Assembly (NCBI GenBank): GCA_030445745.1
Contig: JASUTE010000019.1
Coordinates: forward strand, 1-39,339
Source: Candidatus Cloacimonadota bacterium
GTDB taxonomy: Bacteria; Cloacimonadota; Cloacimonadia; Cloacimonadales; TCS61
Direction: 5' to 3'
DNA length: 39,339 nucleotides
This document shows positions 1 through 39,339 of the stretch, in pieces. A program made the position numbers and the translations under genes. The notes beneath the pieces were generated by a model, which was not told the origin of the DNA, did no database searches, and worked only from the letters and a program-made list of their open reading frames with translations. Numbering within the stretch: the stretch's first letter is position 1; every line of letters starts with the position of its first letter.

Positions 1-23
1 GAGGGGTTTCTTGAGGACGAAAT

Positions 24-125
24 TGTCATCTCGAGCGGAACGAAGTGGAGTCGAGAGATCTCAGGTTTACCATAAGTTTGTATGAGATTTCTCCATTCCT
101 ACCTACGGCTTCCAGTCGAAATGAC
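24..125. repeat. Dispersed intergenic palindromic repeat, left end
   Basis: This is a non-coding element of about 100 bp bounded by imperfect inverted termini: TGTCATCTCGA at the left and TCGAAATGACA at the right. A second internal inverted pair (GAGATCTCA and TGAGATTTCTC) lies inside. Elements beginning GTCATCTCGAGCGG and ending TCGAAATGAC are a familiar kind of dispersed intergenic repeat in FCB-group genomes. Only one copy is seen in this window, so the dispersed nature is inferred. Confidence 0.55.
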
Positions 126-235
126 AAAAAAAAACCGTCATTGCGAACCTTTAGGGGTGAAGCAATCTGTAATTAAAAACATAAAGTTAGTATAAGACCA
201 ATTTATAGCTTGCTTCCATGCGAAATTATAAAAAT
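113..235. repeat. Intergenic repeat, left copy; inverted copies at right end
   Basis: The core, CCGTCATTGCGAAC followed by GTGAAGCAATCTGTAA, then AAAACATAAAGTTA and TATAAGAC, recurs in reverse complement at the right end. One copy there spans 39172-39236 and another 39245-39339. The match with the last copy runs for about 50 nearly identical bases (around 149-205) and continues with gaps to about 235. It lies just upstream of the pilus-like operon and contains no ORF. Confidence 0.75.
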
Positions 236-238
236 AAC

Positions 239-267
239 TTGCTAAAAAAGCCGCAAAAGCTTGTATT
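239..267 (+). promoter_or_regulatory. Candidate sigma-70-type promoter of pilus-like operon
   Basis: TTGCTA (239-244) is followed after 17 bases by TGTATT (262-267). Each box matches the sigma-70 consensus at 4 of 6 positions. Transcription would start near 274 and give a leader of about 30 bases carrying the GGTGG-containing ribosome binding site before the ATG at 304. It is only a candidate, because AT-rich DNA gives many such matches. Confidence 0.3.
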
Positions 268-303
268 GTAACAACGTATTATTATGGCGGGTGGATTTAA
301 AAT

Positions 304-1647
304 ATGCTATATGATTTCCGATATACTGGAACCAATGAACAAGGCCGAACAGTTCAGGGTGAGTTGCAAGCAGAGAGCCTGCGTAAAGCCAAGAAGCAAG
401 TTGCCAAAATAGCTGCAGCGCGCAATATCAAGATAAGTAATATCGAGAAAAAACGCTTATTCTTGTACACGGTAAAGCTTCCCACGGGCCGCAAAGTGAA
501 GGGGCGCCAGTATGCTTACTACAAACGCGAGGTAGTAAAAGCACTGGAAAAGATGGGATACCAGCATGCTCGCATCGAAAGAGCGATAATCGATATTCGG
601 CTTAAACCACCTTTCCAAAATATTTTGAATTTTATAAATTTAAGTGCTTTTATGTTGCAAGAGGGCATGAGTTTTGACAAAATATTGCGTTTGCTGTGGG
701 AAGAAGAGAGCAATATTACCCTGAGAGAAGCCTTGCGTAAGGTGCAGAACGAGCTCAAAAAAGGCAAGGACGGCGAGGAAGTATTTCATCGTTATCGTGA
801 TGTTTTTGGGAAATTTCCGGCCTATATGCTGGGTTTGGCCACCAAGAGTGGTAATATGGCCCAAATTTTTACAGCTACTGCCGAATATATGCAGCGGGAA
901 GCAGATTACAAGAAAAATCTTCGGCAAGCACTTTTGGTGCCTTTGTTCACAGTATTGGCTATGATAGCTGCAGTAGTTTACTATGTAGTTTCCATTTTTC
1001 CCAAAACCGCTTCTCTATTTTTGAAATTCGATTTGGATATTCCGCCTATGACAGCTGCTACCTTGAAATTGAGCGGGTTTCTTTCCAATAATTGGATTTG
1101 GATTTTTTTAGTGATATTTTTACCGATAATTGGATTATATATCTGGTGGCAAACCCCCAAAGGGCGGGTACAGCGCGATAGATTGCTTATTCATTTACCC
1201 ATAATCGGGCCAATTTTTCATAAATCTTCTATTGAGATCTTCTTCCGAGTTTTCGCTATCTCCTATGCCAGTTCCAATGAAAATATCGAAACTCTGCGCG
1301 AAGCAGCTGCCGCCTGCCGTAATGTGTACATTGAAAAAGGAGTAAAGGAAATTGCCATTCCACTTATGTTGAAGGAAGGAATGGAATTGGTGCCAGCTTT
1401 GCAGAAAGCAAAGGTTTTCAACAGAACTACTCTCAATAGGCTAAAATCTGGTGCAGAAGCTGGTAATTTGCTAGCAATTGCGCGGCAGATTTACATGTTT
1501 TACGAAAAAGAGATTACCTATAAAATGCAAAATATCATCCAGGCTATTGAACTTTATATAGGTGTCTTTATTTTCATAATTTTAATTTTATTGACATTTG
1601 TTTCGGCAGAAATAGCTTTAGTTGCACCACCCACTCCGGGAATATAA
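304..1647 (+). CDS. pilC: Type IV pilus / type II secretion platform protein (PilC/GspF family)
   Basis: This is the inner-membrane platform protein of a type IV pilus or type II secretion-like machine, which couples the cytoplasmic ATPase to pilin assembly. The 447-residue length is near the family norm of about 400. After a soluble N-terminal region (1-100) come two T2SSF repeats, each starting with a soluble helical part. Membrane segments lie near residues 208-232, 263-283 and 416-441. The glycine-rich 'KSGNMAQIF' in repeat one and 'SGAEAGNLLAIA' in repeat two are the paired family signatures. It is the first gene of an eight-gene operon, and the ATPase gene starts 10 bases downstream. 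The residues ahead of the first repeat (about 1-100) are longer than in classical PilC. PilC and GspF cannot be told apart by sequence alone; the neighbouring PilM/N/O/P/Q-like genes favour the pilus label. Confidence 0.9.
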   Translation: MLYDFRYTGTNEQGRTVQGELQAESLRKAKKQVAKIAAARNIKISNIEKKRLFLYTVKLPTGRKVKGRQYAYYKREVVKALEKMGYQHARIERAIIDIRLKPPFQNILNFINLSAFMLQEGMSFDKILRLLWEEESNITLREALRKVQNELKKGKDGEEVFHRYRDVFGKFPAYMLGLATKSGNMAQIFTATAEYMQREADYKKNLRQALLVPLFTVLAMIAAVVYYVVSIFPKTASLFLKFDLDIPPMTAATLKLSGFLSNNWIWIFLVIFLPIIGLYIWWQTPKGRVQRDRLLIHLPIIGPIFHKSSIEIFFRVFAISYASSNENIETLREAAAACRNVYIEKGVKEIAIPLMLKEGMELVPALQKAKVFNRTTLNRLKSGAEAGNLLAIARQIYMFYEKEITYKMQNIIQAIELYIGVFIFIILILLTFVSAEIALVAPPTPGI

Positions 1648-1657
1648 AGAGGTAATT

Positions 1658-3430
1658 ATGATACATTCAAATATTGGCAAAGTTTTATTGAACAAGGGAA
1701 TAATAGACGACAAACAATTGGCAAAAGCAAAAAAACTGCAAAATGAAACCAGTGCTGACCTAATAGAGATACTGGTAGAAGATATTGGAATAGAGCGCGA
1801 TAAGATATACCAAGAACTGGCAGAATTGTATGGTTTACGTAAAATAAACATCGATTTGAACAAGTTAGATAAGGTGCGCATAAAAAATATAAAAGGTATT
1901 TTAAATGAGTTCGATGAAAAATTCAAAGAACAGTTATTGGAAAAAAATATTCTGCCCTACCAGCGCTCCTTGAGCAACAAAGATACTTTAATTGTAGCTG
2001 TAGCCAATCCTTCCGAAAAAATATTGGAAGAAATTCCACAACATAGCACTTTTAAAAACTATCAGTTGGGTTATTGCGACTACCACACTTTGCAAGAAGC
2101 TATAAAAATAATCACCAGCGGGAAAAATGAGTTTTTGGAATTGTTGGAGGAGGCTAACGAAGTTGTGGAAGAGCAACCTAGCGCAGAAGAGCAACAGGAA
2201 AATATCGACGAATATGAACTGGATGAAGAGATCAACCAGAGTCTATTGGTCAACCTTTTTGAAGGAGCTTTGATAGAAGCTGTAAGGAAGGGAGCAAGCG
2301 ATATTCACATTATTCCTCACAGCGGGAATAGCGTTGATTTCCTATTTAGAATAGATGGTAGGCTGCATCATTGGTATCGGCGCGATAACACTTCTCCCGA
2401 AGCCATAGCAGCTGTTGTGAAAGATCGTTCGGCTGGAGTGGATAGATTCGAGCGTTCCACTGCCCAAGATGGATTTACCCAAAGAGTGATCGATAAACAT
2501 CTCATCCGTTTTCGTATCTCCATAGTGCCCATTAGTTCCCAGGAATATGAACGAAAATTTGAAAGTATAGTGATAAGGGTGATAGACGACAGAAATGTGA
2601 TAACGAATTTACGGGAGCTGGGTCTTCAGGAACATGCAGAAAAGATGTTCAAAAAAGCTATTAGCAAAACCAAAGGTATTGTGCTGCTTACTGGCCCTAC
2701 CGGCAGTGGTAAAAGTACCACTCTGATGGCTGCTTTGCACCATGTAATATCACCCAGCAAAAATGTGCTTACCTGCGAAGATCCTGTGGAATATCTTATT
2801 CGCGGTGCGCGTCAGTTAAAAATCGGAAATAAATTCTCTTTCGAGGAAGCCGTTCGCTCTATTTTACGTCACGATCCCGATATAGTGATGGTAGGAGAGA
2901 TTCGTGATAAGATTACTGCCGACGTGGCTATTAAACTTTCCAATACAGGGCATCTTACCTTTTCCACTCTGCATACAAACGATGCACCCAGTGCTGTTTC
3001 GCGCTTGTATAAAATTGGCATAGAGCCTTTTCTTATTGCCTATGCTGTAAATATTGTGGTAGCCCAGCGCTTGGTGCGTAAACTGTGTCCCTACTGCAAA
3101 AAACCAATTGCACCAGAGAAATACGAGGTAGCCAAACAGCTTGGGTTAACCCAGCAGGAACTGGGAAGTGGTAAAATATTTGAATCTGGCGGTGGTTGCG
3201 ACCACTGTTTAGATGGCTACAAAGGCCGCTTGAATATATGTGAAGCGCTTTATTTTTCCAATGATATACGTAAGGCAATTGTAACTTCTGGCAACGAGAT
3301 AGATGAAGATAAAATTCGCAGGATAGCTATCGATGAAGGTATGCTTACCCTGCGCGAATCGGGCTTAGATAGAATTAGAAATGGACTAACCTCTGTTGCC
3401 GAAATAGCAACAGCTACTTCCGAGGAGTAG
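1658..3430 (+). CDS. pilB: Assembly ATPase of type IV pilus / type II secretion system (PilB/GspE)
   Basis: This is the cytoplasmic hexameric ATPase that powers pilin or pseudopilin extension. The start was set at ATG 1658, preceded by AGAGG at a good distance; an upstream TTG at 1622 would overlap pilC and lacks a site. The protein has 590 residues. Residues 1-150 resemble the MshEN/T2SSE N-terminal domain ('GKVLLNKGIID..QL'), but the usual Arg of the cyclic-di-GMP motif is Asn here. The core carries Walker A (GPTGSGKSTT), the Asp box (LTCEDPVEY), Walker B (DPDIVMVGEIRD) and the His box (HLTFSTLHTND). A tetracysteine zinc motif follows (CPYC, then CDHC). All catalytic elements are intact, so it should be active. 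No PilT-like retraction ATPase lies nearby, so one-way extension as in secretion systems is possible. Confidence 0.95.
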   Translation: MIHSNIGKVLLNKGIIDDKQLAKAKKLQNETSADLIEILVEDIGIERDKIYQELAELYGLRKINIDLNKLDKVRIKNIKGILNEFDEKFKEQLLEKNILPYQRSLSNKDTLIVAVANPSEKILEEIPQHSTFKNYQLGYCDYHTLQEAIKIITSGKNEFLELLEEANEVVEEQPSAEEQQENIDEYELDEEINQSLLVNLFEGALIEAVRKGASDIHIIPHSGNSVDFLFRIDGRLHHWYRRDNTSPEAIAAVVKDRSAGVDRFERSTAQDGFTQRVIDKHLIRFRISIVPISSQEYERKFESIVIRVIDDRNVITNLRELGLQEHAEKMFKKAISKTKGIVLLTGPTGSGKSTTLMAALHHVISPSKNVLTCEDPVEYLIRGARQLKIGNKFSFEEAVRSILRHDPDIVMVGEIRDKITADVAIKLSNTGHLTFSTLHTNDAPSAVSRLYKIGIEPFLIAYAVNIVVAQRLVRKLCPYCKKPIAPEKYEVAKQLGLTQQELGSGKIFESGGGCDHCLDGYKGRLNICEALYFSNDIRKAIVTSGNEIDEDKIRRIAIDEGMLTLRESGLDRIRNGLTSVAEIATATSEE

Positions 3431-3431
3431 A

Positions 3432-3860
3432 ATGAATACGGGACAAATGCTTATGGTGATGGTTGCTATTGTTCTTTTTAGCTCACTTTTTGTTAATTCT
3501 ATCACCAATATTTCCGAACAAAACGAAATAATTTACAAAGGTACATACATTCTGCAGGGACACAAAATTGCTGAGCGTTATTTCGAAAAAATAGAGGCTG
3601 AATTGCTGGGTGAAATAAGTAGCTTTGGTGAAGTTTTAGATAATTATGCCGATTATGATACGACTTTTACAGTGCAAAATGTTGATTATCAAGTTAGCAT
3701 CGTTTCCAACCTGTGTGATGCCAATGGTAATATTACCGATCCCCAAGAAGATTTCCAGCGAGTGGATATTAGAATAAACTGTAACTATGGTGATGATGTT
3801 TTGCACATAGGTACAGAAACCAACCCTTTAAGCAAAATTTTTGCAGATTTGAGTATGTGA
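3432..3860 (+). CDS. Small pseudopilin-like membrane-anchored protein
   Basis: This 142-residue protein has an N-terminal hydrophobic helix (about residues 5-22) directly after Met-Asn-Thr-Gly, then a helical stretch and a predicted beta-rich part. That is the architecture of a minor pseudopilin: a very short leader ending in Gly, a hydrophobic N-helix and a small globular head. It lacks the canonical Glu at position 5 after the glycine, so prepilin-peptidase processing is not certain. It starts one base after the pilB stop, with GAGGAG overlapping that stop codon, so it is translationally tied to pilB. I do not recognise a named family. Its place between the ATPase and the inner-membrane assembly genes supports a structural or priming role in the same machine. 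Confidence 0.7.
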   Translation: MNTGQMLMVMVAIVLFSSLFVNSITNISEQNEIIYKGTYILQGHKIAERYFEKIEAELLGEISSFGEVLDNYADYDTTFTVQNVDYQVSIVSNLCDANGNITDPQEDFQRVDIRINCNYGDDVLHIGTETNPLSKIFADLSM

Positions 3861-4414
3861 TGGGAAGTTTATTAGATACTCTGGGAGCTATGGTTTTGGC
3901 TTCTTTGTTCATACTCACGGTATATAACGCCGCTTTCAATGTGCAGGCTACAGCTTACGACAGCCGCCAGCAGATAACTCTTACCAAAGTAACTGAAGAT
4001 GTGGTGCGAGCTTTAGATGATAGGTATTTGAATTTCGTGGGAGCAGGAATAAAAAATAACAAGATAATTAAAGCCGAACCAACTCGGTTTAAGTTTCGCG
4101 GAATATTTCCTGAAGAACCAAATCACAAATACACGGTCGAGATAGTGGTAGAAGAAATGGTAGCAGAAAAGGGTTATCCTCTGCAAGTGTATAGGGACGA
4201 CAACCTGGAGATGGGGCCTTTTTGGTTGAGCAACAACTCTATATTTACCTATTATAATGAAAATGAAGAGGAAACAGAAGATAAAACCAGAATATATTCC
4301 GTAAAGGTTGAGCTGGAGCTTTTTTATGATTCTTTTACTGAAGATATCGGTGTAGATAAAATAAAAAATAAGGTAGTATTCTGGGAATATTTTAAAAATA
4401 TATATTTACAGTAG
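3860..4414 (+). CDS. Second pseudopilin-like membrane-anchored protein
   Basis: This protein of about 184 residues begins Met-Gly, then a hydrophobic helix (about residues 6-25, 'LGAMVLASLFILTVYNAAFN'), followed by a mixed head domain with charged beta-like strands. The chosen ATG (3860) shares one base with the upstream stop codon (TGATG), which signals translational coupling. A GTG at 3857 is the alternative start. As in the preceding gene, Gly sits directly before the hydrophobic helix. An acidic Asp is found at position 4 after it instead of the canonical Glu at 5. No named family is recognised. Its position and fold style suggest a second minor pseudopilin of the same assembly. Confidence 0.65.
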   Translation: MGSLLDTLGAMVLASLFILTVYNAAFNVQATAYDSRQQITLTKVTEDVVRALDDRYLNFVGAGIKNNKIIKAEPTRFKFRGIFPEEPNHKYTVEIVVEEMVAEKGYPLQVYRDDNLEMGPFWLSNNSIFTYYNENEEETEDKTRIYSVKVELELFYDSFTEDIGVDKIKNKVVFWEYFKNIYLQ

Positions 4415-4420
4415 GAAAAA

Positions 4421-7400
4421 ATGGGCAAAGTATCGCTTATAGTAGTTATGGTATTTATTGGAGTTATTGGAGTTATAACTCTTTCTGTGTACAATAGTAG
4501 CAGCCAGGTAGCCGATGTTTTGGCTGCCAAAGAAGCTACCGGAAATGCGGAAAATTTGGGGACTTATGCTCTGAAATACGCCATAAAAGAAGTTAAAACA
4601 GGTAATGTTACCTCTTCTACTATCCAAAATTTCGATAATTTTGCAGTTCTAAACGGAAATATAAATAGCTTGATATATAATTTTAACGAAGCAGCCGATA
4701 CTGTTAGAATAAAAGCAAATGTAAGCTGGCAGGGAGCGCCAGGGCTGGTGGAACACCAAAGTGAAGCTTGGGTGCAGCTAAGAACTTCTGGCTCGGGTAG
4801 TGGCGGCAGCGGTGGCAGTGCGGCGCCGTTCGAATTGGAAGATGAAAAAACGGATCTTTATACCGTTCCCAACCGTTTCTCTTTTTGGAAGTTCAACGAA
4901 AATGGTGGAATAATTGCCCACGACAGCGTTTCCGATAATGACGGTGAGTTAACAGATGGCTATTATTGGAATGGCTACAGCTTACCCCAGTGGGAAGTAG
5001 GTCGATCTGGAAAAGAGGGCTCTGCCTTGAAATTTAACGGTTGGGATAATTATGTGCATGTTCCTGATGCCGATTCTTTGGATCTGACCGATAAAGGAAC
5101 TATTTCAACCTGGGTTTATATCGAAGATTATACTAACTCAAACTCAGCCGGTTTTGTGCATAAAGGAGATCTAGGAGAATTGCATAATTGGCAAGATGAA
5201 GCATATTCCCTGCAAACAGATGGGTCTGGAGAATACGCAGTCTTTATTATAAATAATGATGAAAACGATCTTTGGCTATGGGGAAATAAACGCTTACAAA
5301 AAAAAGAATGGCACCACCTGATCGCTACCTTTAATTCCGAAAAAGTGGCTCTATACATCGATGGTGAGCTGGATGAAGAGATAGAAAATACCATCGGTGA
5401 AGTCAGAAATACTTCTGGTGGGTTGAATATTGGTGCTCAAACTAATCAATATGATGCAGCATATGGCCATTTTGGTTTAGATGGAATGATAGACCAGGTG
5501 AGTATTTTCCGTGAATATTTGAATGCAGATAAAGCAAAAAAATTGTATCTGCAAGAATTAGCAGCGACTTATTTGGCTTTAGATGAACCTAGCGGAGATA
5601 TAGCACACGATTATTCTGGGGCCGATAACCATGCCCAACTTTCTGATGGCTTAGAGCAAAACTGGACGACTGGCAGTACTGGTAATGGTTTGCTGTTCAA
5701 TGCCGATACTGACAGATTAAAAATGTCTTCTGCTCCCAATTTAACCGATATGGATGAAATAAGTATTGCAGCTTGGATAAATATAGATGAATTTACCGGA
5801 AGCGATGCCGATATTGTGAATAAAGATTTTCAGTATACGTTGCGATTAGGTTCTGCTACTGATAGCTATAGACCAGCCGGAATCGCCTATTTGAACGGTA
5901 ATGATGAAAATGTCTCTACTAATTACAACGACAGGATTTCTGTTTCCAATAGATGGTATCATCTAGCTTTTACTTACGACGATGAATATTTAAAAATTTA
6001 TATTGATGCTGATGAAAAAGCCAGCAATAAGAAAAAAAATAAGGACATTGAAGAAAGAGATAACACTATTTATATAGGCGGTTCGCAGAGTTCCCATGAA
6101 TTTAAAGGAATTTTAGATGAATTAATGATATTTGAAAAAGGTCTGACACCTGACCAGGTAGAAATTTTACACAAACGTGATGTGGTGAAAGAATTAAGAG
6201 GGCGCTGGACTTTGAATGAAGGGGGTGGAGAGATTGCCTACGACACTTCCAAATATAATCACGATGGCGATTTGCAAACTAATGGTGAAAACTTACCAGA
6301 ATGGGTAACAGGTAAATATGCCAAAGCGTTACATTTCGATGGCGATGATTTTGTAGGAGCGGAACAAGGATTGGTAAGTGGATATCCTTTCAGTATGGGT
6401 GCGTGGGTGCGAACAGGCTCTATGGCGAATGAAAATAATGATAGAGTTATCTTCAGCATTGCTAACAATCAAAAAAGCAACAGCTATTGGGGAATTTATT
6501 TAGGAAGAAAAAACCATGGTGAAGGCAGAGCAGTTATTGGAGCCTGCAATGGTAGCTTAGAAGCAGATTATAGCAGTGAAACCTCTGCCCGCATTGATGA
6601 TGGCACTTGGCATTTTGTAGTGGGAGTTTTCGCAGCAGCCGATAGCAGAAAAATTTACGTGGATGGGCAATTGCAAGCTATGGGTAGCCACAATGTGGAA
6701 TTTGATGCTAATATCAATAGTTGGGCAATTGGCCGTTGGTGCGATAGCAGCCCCAGTTCATATTTCCAAGGTGATATCGATCATGTGCGTATTTGGAACA
6801 GAGCACTAACCGCTTCCGAGGTTATCTATTTGAACACCGATCCAAATTATAGCACCGATCTGAGGGGCTATTGGGATATGAACGAAGATTCTGGAACCCA
6901 GGTTTTAGATAATTCCCAATATGGTAATACAGGCCAATTGACGAATTCAAGCGGCGATAATAGTTGGGTGAGCGGGCAAAGTGGAAATGCCTTAAAATTA
7001 GACGGAGTTGACGATTATGTGCTTATTCCCGATGATAGTAGTTTGGATGGTGTGAACAAGATGAGTATTGAGTTTTGGGTATATCCAACTAATTTAGATT
7101 GGTCATCCCGTGGCATAATTTCCAAACGTGAAGGAAATGATAATCAAGCTTATAGCTTATATTTCAACACTTTTTGGTGGATAAATAAACTTTATATAGC
7201 TATCGATAGTAATAATGACAGATTTTCTGCTGCTATGAATTTTGAAAATAATAGATGGTACTATGTGGTGGTAACCTATGATGGTGTAGCAAGTGAAAGT
7301 GAAAGAGTGAAGGTTTATATAGATGGGGAATTGGATACCACAGCATACGAAAGCAGCTCGTCGATTCCTAATTATAATTCTAATCTTTATCTGGGCGTAT

Positions 7401-8194
7401 TGGACGATGATTATAATTCCACATTAGGTGGCAAATTAGACGAAGTAAAGATCCACAATAGAGTTTTAACATCCACCGAAGTTCAAAATAACTTTTCAGG
7501 TGGTTCCGATATTAACTTAGATAACTTAGTTTCCTATTGGAATTTGGATGAAGGTGCCGGCACAATAGCCAATGATATCCAGGACGGTAATACAGGTACA
7601 ATAGAGAACAATGCTACCTGGATAGATGATGGTATCTTGGGTTCAGCTTTGCAATTAGATGGCAACAATGACTATATTAGCGTGGATAACAGCCAGAATT
7701 TGCAAATTTCGGAACAATTAACTTTGGAGATGTGGGTGAATACTAGCCAAAAAAATAAAACTACGGTATTGGCAGAAAAAGTAGATTGTTATGGTTTAGG
7801 ACAAGACAGTTCCATGGGATGGTACAGCTATATCTATACTGGTGGTTACTATTATAATTATTTGTACTGGAATAATGGTAAGCCGCAGCATCACCGCTGG
7901 TATTATTTAGTTCTTACCTACGATGGCACGGAGATGAAATTTTATGTTGACGGTCAATTGCATGATAGTACAATTTTAAATAATAATATTTCCACATATG
8001 ATAGTGATTTTAATATTGGATATGATTCTTGGTACCAAACTTATTTTAAAGGAAAGGTTGACGAAATTAGGGTGTGGAATATAGCTTTAACAAAAGCAGA
8101 TATAGAAAGTTTATATAATGAAGGAAGCCCGATTGTTCCAGAACCAGGCGGGGGCGGCGAAACTGTTTTTAAAATTGTATATTGGAGTGAATAA
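4421..8194 (+). CDS. Giant pseudopilin-like protein with five LamG/concanavalin-type domains
   Basis: This 1257-residue protein starts Met-Gly and a hydrophobic helix (about 4-24), followed by an amphipathic helix and a small beta region up to about 120, which together resemble a pseudopilin. A glycine-serine hinge (near 123-134) leads to five laminin-G-type jelly-roll domains, starting near residues 153, 383, 594, 816 and 1039. Each opens with a W/L-x-(F/L/M)-(N/D)-E-x-x-G motif and the 'H/YD.S...(H/N)DG' turn. Each closes with '(I/L/V)DE/QV.I(F/W/H)...L' as in LamG_3/concanavalin-like lectins. The C-terminus has a GGGG linker and a short aromatic tail. LamG folds commonly bind glycans or host and matrix ligands. 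Encoded inside the pilus-like operon, it is probably the displayed tip or surface adhesin, or the substrate of the machine. The pilin fold is inferred from the N-terminus only. Confidence 0.85.
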   Translation: MGKVSLIVVMVFIGVIGVITLSVYNSSSQVADVLAAKEATGNAENLGTYALKYAIKEVKTGNVTSSTIQNFDNFAVLNGNINSLIYNFNEAADTVRIKANVSWQGAPGLVEHQSEAWVQLRTSGSGSGGSGGSAAPFELEDEKTDLYTVPNRFSFWKFNENGGIIAHDSVSDNDGELTDGYYWNGYSLPQWEVGRSGKEGSALKFNGWDNYVHVPDADSLDLTDKGTISTWVYIEDYTNSNSAGFVHKGDLGELHNWQDEAYSLQTDGSGEYAVFIINNDENDLWLWGNKRLQKKEWHHLIATFNSEKVALYIDGELDEEIENTIGEVRNTSGGLNIGAQTNQYDAAYGHFGLDGMIDQVSIFREYLNADKAKKLYLQELAATYLALDEPSGDIAHDYSGADNHAQLSDGLEQNWTTGSTGNGLLFNADTDRLKMSSAPNLTDMDEISIAAWINIDEFTGSDADIVNKDFQYTLRLGSATDSYRPAGIAYLNGNDENVSTNYNDRISVSNRWYHLAFTYDDEYLKIYIDADEKASNKKKNKDIEERDNTIYIGGSQSSHEFKGILDELMIFEKGLTPDQVEILHKRDVVKELRGRWTLNEGGGEIAYDTSKYNHDGDLQTNGENLPEWVTGKYAKALHFDGDDFVGAEQGLVSGYPFSMGAWVRTGSMANENNDRVIFSIANNQKSNSYWGIYLGRKNHGEGRAVIGACNGSLEADYSSETSARIDDGTWHFVVGVFAAADSRKIYVDGQLQAMGSHNVEFDANINSWAIGRWCDSSPSSYFQGDIDHVRIWNRALTASEVIYLNTDPNYSTDLRGYWDMNEDSGTQVLDNSQYGNTGQLTNSSGDNSWVSGQSGNALKLDGVDDYVLIPDDSSLDGVNKMSIEFWVYPTNLDWSSRGIISKREGNDNQAYSLYFNTFWWINKLYIAIDSNNDRFSAAMNFENNRWYYVVVTYDGVASESERVKVYIDGELDTTAYESSSSIPNYNSNLYLGVLDDDYNSTLGGKLDEVKIHNRVLTSTEVQNNFSGGSDINLDNLVSYWNLDEGAGTIANDIQDGNTGTIENNATWIDDGILGSALQLDGNNDYISVDNSQNLQISEQLTLEMWVNTSQKNKTTVLAEKVDCYGLGQDSSMGWYSYIYTGGYYYNYLYWNNGKPQHHRWYYLVLTYDGTEMKFYVDGQLHDSTILNNNISTYDSDFNIGYDSWYQTYFKGKVDEIRVWNIALTKADIESLYNEGSPIVPEPGGGGETVFKIVYWSE

Positions 8195-8205
8195 CAGGGG
8201 AATGA

Positions 8206-10461
8206 ATGAGCAAAATTAATTATGCTTTTGGAATTTTTCAGGATGGGCTAAATGTAAAAGTTGCCCAGTTGATGGAGCAAGATGGTGAAATAAAGGTGCA
8301 AAAACTAGCTCAAACTAAACTAACTTATCCTCTTTATGTAAAAAGTGATGAAGGGATGATCGAAATGTATCAATCTCAGGATGAAGATACCTGGGATAGC
8401 AGTTTTGAAGATGTAATGGACAATATTTCCAAAATTCAGGAAGAAGAAGCAGCTACCAGTAAAGCTGAATTGCAAAATCTACTCTCCGCATTCCCCCTTG
8501 AAAAAGGCAAAATTTCGTTAAATATAGATGACGAACAGATTACATATTATCAATTTGATGGTAAAGTTTCGGCAGCCAAGATATATAAAACCCTTAAAAA
8601 GGATTATATTCCCGAAGATGAATTGATTGCTAAAGACTATCAAATTGGTTATTTCGATAAAGATGAAGATTCCAAAATGGCAATTGTACAGCATGGTGAA
8701 AATTACTTACTTAATGCTATCAAAGAAATTCGTAAGCAGATGGGAAAAAAGAAGAAATTCACATTTGGTCATGTAAATACAAATGAAGTTTCGCTTATGA
8801 ACCTATTGGAATTGAACTACGATTTGCAAGAAGATGAGTTTGTATTGCTGCTCTATGTGGGGTTAGACTATAAGGTTGGAATAGTAATGAAAGGTTACCA
8901 TCATTTTAAGAGTTTTCCAATTATAGTGAACAGCTCCGATCCGGAAGAGGTTCGGAGGGCAATATACTCTAAGATCATGCTGCAACAGGATATTAGCAAT
9001 GTACCCATTAGCCAACATATTATTTTAGCTGGCGAAGAGATATTTGTGAATAAAGATACCTACGAATATTTCAAAGAAAATATGCACGAAAACGATAAAT
9101 TGGAATTCATGGAATTACACAATATTGGAATAGATACAAATTATGCTGCTGAGCTAACCAATGCCGAAATATCGCGCTATGCCATTCCTATTGCCTTAGC
9201 GTGGAAGACCTTGATTCCACAGGAAAAGAGTTTTCAGAACAGTAATCTCTTACCCACTAACATTTTGGAAGCGCAAAAATTCCACAAAATTACCTGGCAC
9301 GGTTATCTTGCTCTGATAGCTATTTTTGGCTTTGTGTTGATGGCAACAATAAACCATTTGGAATTGAACCAGGAGTTAAAAAAAGTTAAACAGATGCAGG
9401 AGTTATCAAAATCTGAATTAACCGCAATTGAATCTCAGCACCAGGAGTTATTGCAGCAGGTGCAGCAGTTGCGTAAATTGCACAGAGGTCCCACAGATTT
9501 TGAGCTTAGCTTACAAAGTATAAGAAAATTACAACAGGATAAAAAGAATTGGTATTTTGTCCTGAAAAAATTGGAAAAAATGGTTGCCGCCTATCCTATA
9601 ACCTGGATTACAAATTTGAATACACACGAAGAAGGATTTGCTATAAATGCTTTCACTACCAAAAAGCGTAATATAATCCATTTTGCCAATATTTTTCCAG
9701 ATGGTTTCATTCAGAGGATAAATCAAACCAGTGTGGAAGGAGAAAAAGTGTGGCAGTTCGATGTGCGCTATAATTTTCCTGAAGAAAAGGAAGTAGTTGC
9801 AGTGCAAGCAGAAGAGCCAGTATTAATTTCTCAACAAGATGAGTTATATGAAATTCAAGTTTTAGCTTCTACCGATAAGCAGAGAGTAGAAAATTTAGCA
9901 AATAAATTAACCCAGGCCGATATTCCAGTGAAGATTACCAAGATAAACAATGAAAAAGGGTTGATATATCGGTTACGTTTAGAGCGTAGTTTTAAGTTAG
10001 CTGAGGCAGAAAACAGGGCAAAACAGCTACAAAAACAGTTCCCACAAATTACTGATTATTGGCTAGCTAAAAAACAACAGAATTTTGCTGAAAGCGCTGT
10101 TGTAGAATATAATAAAGCTGTAGATCTTTATTTTCAGGGAAACTGTAAACAAGCTTTGCAAGAGTTTAAGAATTTCACTGCGCAATATCCCCACCACTAT
10201 CTAGCTAATAATGCCAGATATTTACAAGGTGAGTGTTATTACAAACTGGGAGAGATAGAGCCAGCTAAGCAAGTATTCTTGAAATCAGTGGAAAATAATA
10301 CCAGCAAAAAACCCGATGCTCTGAAATTGCTTGGTAAAATAGCTATGGAACAAGATAAACCAGAGCAAGCAAAATATTACTGGCAGCAGTTAATACAGAC
10401 TTACCCTCAGCATTACCTACGAGATGATGTGGAAAAGCTGATGGCGGAATTGGAGCAATAA
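8206..10461 (+). CDS. PilM-PilN-like fusion with SPOR and TPR domains
   Basis: This 751-residue protein appears to merge parts that are separate in classical systems. Residues 1-350 resemble the actin-like PilM/GspL cytoplasmic domain ('FGIFQDGLNVKVAQL' opening; second half from 'FVLLLYVGLDYKVGIV'). A transmembrane helix (about 366-386) and a coiled coil (387-425) follow, then a PilN-like periplasmic part (about 435-530). A SPOR-type domain (about 547-622, 'YEIQVLAS..' to 'AKQLQKQFP') would bind septal peptidoglycan. The C-terminus (about 632-751) has CpoB-like tetratricopeptide repeats. ATG 8206 is chosen with AGGGG just upstream. The next gene overlaps its stop by one base. PilM and PilN normally form the inner-membrane alignment complex with PilO and PilP. 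Here one polypeptide would run from cytoplasm to cell wall. The domain calls rest on motif reading; the SPOR and TPR parts are clearer than the PilM part. Confidence 0.8.
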   Translation: MSKINYAFGIFQDGLNVKVAQLMEQDGEIKVQKLAQTKLTYPLYVKSDEGMIEMYQSQDEDTWDSSFEDVMDNISKIQEEEAATSKAELQNLLSAFPLEKGKISLNIDDEQITYYQFDGKVSAAKIYKTLKKDYIPEDELIAKDYQIGYFDKDEDSKMAIVQHGENYLLNAIKEIRKQMGKKKKFTFGHVNTNEVSLMNLLELNYDLQEDEFVLLLYVGLDYKVGIVMKGYHHFKSFPIIVNSSDPEEVRRAIYSKIMLQQDISNVPISQHIILAGEEIFVNKDTYEYFKENMHENDKLEFMELHNIGIDTNYAAELTNAEISRYAIPIALAWKTLIPQEKSFQNSNLLPTNILEAQKFHKITWHGYLALIAIFGFVLMATINHLELNQELKKVKQMQELSKSELTAIESQHQELLQQVQQLRKLHRGPTDFELSLQSIRKLQQDKKNWYFVLKKLEKMVAAYPITWITNLNTHEEGFAINAFTTKKRNIIHFANIFPDGFIQRINQTSVEGEKVWQFDVRYNFPEEKEVVAVQAEEPVLISQQDELYEIQVLASTDKQRVENLANKLTQADIPVKITKINNEKGLIYRLRLERSFKLAEAENRAKQLQKQFPQITDYWLAKKQQNFAESAVVEYNKAVDLYFQGNCKQALQEFKNFTAQYPHHYLANNARYLQGECYYKLGEIEPAKQVFLKSVENNTSKKPDALKLLGKIAMEQDKPEQAKYYWQQLIQTYPQHYLRDDVEKLMAELEQ

Positions 10462-11333
10462 TGGCTAATACAACCAGAAATACCCTAATACTATTAGTTT
10501 TATTATTGATTGTGATTATCGCAAATTCTTTCTATACCTCTTCCAGCAAACATAAATTGCAAAAATACATAGATACAAACGAGATGAATTTAACAAAAAC
10601 CAAGCGTTTGCAAAACGAAATTATTAATTTGCAGCAGGAAAAAAGCCGTTTAGATAGCCTAAAAAAAGCCAGAGAAGCACTTAAACCTGCAAAAATGGAT
10701 AAACTTCTTTTAAAAGAAGATAGACCAGAGATAACATATAATTATCTCCTGGATATTGCCGATAATTTTGCTCCTGGCATTAGCTTCAATTTTACTCCTG
10801 CTGCTAAAGAAACTGTAGCAGGGGTTGAATCTAACACCTATGAGCTTGTTGGCACTAGCTCGATAGAACAACTTTATAAATTTGTATTTCATGTAGAAAA
10901 TCAGCCACTCTTCTATAAAATCGATGATCTTTCAGTTAATTCGCTGAGTCCTGCTAAACAGGATACAATCTCGTTTCACTTACGCCTGCGTTCTTTTTAC
11001 AGTGACACAGGAGTACCACTAAGCGAAATAGAGTTAAAAAGATATCACCTTGAAAAGTATGGTAAAAATCCCTTTTATAAAAAGATACACGCTCCGGTTG
11101 CGGTTAGCGATAATTTATTGAATATTAGCAAATTGAAACTGATAGGATTGAATCTACATGAGGCATTTTTTGAAGATTCTGATGGGAAAGTTCACATATT
11201 GCAACCAGGTGATAAAGTTCAGTATGGCTATTTTTCTTACATAAACTGGCCTCAGCAGACAGCCGTTTTTAACATTAATAAAGTAGGATTGAACAAAAAT
11301 ATAGTTCTTAAATTAGCAAAGGAAGAAAAATGA
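10461..11333 (+). CDS. PilO-like alignment protein with PilP/GspC-like C-terminal domain
   Basis: The 290 residues comprise an N-terminal membrane helix (9-25), a coiled coil (about 30-72), a PilO-like ferredoxin-fold region (about 80-185) and a C-terminal beta domain (about 218-287). In that last part, 'LKLIGLN..EAFFED.DGKVHILQPGDKV' resembles the homology region of PilP and GspC, which contacts the secretin. In classical systems PilO and PilP are separate proteins linking the inner-membrane complex to the outer-membrane pore, so this looks like a fusion. It overlaps the preceding gene by one base (TAATG) and the following secretin gene by four (ATGA), so all three are translationally coupled. 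The PilO assignment leans on architecture and position; the PilP-like part on a recognisable motif. Confidence 0.75.
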   Translation: MANTTRNTLILLVLLLIVIIANSFYTSSSKHKLQKYIDTNEMNLTKTKRLQNEIINLQQEKSRLDSLKKAREALKPAKMDKLLLKEDRPEITYNYLLDIADNFAPGISFNFTPAAKETVAGVESNTYELVGTSSIEQLYKFVFHVENQPLFYKIDDLSVNSLSPAKQDTISFHLRLRSFYSDTGVPLSEIELKRYHLEKYGKNPFYKKIHAPVAVSDNLLNISKLKLIGLNLHEAFFEDSDGKVHILQPGDKVQYGYFSYINWPQQTAVFNINKVGLNKNIVLKLAKEEK

Positions 11334-12490
11334 GAAAATTACTCTTATTAACCATAGTTTTTTCACTTATATTTAGCCTGCAGGCTGCTACCAGCAGGGC
11401 ACAAGAGCAATATAACGAAGATGAATTGATTTCGTTAGCCAGCGATATCAGTTTTGCTAAAGCTATAAATGCTCTGCAGGTGATGTCCGAAAAATATGAA
11501 GACAAAAAGATAGTTAATTTAAGTAGCTATTCTGGTCCGATAGCTATTCCTTTAAATTTTGTTTATTGGAAACAAGCTTTGCATATTCTAGTGGAACATC
11601 ATGATTTGGTAATGCAGGAACTGCCTGGTGCTTACAAAATTTCAGATCCAGAAGAACCCAAAATGGAAAAATCGGATATAGATATCGACGCCAAACAGGT
11701 AAGAATAAGTTCTATTTTCTTTAAAACAGATGCATCGGTAAGCAAAGGTTTAGGAATCGATTGGTCCGCCATCTATAGCGGCGAAGTTAACATATCTTCT
11801 GCTGAATTTAGCGGGGGTAGCAACATTACCGATGCTATCCTGGAAGCTTCCACTACAACCAATCAGGAAATAGGTGGTTATTCCATCGATATTAATGCTT
11901 TACTGAGAATTCTGGAATCGCATCAGAAAGGTTCTGTTATTGCCAGACCCAGTGTAACGGTTTTATCTTCCAAAACAGGTTATATCCAAGTAGGTGAAGA
12001 TTTTTCGGTAAAAACAACCGATGAAGCAGGCAATACTACCGATGAATTCTTCCAAACTGGGATAATAATGAATGTTACGCCAACAGTTGTGGAAGAAAAT
12101 GGACAGGAAGCTATTCATCTGCAAGCTTCAGTAGAAAAGAGTTCTGCTTCTCCAGGCGATATTAGTACTATTATCCTAAAAAGCCAATCGGAGACTGAAG
12201 TTTTGCTCTACGATGGTGAACAAACCGTTATTGGTGGCCTTTATGACACAGATATAGTGAAAACCAGATCGGGAATACCTCTGTTGAAAGATCTGCCCTG
12301 GTGGTTTTTTGGCATAAGATATTTAACAGGTTACACTAACAGTGAAAAGAAAGTACGAGAGATGATAATTGTACTAAAAGCTGAGATCATAGATCGAGTA
12401 AGCGACCGCGTTAAAAATAAAATGTCAACTGAAGAAGAGATAAAAAATATAAGAGAAGATCATCAAAAAGCAGAGGAATTATTCAACTAA
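11330..12490 (+). CDS. pilQ: Short outer-membrane secretin (PilQ/GspD family)
   Basis: This secretin forms the outer-membrane ring pore of the machine. A signal peptide (about 1-24, ending S-R-A before Gln) is followed by one N0/STN-like domain (about 35-108). The secretin core (about 115-355) starts 'VRISSIFFKTDASVSKGLGIDW' in outline. It includes 'GSVIARPSVTVLSSKTGYIQVGE' in outline, 'TGIIMNVTPTV' and 'IPLLKDLPW', all family signatures. At 386 residues it is much shorter than PilQ or GspD (600-750), because the repeated N1-N3 ring domains and any AMIN domain are absent. It overlaps the PilO-like gene by four bases and is the last gene of the operon. Its 3' end overlaps the convergent AhpD-like gene by 12 bases, and no terminator is visible. 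Confidence 0.9.
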   Translation: MRKLLLLTIVFSLIFSLQAATSRAQEQYNEDELISLASDISFAKAINALQVMSEKYEDKKIVNLSSYSGPIAIPLNFVYWKQALHILVEHHDLVMQELPGAYKISDPEEPKMEKSDIDIDAKQVRISSIFFKTDASVSKGLGIDWSAIYSGEVNISSAEFSGGSNITDAILEASTTTNQEIGGYSIDINALLRILESHQKGSVIARPSVTVLSSKTGYIQVGEDFSVKTTDEAGNTTDEFFQTGIIMNVTPTVVEENGQEAIHLQASVEKSSASPGDISTIILKSQSETEVLLYDGEQTVIGGLYDTDIVKTRSGIPLLKDLPWWFFGIRYLTGYTNSEKKVREMIIVLKAEIIDRVSDRVKNKMSTEEEIKNIREDHQKAEELFN

Positions 12491-12817
12491 ATTCTGCCAA
12501 AAATTTATAGCTCTACGAATGTGGGGAATGGTGATGGAACCGCCCACAACCAAAGCTATAGACAACACTTCCTCGATAGCTGCCTCTTCTACTTTAAGCT
12601 TGCAACACTGGTGCAGATGGTAACGAATGCAGTCGTCACAACGCAAGACTAACGATGCTACTAAGCCCAGCATCTCTTTGGTTTGTCTATCTAAATTTCC
12701 TTTACGATATACCTGATTATCTAAGCTTAAGAACCTTTGCATCTGTTTACCAGCGAAATTTTGCATCTCCTGGTTCAAGTTTTCTCGTTCTTGCAAAAAT
12801 GCTTCGATAGATTTCAT
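12479..12817 (-). CDS. AhpD-like / carboxymuconolactone decarboxylase family protein
   Basis: This 112-residue helical protein matches the CMD/AhpD-like family. It has the redox motif C60-D-D-C63 with His67 behind it ('RCDDCIRYH'), set after 'TKEMLGLVASLVL' as in alkylhydroperoxidase-type proteins. A peroxide- or thiol-linked antioxidant role is possible, but substrates differ widely in this family. The start was placed at ATG 12817 with AAGGGGAG upstream; a TTG at 12841 would overlap the upstream gene and is less likely. It follows the small anchored protein gene by 16 bases and probably belongs to the gpmI transcription unit. Its stop lies inside the 3' end of the convergent secretin gene. 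Confidence 0.85.
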   Translation of the reverse strand: MKSIEAFLQERENLNQEMQNFAGKQMQRFLSLDNQVYRKGNLDRQTKEMLGLVASLVLRCDDCIRYHLHQCCKLKVEEAAIEEVLSIALVVGGSITIPHIRRAINFWQNLVE

Positions 12818-12833
12818 CGCTACTCCCCTTATA

Positions 12834-13250
12834 TTAATCAAAAATAGAGCGGTAGTGCAGTTCTACGGTAGCTTTTTTTATTTCCTCTGGGTTGCTAACT
12901 GGCTGCAAAAATCTTTGAATAACTTTGCGGAATTTTTGGCGTCGAGCAGCTTTTAGGTTTATTTGTGTAATCTTGGTGGCTATCACCTGGTCACGGTTGT
13001 TGTATACTTTTATAATGAAGTCTTTTTTCACATCTACTCCCATTTTGTTTATCACTGTAAAGGTAACATCGATATTACTGAGAGTTTTTTCAGCTATTTG
13101 CACATCGCTAATAATAATTTTATCTGGTTGGCTTTTTTTCCAGCAAGCACGAATACTTATTCCCGCTATTACTGCTATTAAAAGCAGCAACTTAATGCTA
13201 GATGGAATGGTTCTTTTCTTGTGCATATCTATTCTTTCAAAATAAGCCAT
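12834..13250 (-). CDS. Small membrane-anchored protein of unknown function
   Basis: This 138-residue protein has a basic N-terminus, one hydrophobic helix (about residues 19-35) and then a single beta-sandwich-like domain. The alternating pattern 'IIISDVQI....SNIDVTFTVINKM' to 'DFIIKVYNNRDQVIATK' resembles small extracytoplasmic Ig-like domains such as FxLYD, but I do not recognise a named family with confidence. The ATG is preceded by AGGAG, which overlaps the 3' edge of the gpmI stop, so it is co-transcribed with gpmI. A Cys in the membrane helix is not in a clear lipobox. The function is unknown. Confidence 0.7.
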   Translation of the reverse strand: MAYFERIDMHKKRTIPSSIKLLLLIAVIAGISIRACWKKSQPDKIIISDVQIAEKTLSNIDVTFTVINKMGVDVKKDFIIKVYNNRDQVIATKITQINLKAARRQKFRKVIQRFLQPVSNPEEIKKATVELHYRSIFD

Positions 13251-13259
13251 TTTAGCTCC

Positions 13260-14789
13260 TTAGAATAAACTTTTCCCTGTCATCTCGGCTGGCTGTTCTA
13301 TCTGCATCAATTTTAAAATAGTAGGTGCTATATCTGCCAATTTACCGGAATTTATCGTTAGTGCTTGCTTATCTGTTGTGCTAATAACCACTGGAACCAA
13401 ATTGGTTGTATGGGCAGTAAAAATATTATCGTTTTCATCTAACATCTTTTCGGCATTACCATGGTCGGCTATCAGAATTATGCTATACCCATTTACCTTT
13501 GCTGCCGGCACTATTTCACCCACACAAGTGTCTACTGTTTCCACAGCTTTCACAGTAGCCTTGAAATCACCAGTATGTCCCACCATATCGCAATTGGCAA
13601 AATTGGTAACAATAAGGTCGTATTTTGGGGAATTCAATGCAGCTACTAATTTATCTTTCACTTTATATGCGCTCATTTCCGGTTGCAGATCGTAGGTGGC
13701 TACATGGGGAGATGGTACCAAAATTCTCTCTTCATTGGGAAAGGCTTTTTCCACACCTCCATTGAAGAAGAAGGTAACATGAGCATATTTTTCTGTTTCT
13801 GCTAATCTTAGCTGTTTTTTGCCTGACTCAGCTACTACTTTTCCCAAAATATTGGAAAGCGGTTCAGGTCGGAAGGCTACCTGCACAAAATCGTTAAATT
13901 CTATATCGTAATCACTAAAAGTAACATACTTGAGATCTTTGAATTCTTTACGTTTGAACTTATCAAAATCTGGCATAAAGAAGCTACGGGAAATTTGACG
14001 CGCTCTATCAGCTCTGAAATTGAAAAAAATAATGCTGTCGCCATCTTCTACTGTGGCAACAGGCTGGTTATTTTCAGTTATCACGCGGGGAATTATAAAT
14101 TCATCTGTAACATCATCGTCATAGCTTTTTTGTACAGCTGTAATTGGATCAGTGAATTTCACGCCTTTGCCGTTTACCAAAGCCTGATAAGCCTTTTCAA
14201 TTCTGTCCCAGCGATTATCACGATCCATAGCATAGTAGCGTCCACTGATAGTAGCAATTTTTCCAATTCCCAATTCCTCTGCTTTATCTATGAATTGTTT
14301 TATAAAACCTTTTCCAGAGTGGGGAAGAGTATCGCGTCCATCCATAAAAGCATGCAGGTATACTTGCTGTAAACCAGAGTGTTTAGCCAATTTCAAAAGA
14401 GCCCACAGATGCTGAATATTGCTATGTACATTGCCATCGGAAAGTAGACCAAAGAGATGTAGTTTTGAGTTATTTTGTTTAGCATGCTCAATAGCTTCAT
14501 TCAAGGCTGAATTTTTATAAAATTCACCAGTTTCTATTTTTTTATCGATAAGTGTGTTCAGTTGGTAAACAATACGTCCAGCCCCAATGTTTAAGTGTCC
14601 CACTTCCGAGTTTCCCATAATACCGGCGGGCAAGCCAACAGCTTTTCCCGATGCTTGCAGAGAGCTATGAGGATTTTCTTGCATAAATTTATCTATATTA
14701 GGTTTGGATGCTGCTTTTATAGCATTTCCCTTCGCTTCTTCACTCAGGCCAAAACCATCCAATATTAGCAGTAAAACTTTATCGTTCAT
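13260..14789 (-). CDS. gpmI: 2,3-bisphosphoglycerate-independent phosphoglycerate mutase
   Basis: This enzyme interconverts 3- and 2-phosphoglycerate in glycolysis and gluconeogenesis using two manganese ions, without bisphosphoglycerate. The 509-residue length is standard. All key motifs are present: LILDGFG at the start, the phospho-acceptor Ser61 in MGNSEVGH, HAFMDGRD, ISGRYYAMDRD, NFRADRARQ, NFANCDMVGHTGD, ADHGNAE and the terminal AHTTNLVPV. It is the first gene of a minus-strand unit with the small anchored protein and the AhpD-like protein. The upstream 200 bases are shared with a divergent oxidoreductase gene. On the minus strand they contain TTGACA (14859-14864) without a convincing -10 box at standard spacing. 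Confidence 0.97.
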   Translation of the reverse strand: MNDKVLLLILDGFGLSEEAKGNAIKAASKPNIDKFMQENPHSSLQASGKAVGLPAGIMGNSEVGHLNIGAGRIVYQLNTLIDKKIETGEFYKNSALNEAIEHAKQNNSKLHLFGLLSDGNVHSNIQHLWALLKLAKHSGLQQVYLHAFMDGRDTLPHSGKGFIKQFIDKAEELGIGKIATISGRYYAMDRDNRWDRIEKAYQALVNGKGVKFTDPITAVQKSYDDDVTDEFIIPRVITENNQPVATVEDGDSIIFFNFRADRARQISRSFFMPDFDKFKRKEFKDLKYVTFSDYDIEFNDFVQVAFRPEPLSNILGKVVAESGKKQLRLAETEKYAHVTFFFNGGVEKAFPNEERILVPSPHVATYDLQPEMSAYKVKDKLVAALNSPKYDLIVTNFANCDMVGHTGDFKATVKAVETVDTCVGEIVPAAKVNGYSIILIADHGNAEKMLDENDNIFTAHTTNLVPVVISTTDKQALTINSGKLADIAPTILKLMQIEQPAEMTGKSLF

Positions 14790-14937
14790 AATCCGTCCTT
14801 TCTTTTCCCATAAGGTAGCTTAAAAGATAAGAATTTCAAATTAAATATAAGGAGGGCTTGTCAAGAAAAGAAAATTGCTTCTGTTGCATAAGTTGAAGTT
14901 GACTGTAAAAAAGGAGATTTTTGCTGTTAAAGTTTAC

Positions 14938-14966
14938 TTGACATTCCGGAAGCTTCCCAAAATGTG
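14938..14966 (+). promoter_or_regulatory. Candidate -35 box with overlapping palindromes before oxidoreductase
   Basis: A perfect TTGACA (14938-14943) is followed by two overlapping palindromes, TTCCGGAA (14944-14951) and GGAAGCTTCC (14948-14957). A poor -10 box (AATGTG, 14961-14966) lies at 17-base spacing. The palindromes sit where a repressor would bind between promoter boxes. The site lies 26 bases before the GGAGG/ATG of the gene at 14992. The weak -10 keeps confidence low. Confidence 0.3.
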
Positions 14967-14991
14967 AACGAACTAATATTGGAGGAAACTT

Positions 14992-15972
14992 ATGATTAAA
15001 CTGGGCGTGGTTGGTGTAGGAAAATTTGGGCAGAATCATGCCCGTATCTTAAACCAAAGTCGCTTCTGCGAATTGGTTGGGATTTATGATAAAAACAAAA
15101 AACGTTCTGCTGAAGTTGCCCAAATGTACGATTTGCAGCAGTATTCTTCTTTGGAAGCGCTTTTGCAAAAAATAGATGGCCTGGTGATAGTGGTGAATAC
15201 TACCTATCATTATCAAGTTGCCAAAGTAGCTCTGCAAAACAGTGTTCATGTATTTTTGGAAAAACCGATAACGGCTGAGCTTTGGGAAGCAAAAGAGTTA
15301 GTGCAGCTAGCAGCAAAAAAGAATCTGCTTCTGCAGGTTGGCCATATCGAAAGGTTCAATCCGGTTATTTTGGCTATTGCAGATAAAGTAAACCAACCCA
15401 AATTCGCTGAATGCCATCGTATAGCACCTTTTAACCCACGAAATCGCGATGTGCCTGTGGTTTTGGATCTGATGATTCACGATATCGATCTCATTCTCTC
15501 TTTTGTGCCCAGCAAAGTAAAAGATATTCATGCCAACGGTGCTAAAATCATTACCAAAAATATCGATATTGCTAATGCCCGCGTAGAATTTGAAAACGGA
15601 ACTGTAGCCAATGTGACAGCTAGTAGAATTTCTATGAAACGCTCGCGCAAACTGCGTTTTTTCCAAAAAGATGCCTATTTCTCTATTGATTTTCAGAATA
15701 TGCGGGTGAAATATTTGAAAAAATCTGCTAAGATCTACAAAGTGCTTCCTAAAATATTGGCAGGGAAATACGAAGGAATAGATGCGAAAGACGTGGTAGA
15801 TACCACTATCATAGATGCTTCTAATCAACCGAAAGATGCTTTAACAGTGGAATTAGAAGCTTTTATTAACTCTATAAAAACTGGCAAAAACCCTGTGGTA
15901 GATGGCCAAGCAGGTGCCAGAGCACTGGAGATAGCTTTAAAAATTGTAAATGTGATCAAGGAGACGGAATGA
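14992..15972 (+). CDS. Gfo/Idh/MocA-family NAD(P)-dependent oxidoreductase
   Basis: This 326-residue protein opens with a Rossmann nucleotide-binding motif (GVVGVGKFGQNH) and carries the family signature EKPIT near residue 90. The second domain has 'GHIERFNP' and 'DLMIHDIDLI', the latter holding the usual catalytic His region. Members oxidise or reduce hydroxyls of sugars, nucleotide sugars or inositols. The 'GHIERFNP ... DLMIHDIDL' combination is also found in GnnA-type UDP-GlcNAc 3-dehydrogenases of lipid A synthesis, but no aminotransferase partner is next to it, so the substrate is open. GGAGG precedes the ATG. It overlaps asnS by four bases (ATGA). Confidence 0.9.
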   Translation: MIKLGVVGVGKFGQNHARILNQSRFCELVGIYDKNKKRSAEVAQMYDLQQYSSLEALLQKIDGLVIVVNTTYHYQVAKVALQNSVHVFLEKPITAELWEAKELVQLAAKKNLLLQVGHIERFNPVILAIADKVNQPKFAECHRIAPFNPRNRDVPVVLDLMIHDIDLILSFVPSKVKDIHANGAKIITKNIDIANARVEFENGTVANVTASRISMKRSRKLRFFQKDAYFSIDFQNMRVKYLKKSAKIYKVLPKILAGKYEGIDAKDVVDTTIIDASNQPKDALTVELEAFINSIKTGKNPVVDGQAGARALEIALKIVNVIKETE

Positions 15973-17267
15973 AAACTGTAACTATTCGTAATATTAAGGA
16001 TTATGTAGGTGAAACTGTGAAAATTAAAGGCTGGGTGCGCAACTACCGCAAAGCTAGTAGTAAACTTAGATTCATAATTCTGCGGGACGGCTCGGGCGAG
16101 GTTCAGGCGGTTGCTTTCAAACCCGAAATGGGACAAGCCAAGTTCGAAAAAACAAAGCAGATTAGCTTGGAGAGTTCAGTGGAAGCTGTGGGTAAGGTTA
16201 GCATACATCCTAAAAAGGAAGATGTTTACGAATTTCAACTTATAGATCTGAATATTATTGGCCAATCGGAAGATTATCCCATTGGCAAAAAAGCACATGG
16301 AGCTGATTTTCTACTTTCCAATCGACACTTGTGGATACGTTCTCGCAAGCAAATAGCAGCTCTGAAGATACGTCATACAGTATATTTTGCTATTTGTGAA
16401 TATTTGAATGAAAATGGGTTTTATCGCTTCGATTCTCCTATTTTAACCCCTAATGCTTGTGAAGGTACTACGACTTTGTTCGAGGTGCCCTATTTCGATT
16501 TGGGTAGCGCTTTTCTTTCCCAATCGGGACAATTGTATTTGGAACCGGGAATCACCAGTTTGGGTCGAGTTTACGATTTCGGGCCTGTTTTCCGAGCTGA
16601 AAAATCTAAAACCAGAAAACATCTTACTGAGTTTTGGATGATGGACGCTGAAGCTGCATTTGTGGAACATGAAGAAAATATGCAAATTCAGCAAGAACTT
16701 ATAAGATATGTAATAAGAAAAGTAATTGCTAATAATAAAACAGAGCTAGCAGAACTGAAAAGAGATATAGAATCTTTACAAAAAGCCGATAATGAGTTTA
16801 AAATAATAACTTACGAGCAGGCTATTTCTATTTTGCAGGAGAAGGGTTCAGAAATAGCCTATGGCGATGATTTTGGCGCTACCCAGGAAGAATTATTAAC
16901 TGAAGATAGCGCTGTACCTGTTTTTGTGGAAAAATGGCCTAAAGAGGCAAAAGCATTTTATATGAAACGCGATCCGGAAAATGAAAACCTGGTTTTAGGC
17001 GCTGATCTTTTAGCTCCCGAAAGATTTGGTGAGATCATCGGTGGTTCGCAGAGAGAAGATGATTATGAATTACTCAAACAGCGTATGCAAGCCGAAAATA
17101 TGCCTATTGAGGATTATCAGTGGTATTTGGATGTGCGTAAATATGGTTCGGTGCCGCATAGTGGGTTTGGTATAGGTTTAGAAAGATTGGTACAGTGGAT
17201 GAGTGGAATTCGCCATATTCGCGAGGTAATACCTTTTCCTAGGATGATTAATAGGATTTATCCTTAA
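15969..17267 (+). CDS. asnS: Asparaginyl-tRNA synthetase
   Basis: This class II synthetase attaches asparagine to tRNA-Asn. The 432 residues comprise an N-terminal OB-fold anticodon-binding domain (1-105, 'VKIKGWVRNYR'), then the catalytic core. Motif 1 lies around residue 150. Motif 2 is 'GPVFRAEKSKTRKHLTEFWM', and motif 3 near the end is 'GFGIGLERLVQW'. The core shares 'SQSGQLYLE' with AspRS, so a misnamed AspRS was considered. The length (about 430 residues, without the large bacterial AspRS insertion) and the C-terminal 'IRHIREVIPFPR' fit AsnRS and its archaeal-like relatives. It is coupled by ATGA to the preceding oxidoreductase gene, and pgeF starts two bases after its stop. Confidence 0.9.
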   Translation: MKTVTIRNIKDYVGETVKIKGWVRNYRKASSKLRFIILRDGSGEVQAVAFKPEMGQAKFEKTKQISLESSVEAVGKVSIHPKKEDVYEFQLIDLNIIGQSEDYPIGKKAHGADFLLSNRHLWIRSRKQIAALKIRHTVYFAICEYLNENGFYRFDSPILTPNACEGTTTLFEVPYFDLGSAFLSQSGQLYLEPGITSLGRVYDFGPVFRAEKSKTRKHLTEFWMMDAEAAFVEHEENMQIQQELIRYVIRKVIANNKTELAELKRDIESLQKADNEFKIITYEQAISILQEKGSEIAYGDDFGATQEELLTEDSAVPVFVEKWPKEAKAFYMKRDPENENLVLGADLLAPERFGEIIGGSQREDDYELLKQRMQAENMPIEDYQWYLDVRKYGSVPHSGFGIGLERLVQWMSGIRHIREVIPFPRMINRIYP

Positions 17268-17268
17268 G

Positions 17269-17892
17269 ATGATAAAAAACTATTTTGGTGATAACAGCCA
17301 TCCTTGGGCTACATTGAAGACGAGTTATTTACCAGGGGAATACTCATTTTTTGCCCAACAGGTTCACGGTAGCAACCTAAAAGTGGTAGAAAAAGACGAT
17401 CTGATTGCCAAAAAGGTTGTAGTTCCAGAGGTAGACGCTTTGGTTACTAAGTTAAAAAATGTGAACCTGGTATTAAAAACTGCCGATTGTATACCTATTC
17501 TTTTTGCAGATAGCAAACAAGGGCTAATAGCGGCTGCACACGCTGGTAGGCAAGGAGTACAAGCGAATATTTGCCAAGTGGTAGTGCGAAAAATGTTAGA
17601 GCTAAGTGCCCAGCTTGAAAATATAATCGTGGAGATGGGACCTGCTATCTGTGATATGCATTACCAAGTTAGTGAAGATATACAAACAGAATTCGAGGAA
17701 GCTACTGCCGTACAGCAGCTGCCAGGTTTTATACAATTAAAGAAGACTATCAGAATTCAATTGAACACTTTGGGTATAACAAACAAGAATATTTTAAATA
17801 ACAATATATGCACTTTCGAAAATCCAAATTACTTTTCTTATCGATTTAACCGAACCAAACAACGGCAGTTTAGTTATATAGTGCGCATCTAA
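17269..17892 (+). CDS. pgeF: PgeF/YfiH-type peptidoglycan-editing or purine nucleoside phosphorylase protein
   Basis: This 207-residue protein belongs to the Cu-oxidase_4/YfiH/laccase-domain family, now known to include purine nucleoside phosphorylases and PgeF, which removes wrongly incorporated serine from peptidoglycan precursors. The metal-binding and catalytic residues are all present: His in QVHG, Cys in TADCIPILFAD and His in AAHAG, plus 'GPAIC' and a C-terminal 'YFSYRFNRTKQRQ'. The usual AHAGWRG is AHAGRQG here, so the conserved Trp is lost. The protein is also somewhat shorter than the usual 240. No strong ribosome binding site is visible; it sits two bases after asnS and is likely translated by coupling. 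Its stop is one base from the stop of the convergent YitT-family gene. Confidence 0.85.
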   Translation: MIKNYFGDNSHPWATLKTSYLPGEYSFFAQQVHGSNLKVVEKDDLIAKKVVVPEVDALVTKLKNVNLVLKTADCIPILFADSKQGLIAAAHAGRQGVQANICQVVVRKMLELSAQLENIIVEMGPAICDMHYQVSEDIQTEFEEATAVQQLPGFIQLKKTIRIQLNTLGITNKNILNNNICTFENPNYFSYRFNRTKQRQFSYIVRI

Positions 17893-17893
17893 A

Positions 17894-18838
17894 TCATTTA
17901 TCGCTTAAATCCAAATTGCGACTGCGAAATCCGTAGCCCATTACATCGTATATATCGGTAAGAAGTACGAACGCTTTGGGATCAATATCTTTTATAAGAT
18001 CTCGCATCACAGCTACTTGCCTTCTGTTCATAGCGCAAAACAGCATATTTTTAGGTTCGCCAGTATAGCCACCCTCTGCTTTAATAAATGTAACTCCCCG
18101 ATTTATATGTTTGAAGATAGCTTCTTTTATAATATCGTTTTTTTCCGAAATTACATATACTCCCTTTACATATGGCAAACCTTCACTGGTAAGATCCGTT
18201 ATCTTGGTAGTTATAAATAGATTGATATAACCCCAAATAACTAATTTCATATCTTTGAAAACTACGCCAACAGTTAAAATTATTAGAGTTTCAGTTATCC
18301 AATAACCAGTGCCTATGGAAAGTCCTGTTTTAGATTTTATAAGTGCAACCGGAATATCGGTGCCACCTGTAGAACCTTTAAAACGAAAAATTATTCCCAA
18401 ACCTGCTCCCAACAGCACAGAACCTGCAATTGCTGTTAAATAAATATCATTGGGTCCTAAAAGCGCATAAATTGTTTTACCATTTTCCGATAAAAAAGTA
18501 AAAGGAGCTAGTTCCTGTATCATTCCGATTTTATGTAGATTTGGCAAACTTACCAGATCGGTAAATATCGAGACCAGCAGCATTCCATAAAGGGAACGTA
18601 TACCAAACCGCTTTCCCATAAAAATAAAACTGATTATAAAAAGAGGAATATTTAAAAGTAGCATTGAAAAACCAATAGGTAGATCAAAAATGTGGTACAT
18701 AATCTGAGCAAGACCACCAACACCACCTGGTGCTATTTTATAAGGAACTAAAAACCAGGAATATGATATTGCCAGAAGCATGGCACCTAAAATAATTCCA
18801 AAATATTGTATAATATTTCTTTGTAATTTATTTATCAT
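17894..18838 (-). CDS. YitT-family integral membrane protein (DUF161 plus DUF2179)
   Basis: This 314-residue membrane protein has about five transmembrane helices (between residues 12 and 215). The conserved 'KIAPGGVGGLAQI' loop and 'FRFKGSTGGTDIPVALI' are both typical of YitT. A soluble C-terminal DUF2179 domain (about 225-310) includes 'VTFIKAEGGYTGEPKNMLFC' in outline. The transport or signalling role of this family is not established. AAGGAGG precedes the ATG. It is divergent from the nucleoside kinase gene across 122 bases, and convergent with pgeF with a one-base gap. Confidence 0.92.
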   Translation of the reverse strand: MINKLQRNIIQYFGIILGAMLLAISYSWFLVPYKIAPGGVGGLAQIMYHIFDLPIGFSMLLLNIPLFIISFIFMGKRFGIRSLYGMLLVSIFTDLVSLPNLHKIGMIQELAPFTFLSENGKTIYALLGPNDIYLTAIAGSVLLGAGLGIIFRFKGSTGGTDIPVALIKSKTGLSIGTGYWITETLIILTVGVVFKDMKLVIWGYINLFITTKITDLTSEGLPYVKGVYVISEKNDIIKEAIFKHINRGVTFIKAEGGYTGEPKNMLFCAMNRRQVAVMRDLIKDIDPKAFVLLTDIYDVMGYGFRSRNLDLSDK

Positions 18839-18895
18839 TCCAGCCTCCTTGTTGCCCTTTTCAAATTTCCTATTTTGTCGTCAACTAAATTATAG

Positions 18896-18924
18896 TTTAC
18901 AAAAATAGCAAAGATATTTATTTT
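18896..18924 (+). promoter_or_regulatory. Candidate promoter of nucleoside kinase gene
   Basis: TTTACA (5 of 6 to the -35 consensus) is followed after 17 bases by TATTTT (4 of 6 to -10), in the 122-base divergent spacer. Transcription would start about 30 bases before the ATG at 18961, whose binding site is AGGAGG. It is a plausible vegetative promoter in AT-rich DNA. Confidence 0.4.
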
Positions 18925-18960
18925 GGAAAGTTAGCGTTCATAATAGATTTAGGAGGAAAC

Positions 18961-20616
18961 ATGATAACAATAGAATTAAAATTGAACGGCATTCCAAAAG
19001 GAAATTATAATTTCCAGGAAAGTGCAAATATAGAAGAGCTTTTGCAAAATTGCAAACAGCCTGAAAAAAATATAATAGCTGCCAAAATGAATAATAATAC
19101 GTATGTAGATTGGCAACAGCAGATAGAAAAAAGTTGTACAATCGATTTGGTAAGTGTAAATTCACCGGAGGGGTTTTCTATATACCAAGACACTGCGATC
19201 ATGATAATGATGAAAGCTTTTCATAGCTTATTTCCCAACAAATACAGATTAGTTATAGAACATTCGATTGGTTCTGGAATTTATGGTGAAGTTTTTGGCG
19301 GCTATGTATTAAAACAGGAAGATGTAGACAAATTGAAGCAAGAAATGCAGAAGATAATTGAAGCTAACTTTAGAATAGAAAAATTAGTTTTAACCAGTAA
19401 TGAAGCAGAAGATATTTTCAAGCAGTTTGGTCGGGATGATGTAATAAAAAACTTAAATAGAAGTAAGATGCAGGTTTTTAAATGTGAAGGTTACTACGAT
19501 TATTTTATTAGGCAGTTAGCTCCTAGCACTGGTTATATTAGGGCTTTCGATTTAGTTTTTCACGCACCTGGTCTTATCTTGCAATATCCCGATAAAAATA
19601 CGATGGAATTGGATTATAGTAAACCATTTCCCCGCAATTTATTTTCTACGCATCAGGAGCATGATAAATGGCTAAATATTTTGGGAGTACATTTTGTTAG
19701 TAGCATAAACAGAAAGATCAAAAAGTATAAGTTAACAGATTTAATTTTGATAGAAGAAGCACTTCACGAAAACAAGATTGTTAATATTGCGGAAGAGATT
19801 TCGCATAATAGAGATGCTAAAGTAATCCTGATAGCTGGGCCTTCCTCTTCGGGTAAAACTACTTTTGCCAAGCGGTTATCTATTCAATTGCGGGTTTTGG
19901 GTATTTTCCCGCATATTATGGGAATGGATAACTATTTCCTACCACGAGAAAAAACTCCTTTAAAAGAAAATGGAGAGAAAGATTATGAATCGATAAAAGC
20001 TATTGACCTGGAGCTTCTGAACCAACATTTGCAGGCTGTTCTATCGGGAGAAGAGATTCAGCTTCCTAAGTATAATTTTGTGGCTGGGCGGCGAGAACTT
20101 AGCAATCGCAGACTAAGATTATTGGAAAATGATGTATTAATAATGGAAGGAATTCACGGGCTTAACGATGAATTAACAAAATCGGTTCCCTTTAACCAGA
20201 AATTGAAGATCTATGTAAGTGCTTTGAACAATTTGAGTATCGATTCGCATAATCGCATTCCAACCACAGATACCAGAAAGATACGCCGAATCATTCGAGA
20301 TCACAATTTCCGCGGTCATACAGCTGAGCAAACCCTGAAAATGTGGAATGCGGTACGCGCTGGTGAAGATAGAAATATTTTTCCTTTCCAAGAAAATGCA
20401 GATTTTATGTTCAACAGTATTTTAACTTACGAATTGGGTGTACTTAAGAAATATATTACTCCGCTTTTGGAAGGAATTGATGAATATTCTGAAGAGTATT
20501 TGGAAGCCCAAAGGTTGCTTAGGATTCTACATCATTTCTCTAATATTTCCGATGAGATGGTGCCTTCCAATTCCATTCTGCGTGAATTTATTGGCGGTAG
20601 TATTTTCAAGTATTAA
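18961..20616 (+). CDS. Nucleoside kinase with ThrRS-like TGS/SAD domains (uridine kinase family)
   Basis: This 551-residue protein combines an N-terminal TGS-like domain (1-60) and a threonyl-tRNA-synthetase second-additional-like domain (about 75-240, 'HSIGSGIYGEVFGG') with a C-terminal phosphoribulokinase/uridine kinase domain (about 275-500). The kinase domain has Walker A GPSSSGKTT, 'MGMDNYFLPRE' (the usual uridine-kinase D.(Y/F)Y region) and 'LIMEGIHGLN' as the Walker B-like strand. This architecture is known in Clostridia and other anaerobes and is usually annotated as nucleoside or uridine kinase; its exact substrate is unsettled. AGGAGG lies upstream of the ATG. Its stop overlaps by four bases the stop of the convergent beta-barrel gene. 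Confidence 0.9.
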   Translation: MITIELKLNGIPKGNYNFQESANIEELLQNCKQPEKNIIAAKMNNNTYVDWQQQIEKSCTIDLVSVNSPEGFSIYQDTAIMIMMKAFHSLFPNKYRLVIEHSIGSGIYGEVFGGYVLKQEDVDKLKQEMQKIIEANFRIEKLVLTSNEAEDIFKQFGRDDVIKNLNRSKMQVFKCEGYYDYFIRQLAPSTGYIRAFDLVFHAPGLILQYPDKNTMELDYSKPFPRNLFSTHQEHDKWLNILGVHFVSSINRKIKKYKLTDLILIEEALHENKIVNIAEEISHNRDAKVILIAGPSSSGKTTFAKRLSIQLRVLGIFPHIMGMDNYFLPREKTPLKENGEKDYESIKAIDLELLNQHLQAVLSGEEIQLPKYNFVAGRRELSNRRLRLLENDVLIMEGIHGLNDELTKSVPFNQKLKIYVSALNNLSIDSHNRIPTTDTRKIRRIIRDHNFRGHTAEQTLKMWNAVRAGEDRNIFPFQENADFMFNSILTYELGVLKKYITPLLEGIDEYSEEYLEAQRLLRILHHFSNISDEMVPSNSILREFIGGSIFKY

Positions 20617-22178
20617 TTCAAAAAGAACCAATTTACTCCAAAAAGAAAATGAGATTGGGTTAAGGGAAAGCCTTTGATTTCTTCTTTGCTAAAGGGATTA
20701 ACTGCTTCTGCTTTTATGTTGAATTTATTGGTGATGTCTATTGAAAGTCTTATTTTAAGAAAATCGCCATCAGTTTGCTGAAAGTCACTATAATTCTGAT
20801 AGATAAAGTTAAGATTTATCTGATTGCCATAAGGTAATTGGTAAGCTATACCAAATGCCGATTGTTGTTGCCAAACAGGGTAGAGTGCGGTTTCATCTTG
20901 CAGCCATTGCCAATTGTTGTTTAGATTTATCAAAATAGGAGTAAGTTCTAAATTTAATTTTATAACGCCTCTGGCATAATTTGATGTCTCTGAATTGATA
21001 GAATATTTACCAGCTAAGATATAGGTTTGCAAATAATTCGAATTCCACTGCAGTCCAGCACCATATTTCTCGTGGTCATCTTCGCTTTTGCTATCTACAA
21101 ATTCTCCTACTAACCCCCAATTCCCATACAAATTACTATTTGCAAAACTGCTGAACAGGAAATCTTCAGAATTTTTATATCTGGCATTATTAAGCCATTC
21201 CACATAGGTGGATTGCAAACTATGTTCCAGCGAGTAAAGTTTAAATTCTTGTGTTTCTTGCCAAAAATATTCATAGGAAAAATTGATGTTATTGCTGGAT
21301 AGATCTATATTTTTGGAAAGCAACAGAACATCTGTTTTTTGCTGTTGGTTTTGCAGCTCAGAGTTATCGTGCCGAAAGCCTACATCCAAGATCTTATTTT
21401 TCAATTTTGCGCCGATTTCTTCTGAACTCCAGTTTACTATTTCACTGCTGTCCAGTTTTGCTCCAGCCATTTCCTCATCGATTTTGTGGTAAAAAACTTT
21501 TAAAGAGCCTAATTCATGATGGTAGGAAGAGTTAAAATGAAAATTTTGTGAACTCTCATTCTGATTTCCCCAAAATCCCTCTTGCCCTAAATAACCAGCG
21601 TTTATTCCCAGGTTATCTATTCCTAAAAATTCGTATTTTTTCATAGAAGCTAAGGCGTGGTTCATGTCTTCATCGCCCAAACCCAAAAAGCTCTCTACCA
21701 AAGTTACAGGTTGCTTGTATTCTGCTTGGCCAAAATCATAGTGATTATTTGTATAGCTTAGGTTTTGGAAAGGAGCTAATTTTTGCAACAGCAAATCCAT
21801 GCTGCCAAAGGGAGCAAAATAAGTGAATCCATATTTTGTGTAGGTTGCTGGTGGAGTGAACAAAGTTTTTAAATGGAAATTTTCGCTAATAACAAAATTA
21901 CTTGTAGTTATAAAATCATATTCCTGCAAAGCATGCTGGTTTAAATAATCATCGATATTTTTTTTTAGCTCCAGTGAGCTGTAAGTAGCTTCTTTTTCTA
22001 AGTTGGTAGTAGAAGAACTGAGGCTATCGCTGTAAACTTCCAAACTATCGGAAATCGTTTGTAAGCTATCTGTAATGGTAGAAAGTGAATCTGGTGATGC
22101 TGGTAAATTTATGGAATTTTGACTTATTAGCAAGGGAAAAGAGAAGCATAAAACCGCTATGAGTGCCGATTTTCTCAC
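20613..22178 (-). CDS. Exported protein, probable outer-membrane beta-barrel
   Basis: This 521-residue protein has a signal peptide (about 1-19). A serine-rich section (28-60) repeats Asp-Ser-Leu every seven residues ('DSLQTISDSLEVYSDSL'). A long part (about 150-521) of alternating polar and hydrophobic strands ends in an aromatic residue followed by Leu-Asn. This pattern suggests an outer-membrane beta-barrel, but I recognise no named family. The GTG start overlaps the upstream epimerase stop by four bases (GTGA), so it is coupled to it; no good separate ribosome site is seen. The first part (60-150) has 'FTPPATYTKYGFTYFAPFGSMDLLLQKLAPF' in outline, which might be a plug or periplasmic segment. 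The function is unknown. Confidence 0.75.
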   Translation of the reverse strand: MRKSALIAVLCFSFPLLISQNSINLPASPDSLSTITDSLQTISDSLEVYSDSLSSSTTNLEKEATYSSLELKKNIDDYLNQHALQEYDFITTSNFVISENFHLKTLFTPPATYTKYGFTYFAPFGSMDLLLQKLAPFQNLSYTNNHYDFGQAEYKQPVTLVESFLGLGDEDMNHALASMKKYEFLGIDNLGINAGYLGQEGFWGNQNESSQNFHFNSSYHHELGSLKVFYHKIDEEMAGAKLDSSEIVNWSSEEIGAKLKNKILDVGFRHDNSELQNQQQKTDVLLLSKNIDLSSNNINFSYEYFWQETQEFKLYSLEHSLQSTYVEWLNNARYKNSEDFLFSSFANSNLYGNWGLVGEFVDSKSEDDHEKYGAGLQWNSNYLQTYILAGKYSINSETSNYARGVIKLNLELTPILINLNNNWQWLQDETALYPVWQQQSAFGIAYQLPYGNQINLNFIYQNYSDFQQTDGDFLKIRLSIDITNKFNIKAEAVNPFSKEEIKGFPLTQSHFLFGVNWFFLN

Positions 22179-23140
22179 TTTAACCAGCCATTTTGTAAAT
22201 ACCAGCGGTAAGTTTGCTGTAAAGCAATCTGTAAGTTATATTCGGGCTTAAATTTCAAAATATCTTTAGCTTTTTTGTTGTTTACCAGCCAGCAACTTTC
22301 TCTCATTTCTTTCACCTTTTCGTGGTTTAGGGTAGGATATTTTTTAGTTAATTTACCCGCTAATTCAGAGATTTCTGCAACTAAAATAACTAAAAATTCA
22401 GGAAGTCGAATCTGCATTACATTTTTGTTCATTACTCTACTCAATGTTTGGGCAAACTGCTGCCAGGTGTAGGTTTTGCCATCGGAAGCAAAAAAGGTTT
22501 GGTTGTATGCTTTTGTATTTCCCAGGGTAGATTTTATTAACTTTACCAGGTCCTCCACATAGATCAAGCTCATATAGCGCTTTTTCTTTCCTATTAACAG
22601 GGAAAGATGCTTGTTTATTAATTTAAAATAGAGATAGAAATCTTTTTCACCTGGGCCAAAAACTGAAGCTGGGCGAATAAAAGTATAGGGAATTTTCAAC
22701 ACTTTTTGTAGTTCTTGTTCTGCCAGTAATTTACTTTTACCATACATTGAAATCGGATGACAGCTATCATCTTCCAATTTTGGGGTAAGGCCAGCGCCAG
22801 AAGCGGCTTGGCTGCTAATGAAGATAAATTGCTCCAGTTTAAATTTATTGGCTAGTTGGGCTAATTTCAAGCTCAGGTTAATGTTAATTTGCTCGAAATC
22901 GCTCCACGTGGCTGCTTTAGTTAGCGCTGCTGTATGAATTAGTATATCCTGTGAGGCAATAATAGTTTGCAGCAACTCTTCATCGCTGTAATCTACAAAC
23001 CTTATCATATTTTTGTCTGCCAACAAATCTGTATTAGAGTTCTGCCGAACCAGACAAGTTACCTGGTATTCGTTCTTTAGGTAATTTGACAAAAAACTCC
23101 CAATAAAACCATTTGCTCCTGTTATTGCTATTTTTTTCAT
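22175..23140 (-). CDS. NAD-dependent epimerase/dehydratase (extended SDR family)
   Basis: This 321-residue Rossmann protein has the extended SDR signature TGANGFIG at residues 7-14 and an active-site 'YGKSK' (YxxxK) motif. Its upstream serine lies in 'FISSQAASG', and 'RPASVFGPGEKD' follows as in nucleotide-sugar epimerases and dehydratases. The C-terminus is fairly basic and ends in an amphipathic helix. The substrate cannot be decided; nucleotide-sugar or isoprenoid-type substrates are possible. It is the first gene of a two-gene unit with the putative beta-barrel protein. No strong ribosome binding site is visible before its ATG. Confidence 0.88.
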   Translation of the reverse strand: MKKIAITGANGFIGSFLSNYLKNEYQVTCLVRQNSNTDLLADKNMIRFVDYSDEELLQTIIASQDILIHTAALTKAATWSDFEQININLSLKLAQLANKFKLEQFIFISSQAASGAGLTPKLEDDSCHPISMYGKSKLLAEQELQKVLKIPYTFIRPASVFGPGEKDFYLYFKLINKHLSLLIGKKKRYMSLIYVEDLVKLIKSTLGNTKAYNQTFFASDGKTYTWQQFAQTLSRVMNKNVMQIRLPEFLVILVAEISELAGKLTKKYPTLNHEKVKEMRESCWLVNNKKAKDILKFKPEYNLQIALQQTYRWYLQNGWLK

Positions 23141-23291
23141 ATGGGCAAAATTGAAATAAAAACCATAATGGTCAAATGAAATATGTTAGAAACTTTTTAT
23201 AATGTTTGGAATAGCAAGTCAATCCTGCTTAATTTTATAATCCTGACCCTATTGATGCTGCCTTTATTTACAGTTCACGATTATTTGATAA

Positions 23292-23320
23292 TAAAAAAAC
23301 CCGCCTGGGTAGACGGGCTT
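23292..23320 (-). terminator. Intrinsic terminator of tig-clpP-clpX unit
   Basis: On the minus strand AAGCCCGTC pairs with GGCGGGTTT across a six-base loop (TACCCA), a nine-pair stem with two G-U pairs. A run of T's follows directly. It starts 15 bases after the clpX stop. Confidence 0.88.
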
Positions 23321-23334
23321 AGAATCTTATTTAT

Positions 23335-24573
23335 TTACGCACTCTTATGGGATTTTATATCTTTTTGTAAGACAAATTTCGGCTCAGTGTTCTGGGTTAC
23401 CACATCTTTAGTGATCTTACACTCTTTTACCTCTTGCATATCGGGCAGGTAATACATTATTTCGTTCATAAATTTTTCCATGATAGCCCGTAAACCACGC
23501 GCACCTGTTTTTTGTTTTATGGCGATGCTGGCTATTTCACGCAAGGCTTCCATACTAAATTTAAGTTCGATATCTTCCATCTCAAAAAGTTTTTCGTACT
23601 GTTTGCAAATAGCATTCTTGGGTTTAGTAAGAATTTCTACCAAAGCTGGTTCATCCAGTTGCTCTAAAGATGAAATGATTGGGATACGGCCAACCAATTC
23701 TGGAATAAGCCCATATTTCACTAAATCATCTGGAATACATTTACTGAAAATATTTATATCTCTATCTTTATGCGAAATTATATCTGCATCGAAACCAACT
23801 GTTTTCTTTTGTAAGCGATTTTGAATTATCTTTTCCAGTCCGAAAAAAGCTCCTCCAGAAATAAACAGGATATTTTTGGTATCGACCTCGATAAATTCCT
23901 GATGCGGATGTTTACGTCCACCTTTAGGTGGAACATTCACTTTAGCACCTTCCAATATTTTTAGTAATGCTTGCTGTACTCCTTCACCAGAAACATCACG
24001 AGTGATAGAAGGTGTTTCCGATTTGCGGGCAATTTTATCCAATTCATCCACATAGATTATGCCTTTTTCAGCTTTTTCTACATCGTAATTGGCATTTTGC
24101 AGCAAACGAACCAAAATATTTTCTACATCATCACCTACATATCCAGCTTCAGTTAAAGTGGTAGCATCGGCAATGGCAAAAGGAACCTTCAGCAGTTTAG
24201 CTAAAGTTTGTGCGATCAGGGTTTTACCGGAACCAGTTGGGCCTATCATTAAAATATTGCTTTTTTCTATCTCTACATCCTGACCTTTTTTCTGTTTAAA
24301 GATACGTTTGTAATGATTGTAAACAGCAACTGAGATTATCTTTTTAGCTGCTTCCTGGCCAATTACATATTGATCCAAAAATTTATGAATTTCACTGGGA
24401 GTAGGAAGTACGAAATTATCGAGTTCCGCTTCCTCACGATCATTTTCCAATATTGTATGGCACATCTCGATGCATTCATCGCAGATATTACCATTTATAC
24501 CTTTAATAATGTAATTGGTTTCACTCTCGTCGCGTCCACAAAATGAACATTTGCGAATTTTGTTATCTTCCAC
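23335..24573 (-). CDS. clpX: ATP-dependent Clp protease ATP-binding subunit ClpX
   Basis: ClpX is the AAA+ unfoldase that feeds substrates to ClpP. A GTG start at 24573 is chosen: it shares one base with the clpP stop (TAGTG) and has AGGAG upstream. It gives a 412-residue protein that begins right before the zinc domain (Cys9, Cys12, Cys31, Cys34), as in other ClpX. An upstream ATG at 24633 would add 20 residues inside clpP and is unlikely. The core has Walker A GPTGSGKT, Walker [11 protein letters not shown], the pore loop AGYVGDD and arginine-finger/sensor motifs ('IPELVGRIP', 'GARGLRAI'). The ClpP-docking IGF loop is present as VGF. All functional parts look intact. It ends the tRNA-Leu/tig/clpP/clpX unit. 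Confidence 0.97.
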
Positions 24574-25172
24574 TAAGAATCTCCTTTTGATTTTCTTTTG
24601 GTAATAACTTCGTCGATAATTCCATATTTGCAAGCATCTTTTGCACTCATAAAGAAATTTCTGTCACTATCCTTTTCAATTTTTTTCAAAGGCTGGTTAG
24701 TGTGCTTGTGCATTATCTCGTTCAATATCTTTTTAATATTCATCAGTTCTTTTGCGTGAATTTCTATATCGGAAGCTTGGCCGCGCACGCCCCCTAAAGG
24801 TTGGTGAATCATCACTCGGCTATTGGGAAGCCCAAAGCGTTTTTTTTCTGCTCCAGCTGCCAGCAGCAATGCACCCATACTGGCTGCTTGGCCAATGCAT
24901 ATTGTGGAAACATCGGGCTTGATGTATTGCATGGTGTCGTAGATAGCTAAGCCAGCTGTAACTGAACCACCGGGACTGTTTATGTACATAAAAATGTCTT
25001 TATCTGGGTCTTCTGCTTCCAAATGCAAAAGCTGAGCTACTATTAAATTTGCCACATTATCATCTATCACAGAACCCAGAAATATGATTCTATCTTTTAA
25101 AAGTCGGGAATATATATCGTAGGAACGTTCAGCTCTACCGCTTTGTTCTACTACTATTGGTACGTAAGGCAT
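24573..25172 (-). CDS. clpP: ATP-dependent Clp protease proteolytic subunit ClpP, catalytic Asp replaced by Asn
   Basis: The 199-residue serine protease subunit matches ClpP along its full length, without a long propeptide. Ser98 (GQAASMGA) and His123 (MIHQPLGG) of the triad are present. The third residue, expected as Asp172 in the 'DRD(N/R/F)F(M/L)' motif, is Asn172 here ('DSDRNFFMS'; codon AAT on the minus strand, around 24657-24659). The oligomerisation helices and the hydrophobic docking pocket residues look normal. The gene lies two bases after tig and overlaps clpX by one base, the classic tig-clpP-clpX order. The substitution could weaken activity or be compensated. It is read directly from the sequence, but its effect is not known from here. 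Confidence 0.96.
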
Positions 25173-25174
25173 GC

Positions 25175-26464
25175 TTACTCCTCTACTTTGTTATCTTCTT
25201 TTTTCTCTTCTTCTTTGGGAAGTGGAACGAATTTGGAAGACTCTTCTATTATTTTCATAATTTTCTTTTCCTTAATAGCAGCTTGGAAATCGTCGCTGTC
25301 GATCTGCTTTTTATACATTTTCTTGTATTTTTCCACATCCATATTCATATTGGCAGCATTTTCTTCTATAGTAATTTCCATATCTTTTTCTGTTACTTCG
25401 GGATTTTCTATCTCTATAATTTTTTGCATTATCAAGTGACTTTTCAGGTCATTTTCGGCATTTTGCTGGTAGATAGGAGCTATTTTTTCGATGTCTATTT
25501 TATAAGCTTCTGCATATGGTTTTGCCAGCTGTTCAGCATAATATTTCACCATCGATTTCGGAACTTCAACTGGATTTTCCTCTACCAGTTTATTCAAAAT
25601 AGCACTTTTTTTCTCTTGCTCGTTATCATTTTCTAATTTTTTCTTCAATTCTATTTCGATCTGCTTTCTCATCTCTTCTACAGATTCATATTCCAAATCT
25701 TTAGCAAACTCGTCATTCAGTTCGGGAAGGATTTTACGTTTTATCGATTTAACTTCCACCAGAAATTCGCGATCTTTGATGTTTTCACCAATATCTTCAT
25801 CTTCGGATTTTTGCGATTTTGTGAAAAGCTTGGTTTTTACCTCTGTGCCAGCTTTTATACCGGTCATCTTGTTATTAAAATTCTTACAATATACATTATC
25901 GCCAATCACAAATTGACGATTCACTTCTTTTGTTACCTTGCCATCATCATCTAAAAATTTAATAACAGCTTCTACTGTATCGCCTTCTTCAGATTCTCCT
26001 TCAACTTCTTCCATAGTAGCCATCCGATTACGGAAGTCTTCGATAGTTAAGTCGATCATATTTTCTTGGAATTCTACTGGTTCGAAGGGAATTTCAAGTT
26101 CTTTGTATTTTTTTACTTCTACTTCTGGCATAACTTCAAATTTAAAGGTTGCTACCAGGTCTTTGCCCTTTTCCCATTCTATATTAGCAGCTTCGCCTTG
26201 ATTTACTGGGTTAATTTTTTCTTCATCTAAAGCTTCTTTGTAATATTCGCCAATAGATTTATTGTAGAATTCTTCTTTAGCATAACTACCATAGTTTCTT
26301 TCCACTAGGGAAAGCGGAGCCTTACCTTTCCTAAAACCGGGTACTGCTACTAGATTTTTAAAATTACGCAATACTTTATTGTAGTCTTGCAGGGCTTTAT
26401 CAGCTTCTACTGTTATGGTTAATTCACGTTCACAGGGTGATATTTCTTTTATTTCAGTTTTCAT
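25175..26464 (-). CDS. tig: Trigger factor, ribosome-associated chaperone and peptidyl-prolyl isomerase
   Basis: Trigger factor binds the ribosome exit site and shields new chains. The 429 residues have the ribosome-docking signature GFRKGKAP (about 43-50) in the N-terminal domain. A central FKBP-like PPIase domain (about 155-240, '[12 protein letters not shown]') and a helical C-terminal cradle (about 250-410) follow. The tail is highly acidic and lysine-rich ('[12 protein letters not shown]'). It lies between tRNA-Leu and clpP, in the usual tig-clpP-clpX order. AAGGA precedes the ATG, about 12 bases away. Confidence 0.96.
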
Positions 26465-26492
26465 ATTAATTAGTTCCTTTTTGTAAAAAATT

Positions 26493-26580
<88 letters not shown>

Positions 26581-26590
26581 GCTTGGTTAT

Positions 26591-27748
26591 CTATTCTTGT
26601 TCAAACGATTTATATAACTGTTCGTATTTTTTAGTCAGTTCCGGTTTGTTGGTATTTCTAGCAGATTGATACAGTAGCTGTACCGCTTCTTTAGCACTAT
26701 TATCTACATCGTACCATTTTTTTGCGTAGTTCAATACGCCTTCGTAATCTTTCTGCTTGAAAAGTTGATAGCTAAGGATAGAAAGTACATCAATGTTGTT
26801 GGGATCTAAGTCAGCAGCTTTTTTCAATAATTCTATCGATTCCTCTGTTTTGTTTAGGCGTACAGCCAGGCTATTGGCCATCATAATAGCATCCAGATTA
26901 TCTGATTCCAGTTCAATCACTTTCTTGTAGCTTTCATAAGCTTTTTCGTAGTTTTTGGCATTGCTGTAGCTCACAGCCATATTATAGAAGTGATTAGGAT
27001 TTTCTGGTTCGTCTACTGCAGCTTTTTCATACCAGTTAGCTGCTTCTTCGAATTTTTTTTGGTTGAAATACAGATTAGCAATTTGGGAAGCCAAATCGGC
27101 ATCGTTTTCTTTCAAAGCTGCTGCTTTCACTAACCACTCTAAGGCTTTTTCGTTATCTTGCTTTTGTAAATAACTATTGGCTATCATCTGCACTACATTG
27201 GCGCTGTCTGGAGTTTCCTGGTAAAGTGTTTTGTATTTAGTGATCGCAGTATCGAAATCTTGTTGCTTGTAGTAATTAAGAGCATCTTTGTAGATATAAA
27301 GCCAGCAATTATTTTTCAATTTTCCCAGAGTCTCTTGCTTATCTTCCAGATCATATTTATCGATATTGTCATCATAAAAATCTTCTGCCTGCTTCTCATC
27401 TTGTTTTTTCAGTTCTTCATGTATGGTATAGATAGAATCGATAGCTGCTAAAGCTTTAGAATAATATTCATTAGCTGTTATATAATCTTTTTTCACCTGA
27501 TAGTAGATGCCAGCCAGTTTTTCTAAAGCTTCTACATTTAGTGGATTCTCTTCGATAACACTTTTGTAGAGTGGTTCAGCTTTATCGTATATTTCCTGAC
27601 TTAGGTACATATTGGCAGAGCGTAAATCTCTTTTGGCTTTTGGACCTAATTTCTGTGTATCTTCGGCAGCAAAAATAGATAAAGTAAATATTACAGCAAT
27701 AGCTAGAGATATTAACTTATAGTTTTTTAAAGATTTAGGGAAGCTCAT
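26591..27748 (-). CDS. Exported tetratricopeptide-repeat protein
   Basis: This 385-residue protein has a signal peptide or N-terminal anchor (hydrophobic core about residues 13-26, ending near A-A-E) and about eight TPR units. 'A..LY...L...P.N..AL..LA..Y', 'A..WYEKAA...P.N...F.NMA' and similar motifs begin near residue 40 and run to the end. Such proteins are usually periplasmic scaffolds. The second of two tandem ATG codons (27748) is preferred because it sits four bases after AGGAGG; the first would leave only one base. It is the first gene of a unit with tRNA-Leu and perhaps tig-clpP-clpX. The partner is unknown. Confidence 0.85.
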   Translation of the reverse strand: MSFPKSLKNYKLISLAIAVIFTLSIFAAEDTQKLGPKAKRDLRSANMYLSQEIYDKAEPLYKSVIEENPLNVEALEKLAGIYYQVKKDYITANEYYSKALAAIDSIYTIHEELKKQDEKQAEDFYDDNIDKYDLEDKQETLGKLKNNCWLYIYKDALNYYKQQDFDTAITKYKTLYQETPDSANVVQMIANSYLQKQDNEKALEWLVKAAALKENDADLASQIANLYFNQKKFEEAANWYEKAAVDEPENPNHFYNMAVSYSNAKNYEKAYESYKKVIELESDNLDAIMMANSLAVRLNKTEESIELLKKAADLDPNNIDVLSILSYQLFKQKDYEGVLNYAKKWYDVDNSAKEAVQLLYQSARNTNKPELTKKYEQLYKSFEQE

Positions 27749-27778
27749 CATTCCTCCTTGTATTATTGTCTACTTCAT

Positions 27779-27803
27779 AGCAAAATTTATTTTGCTCATT
27801 ATA
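27779..27803 (-). promoter_or_regulatory. TATAAT box with adjacent 18-bp palindrome
   Basis: On the minus strand a perfect TATAAT (27798-27803) is directly followed by the 18-base inverted repeat AGCAAAATAAATTTTGCT (27779-27796), with eight-base arms and a two-base centre. The palindrome would cover the transcription start of the TPR gene, about 30-50 bases before its ATG, a typical repressor position. The -35 box is poor. No regulator can be named. Confidence 0.4.
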
Positions 27804-27849
27804 CGTCAAGTATTTTCTTGGCTCTTTAGTACTGTGAATAAACCAGCCA

Positions 27850-29580
27850 TTACTTGTGGGGAACAGGAGTCTCGATTTTCCATAGCATCAGATTCTGGAT
27901 GGGTTCAGCCTTTATAGCTTCGTAAAATTCAATAGATCTGCTTAATTCTTTTTCTAATTTGCTCTGCCCAATAGATGCTACCAGCTTTTTATCAAAAATA
28001 TTATTAAAAACTAACTCTGTCATCGATTTTTTACGAGGATAGTTAACTGTACTGTAACTTTTAATTCCAGCTAAATCAGCTGATTTCTCTACTGCTGTTT
28101 GCAAATTCCCAATTTCATCTACCAAATTCAGTTCTAGTGCTTTTGCAGCTGTATAAACACGTCCCTGGGCTCTGCTTTCCATTTCTGTAAAAGGTATATT
28201 ACGCCCTTCTGCAACAATTTGCTTGAATTCTATATAAACATCGTTCATGCTTTTTTCCATAGACTTTATAAAGTCAGGATCAAATTCCATAAGGGGATTG
28301 TAAAATCCAGCAAATTTACCTTTTTTAATAACTTCTGGATTAATTTCCAGTTTTTGGGACAATCCAGAAAAGTTTGGTATCATACCAACCACACCAATCG
28401 AGCCTGTTATAGAACTTTTGTCGGCTACTATGAAATCGGCAGAAGCGGAGATTTCATATCCACCTGAAGCAGCTACATTGGCCATGGAGACGACCACAGG
28501 CATCTTTTTCTGTAGTTCTTTAATTCTGTTCAACATCAAATTTGCTTCCAAAGCACTACCGCCAGGACTATTTATCCGCAAAACCACTGCTTTAACTTTG
28601 GAATTATTTTCTACTTCATCTAAAATTTCATCTAATTTCGCCAGACTCAGGCTGTTTATACCAAAGCTACCTGCAGCCGGCATAATGTTACCATTTAAAT
28701 ATACCACTGCTATCTGCTGATCACTGCTTTGTTTTTGCTTAGAATTTTGATATTGGCGGTAATCTATAAGTCTTTTCTCGGTGATATTAAGGTGATCGTA
28801 TAACTCTGGCAGACTGTACAACTGGTCTACCAAACCACTATCGATAGCTTGCTGCTGATTGATGAATAAATAATCTCTATTTTCATAAAGTTCATTGAGT
28901 TTTGTTACCGCTATTTGGCGGTTTTCAGCAATATTTTGCAAAGTTACTTGGTAGCGGTTGGAAATAAGTTCAGTTAAATTCTCTCTTAGTGCAGCAGACA
29001 TGCTGTTGCGATTGTAATTTTCATAAGTACCCTTGTATTGCCCAGCGTGAATCACTTTCATTTCCACCCCGATTTTATCGAGTAAATTTTTGTAATAATT
29101 AATATTGGAAGAAAAACCAGTTAAGACCAATCCTGCTGATGCAGAAGGATTCATATAAATATGATCTGCAGCAGCAGCTAGGTAATAATCGGTATCAATA
29201 GCATTTTCTAAATAGGCATATACCTTTTTCCCATTTTTTTGGAAATAGTCGAGTGCTGCGATAATTTCGTTGCAAGTAGCATAACCAGCAGCTATGTAGC
29301 TGGGTTCAAGCAATATAGAATTTATCTTGTCATCGGTAGCTGCTGTCCTAATTTTACTCACAATCTCATGGCCACCGCTAACATTCTTGGCAAAAGCAGT
29401 TTCCGCTAGTTCATTATATTCCATGATCTGCCCTTGTAAGCGCAAATGCAGCGTGCTTCCTGCTGCTACTTCTACTTTTTGTTTCCCTAATTTGGAAAGT
29501 GAATTAAAAAGCAGGAAAATTACTAAAATTACTATTATAAACGAGGTTAAACAACCCAGACCAAACCATTTCTTTTTCAT
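27850..29580 (-). CDS. sppA: Signal peptide peptidase SppA, 67-kDa type
   Basis: This membrane-bound Ser/Lys protease degrades signal peptides left in the membrane. The 576 residues hold an N-terminal membrane anchor (about 8-30) and two tandem peptidase S49 domains, as in the long E. coli-type SppA. The catalytic Lys183 lies in 'HAGQYKGTYEN' of the first domain and the nucleophile Ser372 in 'NVAASGGYEISA' of the second; both are present. The gene lies 14 bases after the sigma-54 activator gene with AGGAG in the gap, so it is the last gene of the DUF4390-like/kinase/regulator unit. This links membrane proteolysis to that two-component system. Confidence 0.93.
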   Translation of the reverse strand: MKKKWFGLGCLTSFIIVILVIFLLFNSLSKLGKQKVEVAAGSTLHLRLQGQIMEYNELAETAFAKNVSGGHEIVSKIRTAATDDKINSILLEPSYIAAGYATCNEIIAALDYFQKNGKKVYAYLENAIDTDYYLAAAADHIYMNPSASAGLVLTGFSSNINYYKNLLDKIGVEMKVIHAGQYKGTYENYNRNSMSAALRENLTELISNRYQVTLQNIAENRQIAVTKLNELYENRDYLFINQQQAIDSGLVDQLYSLPELYDHLNITEKRLIDYRQYQNSKQKQSSDQQIAVVYLNGNIMPAAGSFGINSLSLAKLDEILDEVENNSKVKAVVLRINSPGGSALEANLMLNRIKELQKKMPVVVSMANVAASGGYEISASADFIVADKSSITGSIGVVGMIPNFSGLSQKLEINPEVIKKGKFAGFYNPLMEFDPDFIKSMEKSMNDVYIEFKQIVAEGRNIPFTEMESRAQGRVYTAAKALELNLVDEIGNLQTAVEKSADLAGIKSYSTVNYPRKKSMTELVFNNIFDKKLVASIGQSKLEKELSRSIEFYEAIKAEPIQNLMLWKIETPVPHK

Positions 29581-29594
29581 CTCTTCTCCTTTTT

Positions 29595-30938
29595 TTAAGT
29601 TATTTTTAATTCTTTTAATTTCCTAGAAAGATTGCTGATATGCATTCCTAAATTCTCTGCCGTTTTGCTAATACTACCCTCGTTAATCTTGAGTTGAGTA
29701 GTAAGGTATTTTGTTTCGAATTCTCTTTTTTTATCTTTGAAATCTTTAGTTTCATTCCAGAAATCGGCTGCTGCGCTCTCTGTATAATCCAAAATATTCT
29801 TCAATTCTGTTTCTGTTATCTGGGTGCTATCGATAAGGATATAGATTCGTTCGATAAGATTGCGCAACTGGCGCACATTACCTTTGAATTGCTGGGCAGC
29901 AAACTTCTGTATTGCACTTTCAGTAAAGTGCTTATAAGGTCGTTTTAATTCCTGGGCAAAAAAGCGAGAAAAATGTTCAATAAGCTCAGGAATATCTTCG
30001 GGATGTTCCCGCAGAGCCGGAGTTTGAATTGGAATTACATTTAGTCTGTAAAAAAGATCTTCGCGGAATTCACCCTTTTTCACCATCGCTTCCAAATTTT
30101 TGTTGGTAGCTGCTATAATCCTGGTATCAATTTTCATAGTGTTATTGCTGCCTATCCTTTCAAATTCACCTGCTTGAATTACCCGCAATATTTTAGCCTG
30201 AGCCGATAGGTTCATATCGCCTATTTCATCTAGGAAGAGAGTACCGCCGTCTGCTTGTTCCAATTTGCCAGGTTTCGAGCGCTCTGCTCCGGTAAACGCG
30301 CCTTTTTCGTAGCCAAAAAGTTCACTTTCCACCAATTCTTGCGGAATTGCTGCTGAATTGAACTTGATGAAAGGATTGGAAGCTCTGCGGCTGTTATGAT
30401 GCACAGCATAAGCCACCAGCTCTTTACCTGTACCACTTTCGCCACAAATTAGTACTTTGGAATCACTTCGGGCTACTCGGCAGATCAGCTGTCGCAGTTT
30501 CTGCATCACTTCGCTTTGGCCAATTAGCTTGTATTGCTGATCTATGTTAGATTTTAACTCAGCGTATTGGCGACTCATCGAGCTGAATTCATGAGCTTTT
30601 TTTACTGCTAATTTCACTTTGGTAAGGCCTAGCGGTTTTTCCAGAAAATCATAAGCACCTTTTTTAATAGCTTCCACAGCTTCCTTTATACCACTGTGGC
30701 CAGATATCATAATAACCTTAGCTTGTGGCTCTACCTGAAAAATATCTTCTAGAAGCTCTAAACCATCTGTTTCGCCTAACTTAACATCCAAAAGCACTAT
30801 TTCCGGGGCAAAACTCTTGAATTTTTGCATCCCTTCTTGGGCATTTTGAGCATATTGAGTGTTATAGCCTTCATCTTCCAATATACTTTGCAGGGTCAAG
30901 CAAATATTCATCTCATCATCTATGATTAAAATTCTCAT
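29595..30938 (-). CDS. Sigma-54-dependent response regulator, NtrC/NtrX type
   Basis: This 447-residue activator has three domains. The receiver (1-120) has acidic D7/D8, phosphoacceptor Asp51, Ser79 and Lys101. The AAA+ domain (about 140-370) has Walker A GESGTGKE and the GAFTGA loop that contacts sigma-54. A Fis-type helix-turn-helix follows (about 405-447, '[23 protein letters not shown]' in outline). It overlaps the kinase gene by four bases (ATGA), so it is the cognate partner. A strong -24/-12 promoter lies about 3 kb upstream in the same direction, before the PDZ gene, and is a likely target. NtrX is the closest familiar relative by gene order; the signal is unknown. Confidence 0.95.
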
Positions 30939-32086
30939 ACCATCTCCATAATTACTTCGAATTTTGTACCAATACCTAACTGGCTTTCAACTTTTAAGTT
31001 AGCGTTATTTACTTCAACTAATTTCTTAACAAAGGCTAAGCCCAGGCCAATACCCTTTCTCTTTTTGGAATAATAGGGCTCGAAAATCTTTTTAAGCTCG
31101 GCTGGTGCTATACCTTTTCCTGAATCTATGATCTGTAAAACTAGTTTATTATTATCTTTTACCAAATTCAAATTTATGTCATCGGCAGGTGAAGAAGCGT
31201 CGATAGCATTTTGCAGAATATTGGTAACAATCTGGTAGAAATGGATCTGATCGAATTTTACTTGGCAATTGCGACATCCTTCCAAAATAATATTATACTT
31301 ATGGGAATAGGGCGAAATAATATCCTTAATAACCTCGTAGGGTTTGAAAACTTTATATTCAGGTGAAATATTTTTAGCAAAATTAGAAATTGATTTGGCT
31401 AAATTGTACAGGTTATTTACTTCCTGATTTACTATTTTAATCGCATCTGGAAAGATTTGTTCAAACTTTTTACGATCTGTTAAGTATTTGTCTTCCAATC
31501 TTTGCACCGAAAGTTGGATAGGGGTGAGTGGATTTTTTATTTCGTGGGCCAACATGCGTGAAAACTCTTTCCAGATCATGTCTTTTTCTGCTTCTATTAA
31601 TTTACTTTGTGTAGCCTGTAACTCTTGCGACATGCTGTTGAAAGAGTGTTTTAGTTCTCTTATTTCTGTGAAACCGGTTTCTGGTAGTTGAATTTGGAAA
31701 TTTCCCTCTTTTATCTGCCTAGTAGCAATCTGTAATTCTTTCAGGGGTTTAGTTATTTTGTAAAAACTTAGTATAAATAATAAACTGGAAACCAGTAAAA
31801 TAAGCAAAAGATAAAATCCTGAATAAACCTTCGCTTCTTTCTGTATCATTTCCGTGGTTGCTAAAGATTCCCTAAAATCATATAGCAATTTGGCTGCCTG
31901 TTTCTGATCTGCTTCTGTTTTGAAAGATAAATTAGAGATCGCTCTATCGATCTCGATATTTTTGAATGAAGTATTAATGCGCTGCAGCTGCGAGTTGAAA
32001 AAACTATTGAAAAGTAACAAACTGGAAATTATGAGTACCAAGAACAAAACAATGGTACTACTGCGATAGCTCATTTTAAATTTCAT
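30935..32086 (-). CDS. Membrane sensor histidine kinase, NtrY-like
   Basis: This 383-residue kinase has two membrane helices (about 11-30 and 91-109) that frame a short 60-residue periplasmic sensor. A HAMP segment (about 110-162) and the phosphoacceptor domain follow, with His181 in 'LAHEIKNPLTPIQLS'. The ATPase domain has an N box (ILQNAIDAS), G1 (DSGKGIAP) and G2 (KGIGLGLAFV). The 'HEIKNPLTPIQ' box is typical of the NtrY/NtrB class. The ATG overlaps the preceding DUF4390-like gene by 11 bases and the stop overlaps the regulator gene, so the three are translationally coupled. The small sensor domain has no recognisable fold, so the stimulus is unknown. Confidence 0.93.
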   Translation of the reverse strand: MKFKMSYRSSTIVLFLVLIISSLLLFNSFFNSQLQRINTSFKNIEIDRAISNLSFKTEADQKQAAKLLYDFRESLATTEMIQKEAKVYSGFYLLLILLVSSLLFILSFYKITKPLKELQIATRQIKEGNFQIQLPETGFTEIRELKHSFNSMSQELQATQSKLIEAEKDMIWKEFSRMLAHEIKNPLTPIQLSVQRLEDKYLTDRKKFEQIFPDAIKIVNQEVNNLYNLAKSISNFAKNISPEYKVFKPYEVIKDIISPYSHKYNIILEGCRNCQVKFDQIHFYQIVTNILQNAIDASSPADDINLNLVKDNNKLVLQIIDSGKGIAPAELKKIFEPYYSKKRKGIGLGLAFVKKLVEVNNANLKVESQLGIGTKFEVIMEMV

Positions 32087-32624
32087 CTTTCTGGAATCCT
32101 ATCGTTTTTTCTATTGTGGGATTTCTGTATTTCCACAAGATCATCAAATTATATTTCTTTTGGGAAGACATCTGTAATTTACTAAGAGATGCCTGCAGAG
32201 AAATTTTGAGGGGTTGGCGTTCCAATTTGCCCCAATACTGATATTCCACTTCTGCTATTCGTTGCAGCATTTCCGAATAATTATTCACAAAAATAATCTC
32301 CTCTTTTTCCTGTAATTCAATTTTAAAATTTTGCTGCATAGGGTCGTAGGTTACTGTATGGGTGAATTTATCTTTGTGTACTGAAGTATTGCCTTGTTGC
32401 AGCTCCAAGGCAAACTCTATAATCACCGGTTTCCCGGATTTAAACACTTGCTCGAAATCATTTTGGAAAGAATTTATAAGCTGAGTGCTTATAATAAGCC
32501 CATCTTGCAGAATTTCTGTCTGTATATCGCTAAATTCAGCTTTATTTCCTTCGGTAGAAGTAAACAGCATCATGCCAAAGGCCATAATACCAGTTACTAT
32601 TTTGTTGGCTAATGCTTCAAACAT
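32076..32624 (-). CDS. Putative periplasmic DUF4390-like protein
   Basis: This 182-residue protein has an N-terminal hydrophobic segment (about 8-25) and then a beta-rich region. 'DGLIISTQLINSFQNDFEQVFKSGKPVIIEFALEL' in outline resembles DUF4390 proteins, which in Betaproteobacteria sit directly before an NtrY-type kinase and NtrX-type regulator, the same order as here. The match is by eye and by synteny. GGAGG precedes the ATG at seven bases. The 3' end overlaps the kinase gene by 11 bases. A role as envelope partner of the sensor kinase is an inference. Confidence 0.7.
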   Translation of the reverse strand: MFEALANKIVTGIMAFGMMLFTSTEGNKAEFSDIQTEILQDGLIISTQLINSFQNDFEQVFKSGKPVIIEFALELQQGNTSVHKDKFTHTVTYDPMQQNFKIELQEKEEIIFVNNYSEMLQRIAEVEYQYWGKLERQPLKISLQASLSKLQMSSQKKYNLMILWKYRNPTIEKTIGFQKDEI

Positions 32625-32635
32625 GCAATTCCTCC

Positions 32636-32678
32636 AAAAAAATAGTCTCTGCTCACTATTTCTTTAGCAGAGACTATT
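32636..32678 (-). terminator. Intrinsic terminator after PDZ gene, abutting next gene's Shine-Dalgarno
   Basis: A perfect 13-bp inverted repeat (AATAGTCTCTGCT at 32641-32653 and AGCAGAGACTATT at 32666-32678) has a 12-base loop. On the minus strand it is followed by about seven T's. It begins 22 bases after the PDZ gene stop. The T run directly touches the GGAGG (32631-32635) of the next gene. Confidence 0.88.
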
Positions 32679-32699
32679 TATCCAGTTAATCTTTGTCAA
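32671..32699 (-). promoter_or_regulatory. Candidate promoter overlapping terminator, before DUF4390-like gene
   Basis: A perfect TTGACA (32694-32699, minus strand) sits immediately after the PDZ gene stop codon. At 17 bases from it lies TAGTCT (32671-32676), only 3 of 6 to the -10 consensus and inside the terminator stem. It is the only candidate promoter for the kinase/regulator operon in this 75-base gap. Confidence 0.25.
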
Positions 32700-33959
32700 T
32701 TAAAATCCGAACCAAGGACCCACACTTATGGTAAATCCATCGAAAGAAGTATTGGGTGAGTTTTCTACTTCGTAAGCATCTCCACAAAGGTCAGCATTCC
32801 AACCGTTGTGGTAGGAATAGCTAAGCATATAGCCACCTTCAGCACGGAAACCTAACCAACTATTCACACGGTACATCAGAGAAATTTTGGGTTGGAAAAG
32901 AATGTAATCTTTGGAAAATTGAATATAATTGTTGTCGGAATTCTCCAACTGGTTGTTGGCATTATCCCAGTCATAGTTTCCGTTAGTTTGGTTAATTTCC
33001 AAATCATAGCCACCCCAGCCCAGCATAAAACCAATTGAGGTTATGAATTTCTTGCTGAGTGCCTTGCGTTTATCTAAAGTTACACCACCATAAGATGTTT
33101 TAAACAACATGCGACGCATCACATCGTTGCCGCCATCGTCATCTAAATCGTGGCCGCGTTTAACGTCTTTAGAATACCAAACTCCATAGCCACCTAAAAA
33201 CCAGTCTTTGCCAATATTAAGTTTACCACCTAAACCATTCATAAAAATACCGCTGTCATCAATTTCATTGAAGGAAAAGTCGGTTATTAGTTGATTAACA
33301 TCTTCCAGATCGGGCATAAACCAAACGGGAATCCAGCTACCACCACCATGACCTACACTAAGGTGTTTCTTCCCTTTCGATATCCTTTTCTCATCTTGTT
33401 CTTTTAAAATTATTTTCAAGCTATCGTTTTCCACTGTAAACTTGCTATCACGCGAGCCAAACACGAAATCTAAAGTAGTTTCTTCTCCCATGCGCCAAAC
33501 TTTTATGGTAACTTTATCACCAGGTTCATGCAAGCGCAACAGCTTATCTAAATGAGACTTATCTTTAACTTTATTTCCTGACATTTCCATAATGATGTCA
33601 TCTTCCAGTATTTTGAAAAATGACGCTGGACTTTCAGGGACTACACCTTTAACCAAAACTCCATATAGCTTATCATAATTTAATTCTTTGGCTTCAGGGA
33701 AAGTAAGGTCTTTGGTGTAAATTCCCATATAGGCGTCATCAGCTATGTGTTCACTGGGTGCTTTGTAATCAAAATCAAACTTGAAACCGAAGTTTCCCTT
33801 GGAATCTACTCCCACTTCATCCAATTTGATCTCTAATTCCTTCATCTTTTCATCAATCTGTTTCATAGCTTCATCAACTTCTTGCTGATCTGCCTGTGCC
33901 AGCAGATTACCAACTATTAATAAGGATACTATTACCAAAATGATTATTCTGGATTTCAT
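32700..33959 (-). CDS. Exported PDZ-domain protein with predicted outer-membrane beta-barrel
   Basis: The 419 residues begin with a signal peptide (about 1-21, ending L-A-Q) and a short charged coiled coil (24-50). A PDZ domain (about 76-169) has the carboxylate-binding turn 'YMGIYT' and 'VVPESPASFFKILEDDIIMEMSGNKV' in outline. A strand-rich C-terminal half (about 205-419) of Gly/Tyr/Trp-rich repeats ends in Trp-Phe-Gly-Phe, as outer-membrane barrels do. No protease triad is seen, so it is not a DegP-type enzyme. A periplasmic PDZ on an outer-membrane barrel suggests sensing or recruiting of protein C-termini. The gene has its own sigma-54 promoter (33987-34002) and terminator. AAAGGAGG precedes the ATG. 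Confidence 0.85.
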   Translation of the reverse strand: MKSRIIILVIVSLLIVGNLLAQADQQEVDEAMKQIDEKMKELEIKLDEVGVDSKGNFGFKFDFDYKAPSEHIADDAYMGIYTKDLTFPEAKELNYDKLYGVLVKGVVPESPASFFKILEDDIIMEMSGNKVKDKSHLDKLLRLHEPGDKVTIKVWRMGEETTLDFVFGSRDSKFTVENDSLKIILKEQDEKRISKGKKHLSVGHGGGSWIPVWFMPDLEDVNQLITDFSFNEIDDSGIFMNGLGGKLNIGKDWFLGGYGVWYSKDVKRGHDLDDDGGNDVMRRMLFKTSYGGVTLDKRKALSKKFITSIGFMLGWGGYDLEINQTNGNYDWDNANNQLENSDNNYIQFSKDYILFQPKISLMYRVNSWLGFRAEGGYMLSYSYHNGWNADLCGDAYEVENSPNTSFDGFTISVGPWFGF

Positions 33960-33986
33960 AATTCCTCCTTTTTTGCTAAATAATGA

Positions 33987-34002
33987 TGCAACAAGTGTGC
34001 CA
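33987..34002 (-). promoter_or_regulatory. Sigma-54 (-24/-12) promoter of PDZ gene
   Basis: Read on the minus strand, TGGCAC-N5-TTGCA is an essentially perfect match to the RpoN consensus (TGGCAC-N5-TTGC(A/T)), with the GG and GC at the correct 10-base spacing. Transcription would start near 33975, leaving about 16 bases of leader that carry the AGGAGG site of the gene starting at 33959. A sigma-54 activator with a GAFTGA loop is encoded in the adjacent operon. Confidence 0.88.
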
Positions 34003-34112
34003 ACTACTAGTTTATCTGTAATAGCTTGGAAAATAGAAGGTTAGAAGACCATAGCCATCTGCGCTTCTTTGCAGAAATGATAAATTGTAATACTTTTGTT
34101 TATCTTTTTGAT

Positions 34113-34140
34113 AAAAAAAAGCGGCCTGTCGCCAGACCGC
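34113..34140 (-). terminator. Intrinsic terminator after Asp-box protein gene
   Basis: On the minus strand GCGGTCTG pairs with CAGGCCGC (one G-U pair) around a GCGA tetraloop, followed by eight T's. It begins 9 bases after the stop of the gene at 34150-36636. Confidence 0.92.
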
Positions 34141-34149
34141 TAATAATTT

Positions 34150-36636
34150 TTATTTCAGTAGCAGCATTTTTCGGCTTATTTGCTTAGTAGGTGTAATCAA
34201 TCTATAGAAATAGATGCCGCTTTCTACTTCCCTGCCTTCACTATCCCTACCATTCCATACTAGTTGTGTTTGGTTGCTGTTCAAGTCATAAGAGGTTATT
34301 TTCTGTCCTCGTAGATTGAAAATTTCCAACTTAGCATTTGCGTTGTTTCCTATTTGGAATTGGATAGTAGTAGAAGGATTGAAAGGATTGGGGTAATTGC
34401 CCTGCAGTGAACAGGTTTCAGGTACATTTTCCCCGCTATTTGCCGTTAAACCCGCTTCCACAATATTGGAAGCAGCTGATTCTCCGCTAGTATAAACAGC
34501 TGTAACATAAAACTGGTAAATTTGCTCTGGTTCCAAATCACTCACCAGGTAGGAAGTACCGCCAGTGTAATTTTCTTCTATCAGAACATCATCCATGTAG
34601 ATATTGTAACCCAAAAGCTCTTTAGAGTTTGTTTGGGAAAATTTTTCTGAATTTGCACTTACCACCAAACCTTGAATATTCCAATTTATATTCCAGCCAA
34701 AGTAGTCGGACATACTAACCCAGTCGGAGCCATAAAGCAGCATATCACCATGGAAGGGAACAGCTGGGCCAGCATCGGTACCGGCCGGGTAAGCTCCATT
34801 GGGGTTAATGATATGATAACCAAACCATAACTCCTGGCTGCTATCGATTTGAATAGGGTAGTCCAGTTGTACTAAATTCCAACTATTGGCAGTTAGTTCT
34901 TCTACCTCTTGTTCCAATACTAATTCGCCAGCAAAATATTGGGAACCGCCCTGCCATACTCGCAGATAGAGTTCACAGTCGTTATCTACCAGATAAAAAC
35001 GGATTTTAGTAAGATAATCACCATCATATTGGGAAAGATCACCAGGCGTGAAACGAACAGCGCTATCGAACAGCGGCACCGAATCTCCGCCTACCGAATC
35101 TGTATTTTCACCATTGTCCCAATGCAGGTATTCTCCATCAGATTGTGGTTCCTGCCATTCCAGTTGAATATTATCTTCTACAACTTCAGCAGTAAGGTTT
35201 ACAGGTGGGAACAGTATTTCAGATTGCTCTTCTAAAATAAAGTTTAATTCCACATTTTCAGCTTCATTTACTTCAACTTGCTGAGTATCGGTTTCATAGC
35301 CATCTGCTGAGCAGTTTACCTGGTAGCTGCCTGGTGAAACAAAAAGTTCATATTCTCCTGCTGCATTGGAATAAGTAGAAAATGAACTAGCTGTAATTAG
35401 TGCATTTTCTATGGGGGCACCAGTGACATTTTGCACAGTGCCAAAAATTGATGCTATTTGCTGGTAAGTATAAGTGCCAGCTCTGCCGTAGATCTCATAA
35501 TCGAAGGTGCCGGCTTCGGCATAATGCCAAACACAATAAAGTTGGTCTATCTCTGCTTCGGAAGAGCCAATTATGTGTGGCCAGCCAGAAGCTCCTGTTT
35601 CAGCGGAGATCAGTTCTGGTTCACTCCAGTTGCTGCCATTGTTCAAAGAATAGCGCAAATATATCTGCCTTTCACTGGCATAGGTATCGTCACTCCAAAC
35701 TAAATATACGCTAATAGCATCATTTGGATTTTCGCTCAGCCATAGGTTAGGCCGGGAAGAAGAACCGGTGTTATCGGAAAGATTACCCAGGTTTTCCCAA
35801 TCTTCGCCATCATTTTCCGATCGGTACACAAAAATATCGGATTGCAGTTCAGTTGGCTTGGCTGAAACTGCAATATAAATGTTGTTTCCCAGAACTGCTG
35901 TATCTAAACGGGCATTATAGGCCATATTGTTGGAAATATTTAGCGGCTCGCTCCAGCTCTGGCCGTTATCGGTAGATTTGGAAAAAAAGAGATCCAAATC
36001 ATCATAGTTGCCGCCTATTTGAGCATTCCAAGTAGCATAAATAGTGCCGTTGGCAGCAACCAGGTTTACCCAGCGTGAATGATACTCTGGTTCCGATATC
36101 TGCACTGGTTCACTCCAACTGTCACCATTATCGGTAGATTTCATTAGGTAGATTTGGTAGGTGTTTTGGTTGTTTCTGTCTTCATAAGCCAAGTATATGG
36201 TGCCGTTCATAACTGCTACCTGGCAGGTTTGTGCACTATAATTGGAATTGGTTACTTGCACCTCGCTTTCAAAGCTATTGCCGTCGCTTGTAGAGCGGCA
36301 CATAAAAATTTCGCTGTTATCTTCTGTATTGCGATGATAAAAAACATAAACATTGTTATTTTCTTTTGCGATGGCTGGGTAGTTACCGCCACTATCGAAG
36401 CCTGAATAAAGTATCTGTTCTGCGCTCCAGCTAGCGCCCCCATCAGTAGATTTCTTAAAGGCGATATCACCCCATTTATTCCAGGTTAAGTACAAATTGG
36501 AACCATCTTTTACCAAATCGGGTTCTTCTGAAACCACGCCCGGTGTTTGGGAAATGTTTTGGATTGGTGAAAACTCTAATTGTGCCCAAACTGGCAAAGT
36601 TAAAACTAAAATTAAAATAATGAAAATTCTCTTCAT
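34150..36636 (-). CDS. Secreted Asp-box (sialidase-like repeat) protein with FlgD-like C-terminal sorting domain
   Basis: The 828 residues begin with a signal peptide (about 1-19). Six Asp-box repeats of the type S-x-D-x-G-x-x-W (near residues 65, 113, 164, 221, 273, 326) form a six-bladed sialidase-like propeller. A carboxypeptidase-regulatory-like beta domain (about 393-470) and a fibronectin III region with an inserted beta domain (about 480-735) follow. The C-terminal module (about 747-828) starts NYPNPFNPST and ends 'RKMLLLK', a FlgD-like/type-A sorting domain used for surface delivery in FCB bacteria. No sialidase catalytic Arg triad or FRIP motif is evident, so it may bind rather than cut glycans. 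It is divergent from the lamin-tail gene and monocistronic, with its own terminator. Confidence 0.88.
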   Translation of the reverse strand: MKRIFIILILVLTLPVWAQLEFSPIQNISQTPGVVSEEPDLVKDGSNLYLTWNKWGDIAFKKSTDGGASWSAEQILYSGFDSGGNYPAIAKENNNVYVFYHRNTEDNSEIFMCRSTSDGNSFESEVQVTNSNYSAQTCQVAVMNGTIYLAYEDRNNQNTYQIYLMKSTDNGDSWSEPVQISEPEYHSRWVNLVAANGTIYATWNAQIGGNYDDLDLFFSKSTDNGQSWSEPLNISNNMAYNARLDTAVLGNNIYIAVSAKPTELQSDIFVYRSENDGEDWENLGNLSDNTGSSSRPNLWLSENPNDAISVYLVWSDDTYASERQIYLRYSLNNGSNWSEPELISAETGASGWPHIIGSSEAEIDQLYCVWHYAEAGTFDYEIYGRAGTYTYQQIASIFGTVQNVTGAPIENALITASSFSTYSNAAGEYELFVSPGSYQVNCSADGYETDTQQVEVNEAENVELNFILEEQSEILFPPVNLTAEVVEDNIQLEWQEPQSDGEYLHWDNGENTDSVGGDSVPLFDSAVRFTPGDLSQYDGDYLTKIRFYLVDNDCELYLRVWQGGSQYFAGELVLEQEVEELTANSWNLVQLDYPIQIDSSQELWFGYHIINPNGAYPAGTDAGPAVPFHGDMLLYGSDWVSMSDYFGWNINWNIQGLVVSANSEKFSQTNSKELLGYNIYMDDVLIEENYTGGTSYLVSDLEPEQIYQFYVTAVYTSGESAASNIVEAGLTANSGENVPETCSLQGNYPNPFNPSTTIQFQIGNNANAKLEIFNLRGQKITSYDLNSNQTQLVWNGRDSEGREVESGIYFYRLITPTKQISRKMLLLK

Positions 36637-36654
36637 AATCTCTTCTCCCTAAAA

Positions 36655-36683
36655 ATTATATTTGGAAATTCCTAAGTAGAAAA
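36655..36683 (-). promoter_or_regulatory. Candidate promoter of Asp-box protein gene
   Basis: A perfect TATAAT on the minus strand (36655-36660) lies about 20 bases before the ATG at 36636. At 17-base spacing is TTTTCT (36678-36683), a poor -35 that falls inside the nested palindrome. The -10 match is good, the rest weak. Confidence 0.35.
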
Positions 36684-36730
36684 ATTGCAAAACACCATTG
36701 CAATGGTTGAAATTTTGCATTCATCTACTT
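36674..36730. repeat. Nested palindrome in divergent spacer
   Basis: Three concentric inverted pairs share one centre: AAGTAGA (36674) with TCTACTT (36724), TGCAAAA (36686) with TTTTGCA (36713), and CCATTG/CAATGG (36695-36706). The whole could form a 57-base cruciform. It contains no coding sequence. It may be the end of a small mobile repeat or a regulatory site. Confidence 0.6.
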
Positions 36731-36734
36731 TTCT

Positions 36735-36763
36735 TTAACCCCCGACTGAAGTCAGGGGGTTAA
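36735..36763. repeat. REP-like GC-rich hairpin
   Basis: TTAACCCCC and GGGGGTTAA flank an inner GACT/AGTC pair, with one unpaired A, giving a strong hairpin in AT-rich DNA. There is no T run on either strand, so it is not a plain terminator. CCCCCGACT...AGTC-GGGGG hairpins are typical of REP sequences and IS200/IS605-type ends. No transposase is present in the window. Confidence 0.55.
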
Positions 36764-36997
36764 TCTGAAGTCAAATTTAAAGCCTTGCTGTAGTTGTCAA
36801 GGTTTATGGCCAATCTTTTTTACCTATTGCTGAAACTGATTTTGCTGATATTGCCGAATATAGTTACATCTTAACAAATCCTTAACATTTACTTTATCAT
36901 TAGTTAACATAAAATGAGTAAAAATATGTTTGACAGATGAGGTGAATGTTGGAAAATATGAAAGTAAATTAAATCTAAAAGGAAAAAAGGAGGAATA
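36764..36997. other. Rest of AT-rich divergent spacer
   Basis: This is the remaining part of the 361-base gap between the two secreted-protein genes. It holds the TTGACA candidate below and AAAGGAGG (about 36986-36993) before the ATG at 36998. I see no ORF, RNA gene or further structure. Confidence 0.6.
36930..36959 (+). promoter_or_regulatory. Candidate promoter of lamin-tail gene
   Basis: A perfect TTGACA (36930-36935) is followed after 18 bases by AAATAT (36954-36959), a weak -10 box. Transcription would start about 30 bases before the ATG at 36998. Confidence 0.35.
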
Positions 36998-39040
36998 ATG
37001 TTTAAGAAAAGAGGATTTTTAGTTTTATTTTTAATTTTTAGTGTAAGCATGGTGTGGGGACAGACGACGATTAAGTTTTGTGGTTTTGAGGATTCTGGTG
37101 ATACATGGAATTATTCTAACGCACATACTGCTAAGTGGGGCAGTTGGGGAATAAAAACTTCCTTGGGTAGTATAAAACCTTATGAGGGTTCTTATTTTTG
37201 GGGGATGAATGATTTAGACACATTTAGTGATACATATCTTGAATTCGATAATGTCGATATTAGCTCTTATAATGATGTAGTAATTTCCTTTTATTGGACA
37301 GATAATGCATTTGATGATGGTGATGATATGTTCTATTCTTTGTCTTATGATAATGGAAGCACTTGGGAAACTGAGGTAAAATTTTTGGATGGAGGTTCTG
37401 GAGCCCACAGTTGGACTGAACAAACAATTTATATTAGTGATTCTGAGAATCAAGTAGCTTTGCGTATTAAAGCTTACCAAAATGGAGGAGCTGATAACGC
37501 TGGTTGGGATAATTTTAAAGTAACTGGTACTTCTTCAACTCCTGACCCCGAACCTTCAAATTATCCAACGGGTTTTACAGCCACAGCTAATGGCTATGAT
37601 CAAATTGATCTTGGCTGGACAGATGCCACCGGAGAAACTCTACCTGATGGATATTTGATAAAAGCTAATGAAACTGGCACTTTTACTGATCCTGCCGATG
37701 GAACTGATCCAACTGAAGATACAGATCTTTCTGATGGAACAGCACTGGTTAAGGTTGCCCATGGTGCAAAGGGTTCATATAGTTTTACTAGTTTAAGTGA
37801 ACTCACCACTTATTATTTCAAAATATGGTCCTATACAAATTCCGGAACAGATATAGACTTCAAAATCGATGGCACTGTTCCCACAGATAATGCGACAACT
37901 GAAGAAGCGCCTTCAATTGTTTCTCCATCAGTTGGAGTTGTATTTATTAGTGAAATTGCTGATGCAGGTTCTGATTATAATTCTGAATATATTGAGTTAT
38001 ATAATAATAGTGATGATATAATTGATTTATCTAATTCTAAAATTGTTATGGACCAAAGTACAAATTTTCAAATAACCAATTATACAGGAGATTCTCAGAT
38101 TCCTTCCAACGGTTTATTTATAATGTCAAGGGGTGCAACAAAGACAGAATTTGAAACAGAATGGGGTCCTTTACCAACAAATTGCAATTATAATGAAGGT
38201 TCCAGTAGTATGTATTTTGGTACTGATACTGCTCGCAGATGGCAACTAATTTATGATGACGGTACTAAAGCAGATGTAATAATTGATGATACACAAACAG
38301 CTGTTGCAGGTTCTGGTAACCGTAGTTTACAAGAACCTATTGGGGTATGGAATACATATGATTCTTCCAATGCTACCCCTGGCCAACTTGATCCAGGCCA
38401 AACCCTTCCCGTAACCTTATCAACTTTCACGGTTGTATTTGTAGATGAGCAGCCCTTGCTGCAATGGAAAACCCAAAGTGAGGAAAACAATGCTGGCTGG
38501 AATATCTACCGAGGAGAAACCGAAACAGCTTTCCAAACCGAAACTGCCCAGATAATTAATTTCGAGATAATTCCTGGCGCTGGCACCAGCAGCGAGCCTA
38601 CTACCTATGAATACAGCGATGTTTTCCCAGTACAACCAGAATCCAGTTACTATTATTGGCTGGAAAGTGTAGATTACAGCGGAACAACCCATCTTTACGG
38701 CCCAGTTACACTGGAAGTTCCTGAAGATGATATTCCAGGCGATACACCAGAGCTTCCCTACAAGTACGGTATGCAGAATTATCCTAATCCGTTCAATCCA
38801 TCCACCGAGATCAGTTTTGTACTGCCTCAAGCCAGTCCGGTAGAACTGAATATTTACAACCTGAAGGGTAGAAAAATTCGTACCCTGATAGCTGGCGAAA
38901 CTTTGGCTAAAGATAAACTGCATAAAGTAGTATGGGACGGTACAGACAGCAGTGGCCAACCAGTTAGCAGTGGTATTTATTTGTACAAATTACTAACTCA
39001 AGAAAAGGTTTACACCCAGAAGATGCTGTTAGTAAAATAG
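36998..39040 (+). CDS. Secreted lamin-tail-domain protein with FlgD-like C-terminal sorting domain
   Basis: The 680 residues begin with a signal peptide (about 1-22). A jelly-roll-like beta domain (about 24-175, 'ISFYWTDNAFDDGDD') is followed by a fibronectin III domain (about 186-300). A lamin-tail domain (about 312-425) has 'VFISEIADAGSDYNSEYIEL' as its signature. A second fibronectin-like module ('LQWKTQSEENNAGWNIYRG', about 488-506) precedes the C-terminal sorting domain (about 594-680), which starts NYPNPFNPST and ends 'QKMLLVK'. Surface attachment or release is expected. AAAGGAGG precedes the ATG. Codon use in the first two thirds looks more AT-rich and different from the last third (from about 38400), suggesting a swapped passenger. 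The ligand is unknown. Confidence 0.88.
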   Translation: MFKKRGFLVLFLIFSVSMVWGQTTIKFCGFEDSGDTWNYSNAHTAKWGSWGIKTSLGSIKPYEGSYFWGMNDLDTFSDTYLEFDNVDISSYNDVVISFYWTDNAFDDGDDMFYSLSYDNGSTWETEVKFLDGGSGAHSWTEQTIYISDSENQVALRIKAYQNGGADNAGWDNFKVTGTSSTPDPEPSNYPTGFTATANGYDQIDLGWTDATGETLPDGYLIKANETGTFTDPADGTDPTEDTDLSDGTALVKVAHGAKGSYSFTSLSELTTYYFKIWSYTNSGTDIDFKIDGTVPTDNATTEEAPSIVSPSVGVVFISEIADAGSDYNSEYIELYNNSDDIIDLSNSKIVMDQSTNFQITNYTGDSQIPSNGLFIMSRGATKTEFETEWGPLPTNCNYNEGSSSMYFGTDTARRWQLIYDDGTKADVIIDDTQTAVAGSGNRSLQEPIGVWNTYDSSNATPGQLDPGQTLPVTLSTFTVVFVDEQPLLQWKTQSEENNAGWNIYRGETETAFQTETAQIINFEIIPGAGTSSEPTTYEYSDVFPVQPESSYYYWLESVDYSGTTHLYGPVTLEVPEDDIPGDTPELPYKYGMQNYPNPFNPSTEISFVLPQASPVELNIYNLKGRKIRTLIAGETLAKDKLHKVVWDGTDSSGQPVSSGIYLYKLLTQEKVYTQKMLLVK

Positions 39041-39063
39041 AATTCAATTTATTAGATAGATAT

Positions 39064-39091
39064 AGCGGCGCTCTGATGGGCGTCGTTTTTT
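39064..39091 (+). terminator. Intrinsic terminator after lamin-tail gene
   Basis: AGCGGCGCTC pairs with GGGCGTCGTT around a TGAT tetraloop (ten pairs, three of them G-U), followed by a T run. It begins 24 bases after the stop codon. Confidence 0.85.
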
Positions 39092-39109
39092 GTTGCTCTA
39101 CAGAATTGT

Positions 39110-39155
39110 TGTCGTTCTGAGGAATTCTCCGAACTCGTTCGACGAAGAATCTAAT
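39110..39155. repeat. Dispersed intergenic repeat (TTCTGAGGAA...CGAAGAATCT type)
   Basis: The stretch reads GTCGTTCTGAGGAATTCTCC followed by GTTCGACGAAGAATCT, a common form of dispersed intergenic repeat with partial dyad symmetry (the end AGAATCT-like and the start TTCTGAGG). A single copy is seen here, next to the two other repeat copies. Confidence 0.45.
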
Positions 39156-39171
39156 AAGGGCATGAACTCTT

Positions 39172-39236
39172 AAGTTACAGATTGCTTCACCCATAAAGGG
39201 TTCGCAATGACGGTTTTTTTTGTTTTGTCATTACGA
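39172..39236. repeat. Intergenic repeat, right copy 1 (inverted relative to left end)
   Basis: Its reverse complement matches 113-173 at the left end: AATGACAAA, poly-A, CCGTCATTGCGAAC, then GGTGAAGCAATCTGTAA. It lies about 80 bases after the terminator of the lamin-tail gene. Confidence 0.75.
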
Positions 39237-39244
39237 GTATATCT

Positions 39245-39339
39245 TCTTGAATTATCTTTCGCGAAGTAATCTATAAATTGTTAATAAAAGTCTTATATTA
39301 ACTTTATGTTTTTAATTACAGATTGCTTCACCCATAAAG
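39245..39339. repeat. Intergenic repeat, right copy 2, cut by window end
   Basis: The reverse complement of this segment matches 149-235 nearly base for base through GTGAAGCAATCTGTAATTAA, AAACATAAAGTTA and TATAAGAC. A short insertion and the shared CAATTTATAG follow. The window ends inside the element, before the expected GGTTCGCAATGACGG. Confidence 0.75.

What the first reader, a model, noticed from the sequence alone, without database searches (positions are those of the whole stretch)
304..12490. Compact pilus/secretion-like machine built around a LamG pseudopilin
Eight tightly coupled genes give a platform, an ATPase, three pseudopilin-like proteins (one with 1257 residues and five LamG domains), a PilM-PilN-SPOR-TPR fusion, a PilO-PilP-like fusion and a short secretin. 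The parts are of known families, but the reduced set, the fusions and the giant lectin-like cargo in one operon do not match a standard type IV pilus or type II system that I know. A machine that assembles or displays one LamG adhesin through its own pore is a reasonable hypothesis.
Basis: partly seen in the sequence, partly recalled or inferred. Interest (0 to 1): 0.75.

Follow-up and report, generated by a model that had tools for sequence, protein, structure and literature searches.

The report
Type IV filament with leaderless pilins
This operon is one copy of a widespread but undescribed pilus-like machine of the FCB bacteria whose pilin subunits are made without the leader peptide, in genomes that often have no prepilin peptidase, both of which reviews treat as universal for this superfamily; this copy carries a giant five-lectin-domain adhesin as its modular pilin.

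Summary
The eight-gene operon is real and tightly coupled. It is not unique: it is a reduced copy of a machine conserved across Cloacimonadota (95 of 125 genomes), Ignavibacteria (67 of 119) and single loci from Calditrichota, Marinimicrobia and Zixibacteria. The usual order is major pilin p0, platform, ATPase, p1, p2, variable modular pilin p3, kinase and regulator, PilT, PilM/N, PilO/P, secretin. The window copy lacks p0, the regulators and PilT, and its p3 has five LamG domains.

All four pilin families start directly at the pilin helix: there is no class III leader, and often no coding room for one. The window genome has no detectable A24 prepilin peptidase or N-methyl prepilins, yet holds two copies of the machine. 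In Ignavibacteria, 59 of 66 machine-positive genomes lack the peptidase, including three apparently single-contig ones. Models of p2 and the LamG protein's N-terminus show pilin lollipops, and profile alignment puts p1 Q/E5 and p2 D/E6 on pilin Glu5. The ATPase forms its own clade.

Most likely a peptidase-independent type IV filament that displays adhesive modules. Filament formation, surface display and function are untested.

The parts
304..1647 (+). F: inner-membrane platform (PilC/GspF-like), 447 aa
   Evidence: T2SSF 4e-24; orthologue in the machine operon of most relatives
1658..3430 (+). E: assembly ATPase (PilB/GspE-like), 590 aa
   Evidence: T2SSE 1.5e-94; machine-specific clade apart from canonical PilB and GspE; SD GAGG before ATG 1658
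3432..3860 (+). p1: leaderless pilin-like subunit MNTGQMLMVMVAIVLF..., 142 aa
   Evidence: Position 5 is Q/E/D in 47 of 59 homologues and aligns to pilin Glu5; SD GGAG before the ATG; no Pfam family
3860..4414 (+). p2: leaderless pilin-like subunit MGSLLDTLGAMV..., GspJ/PilW-like, 184 aa
   Evidence: AlphaFold pLDDT 93, helix 2-59 plus beta-sheet; EpsJ 2ret_D is the highest-probability Foldseek match among the 50 listed (prob 0.54, E 0.2); D6 aligns to pilin Glu5
4421..8194 (+). p3: leaderless modular pilin with five LamG domains and the family's C-terminal tail FKIVYWSE, 1257 aa
   Evidence: Helix 2-60 plus four-stranded antiparallel sheet in the N-terminal model; LamG 1.5e-119; MG[KR] start in most of 65 homologues; C-terminal tail
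8206..10461 (+). MN: PilM/PilN (GspL-like) fusion with SPOR and TPR, 751 aa
   Evidence: SPOR 2.5e-6 and TPRs; PilN in 4 of 27 homologues at E up to 0.1 (best 0.0043); hhalign to PilM and PilN in the right order
10461..11333 (+). OP: PilO plus PilP-like fusion, 290 aa
   Evidence: hhalign PilO 2e-4, PilP-like C-terminus 0.03; PilO Pfam 6.5e-4 in one homologue
11330..12490 (+). Q: short secretin (signal peptide, N0-like segment, secretin C-domain), 386 aa
   Evidence: Secretin 4e-29; homologues in 95 of 125 phylum genomes; alignment A1

Best explanation
The operon is a reduced, LamG-bearing copy of a distinct type IV filament machine of FCB bacteria that uses pilins translated without a leader. 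The start codon stands about where prepilin peptidase would cut, so p1, p2 and p3 (and p0 in relatives) are inserted with their N-terminus at the cytoplasmic face and are ready for the platform and ATPase without processing. MN, OP and secretin form the envelope-spanning channel. The modular p3 is probably the tip or a minor subunit: its lectin domains are carried to the surface to bind glycans on polymers or partner cells. In most relatives p0 builds the shaft. Here p0 is not found, so either p1 polymerises or only a short tip complex is displayed. Shown: gene content, conservation, absence of leaders, absence of a detectable peptidase, pilin-like predicted folds of p2 and p3. Inferred: membrane topology, polymerisation, tip location, adhesion.
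For: Conserved operon in about 55 Cloacimonadota loci and in other FCB phyla. Leaderless starts in 66 p0, 59 p1, 61 p2 and 65 p3 homologues; a stop within two codons upstream in 34 of 59 p1 and in 12, 15 and 16 of p0, p2 and p3, with SD sequences at these starts for most p0, p1 and p3. Canonical pilins of the same phylum, read the same way, show leaders of 10 or more residues. Own genome: no A24 peptidase, no N_methyl pilin above cut-off, only this machine's ATPases above cut-off, yet two copies of the machine. A24 found in only 7 of 66 machine-positive Ignavibacteria genomes; three PilD-less ones have a first contig of 5.24, 3.67 and 3.74 Mb, about their whole genome. In Cloacimonadota the machine is not associated with A24 (Fisher p 0.19) but is with p0 (p 6e-8); A24 lies beside canonical PilB/PilC in two loci read. 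p2 and p3 models are pilin lollipops. p1 and p2 acidic or amide residues align to Glu5. p0's top PDB profile hits are geopilins (E 0.18-0.65). Own ATPase clade (97/95). M. roseus was reported to have pilT, pilQ, pilB and pilC but no pilA or pilD (PMC3534657).
Against: No filament has been observed. Foldseek matches are weak: EpsJ E 0.2 for p2, nothing pilin-like for p3N; p0 and p1 were not modelled. hhalign and geopilin scores are marginal, and p0's register against pilins differed between two comparisons. p0 and p3 have nearly invariant Gly2, so a two-residue leader cut by PilD cannot be excluded where PilD exists. SDs are rarer for p2 (18 of 61). The window genome is a 38-contig assembly and has no recognisable p0.
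Confidence: 0.78

Rival explanations
1. An ordinary type IV pilus or T2SS whose prepilin peptidase is encoded elsewhere or lost from the assembly.
For: Peptidases can be shared between systems (PMC6668835); 80 of 95 machine-positive Cloacimonadota genomes do have an A24 peptidase.
Against: 59 of 66 machine-positive Ignavibacteria genomes lack it, including apparently single-contig ones; the pilins have no leader to cut; in Cloacimonadota the peptidase accompanies a separate canonical T4P where read; ATPases form a separate clade.
Confidence: 0.08
2. p1-p3 are not pilins but N-terminally anchored membrane proteins, and the complex is a non-filamentous trans-envelope display or secretion device.
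For: No sequence family match to pilins, weak structural matches; the window copy has no p0.
Against: Co-operonic with platform, ATPase and secretin across phyla; lollipop models for p2 and p3; Glu5-like residues in p1 and p2; p0 resembles a major pilin in size and helix and occurs in tandem arrays.
Confidence: 0.13
3. The proteins have short or unusual leaders (for example Met-Gly cut after Gly2, or translation from a non-standard upstream start).
For: Gly2 is nearly invariant in p0 (65 of 66) and p3 (60 of 65).
Against: No conserved Gly in p1 or p2; stop codons directly upstream in many genes; most machine-positive Ignavibacteria genomes have no A24 peptidase.
Confidence: 0.1

Closest known systems
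Type IVa pilus (PilBCTMNOPQ)
   Same: Platform, assembly ATPase, PilT in most copies, PilM/N/O/P-like proteins and secretin; modular lectin pilin known in S. sanguinis PilC (PMC9934059)
   Different: Pilins without leader, no dedicated prepilin peptidase, PilM-N and PilO-P fused, secretin with little more than N0 and C-domain, own ATPase clade; a true T4aP coexists in several relatives
Type II secretion system
   Same: GspL/GspM-like fused architecture; p2 fold nearest EpsJ; sizes of p1, p2 and p3 like the GspG/I, J and K subunits (sizes from general knowledge)
   Different: PilT present in most family copies, no GspC/G/H/I recognised by family search, no leader or GspO; ATPase not within the GspE/HofB branch
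Tad, MSHA, Com and archaeal type IV filaments
   Same: Same superfamily logic of pilin, platform and ATPase; MSHA loci also lack their own peptidase (PMC6668835)
   Different: MSHA hosts always carry a peptidase from another system (PMC6668835); here many hosts have none and the pilins have no leader

Membership tests
Type IV filament superfamily (general) | Assembly ATPase and platform encoded together | tested here: met
Type IV filament superfamily (general) | Subunits with pilin lollipop fold | tested here: inconclusive
   p2 (pLDDT 93) and p3N models fit; Foldseek only weak; p0 and p1 not modelled
Type IV filament superfamily (general) | Class III signal peptide on pilins ('invariably', PMC10191384) | tested here: not met
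Type IV filament superfamily (general) | Prepilin peptidase in the genome | tested here: not met
   control genomes positive 12 of 14
Type IV filament superfamily (general) | Helical filament | not testable with these tools
   needs microscopy
Type IVa pilus | ATPase in the canonical PilB clade | tested here: not met
   machine E clade apart from the canonical PilB of the same phylum; few reference sequences
Type II secretion system | ATPase in the GspE clade | tested here: not met
   only E. coli GspE and HofB as references
Modular lectin pilin (S. sanguinis PilC type) | ConA-like/LamG module grafted on a pilin moiety | tested here: met
   LamG domains and predicted pilin-like N-terminus; glycan binding not tested

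The most novel reading that the evidence does not exclude
A previously undescribed branch of the type IV filament superfamily, widespread in FCB bacteria, assembles pilins that are born mature, so prepilin processing is not an essential step of type IV filament assembly.
Probability: 0.72. Interest if true: 0.92.

Novelty: new variant of a known kind. Interest (0 to 1): 0.85.

Why it matters
Prepilin leaders and their peptidase are regarded as universal for type IV filaments, and standard detection relies on them. A machine that does without them would show that processing is dispensable. It would explain 'incomplete' pilus gene sets such as that reported for Melioribacter roseus (pilB, pilC, pilT and pilQ found, pilA and pilD not found), and would supply the missing major pilin (MGQQQLLLIVLGVIIVG...), which has no Pfam or NCBIfam family. 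It also bears on attachment and proposed electron exchange in Cloacimonadota digesters.

Tried and rejected
A first DNA pattern for p0 was badly designed and uninformative. Profile searches of PDB with p1 and p2 gave nothing relevant. Foldseek for p3N gave only generic alpha/beta hits. The NCBIfam TafC hit on the LamG protein is below its cut-off (193 vs 410 bits), has five stretches that fit the LamG repeats, and was not taken as membership. p0 was searched for in the window genome down to E 10 without a hit. Literature searches found no description of leaderless type IV pilins; most subscription papers and all preprints are not covered. A recent duplication of the window and C16 operons was considered and rejected, since their ATPases fall in different subclades.

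Full report
What is there. The window starts contig C20 of a 2.04-Mb, 99.3%-complete genome of Cloacimonadota (named relatives). Eight genes run from 304 to 12490 with gaps of -4 to 11 bases. Families: platform, ATPase, secretin, SPOR-TPR and five LamG domains by Pfam. The PilM/N and PilO/P assignments rest on profile comparisons with the canonical proteins of the same phylum and weak Pfam hits in homologues.

It is one member of a conserved machine. The same genome holds a second operon on C16 with the same core, plus a histidine kinase, a regulator and a PilT-like ATPase, and a p3 of 297 aa without LamG. Secretin homologues occur in 95 of 125 Cloacimonadota genomes. Neighbourhoods show the order F, E, p1, p2, one or two p3, HK, RR, T, MN, OP, Q. 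Related operons occur in Calditrichota, Marinimicrobia, Ignavibacteria and Zixibacteria loci, and the secretin is in 67 of 119 genomes of the class of an Ignavibacteria host. Upstream of F, most complete copies carry p0, a very conserved 125-170-aa protein, MG[TQ]QQ[IL]LLIVLSVIIVGIAVAVGI, found in 92 of 125 genomes but not in the window genome. In G119 nine p0 genes stand in tandem.

The subunits have no leader. In the longest ATG/GTG/TTG reading frames the hydrophobic helix begins at the first residues in 64 of 66 p0, 50 of 59 p1, 49 of 61 p2 and 61 of 65 p3. In 34 of 59 p1 genes a stop codon lies within two codons upstream, so no leader can be encoded, and most p0, p1 and p3 starts have an SD. 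The canonical pilins of the same phylum, read the same way, have leaders of ten or more residues ending in Gly before FTLIE or FSLIE. p1 has Q, E or D at residue 5 (47 of 59) and p2 has D or E at residue 6 (47 of 61); profile alignment puts both on pilin Glu5, which places the start codon at about the mature N-terminus.

The peptidase looks dispensable. The window genome has no A24 peptidase, no N_methyl prepilin above cut-off, and only this machine's ATPases above the T2SSE cut-off. In Cloacimonadota as a whole, A24 presence is not associated with the machine (p 0.19), while p0 is (p 6e-8); in the two loci read (L217, L218), A24 sits beside canonical PilB and PilC. In Ignavibacteria only 7 of 66 machine-positive genomes have A24. 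G163, G235 and G240 lack it, and their first contigs (5.24, 3.74, 3.67 Mb) are about their whole genome; they carry the machine with leaderless p0. The search finds A24 in 12 of 14 control genomes, bacterial and archaeal.

Are they pilins? p2 is modelled with pLDDT 93 as a 58-residue helix followed by a beta-sheet, with EpsJ the highest-probability match among the 50 Foldseek rows listed, though not significant. The LamG protein's N-terminus is modelled as a 59-residue helix and a four-stranded antiparallel sheet. p0's best PDB profile hits are geopilins, at E 0.18-0.65. p0 matches no pilin family in Pfam or NCBIfam, and p1 and p2 none in Pfam. The p3 proteins keep a common C-terminal tail (window FKIVYWSE) whatever module lies between (W within the last nine residues in 34 of 65, against 6 of 764 other machine proteins), which suggests that modules are inserted into a constant pilin frame. 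LamG is in 13 of 35 sampled p3 proteins.

Phylogeny. The machine ATPases form a clade (97/95) apart from the canonical PilB of the same phylum (100/100) and from GspE/HofB; one divergent machine ATPase (L194) falls outside it on a long branch. The PilT-like proteins are likewise apart from canonical PilT. The window and C16 ATPases fall in different subclades. The reference set is small and some branches are long.

Relation to the literature. A 2023 review states that type 4 pilins invariably have a class III signal peptide and lists the prepilin peptidase among ancestral components (PMC10191384). A superfamily survey notes that MSHA loci lack a peptidase but that their genomes have one from another system (PMC6668835). 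The M. roseus genome paper found pilT, pilQ, pilB and pilC but no pilA or pilD (PMC3534657); leaderless p0 would explain this, although that genome was not identified among those examined here. Type IV pilus operons in Cloacimonadota have been noted with a hypothesis of electron transfer (PMC13082233). A lectin-bearing modular pilin is known from S. sanguinis (PMC9934059).

Limits. Everything is computational. Polymerisation, N-terminal state, tip location and ligand are inferred. The window copy has no recognisable shaft pilin, so whether it makes a filament or a short display complex is open.

Noticed in passing
L211 (G119 C134), 2748-12959: Nine tandem p0 major-pilin genes, interrupted by two unrelated genes, upstream of a machine whose p3 is a 1196-aa LamG protein (L057).
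   Followed up: partly
L210 9043-9468 (-), G001 single-contig genome: An orphan leaderless p0-like gene in a genome without the machine secretin.
   Followed up: no
L004 75-10143 and L003 18158-19998 (G000 C16): Second copy of the machine in the window genome, with histidine kinase, regulator, PilT and a beta-rich p3 with a weak bactofilin match.
   Followed up: partly
window 34150-36636 and 36998-39040: Two large secreted proteins ending in a YPNPFNPST...-type C-terminal domain resembling T9SS sorting domains.
   Followed up: no
L118, L122, L141, L152: Contigs titled Armatimonadota or Neomarinimicrobiota carry Cloacimonadota-type operons and are probably misnamed bins.
   Followed up: no
window 1-303: Upstream of the operon lies repeat-like non-coding sequence at the contig start, so a p0 gene beyond the contig edge cannot be excluded.
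   Followed up: partly
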